Made by a program: the position numbers and the translations under genes | Assembly (NCBI RefSeq): GCF_030867095.1 | Contig: NC_081824.1 | Location: 344,652,203 to 344,716,202 of the forward strand | Source: Alligator mississippiensis | Taxonomy: Eukaryota; Chordata; Crocodylia; Alligatoridae | Length of the DNA stretch: 64,000 nt | Reading direction: 5' to 3' | Notes under the pieces: generated by a model | The model's database searches: none | What the model saw: only the letters and a program-made list of their open reading frames with translations | Told to the model about the DNA's origin: nothing | Shown here: positions 1 to 64,000 of the stretch, one piece after another | Numbering within the stretch: position 1 is the first letter of the stretch | Layout of the letters: each line of letters begins with the position of its first letter

Positions 1-235
1 GTCCTTTGGGCAAGGGGTTCCTTTGCCTCAGTTTCCTGCTCCCTCCAGGGTAATTCCAGCTGGTACATGTCCAAAACAACATCTCTAAAAAGAACAAACA
101 TACACATACAACGAAACTTGGCTCCGGTGAAACAAGAGAGTTTCCAGTGTTCGCATGCAGTTGAAGTCGGGGCTATTTCACCCTTCTCTAAGCCCCTTAT
201 TCTGCAAATAGCTGCGTGGAATCTCCTCCCCACAC

Positions 236-321
236 ATCAATCCCAGATCTGGGACAAGGACAAGGACTCTACTGAGTCCAAACATCAATCCCAGATCCGG
301 GACAGGGACTCTACTGTCCAG
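236..321. repeat. short imperfect tandem repeat
   Basis: Two adjacent units begin catcaatcccagatc (236 and 284) and share a gggaca...gactctact core. They differ by small indels. No assignment to a repeat family. Confidence 0.6.
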
Positions 322-3300
322 TGCCACTCTACATATGCCTCAGATCAGCATATGAACCCCTCAGAGCCCTGCTACTTCCTTATGTCCCCCATTCACACCA
401 GTGCCAGAGGAAGCTGGAGCTGGGATAGTAGGTTTGGGGTTATAATAGTAAAAGTATAAGGGCGGTCAGAGTAACAGTCACACTGAAGGGAATAGTTGAT
501 CCATATAGGAGTGGTGCTGGACCCAAGCAGATGGAAAAAAAAAAAACCATAGGAGGGAATGTTAGAGAAGCGTAGGGAGAAGCAAGGTAGAAAGGAAGCG
601 ATCAGCACGGGGAGGGGGACAGTGGGGTTACAAGTGGGACCCAAGAGAAAACCAGCCTAAGACTTTCAGTCTATGTTTGTCATTGGGTATCAAAACACTG
701 CTTTCCCCCAATTTGCCCTCCCTGCTAAATTAATGATGGAGGAAAACTGTGGCCACTAGCCTGAATATGGCTCAGTTGTGGTAAACACCTGATGAACAAA
801 GTCAAAACAAGAAAATAAGCACACTTTCAGTAGTAGTTGGGTATAGTCATCTCTCTAACCCAGCTGGAGCTTCTGAATGCTATTTTGTGTGCATTTTCTC
901 CCTCTTTCTAGTCAAGGAAAGATGTCTGTAGGAGAAAGGATGCTCAGTTATTCCCATTTTACAGATGGAGAAGAAATGAAAAGGTGTTATTGTCTCTAGA
1001 TTGCAAAGGAGATTTACAGTAAAGCTAAAAATTGACCCCAGATCTGTCCTGATTCCTGGCGCAGCGCTGTACAAAACCAAAGTTAAGCATGGAAATCCTC
1101 TATTATGCACATAGCTTTAGTACAAGTTTTCAACTGAACTTCAGTTAATGAGCGCATGTGCACACATGGCATGCCCAATCAAGAAAGGAAAATAAATCTA
1201 GTGCATCTGAAGTGTCATAGAAGTTGCACAAATTAACAATAAAAAAAATCCTACTGCTGAGCCTGGTACCAGGCAAATATTGATCACTCTCACTGCAATC
1301 AGTTTCAGTGAGATAAGAAAATATGTGTTTGGATCCTTCTAAGCTACTGGATGTCTGGCTAGAGTTTTGTTACTGTGGAGGAAGGGCAGTAATTTAAGTA
1401 AAGAGACATGACCACAGAGAGATGCTGGGCATCTCAACCAAAAAAGGTCCTGAAGCATTTTGAAATCTTTTGTCATAGTCCCCTAGCTCCGTATCCATGC
1501 CCCTCTCTCAGCTTAGAATTTCTTTCCACTTTAAAGCCAATCTAAATGTACAAATGGCTTTCCTCATGGCATGACAACAAGCAGTGCAACACCAAAAAAA
1601 AAAAATCCATTAACGGAGAAAGTTGGTACACATTAGCCTCCCAGAACTGGGAAAGGAGGCCAATTTTAACATGATTGCAACTGCCTATCCCGAATGACTC
1701 ACAAAACAGGATCAGAGAGTGGTGCCAAAGGAGACCACACCTTATCCACTACTGCTGTAAAGAAAAATGCCGAGACAGAAGCCAGCTTTGGAGAATGTGG
1801 AATCCAGGAAACAATCAGAAAGAGTGGAAACACAAGAATGAAAGACTGTCAGTATTCACAAACTTGGACCCAGGTGCAAAGAGTCAGAAGCTGCACTAAC
1901 GGACAGCATTTCTTTTCAGGTGGATGAATTCTATACAACTACCACTCAACAAGCCATCCCTTCATAAGGGTATCCACATTAAACTGCAACATGTAAGATG
2001 TGCACCGTACTTTAAGATAAGGTGTAATACAAAGTCAGCTCCTGAAATGGGACAGTAACCTGCTATATGGTACAAACAGAAGTGAGCTCACGGCATTAAC
2101 TATCTCAAAGTTGCTCAGTAATGATCCCATTACCACTGGTAAGAGGTTAAAATGATTCAGACTGGAAGGGGACCCAAACTGAAATGTTCAAGTGTGCACT
2201 GAAGATCCTCCACTTCCCCGGTGGCTTTCTAATGTCATGGGCTAGCCTGCCAAGTCTTCTGACCTCATGCAAGCCATCCCAGTTCTGCCCAGTGTTCCCA
2301 CTTTTATCAAATGCTACCTTTTCTCACAAAAGCATTTGCACATTACTGGAGTCCAGGATCCTCTTCGATTTGAGCATAGCAAGTCAACTACCAAGGCTGA
2401 AATGTAATAGCTCCTACTATGCACCTTAAAATCTACCTTCTAAAAGGGTTTTATTTAAACAATGCACATACGAGAGACAAAATAATGGCTAATAGTATCT
2501 GAAGTATTCAGATTGAGTCATTGCTGCCAAATATATGTTTCCTTTATTTTATACCCCAAAATAAAAGTCATCTTGGCTAAATCTGATTTGTTGAATCACA
2601 GGCTATTCACAAAGCACGAATGCAGCTACAGATACAAACAGAGCCAGTGTTCTGTGCGTAAATATCGAAAAGTTATGCAGGATTTTTCCCTGAACAAGAT
2701 ATCCCCACCTTTCCCTCTTGCCTCCCCCAAGTCAAGTGCTGAAACCTTAAGAGATCTCTTAAAAGAATGAAACACAGTACTATATTATATCTAGCTATAA
2801 GTGTTTCATGCAATACAGGAACATCAAGTCCCTCTGACCACATGGATTTTATGGGTATAAATTGGAAAATACAACTGAATGATTGTTGTTTTCCTTTCCG
2901 AAGAAATGATATGGATTCAAGTGATATATGTGACATGGATTTTTAGGTGTGCGTTATCTTTCACTGGACCAGTTTGGGATAGGTTTAGACACGGTTTTGA
3001 AATGCAAAGCATATTTCCTGGACCGTCATGACTAAGTCACCCCAACACTACGACATTTGTGGTGTAAACTAATTCAAACAGTTTCCATTCAGGTTGGAGT
3101 GTTAACAATTCTTTAACACTTGTTTACTATCACAAAACATTTTGCTTCAAGTACTCTGGATTGGCAACTCATAATTTACACCTTAAGAAAGACTTCAAGG
3201 CAGTTATGGCCCTTAGAAATGTCTTCTCCCAGCGCACCATAATGTCCTGTGTGCGCTCAATATCATTTCTGCTCAGGCTATTTCTCCAATTAAGACTTGT

Positions 3301-3926
3301 GCTAGATGCATCATGAAAGAAACAGAAATAGAAAGCTAAAAAAAGTAGTAACTAGAATTTGTTTTCTCTCTCTCTCTCTATTAAAAGAGGTGTCCTAGGT
3401 GCCAATGCAACTCATGCCACTTCAGTATCTGCGGTTATCAAGTGCCACAGCTTCACTTTGCTTTCCAGAGCAATTAAATAGCTACTAATCCCTCTGTGAC
3501 CCACTGATATATATGTTATCCTTTCATAAATCAAAATGAAAATGTAGTTTGACACTTAGCCATAATATTACTTGGGTCATATATTCTAGGCCTACTTCTG
3601 CAACCACTTGGTCCGCCAAAAATTGCAGAACTACTACAGAAGTAAAAAGGTTGAGGGCTGGACTTTTTCTCAGTGTGATGACAACAGGAAGCTCTTGAAC
3701 ACCAGCTATAATTAAAAAGTTTCTGTTTTCAGAGCACAAAAGACGGGCTATTAAGATCTTCTACACAAATGCTCCCTCCTTTCAGAAAAATACGTACCAG
3801 TATACCTTTTTTTGGTAAGAAAAAGGGAATGAACACAAAACAACATAGCTTGTTACATCACATCCAACAAAACAAGTGTTAAAAAGGAGAGTCTAATTTG
3901 AGGTAGCAGTTGTTTTCTTGGGTTTG

Positions 3927-3959
3927 TTTTTTTTTTTTTTTTGGGGGGGGGGGGGGGGG
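3927..3959. repeat. T16-G17 homopolymer junction
   Basis: Sixteen T followed directly by seventeen G inside TBC1D8 intron 5. It is a simple repeat and the run length may be uncertain in the assembly. Confidence 0.9.
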
Positions 3960-6357
3960 TTTACAATATATGCCTGATACCTAAGATATATGGTCTACTA
4001 TTTTCTTTCAAAACAGGCATATGAATTTCAAGGACAGAACAAAGGAGGGGGGGAAAAAAATCAAGTGAAAACTGGTATTTCCTGAACTGTTACAACAATT
4101 CAAAAAATAAGTTTCAACCTAAATATCTCATTAGCATTAGCACATTTATCCACTGTTCAGTCTTGCTGAATCATACTGTGAAGATGTTACCAAACTGTTA
4201 CAAAGGGCACAAAACTGCAACCTACTCGGTCACTGTGTAGTTTAATGTGCAGGAAATGGGATTTCAAAATTTGCAATATTTTCCTGTCTGGTCAGGATCT
4301 CAAGTTGCAATGCATCAGCATGATTACAGAATGAGAAAGTCAGCGTAAGGAACTCTCCTACAAATGTATTTTAATTTTGCTTTCTGTTTCAAAAACCGGT
4401 AGGTAAGGGGAGAGGGGGAAAATACACCTCCATAAAGGTGTGGGATTATTTGTGCTTCTGTTGTTGATTCATTAGTACACACATTGCTTCTCAAAAGTGC
4501 CTCAAGGACAATTTCAGGTCGATTCTTCTGAAAGCCCACCCATGACAATATTTCAGAAGATTCACATACTGTATTAAATTTATATTTACATCTAGGTGTT
4601 TTTCCCCCTGCAGCCTGTTTCAATTAATATTTTTAAAGCAAAGAATCTTTGGGGAAGGGAAAAAGGCAGAATTAAGAGATACATTTATGTGCTTCTCAAA
4701 ATAAAAAATGCCCCTTGTGCAAATTTGTCATATAACCCCTGCGCAGTTTATTTCAAAACTCTTTCAGTCCAAAGAGTTGTTGGAAAGACATAGTGGTTGA
4801 AGAAGAAAACAAAGAAGGGGAGAGGGGTTGGCAGAAATAACTGATTCCTTAGTCAGAGCACATACATTAAATTACCAAGGGGGAAAAAAAATCTTTTAGG
4901 CCTACAACCGCAAAAAAATATCTGTTTAAGCACTTTTTAACACTCTTCCTCATGTTTTTGTTTTAAAAAAAAGCTCTGGCATCACTAAAGAAAAAGTTCT
5001 AAGTGTTGCAGTGTATTGCTTGTATCAGCTTACAGACTGCAGAAAATCTATTTTAGTGATATATTGGGCCAGGATTTCACTCAACGAGTTGAAATATAAA
5101 ATGCCAAGGAATAGTGGGTACAAGAACACCAATTACTAATAGAGTTTATATAGCACATTTCCTGGGTTTTGGAATGAAGAATGTTTATTCAGTAAAATTG
5201 CAGAAACACCCTCCGAGACTGATTAATAAAGGAAAGCAGTTACTGTGCACCTGTATTATCGTCAGCAAAACCTCCTCCTCTCAACCTGAAGCCATGCACA
5301 AATTATTCACTTGAGTGGCATGAGGAATGCAAGAGGGCATATAGTTTTGCTGCCAGATCAAAGGAATTGCATTTATATATAGTCTTTAGATCTGACCCTG
5401 GAATGACCCACGAAGTAGCTGCAGGCCTGCATAGTTGTCTTTACACCATCTCGAGGGAGGCAAAAGGAGCTGACGAGATTGAGAAACAGTGGAAAAGCTG
5501 CATTCACATTCCACTCATCCACAAAGCATGTTACACCAGTGTCAACACTGGTGCCCTAGGCAAATCCCATATTTAGCCATTACATGCTGCCCACCTAAAA
5601 TTCCTTCTGCAGTTTCACTTCCTCCTCAAAAAACACCAGAAAATCAAAGTGTCTTGTGTAGCATTACTGGGACAGAATGATATTGATCCCCCCACCCCAC
5701 CCCCGCACATAGATTCAACTGCATTTCAGTAGTGAGGAAGGAATCAATGTGCAATAAAATATTACCCACAAAAATCCTTGCCTCTCACATACAGTTTATG
5801 CATTTGAAGGTTGTCTGAAATAGAAGCTACTGTGCAGTACTGACAACACTCTGCTACTCTCCCATCAGGGTCTGTTTTGATCCCAGAACTCCTCCCTTAA
5901 TTCAGTAATAGCGACTATAGCACGGGGACTTTCCACGTGTCAGAAGTGCAAGACAATATGATTACGAGCAATAGTTCTCTCGACTCATCAGCACTTGGAA
6001 ACTACACACAGAACTAAGAACAACACAAAAGACTGCTTCCACTGAAGGAAAGTGAAATTGTCTCTTATTGGAATTTACCTTTAAACAATGAACGGTACTT
6101 TTAAAAGGAAATAAACAGCATGTGCTTCAGGAAAGTACAAACATTAGCTGTGTGACCTGCACACACCATTCCCAATAGGGTGCATGCAAGTTGAAATGTC
6201 TATTTTATCAACTCCCATAGATTATGATTAGTTGTGTTTTCTCAAAATAACTTCATTTAAATTTTACCAAGCTTATGAAGCAAAAGCAGTACTACAAAAT
6301 GCAAAGTCCACTACTATAATTCTACTAGCAGAAGCAGAAACAATTTTATTTTTTTAC

Positions 6358-6598
6358 CTCTTTGTAATTTGAGTAGGATCCTGGAGGCCTGGATCCAGTT
6401 CAAAGATTTCATTATCAAGTAGTCTTCGGAGCGTTACATCTGCCAGCTGCTCCATTATTCTGAATGCCTCATCAATATTAAGAAACAGAGAGAAGTCACG
6501 TTCTTTGCTTGGAGTGGTGATACGAATGATATCAGTCATGATGACATTGGAGGTTCTTTCCAGCTTCTGGACATCAACCCAGGGAATTATAAGTTTTA
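6358..6598 (-). CDS. TBC1D8: TBC1D8 coding exon 5 (end of GRAM domain 1)
   Basis: 241 bp, phase 1 in and 2 out, residues 196-275. Acceptor ggcag at 6599-6603 gives [18 protein letters not shown], which continues into [18 protein letters not shown] and ends QITKR with donor gtaaaaaa. The simple ORF begins at an internal methionine and misses the first 19-20 codons; the acceptor and the TBC1D8 alignment set the true border. Confidence 0.94.
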
Positions 6599-9500
6599 CT
6601 GCCGTTTAAGAAAGAACAAAAACCTCTGAGGAACAGAGTTTAAACTTCTTCCTGATTTCAGATACAAGCATTAACAGTCAGAACAGAAATTGTTAACAAG
6701 TTAAAAGGTCTGACCTATCCATATAAATAAAGTGCCTAATATGTACCCACTGCTTATTCTCTCATATACCAAACACAAAACTTCCCTCTCCCCTAAAACT
6801 TTATCATTCATGAAAGGTGACAGACCGATGAATCTTATCTCCACAAAATAAGCATCATAAGCTCTGCTCAAAGCTTCTGTAAAAAGGAGACTCTGTAGCC
6901 CTCTTTTTACTTCCCCTCTGCAGAAACAGCTAATATAAGAACTAAGCAAAAAAGATCTTTGGTTCATCTACCCTGCTGGAAGCAAGACTTTGAGGAAGGT
7001 GAAAAACTGACTGCCTTCTGTCCTGGACATTTTCAGGGAAACAGCAAGCTAGCTTGCTTCTATAATTGATGTTATTTGAGTAGAAACAGAAGTAAGCTGA
7101 GTGACCTTCCAATCCAATGTGGAAGTGGGAGTAACAGAGAAATTTAGCACCTCATATGCATGGTACAGAAGGTTCCTACTATCACATTCTCATGTAAATA
7201 TTGACCCAATAGTTTGATGTGCATCAACAGTACAGCAGAAGTATCTTCTGCAGACTGAAAGCAATCAGGACTCGTAGTAGAGATGATATCTTTATTAGAC
7301 CACCAAGATTTAAAATAAATAAATAAAGACATCTTTAATTGAAGATTTTTTTTTTGCAAAAATCTTGGTGGTCTAATAAAAGATATCCTCTCTACTATGA
7401 GTCCTGATTGCCCTTCCCTCTAGACCAATATGGCTACAACCTGAATACCTTTTGAAGACTAAGAGACTGAGACTCTTTCACAAATTTAAAAAAAAAAAAA
7501 AAGGTCACCAAATCAATATTAAAATTAAGCCTTAAGAAAGATTCTAACTCCTGCAGAGACCATGTCTTCAGGAAATACGCAATATAATAAAATATTCATG
7601 TAGGCGTCTCATTTGTCTAACTGAAGTGTAAACGCTGCACAAATACATAAATGGTTTCCACATGGAGGTATGGAAAGGGATGAACTCTCAATATAAATGT
7701 AATTCTGAAAAAAGTTAATTAGGCATATAAACCTTGCTATTTTGCTATTAAGTAAATTGCATAGCGTGGGGGTTTTTTTCCCCAGAAACATCACTAGCGT
7801 ATCACAAAATCCATAAAGGGTTCAAGGAAAAAACATATGGAAGTGTTCTTTATACCAAAACATTTTGTTAAGCCATGCAAGTCACGAGAAAGTAAAAAAG
7901 GATCAGTGTATGCTGGATGACCATGGAAGAATATTATTTGCCTCTTCCAGGAAAGGCACAAGGCAATCATGCTGAAAAACACTTGAAAATAAATTAGATT
8001 TCCACTTGAGTTAACAACTACTGGAAGCTTACCCTGGAATCTCTTTGCCAAAAAATAGAGAAAATATGCCACCAATATTCTAGGCCAGTCCCTTTATGAC
8101 AATAAAATCATAAAAAGGCAAGAACAGAAAACATTGCCTTGAATTCTTTTGTTATACAAGCCATGCTCATGATTACTAATTATATTTAACAATACCCCAG
8201 CTGGGTCTTCTATAGTAATTCCAATCACAACCTTGTCAAGAACGATTCCATATCCTAACTATTCTTACTTAAATATAGCAAAACTATATAACCACACACA
8301 AATTAATGGCCAAAATATATTAGTTCTGCACAGGCAAGACAGTCAAGGAAGCCATGACTGACTGTACAGGACTATAAATAGCACTATTCACAGAGAATTT
8401 AGGACCAGGTAGGTTTTTACTCCAAAGCAAAAGGGGAGCATACTGTTGTAAAAAGCCCCAAACCAGCAATGTGATATGATGCAGTATTTTCAGTTTTAAA
8501 ATATGAACACTCAATTAAAAACTATGAAGGCAACTTGCCAGTATCCCTTTAAACAAATTAGAAATCCAAAAGGCTGGCATGCCTAAATATTTTGATACAG
8601 CTTCCTAATTCCATAAGGGCACTTAATGTTGAAATAGGCTCAAAGTACTGTACAGTCACCTAAAATTCCCCAAAGTCATAACAAGAAATTAAGAGGGTTT
8701 TCTGGTCAGAACTGAGAGATGTAACATTCTTCCCATGGTTTAGTCCAGAGGATTAAATAGATTTCAACAGAATAAAATTAAAACGTCTATAAAAGATTCA
8801 CTTCCTCAGGTTTTATAATTCATAGCCTGCTCTTTTCCCAGCAGTTACATTTAATGAGGCAACAACTTATATCTATTGACATTATTTTATACAGTCACAA
8901 GACTCAACCAAGGCTACTTCGTGACTATTGGATGAAAACGAGCATAATTAATTCCTTGTTTTGTTTTAAAAACTGAGCAAAATTCTCAAATATAAGGTAT
9001 GGTAGCTAAACCTGAACTACTCAGTATAGCTTGAACCATTGATTAACATGAAAAAAATAAATTTCAAATTGTTTTGAATAGGTGTTAAAATCTGTAGAAC
9101 GTTGAAGCTTTCTACAGCTACCCTGAGATTTGAGCTGTTTTACATGTTTTTAGGGCAGATCATTTTGTTTTTAGGGCAGATCAAATTGTTTTGTAAATGC
9201 CACCTTTAAGAATGGGTACAACTATTGTTTCTGCATTAAACAAGCATTACCACTGAAGTTTAGGCTCAAGCTTAGAGAGGTCAAGCTTGGTTTCTGGTTT
9301 TTTTAAGTTAACCAAAATGGCTTGGTTTTTCATTTGCATTTCCAAGCACTTAGCCAACTAATTAATGAAAAGCTGTAGGATACCAGGCAGTGAAACCAAC
9401 TATAAAAGTAAATGAGCAATTTATTATCATTGCCCAAAACAGAAGTAATCACAAGTGTGAAATAAATTTGATTCTTTAATTCTGCATTTTAATAAAGTGT

Positions 9501-12500
9501 TTTAATGGTATTTTAAGAGGTTTTTTACTAGCTGAGTAACAGTAACGGTAATTAGGGGTTATTTCTTATTACACAATAGGACTTGATTATGTCTCTTCCC
9601 TTCACCCCTCTCCAGTATTACATAACTCAGGGCTGTCCACCTTCAGGGTGGCTGGAGGCCACAAGCCATACAGGCCACAGGCCCTGGGCCATGCCTATGC
9701 GGGATGTATGCTATGGGGGCCCATAGTTGTGTGCAAACCCTGCCCCTGCTGCTACACAAGCAGCATGAGGATCCCTGCCACCACCACTGCCACATGAGTC
9801 TTCCCCCACCCTCCACTTTCCCCTTCATTGCTACAGTGCAGGCAATTCTCTCCCTGCCACCACTACCTGTATGAGCAACACAAATCCCCTGCCCAAGCCT
9901 CCCTGCTGCTGCAGCCATGGAGACTGTGACTTCACCAGGTCCCCCACTGCATTGCTTTGCCCCAGAGACTCCAACTACCATTGCAACAGCAGCTTTGTGG
10001 GATGGGCTCTGCGCTGACCCTTCATGGGCTGCATGTGGCCTGTGGGTCCCCAGCTGAAGAGCCCTGATATAAATAAAGTTGTTGGCATAATATCAAGGAG
10101 TTTTTCTTTCTGCTTTGATTTGTAAGAATACAAATTGTTTCTTTCTAGAGCAGGTCTCATTAAACCTTAACTGAGGAAAACTATGGATAAAGAGAATCTT
10201 TTATCAAGGATCCCATCATGCAACGCCAGACAGAAAGCCGAGATATGTAAACAGACTGAGCTAACAATAGATCAGAATCTCTGCTTTACATTTCTTCCAA
10301 ATCACATACAACTTTTGCATTAACAATGAATTCCAATTTCCATTTACTTCAAAACAGAAAATAAAAAAACCTCTAGGTGTTTTTTCTTCCTAGATATCAC
10401 AAGTCTGTTTTATACATTAGTACATTCTCTAGTTCAACTTCAGAACTGTAAATAAAATATTTTTAAAAGTGGCCGCCTGGTCACAACTTGGCCCATGAAC
10501 AATAAAAACCTTCAGAGGTATTAGAATGTAACTGATGATTTCTTAGTTGCGTTTTGCTATTAGTACTGGAGAGGTAGTGGGATTTACAGGAGTTGCTACA
10601 AAGCCATTCAAGGGCATAACCCCCACGCCTGCAAAGAAAAGCTATGTAGTCAAATGGGTGGATTTCGATTATACTTTCCAACTTCTGGGCTAGTTATGAT
10701 AGGGTTCTCAGATGAACACTCCCCTGGGACTTTAATGGAAACAGAGGACCATATCTTTTGTACTGGTTTCTTATAAATAATTTTCTTAAACAAATTTCTC
10801 AACTATGTGAAAAATATAGAAGTGAAAAGTTTAGAGAGGCTTGCTTAGAACTGTGATTCCAAAACCCGAAAGGCTCCAGTACAAATACTGGACCTTTTTA
10901 ATTTGAAAATACCAATTTGCACCTTTCACCCCTCCACATGAAGCACCAGACATAACTTTAGGTTTATTACTTTATTGTCAAGCCACAGCTGAAGTAGCAC
11001 ACTTCTAGAAAAAGGGTTCCATAGTCAACTTACGTTCCTTTGCATGCGTGCCTGTGTACTAACTGGAGTTGTACAAACAGTGGCTATTATTGTGTATGAA
11101 TATATGTAGGAAGGGCTGTTTCAAAGTGCCCACATTCTGCATTAAAAATAGGTGTTAAAATCTGTAGAACGTTGAAGCTTTCTACGGCTACCCTGAGATT
11201 TGAGCTGTTTTACATGTTTTTAGGGCAGATCATTTTCCAGCCATTCATCACATGAATGTCGCCAAAGGCCACTCCACATTCGGAAAAAAGTAAAACTTCG
11301 GCAACTGTGTTTGCACACGCTTACAGAAAGCTTTCATACTTAGAAAGTTCCAGGTGAACATGAAATGAATAATGAAGTGACAACTAAACTCAAATCGAGT
11401 TTGTTTCATACCAGCAAACAAACAAAAGGTCAGAATGATAAAGCTGTAAAACAGAATAAGAAGTAAATATATCAACTTAAAAAAAAATCTAGTTGTACGT
11501 AACTTCACAAGTCTATTTGGGGCCAACAGTTCTTACATGTGCACACTTACATTCTTTTCCCAGGAAGAAAGAATAAAAACAGAGGTGATTGATGCTCAAA
11601 TACAGCCAGCCTTGACGAGGAACTTTGCCCTTCCAGCAGCAGCACGAATAATAGGTAATCAACTTCTCTGCTTCAGGGAAGTTAAACCTGGCTTCAAATT
11701 TCACTAATGCTTCTCGGAACTTCTCAGGCTCCTCCTCCAGCTCTGCTAGTTTGCTGCTGGTTGTCTCTGCTATCAGCCCCTGATTCAATCACAAGATAAA
11801 TGATTACGATAAACCTGGAACATCCACAGCCAAACTAGTTACCAGTACATTTTTTAAATCTCAGGTTTCTCTTGCAAAGGTATTTATGTTGACTTGCGGG
11901 TTATGCTTTTACTCAGTTTTCATACCTTCTTTACCTACATATTCCCCCTGCTTTACCTGCCACAGGTTAGGGTGTTGTCTTGTGTTGTGTCAGGGTTGGT
12001 GGTAGTTTTACAAAGAGGTTAGATTATGGATTTTATAGGAAAGTTTGGAAAGGGATGATCCTGCCTCAGGCATGGGGTTGGACTAGATGACCTATGGAGG
12101 TCCCTTCCAGCCCTACTTCTGACTCTGTGATTCAATCCTAGACTTAAATTTGGCCCATGATTGAAGCATGTTTCAAGTATTTCAGTTTACAACCAATCAG
12201 AACTTGTGTTGATCACTGCAACTCTTTGAAATAAACTACGTATTGTAAAACATACTTAAAATGGTATAACATTTCTACCATTCTGCTGCAGTCGAAACTG
12301 TTCTACAAGCTTTCATTCAGTTCACACAGCCATGCCAGGATATACCAGTAATTTTCAGATTAATTGGCACTATTATTTTCCTACCTAGAAGCAATGAAGT
12401 GAACCTATATAACTTGTAATAAGTTTTAAACTGAACCTTTTTTAATAAAGGGTTGAAGTACATCTATAACAAATTAAGTGCCATGACTTCCTTACAGCTC

Positions 12501-15500
12501 TACAACATACAAGAGAAAGAAATTCATTGAAAACTGCAGTGTTTCAGTAGTTCTAAACTGTACTTTATAGAACATGAAATATTTTGCATTTAGTAAACGA
12601 TCACATATGCCACATGTCTGCAGCAGAGGCAACAGCTGTTGGAGAAATAAAATTCTGGGCCCATTATTAATAATGAAACCAGCAAAACTCTAGATGCATT
12701 GCTCTCCTCAGTTCCATAGCCACTGAATTTTTAAGAAATAAGTCTTATTCACTTTCACTGCACTTTAACACAAACTATGTACAGAAGAACAGAACAACTG
12801 ACAGAAATAGGGAGCCAGGCACACACAGGAGACCATACAAGCTATACAACCATTTTTATTTTCAAGCTGGAGAAACAGGATGGCAGAAGTGTTTTTCCCC
12901 ACCAAGACAGTAGGCATCTAGCCATGTGGCTGAGACTACACGTACATACTTCCCAACTCCTCCGAGTCTTGGATGACAAACGAAAAAGACAAACAACATG
13001 TGGTGATATGGGAACCTGGAGTACAAAAAATATGGCCATTTCAAGACAAATTTTACCCAAAATGAACATGGTTGTTAAGCCAGCTTGTTTTACCAAACAC
13101 AGTGTCTAGTTGGGCAAAATCAAAGGTGCACGAGAACAATTAATAAACAGGTGCATTGCATCAGTAATTATTAATACATTACCAGAGTCGTTTCTACCAG
13201 GTCATGAAGTAGTGGGGAGGGGAAGGGCAGAAGCAAGACAATATTTCTTACCTTGATTTTCCCTTTGACAAAACTAACAATGTCTTCTTTATTGTCAAAA
13301 ACAGGCAAAGTGTGGAGTAAGTTTTGCTCTAGCCATTCCCAGTGTTGATTTATCTCTTCTGGAGTGGCACCTAGAAAGACAAAAGAAAACTTGATTAAAA
13401 ACCATTTTGTAAAAGAAAACATTTCTAAATAAAGAAAAAAAAATCACCATTCATAATCACAAATGTATTAACAGAAATTGAGATTCTGAAGTCCAAATTA
13501 TTAGTAGCAAAGCAGCTGCTAAGATGTTACATTGAATGCTGGAGTTAGAGAATACAAAAATGTTACTGCTTTAAATATGTATTATAGTGTTTTTAGTTTT
13601 TAAGATCTCATTACAAGTCAAATGCTGCTTTGTAAAAAATCACAACACAATAATGAATCTTCTTACTGCAATAGCAGTAAGTGGCAAAATTTTGCCTTGA
13701 TATTTCTTAAAGAAGTCATTAAATTCTGATTTAGGGTCATTCTCCATAGTCCCTGCTAAACATTTCTCCACGTGTCTTGAATTTGGTATCTCACCTGTAA
13801 AGCTTCTGTGATATTCAGCTTCTCTGAGAACAAAGGGGTTCCTTGTTTGTCTGAGTGCTGTGTATGCAACTAGCTTACAAGGAAGAAGTTGTACAATTTT
13901 TGGTACAGGTAAAATGAATTTAAAGATGAAAAGCTTTGAAATTTGATGGGATTTCTTTAAGGACTATATTTAAATGTAATGTGTTCACTCTAACTCCAAA
14001 AATATAATTTTAGTAATTGAAAGCTTGCTCATTAAATCTTCAGTGTCCTACATGTCAGCAGGCATGTGTCACAAAGATATGGGAACAGAAAAAGCCAGTA
14101 CAAGGAAGAGGCAAAACAAAGAACAACATTACTAAAAGAGAAGCTGGCCATCCCATTACAAGACAACTTGGACTAATCAGTCATTGAATAGAACAGTTTT
14201 AAAAAAGGCAGTAAGTACTATTTCCAGTGCCTCACTTGTAGGGACAAGGGGATAATAAAATTTAAAAAAGGATGGCCAAAGCATAAAAAGAAACTGCAAA
14301 ACAAAAGAAAGTTCAAACACAAATGTCATCATCACATACCTAGAGTTACGTGAAAGTTATAATTGCAACATATTGCTTTACACACCAAGATAATAAATTT
14401 TGTTAAGTATTTTCCACCTTCCTCTCCTAGATTTCCCACAAAGAATGCCAACTGGCAGGGAAATTTTCCAAAACTTTAACTTCCCTAACAGGAAAGTCTT
14501 ATGATGGGACTTCATAAATATCATCAATCAAGGCAAAAAAAAAAAAAAAAGATTCACCAAGAAAGAAGAGCTATTTCAACAGCTTTTAAGGAAAAAAAAA
14601 GGCTTCTTGTGGGTAATATCTTTTATTGTACCAACTGCAATATGGTTGGGATAGACATAGGCAAGCTTTCAGGCATCACAGTACCCTTCCTCGGGTCTCT
14701 GGAAGAGAAGCAGACACAGGCGAGCTAAACAGCAGATGGAACAAAAGCCTGTGTAAAACTTTCCCTATGTAAATAAAAACAGGATACAAGAGAAATTATC
14801 AGGTAGCCAACAGGCTGGAGAGATGCAGTAAAAACCTGATAAAGGAAGAAAATAAGATTTTTCAGGAGGGTCTTGAAGAGCAGAGGTTAGTCAGTATCAG
14901 GTAAATTATAATCAGGGATCCTGGTTTTCTCCGATAAAAAAGAATCCCCAATTTTCAGATTTAAAAAAGTAACTCAACATCTACATTTTTCTGTGTTTAA
15001 AAAATGGAAAAACGAATTAAAACTACACCAGCAAACCTGCACTATACCTGTCTTACATAAATTACATTTCATCATCTGGACTGATCACCTGGATTCACTT
15101 AAAATTGTCATAGAAGTCAATAACTACCATTCTTCAATCAAATTCTCTCTGAAATTAAATGAATTACTCCTACACCAACATCACCACAATCCACATCCCA
15201 GAGGACATGCTACAAAACACGCTATACAGAGAACCCGTTGACCCAGCTCTGCCTTAACAATAAATACAATAAAAGATATCACCCACAGCAATTCTTGCCT
15301 CTCACATTTCCTGGACCATCAAGGCAACATTATCACCTCACCTCAACACTACTTTAGGACAAAAAAATCCCAAGTGCTATCAATTGTTAAAAATACTAGA
15401 AATGTTGTCATATTATAATGACATAGCCCACATGAAACAAATAATAAAGTGATAGTGAAGACAGGCGAGGAGTGCATCTTGCTGCCTGACCTCCCTGTTG

Positions 15501-18500
15501 TGGGTTTGTTTGGAGTAAAAGATTGTCTGTCATAAGGTGTTTCATGGTAGTTTTCAAGTTGTTGCCAATACCAAAAATCTTGTCTTCTCCCACCTGGATC
15601 TGTACTGCATGGGGCGTCCCTGCCCTCTCCCACCCTCTAGCCAGTTTGAGATGCATACTGCATGCAGCCCAGTCCCAGTCCAGGTTGGCGGGCTGGGGAG
15701 AGGGGGGACCACATGCAAAGCAGGTCCCACAGAGGCTGCTGAATGCACTGGATTTGGCTTAAGAGGAGGAGCAGGGGCTAGGTGAGTTTGACACCCTCGC
15801 TATTATTGCATCTATATTAGTGGTTACTGCCAGGGATCACACCTATTGAAAGCCTTAGGGTCACACCCAACACCAAGTTTGGTGACAGAAAGGATTTTTT
15901 CCCCCTAGGTCAGACTGACTTGGACTGGGCAGGGTTCTTGCTCAGTAGCACATGGCCTGGCCCTTTTTCTAGGATTGTCTAAACATGTACTAAACCACTT
16001 ACTTCCCTGTTGTTACAATGGCGATGCCTTCATCTGCCCTGCTTCTTTACACCAAGTCACAAGTATTCCAGGTATTTCAGGTATTGTGCCTTGCAGTTGA
16101 GCTTGAGGCTCTGACGTGGTGATTGTGAGAATTCTTGATTCATGACTTGTCTGAGAACGCAGGGGCTGAACAAAGCTATTTGGGCAGGAGTCTGCAACTG
16201 GCACAAGCTACTATTTAAGCCTACATCCCTTCCATCAGAGCATTATTAGCAATAACTAGCCAGCAAACATACGGAAAACACAAAGTGACTTCTTTCCAAG
16301 GAGTAGGGTGGGTAAAAATCAACGATTTTTTTATGTAAATCAGATGTTTTTATTTAAATAATTAAGTTTTCCTTTTTAAAAGTAAACCAGCTTCAAAAGT
16401 AAATTGTAATGCAATTCAGCATAAGCTAAGGTATACATTTGCTATATTAAAATAATTTAAATAAATAATATGTTGAGACGATGAGCCTCTACTCAATACT
16501 TTGGCGTTAAAGGCTGATTTTCTTCTATAGAAGCATGAGTAGGGAAACATTTATTTTTTTTTCAGGTTGAGTTTTAAAAATATGTCACAGTATTTCATGA
16601 AATTTGACTTTTAAAAACTAGAAAGAAAGGAGATAAACGTTGTTAGCCTAGGTTAAAAAAAAAAAAAAAAGATTGTCACATTTTAAAGAGAGTTAAGCAA
16701 GTAGGAACTTAAGCTTAAATTACTTTCACATAGGCATTTTAGAAAAAATTCCCCTTGGTGACCTGAATTAACTGGTTTAATTAACATACTACAGTTCATA
16801 TTTCTAATACCATAACAATTAATAATTGTGTTTAATAAATTGCTTAATTGTAAACAAGAGGAGGATCGGGGAAGCGTGGGTCCTTTACTAAGTAGCAGAG
16901 GCAACCTATAAGAGAGGATGCAGAAAAGGCTGAAGTACTCAATGCCTTTTTTACCTCCATGAGTTTTCACAGGCAAGGTCAGCTCCCAGACTATTGCACC
17001 TGACAGCACAGTTTGGGGGGGAGGTGAGCAGCCAACAGTGGCAAAAGAACAGGTTAGGGACTACTTAGAAAAGCTGGACACGTATAAGTTCACAGGGCTG
17101 GAAGGGATGCACCCAAGGGTGCTGAGCGAGCTGGGCAATGTGATTGCAGAGCCACTGGCCATCATCTTTGAAAACTCATGGCAATTGGGAGAGGTCCCAG
17201 ATGATTGGGCAAACATACTGCCCACATTTAAGAAAGGGAAAAAGAAGGATCCAGGGAACTACAGACCAGTCAGCCTCACCTCAGTCCCTGGAAGAATCAT
17301 GGAGCAGGTCTTCAAGGAACCCATTTCTAAGCACTTGGAGAAGTAGGTGATTGGAAACAGTCAGCATGGATTTACCAAGGGCAAGCCATGCCTGACCAAC
17401 CTGGTTGCCTTCTTTGAGATTGTTGGCTTTTCAGATGCAGGAACACCAGTAGACATCATATACCTTGATTTTAGCAAGGCTTTTGATACAGTCTTCCACA
17501 GCATTCTCACAAGCAAGTTAAGGAAGCACAGGTTGGATGAATGGACTGTAAGGTGGATAGAAAACTGACTGAATCATTGGGTTTAGAGGGTAGTAGTCAA
17601 TGGCTCAATGCCTAGTTGGCAGCTGGTATCAAGTGGAGTGCCCCACGGGTTTGCCCTGAGGCCAGTTTTGTTCAGTATTTTCATCAACAACCTGGAAGAC
17701 TGAATGGAGTACACCCTCAGCAAGTTTGCAGATGACACCAAGCTGGGTGGAATAGTAAATATGCTGGAAGGTAGGGCTAGGATTCAGAGAGACACCTCAA
17801 CAAATTGGAGGATTGAACCAAAAGAAATCTCATGAGATTCAATAAAGACAAGTGCAAAGTCCTTCACATAGGACAGAATAATGCCATGCTCCACTACAGG
17901 CTGGGGACCAATTGGCTAAGCAGCAGCCCAGCAGAAAAGGACTGGGGAATTACAGCGGACAATAAGCTGAATATGAGCCAACAGCGAGTCCTTGCTGCAA
18001 AGAAGACTAACGGCATACTGGACTGCATTAGTAGAAGCATTGCCAACAGATCGACGGAAGTGATTATTCCCCTCTATTCAGCACTGGTGAGACCACATCT
18101 GGAGTACTGTGTCCACTATTGAACCCCCACTACAGAAAGGATGTGGATAAATTGGAGAGAATCCAGCGGAGGGCAATGAAAGAGGTTGGGTTGCATGACT
18201 TATGAGAAGCGGAGGAAACTGGAATTATTTAGCCTTGAGTAGAGAGGACTGAGAGGAATATGATAGCAGCCTTCAACTACAGGAGAGGGGCTCCCAAGAG
18301 AATGGAGCAAGACTGATTAGTGGTGGCAGATAACAGAACAAGAAGCAATGGTCTCAAGTTGCAGCAAGGCAAGTTTAGATTCAATATTAGGAAAAAACCT
18401 CTCACTGGGAGGGAAGTAAAACACAAACAGGTTATCCAGAGGGGTTGTGAACTCCCCACCCTTACAGGCTTTTAAGACAAATCTTGGCTGGGATGAGATA

Positions 18501-18958
18501 GTTGGGGGATGTTCCTGCTTTGAGCAGGGGGTTGGACTAGATGGCCTCCTGAGGTCCCTTCCAACCCTCACTTTCTACAATTCTGATTCCATCAAATGTG
18601 CACCATATCCCGAGTTAAAAAAAAAAAAAATGTTTTATATCCAAAACATAAAAGTTTTGTTTAATAAATCTGAAATGCTGGTTTCATATGTTTAATTAAA
18701 TTCAAGTTGCCATCTTAATGAGGCTTGATACAAATATGAACAAAGATGTATTCATCTGGTAAATGAGAAAAATTGTATTTTTTTTAAATAATATATTTTT
18801 TAAATGTGTGCGTGTGTGTACACTCACAAGGAAAGATATGTACCAAATCTACTGTAAAAACTGTATGTAGCTGTAAATCAACATGGTTTGTTATATCAAC
18901 CAATAAAACTACACTTTCCTTAAATAACAGAAAAAAAAATTATATATACACTCACTCA

Positions 18959-18992
<34 letters not shown>

Positions 18993-21900
18993 ATGGGAAA
19001 GTTGATTAAAATCAATTATTTAATTACGGCTTTTGGCTTACTGATTTAAATCATGCTTTAACCAGTTACTTAAATCAACTGGATTTAAACTGATCTACCC
19101 TGCAGGGGGGCTGCTAAAAGATACAGAAGATGCTTGTCTGCATCCCCTTTCTTACTATAGCAACTGCCTGTAGTTCCTTTAAATCACCACAATGTCCCTC
19201 ACAATGCTGCCACAGAGTTTCAACAGGGAACTCATGGCAGCCCCTCCAGTACCTCACCGGTACAAAGTGAAATTGAGAAGCTAAGCATCTGGCTTTGAGG
19301 TGGGACCGGGACGCTGCTATTCTGTACAGTTCCTGCATTGTGGGAACCTGAGGAGCAGAACGGCAGCAGTTCTTCACCACCCACCCCTTCCCAACCGTAA
19401 GTTCGTGTTAGTTTGTGGAGGAAGAGGGTTTAAAAACAAACTGATCCAAGGGAAGAAGTAGCTTGCAAAACCACAGCACCCTTCAAAAGAGAGGGTCAAG
19501 TTCTTATGCTTTTCTGCCTGCTGTTGCCAGTTCCAGTAGGAAAACCACTTCTTCCCCAATCTCTATTGGCGACATTTCATAATAAAAGGATTATTATTCA
19601 GAAGCAGCTTAAAGTACTATGGCTCTTAACAGCATTCAGAGCTTTTTGTTCATGTAACCACAAAAATGTCTTGCTTGCACAGGGTAGATTAATGCACTAT
19701 TGATCTACAAAAGAAGATAATTCTGAAAATCCTAAGCAGCATTTAATTTTTCTACCTTGGACATCTGTTTAACGGAGATGGGGGAAATATCAAGACCTTA
19801 AAATTACTTGTGTAATTAACTTAAGAAGTCTCTGAAATATCAAAGAGACTCAACCATTCTAGAGAGACAAGCTATACAGTTAGCAATCCCCTCCAAGTGA
19901 ACAGAAAAAAAAGGCCACATACACATGGCACATCACTCAGCTACCTTCACCGACTGAAAGGCAGACAGTAATAATGATCAGCTCCAGCAAGGAATACATC
20001 CTACTGACCAAGGAACAAAAGCTTTCTTTGATGTCAACACTAAGTCTGCATCATCAACATCAAACTCAACTCATTCTCTTCAATATAAGTGCATTATTTT
20101 AAGAGCAAAAAATCCTTTCTTCATGAAGCAATACTCACTTCCATAATGTATAATTTTCTCTTTCAAGTAAAAAAAGGCAGGGAATAAAATGAACAGCAAT
20201 TATGAAAATGAGGAAATATGAGCACCTAATCACAGCCAAAAATAATAATAATAATCAGAAGAGACTCTATGCAAGTTTCCTTGCACAGAGCTACTAATGT
20301 ATATCAGCCGTGACCCATAACCCTTCACTCAAATATTATATGTCTTCAAAACATACTATTCGGCATAGTAAATTTCTTATATAGGCTTCCAACAGAACAG
20401 TAAGGGCACTTCCTTTAAGGAAAGAGAGCATAAATTAGCTTTTTTTTTAAATCTCAAGCAGCTGAAAACAGGAAGCAAGTGTAACCAATGCAGAGATACC
20501 TACCTGAATTTGTAGCAAAGGCCTGAACTGCCTTTTTGATTTCTACAAGTATTACATCAAATGTCTCCAATATTTTAATTGTCTGAAGGCAACTGAAGGC
20601 AAAGGAAAACATGTACAAAAGACAGACACAGCATTTTGCAGATGGAAGGGGTAACGGAGAATTTACAAATGCACTGATGAAGATGAGCAGGCATTAACAT
20701 TTGACTGCTGTGACTTGCAATTGATTTATCTTCAGTAAACTTTCTTCACTTTCAAAAGTATGGGAAAGACTGCATTAAGGATTAGTGTAGGACCCATCAA
20801 TGTACATCTTCAGAGTTCATTCACTGTATACGTTACCTAATGCTACAATTCTCTTTAAAATATTTAGTATTTTTAAAAATTGATTCATGAGCAGCCAAAA
20901 GGGTTAGGGAGATATTTTTCTAGTAAACCGCATGTCAGTACTGCTTATATGCACTGATGAAGGACTGAGCAAAAAGACTTCAAGGTGCATTTATTACAGC
21001 CTGAAAAGTTGCGTGCAAATTAACTTTGCAACAGGCAAAAAAGACCCAAAAAACCTAATGCAAGGCAGCATCAAACTCTTCTTTTTCCTGATTAGCAAAT
21101 GCAAACAATCCATTTTATTAATAATTCCTGGAATGGTAACCAACAGGTATTTTGATTGTTAAACATATACAGCCACGAGTCTTTACACACACACACACAC
21201 AACGTTACTATTTTTGGTTACCTTCAGCTTCTTGGACATACAGATACTGAGCATGCTCAGAATTTATCTTTGGCATTTTGTTTTGGTTGGCATGTGACTC
21301 ACCAATGGCTATGGCCCAGTAAACTTCTGATCCATTCAATAACTCACCACATGCAATGGCAGAGTAAACAGGTGCTCCTGGCACTTGAAGTAAAATTCGA
21401 AATGGAGCAACACGTGCGTTAGAATCTAGCACTGCATCCAGGGCACCAACCAAACGACCTAAACACACAAAGAAGAAAGATGCCTTTGAATAACAAGAGA
21501 ACCAACTTTTACTAAAACCAATTTATCACTATCAAAACACTCTAACTTTGCTACAAAGAGAGTGAAGAGTGAGCAAACCAATTAGAAAAACAAAGACGTT
21601 ATTTTTTGGCATTTCTTGTGGGTTTATTAATATTATGATATAGCTAGCATAGAAATGTAGGGACGTCAGGATGTTATCTAATCCATCCCTGTACTCTAAG
21701 CCCAGGCACACGTACCCAGACAGTCCTTGATAGATGTTGTCTACCATGTTCTTAAAGAAGTCCAAGAAAGAGATGTCAAACCCCGTCAGGTAATTTGTTC
21801 CACTGCTTTTTCAAACATACTGCTAAAATGTTTTTCTTAATATTTAACCAAAATCTTTCTTCTCTCTCCTATAAATTAGCCTCTTTGACCCACCTATAGT

Positions 21901-24900
21901 GGTCACAGAGAAGAACTGGTCTCTGTCCTTTCTATAGTAACTATATTGTTTATATCTATATTAGGGTACTACCGTGCCTCTCCTTAAAGGCTTATCTTTT
22001 CTAAAGCTTAATTACCTCAACCTTTTCTTATAAATAAATGTTTTCCAAATATTTTATCCCTCTAGTTGCTCTCTTCTGAACTCTTTCCAGTGTGTCTACA
22101 TACATATGTCTTAAAATGTACCATCACCATAATTGTTTGCCATGCTTTATAAATAAGATTCCTGTTAATACACCTCAGAAAAAAAAGGAAAATCTTATTC
22201 TAACAATAGCTTATCATTGACATCTATTCAGTTTGTGGTCCCCTAACCTCCCAGATCTTATGCTACATACTGCTGTCAAGTCCATTAATCCTCATTTAGC
22301 ACTTGGCATTTGATTTCTCCACCCAAAGCATGGTACTTTGCACCGGTCTTTAATAGACTTTATCTTACTGACTTTAGACCATTTCTCCAATTTGTCAAGA
22401 CCATTTTGAACTGTGCTCCTTGTACTCCAAAGCACATGCAACCTGTCCAGCTTGTGTGATCCACAAAATTTATAAAGTTACACTGTAGTTCATCATCAAG
22501 GTCACTATTAAAAATACTGATATCTGAAATGTCATCCCATTTTACAGCAAACCATAAACCAATTGACAGGGCATAGCTTTTCAACAAGTTTTGCCCTCAC
22601 TTCATGGTGATTTCATCCAGACCAATCGTTTTCAACTTTTCTCATTTGCAGATCCCTAAAAGATTTCTAATGGAGATGCAGACCCCTTTGAATTGTAAGT
22701 GTGAGCATTCACATACTTTTGATTAAGCATAGTCATCTTTCTCAAACCTGTTAGACATAGTCTGAAGACCGCCAGAGGTCCATGGACCACAGGTTGAAAA
22801 ACACTGATCTAGACTATTTATCCCTAGTTTCTCATAAGAACACCATAGGAGGAAAGTATCATAACCCTTTAAGGAAGTCAATATAGTTCACATCTGCCGC
22901 TTGCCCCTTATGCCCACACAGATGCAAATGTTAGAATACAAAAACAAACAATTTCATATGTAATTTTCTGTGTTCAAGATGGTAGTGTATAAAAACTGGC
23001 TAGCTGTTTAAACTGGAGTAATGAGTTGGCAGACAAAAATATAAACAAGGAAAGTGCCAAATTCTCCCTTACCATTATGGGTAAAAAAAAAAACAAAAAA
23101 CAACAACAACAACCCTCCAAATATAAAAAAAAAAATACACATTTATCTACGCCTACAGAAAATAGTGAGCATATGATATAAAATACAGTCTTTAAAACAG
23201 CACAGATAAAGCCAGTAGGAAATGCAGAGCAGAAGTATTGAAAAAGAAACTCAAGTAAAATATGAATTCCTCCATTCTACATAAAAAAGTTATAATTCTG
23301 TAAAATATCTTTAAATTCCTATTTCCTACTAATGACACTAAGATGCTGGCTACTCTACGTGCCAGGATCTTATCACAGAGGATATGTAGGACAATAGCAC
23401 AGTACAGAGCAACTTGAGACTTTCAAAATACTAAAGAGCATGTGACCAAGAAAGTAAGCAGCCATTCAAAGGCTACTCTGTAGGGTCTTTTTCTAAGAAG
23501 AAACTTAATAGGAAAATTATCAAAAAACAGTTTTGACTACATAGGACTATGATTTTATTGAAGTTTTTGGCAAGAGTTAGGCCAATATCAAGTGCTTCTG
23601 AAAATCTGATTAAAATCTGCTTTCAGAAGTATGGTTGTTCTTTAAATATAGATAAAAAGCACATGTGCAGTGTGAAGCTAAGTTCAAGAAGAAGGATGTT
23701 TATTTTATTTCTCACTTCGTGAAAATGAATTCCCTTTTCTGTTTGTGAATTACTGGTCTCAGCAACAAATTCCTCTTTTCACTTTTTACTTCTCATAAAA
23801 TTCCCTTCATGTTTATGAACTATAATGAGCTACAAAGTTTGCAGTTCAACACAATCATTGTGTAATAAAAAATAATTAATAAATAATCCTCCATCTGGAT
23901 TTCTCTCTAATTAAAATGCTTCCAATTAAACACGGAAAAGCCACAACAAAGGTTCTTAAAAAGAACAGGGAGGAAGAGGGTGATGGGGGCAGGGGTCACG
24001 TACAAACAAACCCCAATGATCACTAAGCACAATGCATCTTTGATGCCTTTCTATTAGGCTAGTTTTCCATATTTGTAGGTAGCCTAATGGAACTCCCATT
24101 ACTGTCTATGGAGCAGTCTCATTGATTTAAATGGGATTGGATTAGGCCCCCAATCTATTTTTTTTTTTTTTTAATTTGGAAGGGATTCACACTCTTTCTA
24201 GCTTTACAAGCGAAAACACTGTCTAGATTTCCAGTCTCAGATATCTACCTATGATTTCAGCACAGTGAGATAAAGGTGTCTTTGTGAAGCAGAATGAGCA
24301 ACCTACACAGTGCCTCGACTTGTATTTTGAATATTCTTCTCCAGGCAAAAAAAAAAATCCTACATTGTTGTGTATCCTGCTGCATGCTAGTATTTTCTGC
24401 TAGTAAAAACAAAGCAGTAATTTTGCTTGCTATGGCTTCATTACTGTACTTTCGAACCTCTATTTTTGGAGGTGCTTTCCCAACAGCCTAAGCTGAAACT
24501 TATAGGAACAAGGTCCAAAAACAGAATGTATTTGCTAGGCCTACAAAAGCTATACAATGTGAATCAAAATATTAACCAGTTCACTGCACAAATAAAAAGA
24601 TTTAGCATTAAAGAAAGGATAAAACATTTGATGAAAAAGGTGTGAATTTCCAAGTGCTGCTTGTATAATACCGGCTTCCAGCTCTGTTTAACACCTGTAA
24701 CAACAGCTGCACAGTGCTTCCCATTGAAGTAATCCATAAAACATGAAAACTAACAAGCTTTAAGGGATAATACTTGAATTTTAAAACTGCTTTCAAATAG
24801 AAAGTCTACTTTTTGACAGAGCAGCCTTTTAATAATACATCCTTATTTTCCCATAAAATATTTATAAAAAGTTTTCACAGCCCCCAGTTGATGATAAGGT

Positions 24901-27900
24901 TCATTTTAGCTAGGAAGATGCTGGATTATTATTATTATTTTATTTTTATTTTTTTACAAGGAACAGCAAAGCCATCTAAACAGAGGCCCATCAAAGGTAC
25001 AATTATTAGGAAAACAGATATGCTACATTAACTTGTTTGTTATAGTAATCATTAGGTGTTACTTCTTACTGTGAACGGAACAACACTGGCAGGAGGGAAA
25101 TATAAATAATACTGTCAAGCCCCTTTCTGTTTAATTGTAAAAGAAAAAGCTGTAGCCACACGTTTTTCCAGGCCGACTTTGGAGTATGGTAGCCAATCAG
25201 CTCAGACTCTTCCATATGCAGAAGTCTTTTCATCGTGTTAAATTACAAACAGTGCTGAATTACAGAAGGGAGGTCCAAGCTCAGGGTTCACGTCAGAAAA
25301 AGTTGAGGGCAGGGTACACTTTTCCTCTACAGTGTCAATTTGTGCTCAATAACATGAGCGTTTTACATATATTCTTACGGACGTGAACAAAACACAGTTT
25401 GCTACTTCCCAATATATCCTGGATCTTAACTACAATACTTTCTGTTTCATTATCCTGTTTATAAACTGTACATTAGTGTGTATTTTCCACAATCCAAACT
25501 ACTGCAAGTCAAACAACATTAAGTAGAACAAAAATAATCACAGACATTTTATTCTGAAATCCCTACCATGGTGCTCACAGTGGCAGAAAGCACACACTAT
25601 GACAAATAATAAAAATAAGTTTGCAAGAGACTCAGAAACTGTTTTTAAAGCCTGCAACAGTCAGGCAGTGCCTTTGTTTTTACACAGATCACAGTGGAAA
25701 CCAATCAGCCTGGGAACAGCATACTACATAACTGCATGATTAGGTCTGTTTATTCAAATTAATTCCAGCCCTATGTACAACACAGCTGTGCAGCATCAAT
25801 TAAAATAAAAAACGAGGACACCATACAGAGACTTTCTAGTTATTAAATAAACATGCAAACTCATCAGTGATCACCCAGCATTTGAGTTTAATGTATGAGA
25901 CCCCAAAAGAAGATAAAGTACACCTTGTGAAGCTACCCACTACTCTGAGTGCCACAACTCTAGAAAAAAAGCAGCTAGAGTAAGCTGACCTAACATCAAT
26001 TTCTAAGTAACGTACTGAATTATTCAAACTCTCGGAAATGCAGATTTTTTTTCTGAATCCATGTGAACGACATGGGTGGTTTTAAACTTAAAGATGGGCA
26101 GGATTAAGGGCTTGCAGAAAGGTACATCCCCCTCCCATTTGGATTCACAACCCAAAACCCAGTCCTGAAACAAGGCACCCAAGAGAGGTCATTCTTTTAA
26201 AAGAGGGTTGTCCAAACTGGGCTACATGCGAGCCATGAGCAGTTAATTCATGGCTAACCAGCTGCCCCTGCCCCCATACTGCCACTGCTGCTGTAACTGG
26301 GATCTCCAGGCTCCTGCTCCCTCCTCCAGCTCCCACTTCCTGCCCCCCACCCTGGGGATAAAGCAACAGAGTATGGGACTCAGGGCCCACAGAGCAAGTG
26401 GACTGGGGTATATCATGGTTAGTGCAAGAGGGGGGGGTTGCAAAAACTGCTGCCTGTGGGCGGGGGGCCCTGGCCACTTTGGATAGCCTTGTTTTAATGG
26501 GGAGAGAGCATTCTTCACTCTTCCCTTTGAAGATGTGCTACGTGTAAATATACAAGATGCCTTGGGCCGGAGAGAGAAGGCAAGAGGAACATGACATGAG
26601 CCTGGTAGTCAAGGGACATATGCGGGAGCAGAGAGATCTGGTTCTAATCCCTATTCCAAGAACTGTTTCCATCACTGTGTAAAATACAGACCCAGTCCTT
26701 GGAGGAGGAGCTGGCGCTCAGGTCTCTTGTCTTCTCTCTCTGCCTCCAGTGGTTTTTTTCTGCAATGTGTTCTTTTCTGCACAGGGAAACAGCTTCAAAA
26801 GGAAGTGTGGAGAGTGGCCCAACCAAGGAATAGCCAACAGCCTAGCACTCTACGGGGAGGTGGGAGATGGAGGTTTGAGTTCCTTCAGATGGAAGATAAC
26901 ACTGAAGTTAGCTTTTCCATATCCTGCATGACTCCCCTAACCATTAAAAGAGGGACATCACAATCTCCCTTCTCTGGCTATGCTTTAACAGAGTGGCTGC
27001 CACCACATCTTAATGAGAGCTTGATCATGTGGCTGCACATTAAGGATACTCCAAAACACTTCCTAAAATGAACCTATTGGATGATACAAGAAACTGAACA
27101 CCTAGTTTCTGGATCCCAATTACACCCAAGCCCAGCTCCTCACCAAAGTTAATAGTAAGGTGTTTCTGGACCTATATAGAACTTTAGGCACCTCGGAAAC
27201 TTTCAGGGCAATAACTGGAGGTGCCTTAATCTGGCAGCAACAGAGATTGGGAGCAAATCCACAGGGAGTTTTAGAACTGAAGTTTTGAATTTGGTCATCT
27301 AAATCCCACTGGAAGTCCCATTTTAGGTGCCTACTTTTTTTCTTTGGACATGACTGTTATTTAGGTGCTCTGAAAATGTATCATAGCTTACAGCAAATTA
27401 TGGATTCAAGCAACTATAACAGCAGCACAACCCCTACTATAAAATCCTAGGCCCAATAAATACCACACAAGGGACAGCATTGTTTGTCCCAGTGTGCCCA
27501 TCCTCAGGGGCTTACAGAACATTTAGTGCCAAGTTCTGCTTCTGCCTCTCTTGTAAACCCTCTGCAAGAAAACAAATGCAAAATCAAAACATCAGTCTGG
27601 CAAAAAAAGTGTTTTCTAAATCAGAAACTGGAAGGATGCTTCTTCCCCTGTCCCAACAACCGACTCAGATTCAATTTCAAGATGATAGCTAACAATTGTG
27701 AGTTGCAGTTTCTGATCCACATGCTATGTTATATGAGAATTACTCTTTTTTTGAGTACTTCCCAGGGGTGACGGGGAAATCTCATCCAGAAAACATACAA
27801 GTTAGGTATTTTAAAAATATGAACTTAGAATTGCTAAGTTGTGTTGTTCACTCTTGATTTCTTGTCCAATACAGTTAGTATTTTAACTGCATAATAATCA

Positions 27901-30900
27901 CAGGTTTATCGCTCCTTCCCTCTGAACACTTCAAAGTACTTTGCAGACGATTACAAATCCACCTAAGGTTAGCAAGTACCTGCTTGTTACACATGGGGCA
28001 ATGCAGCTAAGCAAATTGACTTGTCACACAGCAATTCAGCAGAGCCATGGAAAGAACCCAAAATCCCTGGCCTCCCGTTCTTCTCCTATGCCTAGCTACA
28101 AAACTGGCTTAACTGCTCCACCCTCTTCCAATGTAATCTTTCAGAGGAAGCCCTAGAGGTGAAACAGCTTTTATATCAACTCTAAACCAGCCTTCTGGAC
28201 CTCTTTGCACGAGGAGGTGTGCTTAAGAAAAGAGGAAGCTGGATGAAATGTTGTCGTCTTCTAGCAATTTTCCAGCTTTCACAACAGGCAACTGGTCCCA
28301 TGTACAGGTGGCCATAACTGTCGGCAGTAAACCAGGACTGGCCAGATCAAGTGGATTCCTCCCACTCCTGATCTGCACAGAGGTCAGTTCTGCTATGGTC
28401 CAGGATCTATCCCTACTCCGATGGTTTAAACCTTTGACAAAGCAGTCTATTCCCTTTAATAGGTGCTAGGTAGGGAACTTCGTAACGACGCAAATTTAGC
28501 TGCGAGATTTCTATTAAATTCTCCCTAAAACAGAACACAACCACCTGATTTTTTTTGTACCAGTTCTAAACACATTAGACAAGCAGGGATATTTGACTAA
28601 AACTGCAAGAAGAAACTTCTGCTTTTTAGCCATGCCATATTAGAAGCAAGCATCATCAGTTCAACAGGAAGCTAATGATGACAGGAGAAGGTAAACCCTA
28701 GCTTACCTCCCATACAGCCTCTGTTAACTTCTGCAAAATTATGCAGAGTGCATAGAAGGGTAGCTTTTGACCCAGCAGGACATTAGTATACATATTAGCC
28801 TTTTCTGTTCAATTTTAGAAGAATCCATTGAGATAACTAAGGAAGAGTATTAAATAAGAAAAAAAGTAGATTACAGTAATATTACACCAACCCTAGTGTA
28901 TTAAAGAACTCATTTCCTTACTGCTGAGGTAGGTTTATCTCATCTGTAAAAACGCATACAGAAAGCTAGATTTTATCACTAAGGATCTGATGGTGCAAAC
29001 AATTACAGGTGGGGGTAACTTTACAGGTAAACCTAATTCCACTGAAACCAGTCAGATTATTTCACATGTATTTGCAAGATCAGGTTCTTAGAAACCAAGG
29101 AGGCGCTTTAAATTTGTTTTGCTGTATATAAAAAGAAATTGAAACCAGCTGTTCGCCTGTCATTTTTTTAACCTGACTGCTCAGCATTGTGTTCTTTATA
29201 ATGTGGAAAGTTAGAGGAGTGGCCTAGGAACATTTATGTTTCTACTTTTTTAGAGCTGTACTTCATACTTGGTAAATGGTCTCTGCTCCTCTTTGTTTTT
29301 CCTTTGACTTTCAACTGTTCACTTGTTTGATTGTCTCACATCCTTGGGGATTCAATTTATCATCACGGGGGTCTGATGAGCATACCATACAATAGTGGAA
29401 GGAAGTGAGGTAGAAAGGGAGAAGAGGAAAGAGCAGAAGTACGCACCTCCTTTCCCTGGAGGATGCAAAACCATTCTGTACTCCTGCAATATTGGCAGCT
29501 AGTGGTTTCTGAAAGAATATTTGCTCTAAACCCTCTCTCTTCAGACTACACCATTTTTTCTGCAAATGTTGCCTCCCCTAACAATTCTTCCAGGAATTAG
29601 TCACACTTATTAATTCAACAGCAGCCGGAGACATACACAGCTGCAACCAATCTTTTATGGTTCTAAAGTGCAAAGAGCTGAAGGCTTCGCGCTCTCACTT
29701 CAAATCCACTAACACTCCCTAACAAACAAAACAAATACAACAACTGTTTCCTACCTAAAAAATAAGTTATCTATAAACATGAAGGATAAACAGCTGCATT
29801 TTATAGCCCCCTGAACTACCAGACAGTAAATTCTCGAGAGTACTAGCTAAACGACAAAAAAAAACCCAAAACACTTCAACACGTTTTCTTGTCACTAATA
29901 TACAAGGCCCCAATATAGCGAATAGGAGCAGCTCTGGATTGCATCATTCTAGTCACCATAAACATCCTAAAGAACGTGCTTGTCATCTTATTCTTTATAG
30001 TCTGTGTATGCTACCATAAAAGCAACACAAATAAATGCACACAGTATGTTTATTCTAGTCTTAATTTAGCTGCTTAATGCTTTACAGTGTCAGGCAGCCT
30101 AATGTTTAAAAGTCTAACACAAGCAATCCAGGCTGGCCCTTAGGCAGGATAACTCTTGGTTTGCTGGTGCATCAGCCATCCCTCAATTTGAGGATTCTCT
30201 CTCCCACAGCTCCCTGATGGGTCTTGAGGTGACTTAAAAGTTCAATCCTTCAGCCACAGGGATTTTTTGCTGATGCATTCATGGCTTTCTAAGGCATTTG
30301 AAGTAAAAGAGGAGAGGGTTTTATTTAAATGCATGTGTAACATGCTACTACCCCATTCTGCTTGCTAGTTTCCTTTTGCCATCCAATTTAGGGGTGGGCA
30401 GAATGTGGCCCGGGAGATGGATGTGACCCGCCAGGCCTTTCTATCCAGCCTGCGGGGCCCCTAAAAAATTTAGAAAATTAATATTTATCTGCCTTGAGCT
30501 GCTTGTCAGGTGGCCCTTGACGGCTTGCCAAAACTTAGTAAGCGGCCCTCTGCCCAAAATAATTGCCCACCCCTGGTCTAACTTGTGGGTTTATAAGAAT
30601 GAAGTAGGCAAAGGGCACAAACAATGCCACAATACTCATTTTTTTTATAAAAGGGCTGTCTAGGCTGCTGGTGCTGTGCTCTTCAACTGAGAAACTTCCA
30701 TGATAGTCTCCTTTGCTCACTGGGGGTCTAGAGGTGTGGACACACAAATGCTTGGAGTCATTTCAAAAGTCGATACATTTTAACTGCAATGTGCAAATAA
30801 GCCAAGAACAATTCAAATGCTGCAAAACTTCTGACTTTTAAAACATACATCTGGGGTTCAATGTCTTAACACAAGTGCAGGCCAAATTTACTTATAAGGA

Positions 30901-33216
30901 AGTAGTCAGGACTTGTATTAGAGATGATATCTTTTATTAGACCAACAAGATTTTTGCAAAAAAAATTTTTGAATTGCTTGTAATTTCTTTAATTGCTTCT
31001 TATAAAGAAGTCACCCCTGGTCAAGTAAGATGCACTCTTTTCATGAAAAGGAAAGAAAGAAAGAAGCTGATATTTTGGAACTCTATTTGTGGGGAAAGTT
31101 ACATAAGCATTTGGAAGGGCCCAAGTTTTCAGTGAGCCAAGGTAAGAAAATATGTTTTTCTATATAGGGACAGGGGCACCAACTATATAGTATTATCCAA
31201 CAAGACCTCCCTGATGGCAGAGAAAAGCATAAACCAATTTTAAGTACTATGGAAACACTTGTAATGAATTAATCAAGTTTGGGAATTTCTCCTTCCATCA
31301 AGCTATAGCTCAATACAAACAATAGCTTGTCTAGCAGCTAACTGACTTTAGAACAGAATGATATTTGGCATTTTGGAGGGAGGCTTCTTCTCCAGAATCC
31401 ACTTATTTCACCTTTCAGCACAATTACAGAGCACCAGCCCCAAGAAACAAAATTATCAGGTCATCTGTTTGCTATCTTTCCTATAAATGCAAGCATAAAC
31501 ATAGCTTTTGCCTCAGTCAGCCTACCTAATTAACATCTCTTAGCAGACTAACATGACACTAAAATAGTCTGTACTAGCTGCCTGCAGGTTTCCAATGAGT
31601 TCAAGGTGTTAATTATGAGCTGGAGACCCCAAATGGCTTGGGATTTACTGTGCTTCCCTCTCTGAGCAATGCTGCAACAGCTGCAGGAAATGGGGACACT
31701 CAATGTGTACCCCTCAGTATAAAAGACTACCAGCAGCATAACAGCCCCTCCATTTTTTATTTATTTATTTTTTGCCTTTCAGACTGGAAAAGTCTGAATA
31801 CTGGAAAATGCTAAAAGGCATTACTATTTAAATAGTGTTAAGGGAGAAACGGGCCTGGTAAGAGCAGATGTTTGCAAGGGAATGTTGTATTATTTGAACG
31901 TGATTTTTTTTGTAGTTGATTATTTTGGCGTGAGGGAAATACAGCAGCTGGCTTTAGTTTTGATTATATTCATAGTTCCTGGATAAGGGACCTAGAGCTC
32001 AGGATAAGCATTCTTTTATATATTATACATCAAAATGAAGTAAATAAGTTGACAACAGGAAAAGAAGGACAAGAGCTAGTATCAGTCAAATCTCCCTGGA
32101 GCATGAGCAGGTGCTCTCTGCACCATAGCTGCACAATCACTGTATTATGGACAGTAGGGCAATTTCTCTCTTTTCCTAAAGAAATAAGTACTAGCTACTT
32201 ACTTTAACTAGTGCTACAACTTAGAGGTCATGATGAATATTTGCTAGTTTTTTTCTTACATAAGTATGCACATTCAGAGACCATCTGTACATAGGCGTTA
32301 ATGATTCTGCAATATAGTCATACTTTACACTTAAATGACACCTTTAATCTTATTACCAAATTCCCTAGTAAATTAATTATTCCTCAAAATTCTCTTTTTG
32401 TTACCCATTAAAAGTAGCTTTTTCCTAATTATTATAAACACACACAAGATCAGAATGATTGCTAACCCAGTTTTATTACTTCAATCAGCTACAAAGTTAA
32501 TGAAAAGGCATCAGAGTTGAAAGAATACCATCAAAATGTGAGATATACCAAACTATTTCTTCAGACTAAAGACTCTGAATTTATAGGTTTATTTTCTTAA
32601 ATTGATAAGAAAAACAAGCCTACATATATTCAGGGAACATACAAAGACAAAAAGCAGTACTTAATTTCTTTTGGATATAAAATAATGCAGCACAGAATAA
32701 CAGACTAGCAAAGTTAGCCACTCAGTAGTGCTGAGAAAAAAGTTACTAATGTTTTACACACTGTAAAACTTAAAAAAAAAAAATTGTAATGCCCAGTGCA
32801 ACTTTCTCAACGAAATCTCAAAGTTAGAGAATGAGCGGTTGCTTTGAAAACACAGAGAATTAATCTAATCAAAAAGGAAAAGAGCTGAAACTGTCAGCAT
32901 CCTCTAATAAAAAGTGACAAATCACCTCACCTCTTTGCTCCAAGAGATTTACATTATGCTACTTTAAATGAGAAAATAGATTTGACAGAACTCATCTCCT
33001 TGCAGGCAGCTAAAGATTACTGTTCACCTGTGGAGTCCATAAACTATCCACAGAGACTACAGAATGGCATCAGCAAGCATTTTAGTGTTTACAGAGCTGT
33101 AACAGTTCAACCAGTTCTCTCACCTCCTACAGAGCTATAATAAATCTCATATGTAAAGATTTCTTCAGTTTTATATAAATACAAATGCAGATCTAGCCAA
33201 AGCTACTAAACTACAT

Positions 33217-33247
<31 letters not shown>

Positions 33248-36200
33248 CTTAATTTGTGGATAATTTAATTCTGAAATGCAGGCTCTCCAGAAATAATTTC
33301 ACGTTTCCTGCTTTGGTGCCTGATCCAATAAAGCTGTTAAACATGTAAGTAGCCAGGCTCAAGTCAACAACACTATTCACATATTCAAAATTAAGCATAT
33401 GCTTAATCAAAACCACTTAGGAACAGAGAAAACAAGTTGCAGAGTGTATAATTATTAAGAAGGTGGGAGGCCTTTATTCAATAAAATATAGGCTAGTTTT
33501 CCATGCCACTTGTAAAATTAACTAAGATCAGTTAGTGTCCCCTAGAACATAATTTAAATGGATGTTGCAGGTTTTCAAATGGCATGTATAATTGTTTAAA
33601 GTTTAATAAAAATACACCACCCTGATAGAGAAACTGATATAGAAAACAAATGTTTCTATGTGACCTAACACTGCCTTATAGCTTAGCCCTCTGGAGATTA
33701 AATAAGAACATAATCAAACAAAATATATTCTTCAGTTCTCTGCTAGCTTTGTTTGTACATTCTGGACAGAATGACCTGGAAAGAAGGATGAAACATGCTG
33801 GAAGAAAGATCAAGCAAAGAATAGTTCTTTACACTCAGGTGGTGCAACGAAAATACCGTATACTGCCAGGGGGCTTTAATATATTGTTACAATGGGCACA
33901 AAAGAAGTTTAGATGTCATCTTATTCTCCCCTCCCCTTTTTAAATCAGAAAGATTAATCAAAGTTACAGCTAGGAGCGCTGATGTCACACTTGCATAATT
34001 ATGAAGTTATAGCTGCAAGTCTACCAAGAACTCTCTCAGTATTTTGAATTTTTATTGAAACTTTCATCTGGAAAGCTCAAACACCTATTAAATCTTCCTA
34101 CATTCTTGTGAAGCTGGAAGCACTGCATTCACTTCTGACTAGATTAATGACTGAGCTGGAAACAAAAGCCAGAACTCTTGACTTGCAAACCCCCACACTA
34201 AAAAAAAAAAATTAGTAGTAGTAGTATAGTCTCTCACTATGTTCATGATTTTTCTCTCATATATTTTAAAACAATTCACAGAATCTATTTTAAAAATAAG
34301 TCATGAAAACTTCAGCCATTTTCTTCATAGACTGAACATACCTGATTGCTGTTTCAGCATTTATATTTAAAACTTTACATTGAATGAAAATAATCTAGTC
34401 ACTAAAAGCAATCTGCTCTCAATCTGGACTGTCCCAAGTGAATGAGAATCTTCCTCATTACATAAACTTGATTTATTTTCTATACAGAAATGGATCTATA
34501 CTTCTAGGACATTTTAAACTGCAAAGCAAATATCTGGGAAGTCAATGCAAAGACAATGTCTAATTTTAAAGTTGGAGGGGTCCCCACCTCCCAAGGAGCG
34601 TTATGGGGAGAACATAAAAAAAGAACAGAAAGAGCCATTTTTAGTAGCCAGGCAGAACAGACTTATGCTAGTCTTGTGCAGAAGCCTATGTGCACATATA
34701 GCTTCTGCAATCAGCTAAAATAATACACCAGGAACTTAGCTAGACAGTAAGCATCATTTTTTTTTACTTTAAACTTGCAGATGTCTCCACTACTTAGCTG
34801 TTTGTTGCACTGGCAGACTTTACATTAGTGAATCTCAGCCACACGATCAGCCTGGACCTAAAACAAACAGCTGTAGAGGCTATTTTTGGATCTGCAAATT
34901 AATCCCTCTCCTCTCAACAATCATGGCAGCCTGATCTACCTGCTCCCCACAAGGAAAAGAGGGTAGAGAATAAACTTGAGGGGTGAAATGTTGGGCCCCT
35001 TTTTAGTCAACATTTAATTGACTTCAGTGGGACTTAAGCTTTTGTGCCACCTCCAGTTAAAATTAAAAAAACTCAAAACACTTACAGACAAGAATTTTTG
35101 TTTCATATAAAAAAAGCTTTAAAAAAAATTCACACTATTAGAAAAAGCTAAGATTGAGATCTGAAATTTCCATTTTCTTCTAATTCTGTTACCCACCATA
35201 AGCAATCCAAATTAAAATTATAAAAGAAAAAAAATCAAGATGTGTGACACAATCAAGAGCTCCATTATTTTTCTTGTTCACTTTTGTCACTCTGCACACA
35301 CAACATGGATATTCTTTATACGTTAGTCCAATTTATATTATTAACTCAGAATGGGGACTTTAGGCCAATCTTCATAATCAGTGGGTACATCTACACATGC
35401 AAATAATTTGCAGCAAACCTGAGAGCAGTTTGAGCCAGAGTAAACTACTCCCAGGCACAACATCTATACACGCGCCTAGAACAGCAGCAAATTGAGCCGG
35501 GGTGGAGCAGTTTACACCAGGGCCAGGAGCACGGGGAGTCAGCCCCAAGCTCCGGGTGGTATCATCGAGGCTGGCTGGGGCATGAGGGTGCTAGAAGTGC
35601 AGAGCCATGTGCCTAAGGCAAGAGTCTGGCTGCCTAAGCTGGACTGACTGGGTGCAGTTTTCATCCATGATCAGTGTCTATGCATACATTTAATCGCAGT
35701 TAATTACCCATCATTTAGTTTATTAGTTAAATTAGTTTACTGTGGCCTAATAGCATTGCACATGCAGACAGTGACACTTTACTCTGCAGCTACTTTGTCT
35801 ACTCCGTAGTTAAACATGTATGTTGATGCAGCCACTTACTCCAAAACTAAGGTGGTGTAAATCACTAATCTCACAAAAAATACCCTGAGATTTATACCAC
35901 TGCAAATGAGATCTTTTGTCTTCTTGAACTTCCTCTTATATAGCACCTTTGTCATGTATGCTATGTAAATAACAGTGTTTCACAATACATGAAGTTAAAA
36001 ATGCAAAGATAGGGTGGAACCTATTTTTCAACAAAAATCACAAAGCAGCCCACCTGCTATTCAGTCTGATTTTTCTCAAGTGGCGACTGACTGCATGACA
36101 GAAATCACATGCAAGTTTATTAACTACCAGAACAATCTGATCGATCTGGGATCTGCAAAACACCCCTTGTTTCACTGGTTCATCATGGCCTAAGAGAGGT

Positions 36201-38474
36201 AGTTGAGTCCTAAGAGAGCCATATTGGTCCAGTCAGGCAGAAGGCAAGGTAGATATATGCACCTTTATAGAATAAAGATGTATACAGAACAAGCTTTCAT
36301 GAACTCAAGCTCACTTCATCAGATGCTGCAAGCTTGAGTTCATGAAGCTTATACTCTCTATAGATCTTAGTGTGTTAGCCTATGAGGAGTTAGTTATGTT
36401 CTAGCCACAGATAAAGGAATCATGGAGAAGAAGGGCTGGAAGAGGCCTCCGGAGGTCATCTAGTCCAAGCCCCTACCTGAAGCAGGATCATTCCTATCCA
36501 AAGTATCCCATACAAACCATAGCCTAAACTCTACATAAGACTACCATCTACCCTGACACAACATAGACCTAACACCCTAACTTGCCACAGCTAAAGCAGG
36601 GGAACCACAGCAGCCAACGTCCTTCTTCTATAACGTCAATTTATGCTCAAGAGGTCCCAGGTAGAAGAGTCGCACCCCCTACTTCAGCAGAAAGCAAAAC
36701 CCCCCACAGTCCGTACCAATCTGACCATGAGGTAAAAAGGATGGGGGGAAGTGTTCATGATTCTGCTCCGATCTATTTTTGATATTACTGACAGCAAAGT
36801 TCTTGTTGACTTCTTTGGAGCTTCTGCCAAGCCAAGGGCACATCCATCTGTCTGGAGTGGCTTGGTCCCTAACACTAGGAAGGATCCCAGAGAAGCAGCT
36901 CTGGACAAGTGCTCTTCTACTCTAGAGGCTCTCTCCTAGAGCACCAGTCTGATATCATTACACCTCCTGATCCCTACAGAAGACGAGCAACCTGCATTTT
37001 ACCTGCCAGGCAGCCCAGACCTGTTCCTGGCAGATAACCACATAGGCCCCATCCAGATGAGCACGGCTGTGTGGTATGTGGCGCTGCAGACACATCTGTG
37101 GCGTCACATGCCGCATGTTCGGTTGTTCTCCATGCTGCAAGGGAGCACTGGGGAGGGCTTTTTGACCCCTGGATATTCATGGGTCAAAAAAACCCACGGG
37201 GAAGAAAGTGGAGTAGCACACAGGGTGACAAACCTGGAGCCTGGCCGGCCAGCGCCATACTCCACTGCCAGCCAGGCTCCATGAGGCACAATCACCACTG
37301 CTGCAGCCCCAGGAGGCCCCCCAAGTAAGGCTGCTGGGGCCAACCCAGTACTAGCACCAACATCCCCTATCCCACCTGGGGTTACCTGCCATGCACCAGA
37401 GCGTGTGTGGCACAGGAGTTCCCCCAGGACAACTAGCAGCAGCACAAGGTATGTCAATGCTAGTTGTCCTTGGGGAATCAAACCTCCATGCAGGTCTGGA
37501 CATGGCCACAGCGGCTAAAACACCTGTGGTGCATTCAGAGGAAAAGCGTGGAGGGAGATGAGAGGGGTGAAGAATTAGAATCCTAGAGGCAGGGCTAGAA
37601 AGGCCCTTAAGAGGTAATCTCTAGACCATCCAACCCATCCCATACAACAATCCTTGCCTAACCTGCTATTGAAACTAGAGTCAAGAGAGGAGGACGATTT
37701 TTAAGACTTGGATAGACAAAACCTTGGCTGGGATGGGCTCTGCTTTGAATGGGGGGTTGGCTTATGACCTCCTGAAGCCCCTTCCAACCCTTGTTTTCTA
37801 GGATTCTGTGACCACACAGTGCCAAAATAGACTGGAAGGTGGCTTGAGGGCAACTCTCAACTTTTGTAGACCCAAGTCCCTCGCTTGGGACTGGAGCTCC
37901 CCGGGAAACCTCAGTGCTTGGCGCTCACCCCTCCCCTGCCTCCGGGAGAGCCCCTGTGCCCTTCTGCGGCGGCGAACTCCGCCCCCCGCGGGACAGAACG
38001 CGGAGACAAAGCTGCGGGTTCTAGAGTGAATCGCGCCAGCGCGCGACACCCCCTGAAGGGTCGCCAGCTGCCTGGTGGACAACCACGCTGGCTGCGGCCC
38101 CCGGGCTCCAGCAGGGCTCAGCCCCGGGCGCCGGTGCTTCAGGACACAGATGAGGGCTCTGGGGACGAGATCGGTGCCTACCCCGCCCCTGCACCCAGCC
38201 CAGGACTTTGCCCCCCGCCGGACGGCAGCCGAGTCCCGCGGCGCTAGCACCCCAGCAGGGCAAGCAGGTGCCGGGAGGCGCCGACCCCCGCCTACCCCCG
38301 GGGGCCAACGCCGGGCTCCCCCGACCCCGCGCCCCCAGCCCTAGTACCAGTAAAGCGGCCGCCGGCGTCGCCGTGGCCCCGGCGCCGCTGCAGGATGAAG
38401 TAGCCGCTGGTGCGCTGCGTGACCCAGAGGCGCAGCGCGTTCTTGAGCACCACCTCCTCGGGCTTCAGCCACAT
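6358..38474 (-). CDS. TBC1D8: TBC1D8, TBC/Rab-GAP family protein, 5' half (five coding exons)
   Basis: Spliced gene on the minus strand. Coding exons are 38348-38474, 21348-21458, 13252-13370, 11551-11779 and 6358-6598. Lengths 127, 111, 119, 229 and 241 bp give phases 1, 1, 0, 1, 2 that join without a break: residues 1 to about 275. The translation follows vertebrate TBC1D8 closely and differs from TBC1D8B, TBC1D9 and TBC1D9B; diagnostic pieces are [36 protein letters not shown] and [14 protein letters not shown]. Family members have two N-terminal GRAM domains, a Rab-GAP TBC domain and an EF-hand-like region, and are about 1,100 residues long. The window holds the N-terminus and first GRAM domain (about residues 145-215). 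The catalytic TBC domain is outside, so its arginine and glutamine fingers cannot be checked. All five borders are GT-AG and no stop or frameshift is present, so the gene looks functional. The first non-coding exon and the transcription start are not determined. Confidence 0.95.
7261..7445. mobile_element. PLE-derived foldback element
   Basis: Arms 7261-7312 and 7360-7411 are inverted copies about 52 bp long. Both contain the PLE tail signature ataaaagatatc (or its complement). The right side continues into tagaccaatatggctacaacc, the terminus shared with other PLE pieces here. The loop is A/T-rich. No clean target duplication was found. Confidence 0.8.
9077..9166. repeat. 90-bp direct repeat, copy 1
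   Basis: Matches 11147-11236 with a single difference (A at 9116, G at 11186). It is followed by a partial internal repeat of its own last 18 or so bases (tttttagggcagatca). Confidence 0.9.
9628..10066. mobile_element. hAT-like non-autonomous transposon
   Basis: Ends cagggctgtccacctt and the inverted tcagctgaagagccctg form imperfect terminal inverted repeats. The 8-bp flanks acataact and atataaat agree at 6 of 8 positions, as expected for an old hAT insertion. The GC-rich interior encodes nothing recognisable. Confidence 0.6.
11147..11236. repeat. 90-bp direct repeat, copy 2
   Basis: Second copy of the sequence at 9077-9166, same orientation, 2,070 bp away. The flanks of the two copies do not match, so the duplicated block is short. 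Confidence 0.9.
11551..11779 (-). CDS. TBC1D8: TBC1D8 coding exon 4 (start of GRAM domain 1)
   Basis: 229 bp, phase 0 in and 1 out, residues 120-195. It opens [20 protein letters not shown] and includes the GRAM-domain strand region around [19 protein letters not shown]. The donor is gtaagtgt after the codons for GKE. Its split leucine codon is completed by exon 5. Confidence 0.95.
11780..13251 (-). other. TBC1D8: TBC1D8 intron 3
   Basis: Intron of about 1.47 kb. It contains a CR1 3' end fragment at 12045-12135 and otherwise unassigned sequence. Confidence 0.9.
12045..12135 (+). mobile_element. CR1 LINE 3' end fragment
   Basis: Typical CR1 tail: ggttggactagatgacct, then ggtcccttccagccct, ending ctgtgattcaat. 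Strongly 5'-truncated. Confidence 0.85.
13252..13370 (-). CDS. TBC1D8: TBC1D8 coding exon 3
   Basis: 119 bp, phase 1 in and 0 out, residues 80-119. Acceptor tttctag is followed by [18 protein letters not shown], and the exon ends at VKGKIK with donor gtaagaaa. The segment matches the region just before the first GRAM domain. Confidence 0.95.
14585..15360 (+). mobile_element. degenerate Penelope-like element with inverted left end
   Basis: Left end 14585-14700 is an inverted PLE tail with a decayed hammerhead core on the minus strand (14667-14694: CCGAGGA ... GAAA). At 15060-15170 the plus strand encodes [12 protein letters not shown] followed by [14 protein letters not shown], matching FIIWTDNLQSL and NNHHPSIQLSLEYS of the coding PLE at 44.8-45.0 kb. 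The right end 15255-15355 carries aataaaagatatcaccca and ctggaccatcaaggcaa. The rest of the coding region is deleted. Confidence 0.7.
16858..18600 (+). mobile_element. CR1 LINE fragment, ORF2 decayed
   Basis: The plus strand encodes CR1 reverse transcriptase pieces in several frames: [29 protein letters not shown] and [19 protein letters not shown] (17038-17450), [15 protein letters not shown] (motif A, 17450-17495), then the FADDTKL-type motif C near 17727-17750 and a C-terminal part to 18122. It ends in the CR1 tail (ggttggactagatggcctcc) near 18590. Several stops and frameshifts make it inactive; the 5' end and endonuclease are missing. Confidence 0.92.
18951..18990. repeat. CA microsatellite
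   Basis: Interrupted (CA)n run in TBC1D8 intron 2, after an AT-rich stretch. Confidence 0.95.
20504..20582 (-). other. candidate alternative or cassette exon of TBC1D8
   Basis: 79 bp between a strong acceptor (pyrimidine-rich tract ending ttgccttcag) and a strong donor (CAG then gtaggta). One frame is open throughout, reading [20 protein letters not shown] and on to ATNS, and ends in phase 1, which is what exon 3 needs. Entry from exon 2 would shift the frame, because 79 is not a multiple of 3. It would read through if used as a first exon from the in-frame ATG at 20612-20610, giving 36 new residues before exon 3. I do not recognise the peptide. A chance ORF is possible. Confidence 0.3.
21348..21458 (-). 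CDS. TBC1D8: TBC1D8 coding exon 2
   Basis: 111 bp, phase 1 in and out, residues 43-79. Acceptor tttag is followed by the [12 protein letters not shown] segment, and the exon ends at IACG with donor gtgagtta. Intron 1 before it is about 16.9 kb. Confidence 0.95.
21640..22915 (-). mobile_element. old CR1 LINE, 3' half, split by a hAT element
   Basis: On the minus strand this follows the CR1 3' region: the tail starts near 21643 (catagaaatgtaggg). Sequence matching the conserved stretch between RT and C-terminus (gaccatttctccaatttgtc, 22377-22396) follows, and CR1-like sequence resumes after the hAT at 22815. No ORF survives. Border positions are approximate. Confidence 0.75.
22623..22806 (-). 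mobile_element. 184-bp hAT MITE (copy in CR1)
   Basis: Ends caatcgttttcaact and the inverted ttgaaaaacactg. The 8-bp flanks are atccagac (22615-22622) and atctagac (22807-22814), 7 of 8 identical. Same family and same length (184 bp) as the element at 43476-43659, in the opposite orientation. Inserted inside the CR1. Confidence 0.9.
26203..26491. mobile_element. hAT-like non-autonomous transposon
   Basis: Left end gagggttgtccaaactgg pairs with right end ccactttggatagccttg as imperfect inverted repeats. Flanks ttttaaaa and ttttaatg agree at 6 of 8 positions. GC-rich interior without a convincing coding sequence. Confidence 0.6.
30390..30575. mobile_element. hAT-like MITE, family B
   Basis: Inverted ends aggggtgggcag and aattgcccacccctg. 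The interior shares gcccctaaaaaatttagaaa and ttgccaaaac with 57864-58029, so the two are copies of one family. Confidence 0.8.
30901..30975 (-). mobile_element. PLE terminal fragment
   Basis: tcaggacttgtattagaga followed by gatatcttttattagaccaa, the same terminal sequence as in the foldback at 7261 and the piece at 56098. Confidence 0.75.
33219..33247. repeat. poly-G tract (29 G)
   Basis: An unbroken run of 29 G on the plus strand inside intron 1. The length may be inexact in the assembly. Confidence 0.95.
35381..35835. mobile_element. MITE-like element with gtgggtacatctac ends
   Basis: The left end gtgggtacatctacacatg is roughly inverted at the right (gtatgttgatgcagccac). The ends resemble those of 42668-42886 and the right end of the 58.3 kb element. 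The interior encodes nothing seen. Confidence 0.5.
36209..36392 (-). mobile_element. PLE-derived foldback with hammerhead-like core
   Basis: Minus-strand core at 36295-36322: CTGATGA, stem II (GTGAGC/GTTCAT with loop TTGA, containing G-U pairs), then GAAA. The GAA is followed by AGCTTGTT, which can form a tiny stem III. An inverted partial copy follows (agctttcatgaactcaag at 36292, gcttgagttcatgaagct at 36331-36348). Outer borders are approximate. Confidence 0.7.
36413..36560 (-). mobile_element. CR1 3' end fragment
   Basis: aatcatggagaagaagggct, then ggaggtcatctagtccaagc, the inverse complement of a CR1 tail. It may extend towards 36700. Confidence 0.65.
37572..37674 (-). mobile_element. 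CR1 3' end fragment
   Basis: gaatcctagaggcagggcta and the following catccaacccatcc resemble an inverted CR1 tail. Directly precedes a plus-strand CR1 tail. Confidence 0.6.
37690..37812 (+). mobile_element. CR1 3' end fragment
   Basis: Ends cccttccaacccttgttttc and then aggattctgtgacc, a CR1 tail. It abuts the CpG island. Confidence 0.75.
38348..38474 (-). CDS. TBC1D8: TBC1D8 coding exon 1 (start codon)
   Basis: Codons 1-42 plus one base. The ATG at 38474-38472 opens [20 protein letters not shown], the conserved start of the TBC1D8/9 family; A at -3 gives an acceptable start context. The frame stays open upstream without a family match, so this ATG is chosen by homology. The exon ends ACT G before donor gtactag (plus-strand 38341-38347), phase 1. 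It lies inside the CpG island. Confidence 0.95.
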
Positions 38475-38834
38475 CTTGCCGCGGGCCCGGGTCACTGCAT
38501 CGCCGCCGGCCACGGGGAGGAGCCCTGTCCCGTCCTCTCCTGCCCGCTTCCCCCGGGGACGCCGGGGCTTTGTGCCGCGGCCCGGAGCCAGGCGGCAGGA
38601 CGCTTCCCCCGGCCCGGCCCGGCCCGGCCCGGCCTCCCTCCTGCCTCCTCCCCCAGCGGCCGCGCCTCCCTGTCCCCTCCCTCCTTCAGCTCGCCCGCCC
38701 GCCCTTCGCTCTGGCCGGACCGAGCCGAGCCTGCCTGGGCTTTCCGCCTTTCCCGGCGGCTGGGCAGGGGCAGGGAGACACCGGCGCCCTGCCGGCCCGC
38801 CCCAGCCATGCCGCTCCCCGGGGCTCGGTTGTTT

Positions 38835-38846
38835 CCTCACGTGAGG
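38835..38846. promoter_or_regulatory. palindromic E-box CCTCACGTGAGG
   Basis: A perfect 12-bp palindrome centred on CACGTG, about 360 bp upstream of the TBC1D8 start codon. The TCACGTGA core fits bHLH-zip factors such as USF, MAX or the TFEB/MITF group. Function is inferred. Confidence 0.5.
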
Positions 38847-38935
38847 GGGGGTCGCCTTCCCTCGCTGCTAGGGCGCAGACACCCCCACCCTTCAGTCCTG
38901 CTTGTGGGTAAAATCGGGGTCTCCTTTCCCCTCCC

Positions 38936-39350
38936 CGCCACACGCTCACACTCACTCATGCCCGACATCTCACTCACACACATTCGCACTCATCCTATCA
39001 CACATGGGTGCGCGCACACTCATCCCCTCTGTCTTACACACTCGCGCATCTCCATCTCTTACGCACACCTGCACTCATCCCCTGTATCACACACATGGGT
39101 GTGCACACACATCCCCTCCATCTCTCTCTCTCACACATACACACTCATCCTATCACACATGGGCACACACGCGTTCCTCCTGTCTTACACACACACTCAT
39201 CCCCTCCACCACTCGCTCACCCTCTTCATATCTCTCTCACACACACACACACACACACGCATTTCATACTCATCCCCTCTATTACACACTCGTACACATG
39301 CATCCCCTCCATCTGCAACACATACACACACACATGCACACACCCCTTCC
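38936..39350. repeat. CA-rich imperfect satellite upstream of TBC1D8
   Basis: About 400 bp of (CA)n mixed with a recurring cactcatcccctc-type unit, including a pure (CA) run at 39237-39259. The long ORF that crosses it (HTHPL-type repeats) is a by-product of the repeat, not a gene. Confidence 0.9.
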
Positions 39351-39369
39351 AGCCGGCTCCCTGAGCATG

Positions 39370-41830
39370 CTGCAAGGACACTGTTTTGCTCTTCCCTCAT
39401 CCCTCCCATTTTCCTCCTCCAAAAGAGGGGGAAAATGGGAGGGATGAGGGAAGAGAGGGGGCATCTTCCCTAAGCAGGGTTGGGGTATGTGTGTATCAGG
39501 CATCTGCAATGTTTTGGGGCCAGGTGCCAAAAAACCTCGCAACCTCCATTTGTAAGATGTGGTTGTGCCAGGGGCGGATGGTGTGGGAGCTATGAGGGGC
39601 CTCATCGTTGTGGTAATGCAACCCCAGCCACTTCCCAACAGTGGTTGGGGTCCTGGGGGAACCCCAATGTCTGCATGAACCTGTTGCTGGCAACGAGCTG
39701 GGCTGGGGCTCCAAGGACCCCAGTGCAGCTGCTTGCAGCCTCCCTGCTACCTGCTGTGGGCAGCCTGGGCTCTGGGCAGCCGCAGGGGCCTGCCTTGTCC
39801 CAAGCAAAATGGTTTCACATGCCATGCTCTGGCACGCATGTCAGGGGTTGCTAACCTTTGGTACACACACACAACACACTCTTAAATATATATATTCCCG
39901 CAATTAATAGCCCCATTGCCCTTCCAGGAAGATGAACTCTAGTTATTTGCTGCAGTCTAGTCTACCCCTTGATGAGTGATGGCTAAAGGCATATGCAGCC
40001 TACCCTCAGCATCACAACAAACCCAGGACCCTGCCCCTAGACATATCAGGGCACTAATATACCTGCCAACATGCTTTGACAGTCCCTTGGGACACTGAAA
40101 ATTGGCACATAGCTGCATCATTTCAGACACAAGCCATGTGTATTTCAAAGTGAGCCTGTAACCACTGGACTGCTTGGTCGGCTCTATGTGTATCTATACA
40201 TTGAGCTGAATAATGTTCATGCTATATAGCTGCTTTCATGGTCACACGATGATGAGGAGGGGAAGAAGAGCTCCATAGGGTTTTTTTCCCCTGGATCCCA
40301 GCCTAGGACCTGAGCTTGCACTCGCTTAGGAATTTAGGAATATGCTAAACTTAAAAGCTCATGGTCATGAATTTGTATGCTTCAAGTTAAGTACCTTATA
40401 GTTAATGCCTGTGAGATCTCTTAGCTCTCCACAGTAAGAAAGAAATCAGATACTGAACATGACTAAAAGGTCTAGTGTGAGGATTACCCAAATTACAGTA
40501 TTTATTGTTCGTATTAGTGTAACACCCAAGTGCCTGATCCTGGTTTGCTGCACAAATGCAGAAGAGAAAGTCAGTTGCAGCAAACAGCTTACAGCTTACA
40601 CTCATTTGAGAATCATGTGAAATCTATCTGGCATCAAAAGAAGTTAGGCAAGCCACTGGTGGGAGGGGGTGTTAATTATTATTGTTGTTTTCCCAGTTGT
40701 TTTGTTTTTTGTTTCCTTTCTAGAAAAGCCTAAATCTTGGAGTCTGCATGGAGAAAATCTAGCAGACTAGGACATTTCACACTAGTTTTTGTCTTAGAAA
40801 ATGCATGTATTCCCCTTGCCTATTTAAATGGGTATGAAGAGCAGCTTTCTAACACCAAATGCCACCATTGTAAAAAACAGACATCATTTTACAATGTGAA
40901 TGCAGGTTAAATAATCCTGATTACTCTTGAAATGTGAATGTCTGATTCCATGACCGAAGTTTTCTCCCTTACGATTCTGCTCACAAATAATAGCAAATCT
41001 GAAGTAATTCTTTACAAGCACTACAGTAACTGAGATCAGAGTCTCCTGCAATCTCTTATTTTAGATTATAGGCTCAGTCCTATGGGACAAATCATGTAAT
41101 TCTAATGTGGGGAAAGTTCCCAATTAATGGAGAATTTCAATTATGGAATGAGAAATGTGGCCTTCTACTTGCAAGAACTACAAGAAATTATACCTATTGC
41201 AAATTTTAAAAACTGCAGCTAGTTGCAGACTTCTTCAGGGCATGGGTAGTGGTAATCATGCTGTCTAGCTTACTTCCTAGATGCTAATGGAATAGCCTGC
41301 GGCCAAGCCAATTTTGTACTTTGCTCTAGCCTACTGGATTTCAAACTGTTCCCCAGAACCCAGCAGTTCTGCAGTAAGTGATCAGAGGTTCTGCAAAGAG
41401 ACTGGGGGCAATGATGGAGCAGGTCAGGAGGTCATGAGCTACCATTGCCAGGATCACACAGCCTGCAAAGCTGAGAGTAGCAGATTTGCAGCACTAGCGG
41501 ATTTGCAGCAGCAGAAGTAATATTAAAAGGTTCTGCGACTTTAGGAAGTTTGAAAACCACTGCCTTAGTCTATTTTCCCCTTGTCTCCACACATCACATG
41601 CACATGTAAGCCCTGATCTTCATTTTTACACAAGTGCCAGAATTTTATTTTCAGACAAAGCAGTAGCAAGCAAAAGGAACAGTGATTGTTCTCCTAGCCT
41701 AAGTCTGGCCACATCTTCTCATTAACAAAAGGAACAGATGACTGGCAGTACAGGAATAAGGATGTTGATATGGTCTTTTAAAAAAAAAATACTGAAGGAA
41801 AGTCAGGTTCTTTAAAATCTGTGCTCAGTA
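39370..41830. other. intergenic stretch without a recognised gene
   Basis: Starts with an inverted repeat (ccctcatccctcccattttc at 39395-39414, complement at 39433-39452). GC-rich to about 39850, then AT-rich. No ORF matches a known family. Confidence 0.6.
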
Positions 41831-41833
41831 AAT

Positions 41834-41993
41834 GCAGAAGGCAGGGCAGGATGACACGTTAGAGACTAACTGGTTCAGAGAGATGTAAGATTTCGTAGGC
41901 AACAGCCTACTTCATCAGACACTGTGGCCTGTGCAAGCTTATACCTCTCTGAACCAGTTAGTCTCTAAAGTGCCATCCTGTCCAACCTTCTGC
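41834..41993 (-). mobile_element. PLE-derived foldback with perfect hammerhead stem II
   Basis: Arms 41834-41882 and 41945-41993 are inverted copies (ttagagactaactggttcag and complement). Between them the minus strand reads CTGATGA, A, GTAGGC, TGTT, GCCTAC, GAAA (41918 down to 41891): an intact hammerhead catalytic core with a 6-bp stem II. Stem III is decayed. The arm tail resembles the PLE-linked terminus gttagtct...aggtgcca known to me from sauropsid genomes. Confidence 0.8.
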
Positions 41994-42667
41994 TTGACTC
42001 TACTCACACAGCTAACTGCCTCCCTTTCTCCATTTGGTATATGAGTGGGATGGGGCAGTGGTTTTTCTTCTCATAAAGCAGCTAGGGCAGCATGTCAGTC
42101 CTCATTTAATAAAATAATTTCTTAGTGTAGCTAGATTTGTGAATATTTGTTCCTTTGTCAATATTTCTTAACTTACATTTATTGCCTTTTTTTATATTCA
42201 ACCTTGGGCTTTGTGCTAATTCATTTGAAAAGTTTTTGAAAAGAGAACTGACTGACTTGTTGGTTTCTAACAAGACTTTTGTTCCATGAGGACTTTTTTT
42301 CTTGAGGCTAGAGACCTAGCAAAAGACAGGGAAGCAAGAATAAAATAGGTTTCTATTTTAGTATCACATGTCACACACATGCCACTGTTGATTACCTCTC
42401 AAGACCTGCCTTTTATTGAGCATAACCAACAGTATTCCTTCAGCGCTGAGGCTGTTTAACCGTATCAAAATTGGTTCAACGGTCATTAAAATCAAAAGAT
42501 GTTACAATTTATTTCTTCAAAATAAGATGTTGTGGTATGTAGAATCAGTTAGAAGGAGTTAACATTAAAAAAAAGATAAATGACTTGAGGAGCATGAGGT
42601 GGAGATGGACAGAAAACTAACCCAGGATAACATAGAAAAATACGGTATGTACAATTCATAGTACATA

Positions 42668-42886
42668 CTGGGTGCATCTACAAGACACTAACTGCCAGTA
42701 GCCTCATAACACAGCACAGTAGTGTGCCAAACAAAACTCATACTAATACAGCACTGTGCAGTAGTATTAGGCTACTGCACAGTTAGCACTTGTAAAAGCC
42801 CATGTGCTGGTGGTACTTGGTTATGCAAGAACTAACCTTAATGCGCAATAACTGCATCACATTAATGAACATGTAGATGCACCCAC
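42668..42886. mobile_element. 219-bp hairpin MITE flanked by TA
   Basis: Terminal inverted repeats ctgggtgcatctac and gtagatgcacccac, flanked by TA on both sides. The interior has a second inverted pair around gcactgtgcagtag. Possibly related to MITEs described from crocodilians (Chompy); family assignment is not proven. Confidence 0.75.
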
Positions 42887-43475
42887 TATAATAAAAACTC
42901 AAGGAAAACTGGGGGAAAATTATGATTCTTTCCTCAAGATAAAACAGGGATGGCTGTATGTTGAGTGCCATGAAATCCAACTAAAGCTAAGTATTAGCTG
43001 CAGGAAGAAAGATTTATATTTTCATATCAATTTCCAATCCAGAGCACTGAAGCAACAAGACACATAGGCGTTTTCTTCCTAGTTTTCTTCTATGACAGAG
43101 GAAGCAGCAGACAGGTCTGGACACAGGCATGGACGAACCAGGTGGCCACCCAGGGCCCGAACAGAAAGGGGGCCTAAAAATGGTAATATTAATTATTTTT
43201 ATTATTATTATCATTATATCTGGCATTATATCTTGACTCTGTCTTCCCATGACAATATCATAATCAAAGTATGGACATATTATGTAGAATGGGGGTTCTA
43301 AAACTATGGTCTGTGAACCATCTGTTGTCCATGAGGGCATAGTAAATGGTCTGCAGTCAGCCTGCAAATTTCATCAGCCACACACTCAAAGAGGGCTCAC
43401 TAAGTGGCATAATAATTCCTGGCTGAAAAGCAGTGCCATAGCCTCTCCCTTACTACATAACCTAATGCTCTAGAT

Positions 43476-43659
43476 CAGTGGTTTTCAACCTGTGGTCCAC
43501 AGACCCCTGGGGGTCTGGAGACTATGTCTAAGGGGTCTGCAGAAGATAACTATGATCAATCAAAAGTACGTGAATACTCACACTTATAATTCAAAGGGGT
43601 CTGCACCTCCATTCAAAATTTTTTAGGGATCTGCAAATGAAAAAGGTTGAAAACTACTG
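43476..43659 (+). mobile_element. 184-bp hAT MITE with exact 8-bp TSD
   Basis: Terminal repeats cagtggttttcaacct and aggttgaaaactactg match at 15 of 16 positions. Flanked by ctctagat on both sides (43468-43475 and 43660-43667), the classic hAT target duplication. Same family as 22623-22806. Confidence 0.95.
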
Positions 43660-43894
43660 CTCTAGATGCAGCCCTGGCCTAGAGAACCACTGTAAAAGGT
43701 GTAGGAGGGTGTTTGGGAGGGGTGAAGCCCCCCCACCTCTCCAAAGAGGGAGGTACTTTACCCAAGTAGGGTTGTTTGGAAAGTGGAGCCACTTCTTCCT
43801 GGGGAAACAAGTGAAGGAAACATTTTAGAGAAATCTCATATTTTGAATGGTATGTGTGTGGTGGCCTATTAGAAATGCTGGGGGTTGATAATGA

Positions 43895-44057
43895 TGCAAA
43901 AGGTATGGATTAATTAGGATGAGTGCAAAGTACAGCACTTAGAGAAGAAGGTATTTAGGCAAATGAGAACGCAGCAATGCTGCAGAAGATCTGGGGATCA
44001 TATCAGATCACAAACAGAAAATGGCAACAATAGCATGTTGTTGTGAAAAAAGTAAAA
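43895..44057 (+). mobile_element. old CR1 fragment, part before the PLE insertion
   Basis: Decayed CR1 ORF2 C-terminal region (gagtgcaaagtacagcactt, then gatctggggatcat and tgttgttgtgaaaaaagt). It continues at 46166 after the PLE. Confidence 0.75.
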
Positions 44058-44064
44058 CTCATAC

Positions 44065-44790
44065 ATAATCAGCAACACATGCCACCACAACAACCTCTCT
44101 TTACCAGAGAAAAAGGCCATAGAATCTCTAATATCTAACCACCAAATAGTAATAAAACCAGGAGATAAAGGAGGAGCCATAGTCATCCTAAACCGGGAGG
44201 ATTACATAAAGGAAGCCAACAGACAGCTCTCTGACACCACCTACTACAAAGAACTACAAGAAGATCCTACTTCCCTTTTCACCAAAAAACTCAACAATAC
44301 CATCAAATCATTTCCATCAAGACTACAAGAAAAACTACAGACCTTGATCCCCCTGCTACCTAACCCGGGGACTTTTTACATGCTCCCTAAAATCCACAAA
44401 CAAGGGAACCCTGGCAGACCTATCATATCCAACCATGGGACCGTAACTGAGGAAATATCAGGTTTCGTTGAATCAATCCTAAAACCGCTCGTCACCCACA
44501 GAGCAAGTTTTGTACAAGACACTACAGACTTTCTACAGAAACTTAAAAACATAGACTACCTTCCCAGCAACACACTCCTAGCCACCATGGACGTTACCAG
44601 CCTATATACCAACATCCCACACCAGGATGGCAACCAAGCCTGCCTTACATATCTACAGGAACAAGATTACATCCCAGAATACAGACCCAAAGACATTACT
44701 GACCTTATACACTTCATCCTCACACACAACAATTTCACTTTTAATAATCAACACTTCCTCCAGATGATGGGAAACAGCTATGGGCACTAA
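44065..44790 (+). pseudogene. PLE ORF, N-terminal and RT part (frameshifted)
   Basis: Open from the insertion border to a TAA at 44788. No natural start is left; the element is truncated. It reads IVIKPGDKGGAIVIL (44129 onward), a PLE hallmark. Next come FYMLPKIHKQGNPGRPIIS and MDVTSLYTNIPH, RT motif A with its catalytic aspartate (near 44590). Near 44778-44788 the frame changes from 1 to 2 at the motif B region, so the protein ends early at NSYGH. Penelope-type RTs resemble telomerase RT and use the endonuclease-cut target as primer. Confidence 0.93.
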
Positions 44791-45967
44791 AATGGCCCCA
44801 CAGTATGCCAACCTTTTTATGAGCCACCTGGAAGAAGACTTCCTCAAGAACTGCACCATCAAACCCTTGCTATACTTAAGATACATCGATGACATCTTCA
44901 TAATTTGGACTGACAACCTGCAATCTCTGATTGAGTTCCAGCAGAAATTCAACAATCACCATCCCTCCATCCAACTTTCTCTAGAATACTCCAGCACCAA
45001 CATCTCCTTTTTAGACACAATGATCAGTATCCAGAAGGGTAAAATACAGACCACAGTATACAAGAAACCCACAGACCAACATACATATCTGCACAGAACC
45101 AGCAATCACCCTAAACACACCAAAAAAGCTGTGATATACAGCCAAGCCCTCAGATACCACCGCATTTGTACTGAAGAGAACACCCAGGATTGCCACCTCA
45201 CCTATCTTAAAAAGGCTTTCACCCAGCAAGGACACTCGTCCAGAGAGGTAGATCGCATGTTTAAAAGAGCCACCCAGATACCACGTGAAGAACTGCTGCA
45301 GTACAGAAGAAAAACCCCTACAACTTGCACACCGCTGGTTATGACCTATCACCCCTCCCTTGAACCTGTACAGAAAATCCTAAAAAAATTGCAACCCATA
45401 CTAGACAGAGACCCTATTCTTAAAAAGATCTTCCCAGAGCCACCCATCCTAGCCTTCAAACAAGCACCAAACCTCACCAACCTCATCACCAGAAGCAAAT
45501 TTCCTCAAGCCCAGAACACACTGAAAGGATCCAGACCGTGCCATGACAAGAAATGCAAAACCTGCCAACACATCTCCACCACCCCCACTATTACTACACC
45601 CCACAACAGAGACATCAGCATCCCTGGATCTTACAGCTGCACCTCCAGAAATGTAATATACCTCATCCAATGCACCAAATGCCCTGATGGGAAATATGTA
45701 GGAGAGACCAAACAACTGCGCACCAGAATGAGCGCACACCGGAAATCCATCAAAGACAGAAATACCCAATTACTGGTGGGGGCACATTTCTCACAGGAGG
45801 GCCACTCTCTCTCCAATCTCTCAGTCCTGATCCTCAAGGGAAATTTACACAACAATTCCCGGAGACGAGCCTATGAGCTCCATTTCATCAACCTGCTGGA
45901 TACTAAAGATCATGGACTAAACATAGACATTGGATTTTTGATACATTATAATCTGCCTGGCAACTGA
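44780..45967 (+). pseudogene. PLE ORF, RT motifs B-C and GIY-YIG endonuclease
   Basis: 395-codon frame continuing the RT after one frameshift: MGTKMAPQYANLF (motif B), RYIDDIFIIW (motif C with the DD pair, near 44880) and STNISFLDT. A cysteine-rich linker CHDKKCKTCQ follows. The last 110 or so residues are a GIY-YIG nuclease: VIYLIQCTKC, then KYVGETKQLRTRMSAHRKS with the catalytic arginine, and a downstream YELHFINLLD with the metal-binding glutamate. Stop TGA at 45965-45967. Apart from the frameshift at its start, this part has no stop, so the insertion is fairly young. As it stands the element cannot encode one full protein. Confidence 0.95.
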
Positions 45968-46052
45968 CTCCCCAGCCCAGCCCAGCCCCTGGCTTCTTTA
46001 CTTTTCATTCCATCCAGGAAGAGCACACACCAACTGCTGCAGCTTCCTTAGC

Positions 46053-46079
46053 CTGACGAAGGGTTTTTTGAACCCGAAA
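46053..46079 (+). ncRNA. hammerhead-like ribozyme core in the PLE 3' UTR
   Basis: CTGACGA (46053-46059), then a stem II (GGGTT/AACCC), then GAAA (46076-46079). GAAAGCTTGCTT after the core allows a minimal 3-bp stem III (AGC/GCT) with a 2-base loop and U at the cleavage position. Hammerhead motifs with minimal stem III are known from Penelope-like elements. Activity is inferred; such minimal forms usually need a dimer. Confidence 0.65.
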
Positions 46080-46165
46080 GCTTGCTTAATAACTATTCTC
46101 CAACTATTTGGGTTGGTTTAATAAAAGATATTAAATTCACCCAAGGAACCTTGTCAACCTCATAC

Positions 46166-46745
46166 TGAGGCATACAAATAGGAGTGTTATGTATGACAGG
46201 AAATAATTCTTCCACTGTACTCAGCAGTGGGACAGCCTCAACTGGCATGCTGTATCTGGTTTTACACACTACCCTTCAAGAAAGATATGGACCAGCTGAA
46301 GAAAGTGTTAACAAGGAGCAACAACAATGATTAGAGTAATGATCCATGAGGAATGCTTACAGAACTAAATACTTGGGCTTGTTTAATCTAGAGAAAAAAG
46401 AATGAAAAGAAATGACAGCTTTCAAATATGTGAAAAAGGATGCTACAACGTAGATGTTCTCCATGTCCACTGAGGATAGGACAAGAACTAATGGACTTAC
46501 ATTACAGCAAGGGAGATTTAGATTAGACATTAGGAAAAGCTTTCCAACTGTAAGAATAGGTAAGCACAGGAATAGGTTACTTGGGGAAGCTGTGAAATCT
46601 CCATCATGTTTTTAATACCAGCTTAGACAAACATCTGTCAGGAATGGTTTAGCTAGAGTTGATCCTGCCATTGAACAAAGAAATAAACTACCTGGCTGCT
46701 CAGCATCCCTTTCAGACTAATTTTCAACAATTCAGTGATTCCCTA
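46166..46745 (+). mobile_element. old CR1 fragment, part after the PLE insertion
   Basis: Continues the CR1 at 43895: ggaaataattcttccactgt, then tcaagaaagatatggacc, gggagatttagattagacat and a CR1-like tail. Many substitutions. Confidence 0.8.
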
Positions 46746-47515
46746 TCATGTAATGCAGTTATCTGTACTTGGCAGAGGAAGGCCCCCTAGCTATTTACTG
46801 GGTAGATCCAGCAGCCAGTGTCTATATAGGATTTGGATATTCTAAGAATCTTCCTTCAAAATCCCACCAGAGGCAACAGTCCTGCACAGAAAGGAAAAAA
46901 TGGGTATCCATCCATACTATTAGAGAAACGCCAGAGGTATGCCTCAGCCCTCTGAAACAGAAGTATGAATTCTGCAGGTATTCTCATATAAATCCTAAAA
47001 AAGAGCAGGAATACTGCTGCCTGTGTTACCTAATATCCTCAGTTCCATTAAAGCTGAGAAGCAAGAAAAGGTAAATTTCAATAAAAAGAATATTAATTTG
47101 GAAGAAATGAATATGAGCAGAAAGAAAATACGGCTTCTGAACTCCTTCCATCCTTAATATACCATATGAAAAGGATTGTGTTTGAGTTATTTATGATGGC
47201 TTATCTCTAGGTGTAAATACCTTAACAAATAGCACAAGAGAGTGAATTTGCAGACTACTTTAAAGCTTCTAGAGTTACCATACAGTTCTGGGGAAAATTT
47301 CACAGAGAAAGAGTACTATATATGCTTGGGTCATAGCACAGTATATTCAGACAGTAAGTTGTGGGTTAGACTCTGATCTTGTAGCCTTGTTTGCCACCAA
47401 CTTAATTTGTGAACTTGGGAAAGTTGTTAACTTCTCCCTGCATCAATTTACCCATCTTTAAAGTCAGTGTAATTTTTCTTTACAAACTGTAGGGGTGCAG
47501 AGAAGTTTCCTAATG

Positions 47516-47795
47516 CAGGGGTACCAAACTCAGATGAGTGGTGCAGGGCCAGTCCCCAGGCCAGAGCAGGCCCATGGCCCTGTCACCTGCATGCCCAATC
47601 CCATGCATGTGACACCTGCCTGGGCTGTTCTGGGATGTTGGCCTGTGTGTGAACTGCAAGCACCATAGCTGGAGACGGGCCCCAGCAAGCACCACATGCA
47701 GCACAGGGCCAGCCAGCACATGTGAGTCAGTGGGACAGTGCTGGGGGCAGATGATGGAGCTCCATGAGTCAGATCTGTATGTTTTGACACCCCTG
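47516..47795. mobile_element. hAT-like element with 8-bp TSD
   Basis: Ends caggggtaccaaactca and tgttttgacacccctg are inverted repeats. Flanks tcctaatg (47508-47515) and acctaatg (47796-47803) match at 7 of 8 positions. GC-rich interior. Confidence 0.88.
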
Positions 47796-48149
47796 ACCTA
47801 ATGTATTAGAAATAGGGTACTTGTGTGTAAGGCTAATTATGGGCCCAAAGCTGTATCTACTTGGCAATGGTGCCCTCCAGCACCGCTTCACAGCCTCATA
47901 AACTGAAGCAGTACAGCTGCATCCACACTGCACTTTGGGTAGGCTAATTTTCATAAGCCAGGGCTTAATTGGCCCTGTCCATTCAGCAGTGCTAATTAGC
48001 CCACCCAAAGTGTGGTGTGGGTACAGCTACACTGCTTCTGGTTTCAAAGGCAGGACTCCCAAAGCAGCATGGTGTGCTTAGGTGCATCTCTGCAGAGGAT
48101 AGCAGGTTTACCAGATACATATGAATTAAGTGTGGGTAAGACCTGGCCC

Positions 48150-49440
48150 TAGGATTCATAGATTCATAGATGTTAGGGTCGGAAGGGACCCCAATAGACC
48201 ATCAAGTCCGACCCCCTGCATCGGCAGGAAAGAGTGCTGGGTCTAGATGACCCCAGCTAGATGCATATCCAACCTCCTCTTGAAGACCCCCAGGGTAGGG
48301 GAGAGCACCACCTCCCTTGGGAGCCCGTTCCAGACCTTGGCCACTCGAACTGTGAAGAAGTTCTTCCTAATGTCCAGTCTAAATCTGCTCTCTGCTAGCT
48401 TGTGGCCATTATTTCTTGTAACCCCTGGGGGCGCCTTGGTGAATAAAACCTCACCAATTCCCTTCTGTGCCCCCGTAATGAACTTATAGGCAGCCACAAG
48501 GTCGCCTCTCAACCTTCTCTTGCGGAGGCTGAAAAGGTCCAGGTTCTCTAGTCTCTCCTCATAGGGCTTGGCCTGCAAGCCCTTAACCATACGAGTGGCC
48601 CTTCTCTGGACCCTCTCCAGGTTATCCGCATCCCTCTTGAAGTGCGGTGCACAGAATTGCACACAGTACTCCAACTGCGGTCTGACCAGCACCCGATAGA
48701 GGGGAAGTATCACCTCTTTGGATCTATTCGTCATGCATTTGCTGATGCATGATAAAGTGCCATTAGCTTTTCTGATGGCTTCGTCACACTGCCGACTCAC
48801 GTTCATCTTGGAGTCCACTAGGACTTCAAGATCCCTTTCTGCTTCTGTGCCACCAAGGAAGTCATTTCCTAGGCAGTAGGTATGCTGGACATTTTTCCTC
48901 CCTAGGTGCAGCACTTTGCATTTCTCCTTGTTGAATTGCATTCTGTTGTTTTCTGCCCACTTGTCCAATCTATCCAGGTCTGCTTGCAGCTGTTCCCTGC
49001 CCTCCATTGTGTCCACTTGTCCCCACAGTTTTGTGTCATCCGCAAACTTGGACTGAGTACACTTCACTCCCTCGTCCAAGTTGCTGATGAAGACATTGAA
49101 GAGTATCGGTCCTAGGACCGAGCCCTGCGGGACCCCACTGCCCACACCCTTCCAGGTCGAAACCGACCCATGTACCACGACTCTCTGGGTGCGACCTTCT
49201 AGCCAATTCGCCACCCACCAGACTATGTAGTCATCCAAGTCACAGCCTCTTAACTTGTTCACCAGTATGGGGTGAGATACCGTATCGAAGGCCTTCCTGA
49301 AGTCTAAGTATACGACATCAACCCCTACTCCTGTGTCCAGGCGTTTCGTAACCTGGTCATAAAAAGAGACTAGATTAGTCAGGCATGATCTACCTACTAC
49401 GAACCCGTGCTGGTTTCCTCTCAGCATAATTAAGCCTGCC
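48150..49440 (-). mobile_element. young CR1 LINE, 5'-truncated, clean frame
   Basis: 3' end near 48154 (attcatagattcatagatg, the CR1 8-bp tail repeat read in reverse); 5' truncation near 49435. It carries an unbroken ORF2 C-terminal part. Same subfamily as 62954-63367. Confidence 0.95.
48243..49427 (-). CDS. CR1 ORF2 C-terminal part (reverse transcriptase)
   Basis: 394 codons with no stop. It begins inside the RT domain (NQHGFVVGRSCLTNLVSFYD), then VDVVYLDFRKAFDTVSHPIL (motif A, catalytic D), GVPQGSVLGPILFNVF (motif B) and [12 protein letters not shown] (motif C, DD pair). The thumb and C-terminal region follow (KCKVLHLGRKN, LERVQRRATRMVKGL, SRFRLDIRKNFFTVRVAKVW). The first methionine is not the natural start: full CR1 ORF2 is over 900 residues with an N-terminal AP-like endonuclease that is missing here. 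Not expected to be mobile. Confidence 0.95.
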   Translation of the reverse strand: MLRGNQHGFVVGRSCLTNLVSFYDQVTKRLDTGVGVDVVYLDFRKAFDTVSHPILVNKLRGCDLDDYIVWWVANWLEGRTQRVVVHGSVSTWKGVGSGVPQGSVLGPILFNVFISNLDEGVKCTQSKFADDTKLWGQVDTMEGREQLQADLDRLDKWAENNRMQFNKEKCKVLHLGRKNVQHTYCLGNDFLGGTEAERDLEVLVDSKMNVSRQCDEAIRKANGTLSCISKCMTNRSKEVILPLYRVLVRPQLEYCVQFCAPHFKRDADNLERVQRRATRMVKGLQAKPYEERLENLDLFSLRKRRLRGDLVAAYKFITGAQKGIGEVLFTKAPPGVTRNNGHKLAESRFRLDIRKNFFTVRVAKVWNGLPREVVLSPTLGVFKRRLDMHLAGVI

Positions 49441-49469
49441 GGGCTCTCACAAATGTGAGGCTACACTTA

Positions 49470-49634
49470 GAATCATAGAAAGTAGGGTGGGAAGGGATCT
49501 CAGGAGGTCATCTAGTCCAACCCCTGCTCAAAGCAGAATCATCCCCAACTAGATCATCCCAGCCAAGGCTTTGTCTAGCTGGGTTCTGAAAACCTCCAAG
49601 GATGGAGCTTCCACCAGCTTTCTGGGTAAACTTA
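49470..49634 (-). mobile_element. second CR1 3' end fragment
   Basis: aatcatagaaagtagggtgg followed by gaggtcatctagtccaaccc is an inverted CR1 tail of a different subfamily from the adjoining copy. It may continue after the PLE at 50120. Confidence 0.85.
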
Positions 49635-49647
49635 TAGCATCATACTA

Positions 49648-50106
49648 GGCAGGCAAGGTTCTTTGAGTAGATGTGATATCTTTTATTAGACCAACTGACT
49701 GGTTGGAAAAAAGGTTCTTGACAAGCTTCCAGGCGCAGATCTCCAATGATTTCCTTTTTCACAGACAGCCTCTTTTCTACTTTGTATTCTATTGCTGTAA
49801 TGTCTCCCTTTGACCTTTTCCCCCCTGCTTTCTTCCTCCTCCCTTACCTGCTTTACCTTTTGTCTTTCTAATTTCTACGTATTTACATTCTCACTGACAT
49901 CCTGCCACACTTTTAGCTTCTCTCACTCCTTGGAGTCTCAGACCAGCAGAGACTCCCTATGCCTGAAGAAGAGTGCTGCACTCGAAAGCTTGCCAAGAAC
50001 TTTTTTCCTGAACTACTCAGTTGGTCTACTAAACGATATCACATCTACTCAAAGAACCTTGCCTGCCTATGTCCATAGACCAACACGGCTACAACCAAAA
50101 ACTCAG
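49648..50106 (+). mobile_element. 459-bp PLE-derived foldback with exact 13-bp TSD
   Basis: Flanked by tagcatcatacta at 49635-49647 and 50107-50119. The first 90 or so bases are the inverse complement of the last 100 or so (ggcaggcaaggttctttgag versus caaagaaccttgcctgcc). The interior is a pyrimidine-rich 3' UTR. A plus-strand core at 49963-49987 reads CTGAAGA, GAGTG...CACTC, GAAA. No coding part remains: a non-autonomous unit built from two PLE ends. Confidence 0.92.
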
Positions 50107-50394
50107 TAGCATCATACTACAAACTTTTCTATAAATGGGTTGTCCTAGACCTATTCACATGCAGGGTTGAGGCTTTATCTTGCATCTTCCTTAGTAACCT
50201 GGAAGAAGTGTGAAGAGCAAATTAGTGAGATTCCCTGGAATGTGTTAATGAAACTCCCAAGTGATCCTGAAGTTTTGAGATGCACTAAGCCCTAGGCTGT
50301 GCATTGAAATCATACAAACAAACCTCCTGTAAATGACTTAAGACAATAGGGGACAACAAAAACAGGTTTTCAAGTACTCTATAAGAATAACCAG

Positions 50395-50633
50395 GGGCGT
50401 AGGTTGTAGCCATGTTGGTCTAAGAACACAGGCAGACAAGGTTCTTTGGGTGACTCTGATATCTTTTATTAGACCAACTTAAATAGTTGGGGAAAAAAAT
50501 CTTAGCAAGCTTTTGGGTTTAAAAACCCTTTGTCAGGCTAAACCTGAAAGCTTGCTAACATTTTTTTTCCAACTATTTAAGTTGATCTAATAAAAGATAT
50601 CAGATTCACCCAAAGAACCTTGTCTGCCATAAA
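50395..50633. mobile_element. 239-bp PLE-derived foldback with 9-bp TSD
   Basis: Flanked by aataaccag (50386-50394 and 50634-50642). Arms 50431-50519 and 50541-50628 pair almost throughout. Each carries the PLE tail (gatatcttttattagacc and complement) and cttgctaa/ttagcaag at the hammerhead end. Left of the arm lies the terminal piece gtaggttgtagccatgttgg. The hammerhead core is decayed. Confidence 0.92.
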
Positions 50634-50644
50634 AATAACCAGAC

Positions 50645-52270
50645 TTTTCAAAAAGGTTTATCTCCCACCTGTATCCAACTCCCAACTTAAGTCTGAACCT
50701 AAGTCTATTAAACTAATTACAAGACACATGGGTTTGAAGAGGTCCATGGTAAGCAGAGTGCTAGTGAAAAGAACAGCCCCACAGATGGACCTGAGATCCT
50801 TCTTTCTATGCAGAGGTGGACTGATTGATGGAGTAAGGATTCTTCCACATATGCTTATATCACTCAGTAGAACTGCCCAATGAGTCTAAGTGGCACTTCC
50901 ATTGTCATGCATGATTAGCCTACAAATGTCATTTAACCACACAGTAGGTAGGTGTGTCCTTCTACAGGGTTTTATCTTCCCCCTTGTGCTAGTAAAGTAA
51001 CCAAGTCATATACCTGTAATTAATATTAGTGTTTAGTTAATTTTCTCTGCTTAAGTTAATAGTTTTATAAAAAACAATACAAAGGTGTCTATCAGGAGCA
51101 AGTACAATAAAGCCCTAGGCAACCATGAAAATTGAACAAGGAAGTGTTTGGATTTGTTTGATTCACTGCTTTGTCTTGTAAGCTAGCATGCTTTTCTCTT
51201 CTGACAATATGATGCACACAAGTATTTTAATAATTTGATGGGAAGACCTTATGTAAAGAATATTATTTGCCTTCCATAATACAAGATTGTGATTTTAGGT
51301 ACACAGAAAAACAACCCCTCACATGTTATGCAATTACACTAGTACATTAATTTTAAAGGAGAGGCATGGGTCATTATTAGCAATGCTACTATGGATGATA
51401 TGGGTCTGTCAGGAAAATTGCAACTTGATATACTAGCACCACATGCCTTTTAGGCAGCTAATTCTGATCTTATTTGCACAGGAATGATCCACTGAAAACA
51501 TAATGATTCAAAGCAAAAATCACAATCCAGCCCAAAAATGCATTCCAGTAATTCTGGGAGAGGTGTTTTTGTGCTCCATCTTAACAGTCTGATTTCTTAC
51601 AATGAATGAAAGAATGGACCTGCAAAGTATTTTTTATACCTTCTAAGGAAAATGGAACAAACTAAGGCTGATTTGATTTCTTCTAAGATATCCTTCCTGA
51701 ATCTCACTGACATAGGACCTTGCAGACATAGATGTTCTGTTTGCAGCTGGTTTATTCCACTGGTTCTTGCCCTCTCTGTTAACATTGCAAATCTTCTCAC
51801 CTAATGATGAACCACATACTGTTATTTTACATTCTGATTCTGCCACCTTTAGCCAGGTTGAGTTGCAGTTACATCAATGGACTTACTCGCATGTATAAAC
51901 CCTAGCAACCCTCTGAGTTGGGGTTGGAGAATCAGATTTACAGGCACAAAGAGTCTGTGACCTGTAACTGGGTGAGAAGTCCAAAGCAAAATTAAAAAGC
52001 TTTCATAAACTGAAATGCATGACAGACTTTTGTTTTGTTTTTTCCCTGCCTGTGTAGTTGTAATGTTTTGGAAAAGAAATCAAATGGCTTTAATAGGAAA
52101 TCTTACTGATGTAATAATACATTATCTATACTATGCAGGCATACAGTCATTAACTATGCAATTCAGACAAAATTGGCACTACAGCCCTCAATGTTAGTGT
52201 CTACTTCTTTCAAAGCTACTTGATTGCAAACCACACATGAATTCAGCTTTCAAAACTCAGAGCCCATCAG
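50645..52270. other. intergenic stretch, nothing recognised
   Basis: AT-rich sequence with only short ORFs. The minus-strand reading at 51600-51846 may belong to the gypsy remnant but shows no clear motif. Confidence 0.5.
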
Positions 52271-52274
52271 TAGT

Positions 52275-52600
52275 TCAACAAAAATTAGATTTTGTCAGAA
52301 TGTCATGACTGTTTATTATGCTGCTTTGTTTTCCATTCCATATATTATAAAGAGGCTGCAGTTCTAAGATGGCTGTCTTTTTCCAGATCTGGATGCTGCC
52401 CATCTTGACTAATCTTATGGCTGGCCTGGAAAGCTGACATATTTGGCACAGTTCACATTCTGCTTTGTTGCGTTTCAGACCAGAAGTTCTCATTGTTTTA
52501 GAGATTTCCTCTGAGTACTTGTTTTCTTCATCTGAACAGTCCCACACTGGAATATCATCCATGTAGACAGTAAATACCTTTTTTGCATCTTAAATAGTTG
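52275..52600 (-). pseudogene. Ty3/gypsy-type reverse transcriptase remnant
   Basis: The minus strand reads VFTVYMDDIPVWDC and on to SGLKRNKAECELCQ, matching the gypsy RT motif C (YMDDI..W) and the following GLKLNKxKCxF segment. Upstream sequence (to about 53 kb) is broken by stops. No LTRs or primer site were located. Ancient and inactive. Confidence 0.6.
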
Positions 52601-53399
52601 TCCCTTTTCTCAGTGAAAACTGTCCAAAATGCTATAAAGACAAAATGGAAAACACATGAAACACTGTTGACTCACTTAAGTTATCAAGGCCCCAAAGCTT
52701 CAAGAAGTTTGATGTGAAAGCTGGGTATCTAACTATGCAGAACAGCTCATGGATCCATGGACTTTAGTTTTGGGATTTTCGTGATTCTAGATACCTGGGG
52801 ACTTGAGCACACCTCTTATCTAGCTACATCTTCAAGTATATCCCAAGTATACACTCACTGTATTTGAATAAGTATGGTCAATATAGATTTATGCCTTCCC
52901 CCCCTGACAGAAACAATAGGCTTACATACTACTTAACTGTCCGTGAATCATCACAGTAACTCCGTTACTCTCCATTCTTTCTAATTTTGCCTGGCCTTTT
53001 GGCAGCTGCAGTTCAGATAGTCTCTGTGTGGTACTCGCACAATAGACCTTCATATTGGGCATCGTTGCAATTTTTCCCAAATTAATCCAGTTACTATGTT
53101 GGCCCTGCAGAACACAACCATATGGTAATATGTACAGCTTGCCCTTTCACTGTGTTTGTTCAATACACTGCCCTTTGCATGTCAGCACAGCCCTTGGGGA
53201 TTTCAAGATAGCGCTGGCAGATAGCAGCTGCAAGAATGGCCAAACTATATCATACATCAATTTTGATATCATAGAAGTGTCAGCACTGGAGTCAGTCTTA
53301 AAATTTTGATATTTGTGGGGCACTCTGTTAAAGATTATTTTCCAACCATTTTTTTCTGAGTAATTTTTATACTCTAGGCATCTTCAAAAGTTTCTGTTG

Positions 53400-54940
53400 T
53401 TATTACTTCTTTCCCTGATTTGATGTAGCACACTCTGACTTACTGGCTTTTTTTCTTTTTACTTTTAGTGCATTGTTGTTTTTGATAACTGGTAATCAGG
53501 CTGGATGTACTTATGATTGCCTCTGAAACAGCTCTCTTTCATGGATATTCTATTTCTGCTTCTACCTTGCAATTATGACACCCCCGTGCTTTTCATTAGT
53601 GATTGCCCAGTTTAATTTTTCCCTAATAAAAGTCTGTGATAGTTTCCCTTTGTACAGAATTTGAGGGTTTTACTCTTAGTTTGTAATGGTGAACCTTCAT
53701 GCTCTGTAATTATTTTGGTCATAAAAAATTAAAATTGAGATTACAAGATCCAAGAGAAAATATAAAAGAAAACAATTAATAATAAATCAATGGTCATATC
53801 TCTCTTTTTTCATAGCCTTCTGTTGAAAACCTCTCTCTGATGTTGATCTTTGCTCTCTTCAGGCTGATAGAACTGACCATTTCATATGGATTTTTCATAA
53901 AGTCCTGAGTTGTCTCCCCTTCATTTTGGCAGCGCTGACAACATGCCCTTTCATGTTTTATTCCTTTCAGGGATAAAATATTCAGCAAGTTTGCAGAAAT
54001 GCATCATAACCATATGTATACTCTCTGCAAGGGATGTAGAATGATTTGAAAACATGTTCTGCTTTCCTTCCCAACTGCACAGATGAATAAATTAACTTGG
54101 ACATTTCTTTTTATCTGTTTTGCTTTGTACTTCATTGTAGTTGTCTTAAACCTAGAAAAACTTTGATTCCTTTTTTGCTATTGTGCAATCATGACAAAAC
54201 TGAATGACTTATGTAAAAATATTCATAATTATCAATGTATTGCAAGAACTGGTCACTTCCGCTAGACATCAGGAAAAAAGACCAAGTCCTCACAGCCCAA
54301 AGTTTCACATGTATCTGCTTTTTTTTTTTTGTTGAGTGTTCATGTTTTGACAGCTTGCAGCCAGTTCTGTAGAGGTTACTCTGCACTCAGTACCTCTAAA
54401 GTCAACAGCAGATGTGGGAACTCCAGCACCTTTGAAACTTTGGTAGTAAGCGAATGAGATACTGTTAAATGAGATACTGAATGAATGCATTGGTTGTGAA
54501 GATTTATCAATAGCTTAATTATCTTTGAACCTGGAAAGTACTAAATACTTTTAATATTTTTACTGTTCTATGCATTCTTTGCGGCCATGCACTCTTTCCA
54601 TGTAATAAAATAACCTCCTCCCTTTGTTGATAAAACTGGAATACTAGAAATTTGAAATATGCAGGAGTAATACTCTGACCATAACTACATTGCAGGAATG
54701 AAATATGGCTTTTTGATGCCCTGTAGTAATTCCTTGCTAAAAGACTAACATTTTGCTGTAATGATTTTATAATATGGTAATTTATGTTTACTTTATTCAA
54801 AGTTTTGGATTAGACTTCATGACTCTTCCTTCTTTCCCAAGCACTCACAGGTCATCAACCAAACTGACTGAATAACTAATAACAAAATATGTATATAACA
54901 ATAGTGTGTTGAAAGTCACTGCAGACATCTCAGAAAGTCA
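53400..54940. other. intergenic stretch, nothing recognised
   Basis: AT-rich with short ORFs. A minus-strand frame at 53794-53988 contains a CCQRCQ cluster that could be part of the gypsy remnant, but I cannot show it. Confidence 0.4.
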
Positions 54941-54989
54941 AAAGTGCTGTGCAAATTGTGAAAAGGAAAAGTGGCCCCAGCCAGGACAA

Positions 54990-55470
54990 TCTCATTGATG
55001 GTGGGTGGACTGAAGAACTGTTCCTCCTGCTATGGACCACAATGAACAGGGAACATGTGTCCATTTCAAGAGTTCATGGAGTGGTTCATAGCCTACCCAA
55101 CCTGCCCAGCAGCTGCTCTGTCTGCAGAACACAATGGGGTGAAGGGAATCTGTGGGCACCAGTGATAGTGCTGAAGGAGGTGTTGTAACAGATGCAGGAG
55201 CTGGGGTACAAACTGGGGACTGCACCCTGGTGTCCATGAGGGTGAGCAGCTGCTCAGACATCTCCTTCTGCTGCTGTTGGTCCTGCTTTCCTCATGCCCC
55301 AGGTAGGTAAGATCTTTCTGTCCTTCCTCTTCTCCTTCATATCCTGCTTCTCCTTCTCATTCTTCATGTCTAATTGTCTGTCCTGTGTCCAGAGTCATTG
55401 CATTTCTTTCAGGAGAACATCCCTGAACTCTTCCCTTTTCCCTGCTGGCAGGAGCAGATCTAGCAGTTTG
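54990..55470 (-). pseudogene. possible decayed coding remnant (coiled-coil, Myb/SANT-like accessory type)
   Basis: Minus-strand frames read LLKEMQ, then DMKNEKEKQDMKEKRKDR (a charged helical run), then KEMSEQLLTLMDTRVQSP, with frame changes between them. This layout recalls C-terminal parts of Myb/SANT-like proteins linked to Harbinger elements. It could equally be another decayed repeat. Confidence 0.25.
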
Positions 55471-55879
55471 AAAAGGGGGTATGGCAGAGCTCACTCACAT
55501 GTGGGAGGGGGAGAGGAGTTGGGGAGACAGAGATGGGCAAGGGTGGAACCATGGCCAAGACCAGAGCTTTTGGTAGCAGAGAGCCCACTTCACATTTCCC
55601 GCACAGTTGAAAGGGGTATGAAAGCACCACCAAAGAACACACCAAATTGCTGGGTGATTTTTCTCTCAGCAAGAGACCTAATCACCTTGGTTCATCTGAA
55701 GAGGAAGGTTCTGCCAAGGTACGGAAAGAGCATATTGTGTTTTGTTTATGGCAAGAAGGAAAAGAAGCTCCCTTTTTACGTACTGAATCACAGCATGGCC
55801 AAAGTAGCTACCTATCTTCTTGGCATGCTTTTATTAGACCTGTTCAGAAATGTCTCCAAGCTACGTTACACACTAGGAT

Positions 55880-56097
55880 AGGGGTGGCCAACCTGCAGCA
55901 CATGTGCTAAAAGTGGCCCTGTCAGCTTTTGTGTGTGGCATGAGGCAAACTGAGGAGGGGGCAGCTAACGAAGCAGCAGGTAGGGCAGGGAGCAGAAAGC
56001 AGAGCAGCAGAGCAGGCAGCAGAAAGGGATCGGAGTGGCACTTAGGAAAGAGATAGGGCTTAATTTGTGGCACACCTGCCAGAAAGGTTGACCGGTA
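55880..56097. mobile_element. hAT-like MITE
   Basis: Left end aggggtggccaacctgcagc and right end gcacacctgccagaaaggttgacc form imperfect inverted repeats. No clear target duplication, partly because a PLE end abuts its right side. Confidence 0.55.
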
Positions 56098-56250
56098 TCC
56101 AGGTTATAGCCGTATTGGTCTAAAGGAAAAGGCAATCAGGACTTGTAGTAGAGATATCTTTTATTAAACCAACATTTAAAAAAAAAAATCTTTAATTGCA
56201 AGCTTTCTGGCACAAACACCCTTCATCAGGCATTGGACAAAAGATTGTAA
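56098..56250 (-). mobile_element. PLE end with hammerhead-like core
   Basis: Minus strand: CTGATGA (56229-56223), a weakly paired stem II (GGGTG...TGCC), GAAA (56207-56204), AGCTTGC, then the tail ttaataaaagatatctctac and the terminus gaccaatacggctataacc. Single orientation, no foldback arm seen. Confidence 0.75.
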
Positions 56251-57490
56251 AAGTTCTCCTGAGTAGAAATGAAAGTTCATATTTCATAGGATTTCACAGA
56301 GGAGGCAATTGATGGAAAACTCCTCTGGGGTGTCAGTTCACAGCTGGTATGATGCCTCTCACCTTCTGTGAGGACCTGGGTCAAAAAAAGGTCAACCCCC
56401 ACTCCACTAGGAGATTGCACATTTGATTCATTATAAAGAATTAAGGGGGGGAAAATTAGGACCTGGTTGGGCAAGAAGCTTAATGTGCTTAGGTGTAGAC
56501 TGCATAGTATTGGTTTTAATACATCATCCTGGGAATGCCTTGAAGATGTTCAAACCTGTCCCATGAAGGGTACAGCTATATAGGGTGCAAGGCTGCTAGG
56601 GCATAATAATCACACTAGCTCCCAAACCAGAAGTCGAGTGATCACATGGCACAGCGCCTGGGCAGAACAAATTAACCCACCGGCAGCTCCTCTAATGATG
56701 CTTCATTGCTTATGGATCAAGAAATCTGCATATCGTGTGTCTGTGCACAGGATTTATTCTGAGCATGTTCAGTGAGACCAGGGTAATTAGTACTATGGGA
56801 AGGCGTCTTGTCCTGTGTTAGGGATGCCATGCTCTGGAGAGAAGAGCACCTCTCTCACAAGGCAGAAAAATCTGACAGTACAGCTCTGTCAGGATGTCTA
56901 CCTGTTAGAAGTCCCTGGCTGGAAAAAAGATCACTTTTTCCATGCCTGTGTTGGGGGCGTGGGGGCATCTATGTGGAGATTATAGTTTATCACCTGCTGA
57001 CTAATCAGTGTATCAATGAACAGAGAGAGCTATACAGAGAACGGCCATGGGGAGGTTGCCTTGCTGATAAATTTTACCAGCCATCTTGAGTTTTTCCTGT
57101 AAAAGAATTCTTCACTCTGTAAAGCATCATACACCAAGGAGGGTGGGGACATCAACAGGATGCTGAACTAGCTTGATAACAACAGAACTGCTTTCCTGCT
57201 CTGGTCACTTCTACCCCAGGACACTAAACCACTAACGGAAGGCAGCAGGAAGATAGCCATTTTTGCTTGATACAACCACTGGAACTTATAGGACTGTCTG
57301 CAATGAACAACATTACTATTGCTGTTATATCAATGTGATGATGTTATAAAGGGAGCAGTATATACCTGGAAATATGCACTCATTGTAGCTAAGCCTAAAA
57401 TCCCAATTTTGATTCTCTTCTTCAGTTATCAGTGCAAATGTAGATAGAATTAATATAAAATTGCACATTTAAAGCTTTCCCCTGACCCCT
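56250..57490. other. intergenic stretch, nothing recognised
   Basis: Short ORFs only, with no family match. Confidence 0.5.
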
Positions 57491-57506
57491 TGAAATTCAT
57501 CTAGGT

Positions 57507-57855
57507 CAGTGGTTCTCAACTTTTGTAGATCTGAGGAACCCCTCATTAGACTTAAATTGTCTGCCTATGTTCTTAGACCAACACAGCTACAACCTACACC
57601 CCTGAATCATTAGACTTATGGCACCCATCCAGAACTTTTGTGAATTGGGCAGCAACTCATTTAATAAAACTAACTTATTTTCAGTGCTTACCTGCTTGCA
57701 GAGGGACCAGGCAGTACAGGGATAGGCAGGAACTGTCATGTAGGGACAAAGCCCAAGGCTGAACTTACCTGTTTATCTTCTCACACCTCATGGCAACTTC
57801 CAAAGAATTCTGCAACACCCCTAGGTGCCCCAGCACCCAGGCTTTAAAATCACCC
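57507..57855. mobile_element. hAT-like element A (atctaggt TSD)
   Basis: Starts cagtggttctcaactttt and ends ctttaaaatcaccc, a weak inverted match. Flanked by atctaggt (57499-57506 and 57856-57863). It was later hit by the 52-bp PLE fragment. Confidence 0.8.
57555..57606 (+). mobile_element. 52-bp PLE terminal insertion with 12-bp TSD
   Basis: Only the last 52 or so bases of a PLE terminus (tgtctgcctatgttcttaga, then ctacaacctacacccctg), flanked by tcattagactta at 57543-57554 and 57607-57618. It lies inside hAT element A and defines the true PLE 3' end. Confidence 0.9.
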
Positions 57856-57863
57856 ATCTAGGT

Positions 57864-58029
57864 CAGCTGTGGGCAAAATGTGGCCTGCCAGGCCATTATC
57901 CGGCCCACGAGGCCCCTAAAAAATTTAGAAAGTTAATATTTATCTGCCCCGGGATGCCTGTCATGCGGCCTTCAATGGCTTGCCAAAACTCAGTAAGCAG
58001 CCCTCCACCCAAAATAATTGCCCACACCG
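57864..58029. mobile_element. hAT-like element B (atctaggt TSD)
   Basis: Ends cagctgtgggcaaaatgtgg and aattgcccacacc are inverted. Flanked by the same atctaggt (57856-57863 and 58030-58037). Same family as 30390-30575. Confidence 0.88.
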
Positions 58030-58317
58030 ATCTAGGTCATACAAGGTAGTACTAGCAGAAGGAAAGCCAGGGGAACAATGTGGCTTCTGTCTTCAGATGA
58101 AGCCAGGGTCATCATCACATAGCACAATAATTACTCAGACAACCCTGCCACTTACACTGCATTTTCCTTGCCAATATTAACAAAGATGGCAGTGGTCACT
58201 TTCCTGGCCACAGCTCCATCTGCTAGTGCTTCCTTTCTAGCCTGTACCCCAGGCCTATCACTGACTGCATCCTTAGTACATAACCTCAAGTCTAAGTAGC
58301 TCCGAGCTGATAGGGAC

Positions 58318-58568
58318 AGCGTCTACGCAAGATGCTTACTGCACATTAGCCTAATAACACTGTGCAGTAGCAGAGCAGTTATTAACCATGCTAATAGCCT
58401 ACTGTGCAGCGTTATTAGGCTAATGCACAGTAAGCATCACTAAACAACTGTGTGCTGGTGTTACTGCGCAGTAACTCTAATGAGGTAGTAACTGAATGCA
58501 CAGTAACTAGAGGTACTAAACTAAATGTGCAATAACTAAGGCACATTAGTGAATGTGTGGATACACCC
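58318..58568. mobile_element. hairpin MITE-like element
   Basis: Arms 58331-58370 and 58399-58438 are 40-bp inverted repeats with about four mismatches (gatgcttactgcacattagc and complement). The right end gtggatacacccac resembles the ends of 42668-42886. Borders are approximate. Confidence 0.7.
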
Positions 58569-59600
58569 ACACTAACCAAGCTTTTTGCCACTTATTTTTA
58601 ACTAAGAAAAATCTTTTCTACAGAAACTATGCAGGTACAGGTCAACCAATTTGTATTATCTTTTATCTTCCCAAGCCCTTCTGAGAGAAGGTATGTAGGA
58701 AAACCAAATATTACTGTGAAAACAATTGTGTCCTTTCTGCTCTGCAAAGACAACACGCTTAGTTTGCAATCTATTGGTGGTATGTTGTGTCCCTTTCCTA
58801 CACACAGTGTTTGTTTTGCTCATTATTTATTACTTAAACTCTTCAGGACAGGGACTGTGTCTTAAGTTTGCATGGCACCTACTACTATGCATCCACCTTG
58901 ATGTTATTGGGGGCATCCCAGTGCTCCTCTAATACACTACTACCAATAAAAACAATGTCCCACGAAAAAGTCTGTTGTGGGTTGTTTGAGGAAGAAAGAC
59001 CAAAAGGACAATGAAAAAGGAAAATAGGTGTAAAAACACAAATCATTTCAGTTCTGCATTCTTGTTTGGCTTACTCACATTTTTTCTTGACCTTAAATCT
59101 ACACTAAAACTTCATTATAATCAGAAGTGTTAATAGGATGTGAAACTTTTCATTTCCTGCTTCTGTGACTGATTGATTGTCAGTGAAGAATAACTCTATA
59201 AACAAAACAAAATCCAAATTCTTCCCTTTCAATGAAAAGGCTGTAAATTTCAAAACTGATAACCAAACATTCCTTTTTAAAAAAAGCAACATGTACCTAA
59301 ATACTCCCGGATGTCACCAAGCCTAAGAACTTAACAAGATACAAAACAAAATTGGATATTTACATAGGTAAAAAGAATTCCCACGGTTATAATACTTCAT
59401 GCTGAAAGGAGAGTTTAGAAGGGATACAAAACCTTATGCTCCTTTAGGGGTAAAAGTATTTTTGGATGAAGCTGAAGACCTTCTTGAGGAATAGATTATC
59501 CCCCAGATGCTTTGGGGGAAAGTGGGGTTTCTTCTACCTTCCCCTGAATGACCACCTTGAGAGAGTTCACTGTCAAATAGTGGAAGCTCAATTGGCTCAA

Positions 59601-60071
59601 TCACAGGAGCCGATTCAAAAGAGCAATACCTGTATTGCTCACTTGAACCCATGCAACTGTTGACTCCAAGGTGTATGAAATCTGAGCTAAAACACAGTCC
59701 AGTTTCTCTAGGGAAAGAATGTCTTGATTTCGTAGCAGTGTAAAGGAATATTCAATAGCCTGATCAGGTGAATGGTACATGGAAAGCAAAGCAGCTAAGC
59801 ACTGCTCTGGATTGCTCCTGGTGTGAGTACAGACACTGGAAACTGTGGTACATATACCTGAAATCCATATCTGTACAACAGCATTTAAGAGGCTGGAAGA
59901 GAGGGTCAAGTAAAGAGCTATATCCAGTGCTGGAGGGTTTTGATTAAAAGCTTTGAGCATGTCTGTCACAAAGCAAAAGATGCCAACTGCAAGTCTGGCA
60001 ACTCTCCATCCATATGCCCCTACTACAGGGAGCCCAGCTGTTTGGTCAATGCAGAATCTATTGTCATTCAC
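59601..60071 (-). CDS. unassigned 156-codon ORF
   Basis: Longest ORF outside known repeats and GC shadows. It starts MNDNRFCIDQTAGLPVVGAY. It has a hydrophobic stretch at about residues 23-36, a second around ALYLTLSSSLLNAVVQIWIS (residues 51-70), several cysteines, and a downstream mostly hydrophilic segment ending in ALLNRLL. I recognise no family. No splice-linked neighbour or poly(A) signal was identified. Codon composition is not extreme, unlike the GC-rich shadow ORFs at 61.5-62.6 kb. It could be a retroelement remnant, a retrogene piece, or a chance ORF. Confidence 0.25.
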   Translation of the reverse strand: MNDNRFCIDQTAGLPVVGAYGWRVARLAVGIFCFVTDMLKAFNQNPPALDIALYLTLSSSLLNAVVQIWISGICTTVSSVCTHTRSNPEQCLAALLSMYHSPDQAIEYSFTLLRNQDILSLEKLDCVLAQISYTLESTVAWVQVSNTGIALLNRLL

Positions 60072-61216
60072 ACCAGACCCTCAAGCTGGGATGTTCTATT
60101 TTTTAGACTGGGAGTAGGGGAACAAGGGACAGCAGAGAAGAAACTCAGTAGAGGAGGTCAGGAATGGACTTTGGACTGGGACAAGCCATATGGCCAAATA
60201 AGCTACCACAAATGGCTATAAGGAAGAAACAGCAGCAGCTTCACTCACAATACAGTGTGCTGGGGTAGGACTAGGATATGGGAAGTCAAGATACGACCTG
60301 CAGGCCCCTGCCCCTGCCTCATCCACTGCCACATGGCAGGGGGAGGAGGATCCTGCAACATATGGCTTGTGCGCAGCTCCCAGCTGTGCTCAAGCTGGAC
60401 AACTCTGATCTAAACCAAAGCCACTGGCCAAGGGGTCAGGAGCATTATAGCTGTAGCTATAATGGACCGGGGCATGGCTGGTCACCAAACTAAAGCCATG
60501 AACCAGTGGATGTCACAAGAAAGAGGTCTGGACCAGAGCCAGGAAAAGGGCAGAGGTGGGGAAACAGCTGCCAAGTACAGAGCAGAGGAATCTAGATTTG
60601 AATCTGAAACAGAATCATCATCATGCAAGGTACCAGGAAGCTAAGAAACAACTGGCAGAAACCAGGAACTGGGAAACTAGGAATCAACAGCCAGGAACCA
60701 GAAAACTAAGAGTCAGAAGCCCAAGGCTGGGAAGAGACAGTTATTTTGTTGAGTAACCAACCAGGCCCTGAAGGGCTGCTATATATAAGCAGGCAGTCAC
60801 ACCCAGGGAAGTAACTAGGGCTAGCCAGAAGTTGTGAGCTGACTGGCTGGGAGGCTCATTTACATGACTAGGGTCAGCTGGGGGCTATTCAGCCTGTCTG
60901 TTGCCTCAGCTTCTGGTAGTACCCACCTCCCTAGGACATCCTCCAACAGTCAGGGTCAGATTTCTGAGATTTCTGGGCTGGCCAGGCCAGGCAAAGTCTG
61001 TGCAGCTCTGGGTGGGCTATGGAAGCTGTCAGAGGAATAGGTTTTGAGTGGTTGCCAAAGTTGGGTCACAAGCCCAGACCAGATGATTGTGAAGGACCAG
61101 ACCAAGACATAGGCAGTCACCCTGTGGAAATGGATTGGGAGGGCCTGCAAAGCTCTGGTGGGAAGCTACTCAACTACTGAGAAACAACCAGGACATGGGC
61201 AATTGGGGCTTTGCCC

Positions 61217-61459
61217 CAGGGCAACAGTCAGCAACCTTTTTAAGGCTGCAGGCTGAAGTGACAGAGCTACTGCCTCGGCCACTGCTTTTCCCCACAACTG
61301 CCCCTACCAACATTTCACCCTGCAGTACTATGGAAAAATCATTGCTGCCAAAGTCCCCCAACACTAAATACCACTGAAGCGCCCTGTCTGTGGGCCAAAA
61401 CAAATGGCTCTATGGGCTGGATCTGGCCCATGGAACATAGGTTACCAACCCCTGCCCTG
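61217..61459. mobile_element. hAT-like element
   Basis: Left end cagggcaacagtcagcaacc is roughly inverted at the right end (ggttaccaacccctgccctg). No clear 8-bp duplication. Confidence 0.5.
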
Positions 61460-61581
61460 GAGGATCACAACCCAGGGAATCAGGACAGACGAGGTCAGGA
61501 AAGCAAGGGTCTAGACCAAAGATAGGCAACCCCCGGCACACATGACAATGGCACCGGGGGGCGGCTCCACCCCACTTGCGC

Positions 61582-62440
61582 TGTGCCTGGTGCGCAGGGA
61601 CGCCGAGCCCAGAGCCAGGAGCCCCCCCCGAGCCCAGCATCTTGCCCCGGCCAGGCGGCATCCCCACCACCCCAGGGGCCACCGGGTGCCCCCACCCTCT
61701 ACAGTTCGAGCTGGTGGGACCCCAAGGCAGCCCCTGCTTCTCACCTGGCCCCCACTCTCCTCTGGCTGCAACCTTCCCAAGGGCCAAGGCACCTCCCCCC
61801 ACACCTGCTTCTCCCCACACCACCTGGACCCTGCCCCAAGTGGCCGACCCAGGCGTTTGATGCCCCAGCGCTGCCCCCACCCGGGTGGGACAGGGTACTT
61901 GTCTGCCTGAGCCCCTGCAGAGGGCTGCTGCGCTGGAGGCTCCTGGGGGCTCCCACAGCTGGTTCCTTGCACCAGGGGCAGCTCTGCCCCGTCACACTGT
62001 GCCTGGTACACATCATGCCCGGTACACAGGGAGGCCGAGCCCAGAGCTGGGAAGCCCCTGAGCCTGGTGTTCTGCCCCGGCCAGGTGGCGTCCCCTTGTG
62101 GGCAGGGTGGCTTCGGTGCCCATCCCCATGGAGCTGCACGGGCTGGGCCAAGCCAGGCCCCACCTCAGGTGCTGCTGGGCACTCCAGCCCACCCACTGTG
62201 GCCCAAGTCTGTAGAGTCCTGGGCCAGCCCCCGCTCACTGCCTGGCCCCTACTCTCCTCTGGTTGCCTCCTTCCCAAGGGCCTGACCGGACCAGCCCACC
62301 TGCAGCACCTCCCCCTGTGCCACCTGGAATCTGCCCCAAGTGCCCAGCACCCCAATGCTGCCCCCACCCAGGTGGGATGGAGTGTCTGTCTGCCTGAGCC
62401 CCTGCCGGGCCCTCCCTCCAAGCCCTGGGCCTGGGCTACC
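61582..62440. repeat. diverged GC-rich tandem duplication
   Basis: Two units of roughly 430-490 bp share, in order, gcccagagc, ttgccccggccaggcgg or its counterpart, cactctcctctggctgc and ctgcccccacccgggtggga (61608 onward versus 62038 onward). The long ORFs on both strands (up to 308 codons) are explained by high GC. The left edge (ataggcaacccccggcacac at 61522) resembles a hAT end, so this may be the interior of a larger element. Confidence 0.75.
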
Positions 62441-62953
62441 CCCACTCCAGGACCGCTGGGGAGGCCCTGGTGGCTGCTGCTTCCCTCTGCCCTGGACCAG
62501 CGAGCCTGAGCCACAGCCAGTAGCAGTGGGAGATATGGACAGTAAAGGACACACCCTCTTTGTTTTTCCATCTTTTCTCTCTTCTCTGCAGAGCCCCTGA
62601 GCTGCACAGAGCTCGGTGCTTCACTCCGTGGCTGTAGGGACAGCAAACTGAAACTCCTCGGAGGAGTTTTAATTTGCTATGCCCCAACTCATTTAAGGCC
62701 TATTACGCTGCTGAATTTCCTACAGCAGCTGGAATTAATGTGTAATACGCCGCTGAGGTGTACAAACACCAACACCATTAAAGCGGTGCAAAAGCATTTA
62801 GCCTGGTTTAAAGTGTTATGCACACATCCCTCATTTCATCTACACATGGCCTAATAATATTCTGGGAACCAGAATACGGCCACCCCTGCCATGCTGGTTA
62901 TTGCTTCCATGCCTCCCTATACAAAATCTTGAATCTGCCCATAAGGGGACCAA

Positions 62954-63367
62954 ACCCTACGAGGAGAGACTAGAGAACCTGGACCTTTTCAGCCTCCGCA
63001 AGAGAAGGTTGAGAGGCGACCTTGTGGCTGCCTATAAGTTCATCACGGGGGCACAGAAGGGAATTGGTGAGGTTTTATTCACTAAGGCGCCCCCAGGGGT
63101 TACAAGAAATAATGGCCACAAGCTAGCAGAGAGCAGATTTAGACTGGACATTAGGAAGAACTTCTTCACAGTTCAAGTGGCCAAGGTCTGGAACGGGCTC
63201 CCAAGGGAGGTGGTGCTCTCCCCTACCCTGGGGGTCTTCAAGAGGAGGTTGGATATGCATCTGGCTGGGGTCATCTAGACCCAGCACTCTTTCCTGCCTA
63301 TGCAGGGGGTCGGACTCGATGATCTATTGAGGTCCCTTCTGACCCTAACATCTATGAATCTATGAAT
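62954..63367 (+). mobile_element. young CR1 LINE 3' end
   Basis: Encodes the last 110 or so residues of CR1 ORF2 (KPYEERLENLDLFSLRKRRL to DMHLAGVI, stop at 63276-63278), almost identical to the C-terminus of the copy at 48243-49427 (one amino-acid difference, V for R, was seen). Tail ctatgaatctatgaat. Confidence 0.95.
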
Positions 63368-63715
63368 AAGCTTGGATGGTCACCTGAAAAGGCATGCAAC
63401 AGCCCCAAAATAAAGCAGGCCCCAAGCTAAAACTCAAGGATGCAGTGTTAATATATAATTTAGAACAGGTAGGTGACTCTGTTAATGTAACTGCAAACCA
63501 TTCAGATATTGGTTGGAACATACAACTAACTGCCTCTCAAGTTTACTTCTGGAGCTCATTGCACTCTTCGCCTGAACATGGAACATTTCAGAAGACAAAA
63601 TCCCCAGGTGGTTTGGTGATCAGATGTTGTTGCCTGTTGGTGTCCTTTTAAAATAAATTACATCAATACATACAGGTGCCTGTTTTATATTTCTACTTAT
63701 TATCTTTCCTACTCT

Positions 63716-64000
63716 CAGTGCTGTAGCAAGTGGGTGGTGAACGGGGTGACTGCCCCAGGTACCAAAGCAAAGGAGCACCAACAGGTGCTGCCCAGCTGGG
63801 GTGGGGCACAAGACAGAGCTGTGAGTTGCTCATCTGGGGGGGAGAGGGGCGCAGGGATGGGGGAAGCATGGCTCCCACGCTATGTCCACTCCCAGGCAAG
63901 CATGGGGGCGGATGTGTGCCCCCCAGATCTGTGCATGGTCAAGGGCAGACTGCCGCTGCGGGCTTTGCCCCAGGTGCCAAATTTTGTTGCTATGGCACTG
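63716..64000. mobile_element. hAT-like element reaching the window edge
   Basis: Left end cagtgctgtagcaag and right end ttgctatggcactg are inverted repeats; the right end falls exactly on base 64000, so the flanking duplication cannot be checked. Confidence 0.65.

Follow-up and report, generated by a model that had tools for sequence, protein, structure and literature searches.

A Penelope-like hammerhead motif in a short foldback of inverted element ends in Alligator mississippiensis

Results and discussion

A foldback of two element ends

In the window analyzed here (the whole stretch of DNA, 64,000 nucleotides from Alligator mississippiensis), a foldback at positions 41834 to 41993 has on its minus strand a hammerhead motif of the minimal type I class, namely that of a Penelope-like element (PLE); this much is shown at the level of sequence, and cleavage is predicted from it. 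We consider it highly probable that the foldback is an old, very short PLE insertion of a known kind, composed of two head-to-head end pieces and devoid of an ORF, and it fits the inverted pseudo-LTR insertions known from PLEs, as far as these are described in the available text of PMC3846280. On this reading it does not represent a novel mobile element but adds one more divergent case to an established class of ribozymes and an established type of insertion, and the copy is in all likelihood a defunct remnant that serves no function by itself. Its interest lies in showing a PLE hammerhead whose register is clear and backed by covariation. The parts of the foldback are as follows.

41834..41993, minus strand: foldback, two head-to-head PLE end pieces (inverted repeat and fold; minus is the sense strand of the hammerhead copy)
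41834..41882, minus strand: direct arm, PLE end sequence 3' of the hammerhead (arm comparison)
41945..41993, plus strand: inverted arm, PLE end sequence on the plus strand, without hammerhead core (44/49 bases identical to the other arm)
41994..42013, plus strand: candidate tail, on the inverted arm only (12/20 bases like the tail at 36236-36217 of the minus strand, by eye)
41879..41924, minus strand: minimal type I hammerhead motif (register, covariation and leave-one-out model, 27.5 bits, E 2.4e-5)
41922-41919, minus strand: stem I, 5' side, GUGU
41918-41912, minus strand: CUGAUGA
41911, minus strand: extra A
41910-41895, minus strand: stem II
41894-41891, minus strand: GAAA, followed by UC
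41888-41887, minus strand: UU, with the predicted cut directly after it
41886-41883, minus strand: stem I, 3' side, ACAU

The inverted arms, which a first-pass annotation of the sequence had given as 49 bp long, are a real inverted repeat, and their identity (44 of 49 bases) extends to 60 of 72 when the arms are lengthened to 72 bases. RNA folding, which that annotation had proposed as a check, was run on both strands: the minus-strand RNA folds at -102.8 kcal/mol (z -14.4) and the plus-strand RNA reaches z -13.9, with 0 of 200 shuffles equal to either. The arms would thus fold a transcript, as had been claimed; conformers with stems I and II formed and the core open at the hairpin head make up 0.12% of the 160-nt ensemble in the free-energy model. 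The foldback copy itself contains no reading frame, Tandem Repeats Finder listed no array at the locus, and no target-site duplication (TSD) was detectable at 41834-41993 (1964 of 2000 random pairs were equally good).

Register of the hammerhead motif

The minus-strand CTGATGA, the perfect 6-bp stem II with its tetraloop (GTAGGC TGTT GCCTAC, TGTT being the loop) and the GAAA are all present, as first described. The bases of the hammerhead core are C3, U4, G5, A6, G8 and A9, then G12, A13, A14 and A15.1, then U16.1 and H17, and the set is complete at 41918-41887 on the minus strand. To this extent the description of the core as intact holds; it had overlooked the extra A (41911), which separates A9 from stem II, and had left the cut site and stems I and III unplaced. 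The best register reads CUGAUGA, extra A, 6-bp stem II, GAAA, UC, UU, predicted cut, and a 4-bp stem I that pairs GUGU with ACAU (GAAA-UC-UU/ACAU, a slash marking the cut). Of helix III, nothing remains but the A15.1-U16.1 pair and two loop bases. The register is independent of the arms; stems and a predicted cut site do exist, in a register different from the one that the foldback had implied. In the transcript of a complete element, the motif would be expected to cleave directly after GAAA-NN-UU, probably poorly by itself and more efficiently as a dimer or in the presence of the element protein.

A different geometry is available at the hairpin head, where the arms would act as helix III of a self-sufficient type III hammerhead (AAGCU-U/GCAC...GUGU-CUGAUGA). 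The foldback copy does offer a readable U16.1, H17 and 4-bp stem I for this arrangement, the arms forming a long helix III, and an elongated helix III in tandem copies improves cleavage according to the available text of PMC6155905. We nevertheless hold this geometry to be highly improbable: such conformers are confined to the 0.12% of the ensemble given above, the structure as drawn lies at -97.5 kcal/mol (5.3 above the minimum of -102.8) with a C.U mismatch adjoining the core, and a comparable stem I was not found by eye in the other core-bearing inverted pairs. This register was the one first tried, and the ensemble evaluation led us to reject it as a general reading.

Covariation among seven copies

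The minimal type I register can be followed through seven copies of the motif in the window, namely that in the foldback and the following six.

46047..46091, plus strand: hammerhead motif 3' of a PLE reading frame (motif reading, covariance model)
49957..49999, plus strand: hammerhead copy in a PLE insertion with an inverted end at 49648-49728 (tail to 50106; TSD 49635-49647 and 50107-50119, 13/13)
50499..50542, minus strand: decayed hammerhead copy in which G8 and G12 read A (palindrome 50402-50628; TSD 50381-50394 and 50629-50642, 13/14)
36283..36328, minus strand: hammerhead copy in palindrome 36275-36368 (end sequence closest to that of the foldback at 41834-41993)
14655..14700, minus strand: hammerhead copy, U4 read as C (motif reading)
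56192..56235, minus strand: hammerhead copy with a weaker stem II, 4/5 pairs (motif reading)

All seven share one order: a CTGANGA-like core, one extra A, stem II, a GAAA-like block, two bases and TT, after which the bases pair back, wholly or partly, to those 5' of the core. Helix III is accordingly absent or minimal in each (GAAA or a decayed form of it, two bases, UU). Five of the seven have every core base, the exceptions being the copy with U4 changed to C and the one with A at G8 and G12, a pattern that CpG decay would give. Stem I is complete (4/4) in the foldback copy and in the decayed copy at 50536; the remaining copies form 2 or 3 of the 4 pairs. The core alignment (A2) omits those rows of alignment A1 that lack CTGANGA, namely 50530-50628 plus (a right half-copy), 7325-7440 plus, 30900-30985 minus and the inverted arm 49646-49735.

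The predicted stems I and II are supported by compensatory changes among the seven copies. Over the four stem I and three stem II pairs, 85.7% of the 49 cells are paired (67.3% in shuffles), both sides have changed in six of the seven pairs, and the covariation score was reached by 0 of 500 shuffles; the register was picked on these same seven copies, the foldback included, so that these controls lean toward it. Registers slid along the alignment pair in at most 49% of cells, and when partners were swapped between copies the observed pairing was reached in 18 of 20,000 permutations for stem II and 206 of 20,000 for stem I. When the foldback copy is removed, neither the pairing nor the score of the remaining six is attained in any of 500 shuffles, and their count of pairs with changes on both sides is attained in 7 of the 500. 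Seven copies are few and some are closely related, and these figures therefore overstate independence; a published lizard ribozyme (below) serves as an outside check.

Built from the other six copies and run without filters, a covariance model found the foldback copy at 27.5 bits (E 2.4e-5), and the best match outside the seven copies scored 16.4 bits (E 0.034). The foldback copy is divergent, scoring 27.5 bits against 44.5 to 56.6 for the six copies of the model, which match by construction. The 16.4-bit match lies at 13989-14034 on the plus strand and is perhaps a decayed copy. The stretches 15265-15287 and 14560-14720, about 560 bp apart, may reflect a PLE end in inverted orientation, situated upstream of the minus-strand hammerhead copy at 14694.

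Linkage to a Penelope-like element

A PLE coding stretch sits 2 kb from the foldback.

44056..45967, plus strand: two overlapping PLE frames that encode RT and GIY-YIG, apparently truncated at the 5' end (Pfam and protein matches)

The RT/GIY-YIG frame and the motif that follows it span 44056-46091. The second frame matches GIY-YIG above the cut-off (E 3.3e-5) and RVT_1 partially (E 4.5e-5; 23.7 bits, not reaching the cut-off of 29.6), and the first frame, with no Pfam match, aligns to the N-terminal part of related PLE proteins. The best five of 143 protein matches are from Alligator mississippiensis, with 87-93% identity over the covered part, followed among the 120 matches listed by turtles, frogs and invertebrates; together with the CR1 frame described below, these matches point to a crocodylian genome. 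3' of the PLE stop, at 46053, stands CTGACGA, A, stem II, GAAA, GC and TT. The link to Penelope hammerheads that had been drawn at the outset is thereby supported, through the same motif 3' of a PLE frame, the compensatory changes and the leave-one-out match.

We weighed one further origin for the hairpin: it might derive from a DNA transposon, as a MITE-type foldback, or be microRNA-like, its likeness to a hammerhead then being fortuitous. Rfam does return microRNA matches, the best being mir-590 at 39.5 bits (E 1.9e-6), of a kind that any long hairpin may yield; every one of them falls under its cut-off (65 bits for mir-590), and the covariation of the motif, the leave-one-out match and the PLE linkage make such an origin extremely improbable.

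Silence of the Rfam models

Rfam includes hammerhead families. At gathering score no Rfam family matched anywhere in the 64-kb window, and at E up to 10 no hammerhead family matched around the foldback. With E up to 10, one stretch gave seven weak matches, none of them to a hammerhead, and another gave none; the stretch with the PLE-linked copy gave one snoRNA (E 2.3), the hammerhead copy being missed. The absence of a covariance match, which the first-pass annotation had named as refuting if it held even with a dimer, thus formally applies to Rfam for the monomer, but it carries little weight and is uninformative about the foldback copy, because the PLE-attached copy was missed as well. These results suggest that the Rfam hammerhead models miss the minimal type I class of PLEs, the likely causes being the absent helix III and the short stem I.

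The same silence, at gathering score and at E up to 10, is what might be cited for a hammerhead likeness arisen by chance, to which we give next to no credence. Strict half-motifs with the extra base (CTGANGA, one extra base, a stem of at least 5 pairs, GAAA) occur four times in the 64-kb window, against an average of 0.05 over 40 Markov-1 sequences of equal length (0 versus 0.025 for the form without the extra base), the leave-one-out match has an E of 2.4e-5, and Rfam passed over the PLE-attached copy equally. A motif search of viral contigs returned five stretches, whose contexts, judged by eye, were without PLE end sequence, and a second motif pattern had 0 matches in those contigs.

Inverted pairs of element ends

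Five inverted pairs or palindromes of PLE ends were examined (7258-7443, 36275-36368, 41834-41993, 49648-50106 and 50402-50628), with breakpoints, tails and the stem I of sister pairs in the arm-helix topology judged by eye. The first of these is as follows.

7258..7443, plus strand: palindrome of PLE ends without hammerhead core, with a tail on the right arm (repeat comparison)

Two of the pairs are bounded by clear TSDs: that at 49635/50107 matches in 13 of 13 bases (3 of 2000 random pairs were equally good) and that at 50381/50629 in 13 of 14 (5 of 2000). In both (49648-50106 and 50402-50628) the TSD directly abuts the tailless end, and the other arm has a tail containing GACCAACACGGCTACAACC or the like. 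For 7258-7443 and 36275-36368 there is only a 7-bp TSD candidate, matched by 209 of 2000 random pairs; the tail of 7258-7443 is on one side only, and the outer end of one arm of 36275-36368 could not be placed. The inner ends lie, by eye, at AAGCTT beside the predicted cut in 41834-41993 and 49648-50106, within stem II in two other pairs, and 3' of the core in 7258-7443. Three of the five junctions fall at AGCT or AAGCTT, and two of the five fall at the predicted ribozyme cut or within 6 bases of it (both by eye). Because the inner breakpoints differ, the foldback is not a fixed, conserved unit among the five pairs; what the comparison supports is a type of insertion structure in which PLE ends are paired in opposite orientations.

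These observations bear on the idea, raised in the first-pass annotation, of a non-autonomous, retrozyme-like foldback unit, in which the hammerhead would free and circularize a short unit RNA for copying by a PLE enzyme. A hammerhead core is present, the remains of a possible helper PLE lie in the same window, and animal retrozymes have type I hammerheads and RNAs of about 170-400 nt, as given in the available sections of PMC7229834. We regard the idea as highly improbable all the same, and do not retain it: no tandem array is listed at the foldback locus, the unit there has one hammerhead in an inverted repeat and not the direct tandem repeats that define a retrozyme, the inner breakpoints vary among the five pairs (by eye), 7258-7443 lacks a core altogether, and two of the five pairs are bounded by TSDs as single insertions. 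The likeness to the animal retrozymes in those sections of PMC7229834 is that of a hammerhead within a short non-coding retroelement, and the difference is that those lie in small DNA tandem repeats that yield linear and circular RNAs, whereas the foldback is a single inverted pair.

Comparison with known systems

Among the closest counterparts of the foldback motif is PAc, the Poseidon PLE of the lizard Anolis carolinensis, whose template RNA is printed in the Methods of PMC11167929 (of which, here and below, we cite the available text). PAc RNA can be read in the same register (CUGAGGA, an extra U, six contiguous stem II pairs, GAAA, CG, UC/AGG), with three stem I pairs and a cut 26 nt past the AUG, the distance stated in PMC11167929. 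Both ribozymes thus have CUGANGA, one extra base, stem II, GAAA, two bases, UH, the cut and stem I, at a PLE end; one extra base after A9 is common to all seven window copies and the PAc ribozyme. They differ in that the extra base is A in the foldback and U in PAc, that stem I has 4 bp in the foldback and 3 bp in PAc, and that the foldback copy is a divergent remnant with no attached reading frame, known from sequence, whereas PAc was tested in vitro (PMC11167929). The PAc ribozyme is reported in that text to cleave in vitro only with the element protein, and not without it. A minimal type I class with absent or minimal helix III is described in the available parts of PMC6155905 and PMC7761336, the former reporting that tandem copies, with their elongated helix III, cleave better.

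The plus-strand hammerhead of chrysanthemum chlorotic mottle viroid (PMC3705267, available text) likewise has an additional A after A9, before stem II, and its trans cleavage is moderately slower yet retained; unlike the foldback motif, this ribozyme belongs to a viroid and not to a retroelement. Since the extra U of PAc and the extra A of the viroid both occur in ribozymes that cleave, the extra A of the foldback should, by analogy, be no bar to activity.

The arrangement of the arms has its counterpart in the Penelope elements of the rotifer Adineta vaga, for which the available text of PMC3846280 describes pLTRs in inverted order, one of which bears a tail, together with palindromic junctions and TSDs, and puts forward self-priming as their origin. 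The foldback shares the head-to-head ends and the palindromic junction and has a weak candidate for the one-arm tail, and two of its sister copies share the TSD; unlike the rotifer insertions described there, the foldback copy has no reading frame and no detectable TSD. TSDs are 13-14 bp long in the two sister copies here, versus 8-10 bp in that text of PMC3846280.

A proposed mechanism of formation

We propose that the foldback formed at insertion. Two first strands would each have begun near an internal start site, the short tail being included in one and absent from the other, and both would have run toward the hammerhead, to be joined there by short homology; alternatively, one strand may have primed itself. 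The tail on one arm is better explained by two separate starts, because a self-copied strand would repeat the same end, an argument that draws on three clear cases and one weak case among the five pairs. That three of the five junctions lie at AGCT or AAGCTT suggests joining by short homology, in copies that do not give the native upstream sequence. According to the available text of PMC11167929, the PAc protein nicks and extends both target strands and starts at two adjacent sites that bound the tail, start-site use did not visibly differ between the strands, and unprocessed RNA is the main substrate; the last two observations are neutral toward the reading with two separate starts or count against it. 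In vitro insertion was unaffected by PAc ribozyme mutants, and RNA-seq ends at the cut site were not found in that study (PMC11167929, available text). Normal insertion by the mutants and the use of unprocessed RNA as main substrate both speak, as far as that text goes, against a need for ribozyme cutting.

It is conceivable, although we think it rather unlikely, that PLE insertions are built from both nicked strands at once and joined at AGCT or AAGCTT, with the hammerhead or the fold setting the inner junction. Each strand would then start on element RNA at one of two adjacent internal sites (with or without the tail), and both DNAs would be copied toward the hammerhead and joined at the self-complementary AGCT or AAGCTT. 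If true, this would explain head-to-head palindromes without self-priming. The completion of PLE insertion is a step termed not yet validated in the available text of PMC11167929, and pairs of inverted ends in which just one arm bears a tail provide a testable hint about it.

Other repeats in the window

A reverse transcriptase frame at 48243-49460 is read here as CR1, and reverse transcriptase ends that we likewise read as CR1-like lie in opposite orientations at 48154-48571 and 62950-63367 (97.4% identity over 418 bp). Related repeats at 42681-42886 and 58328-58570 are 70-79% identical, the second being self-complementary and MITE-like, and a 200-bp repeat occurs in opposite orientations at 43469-43668 and 22614-22813, with 85.5% identity.
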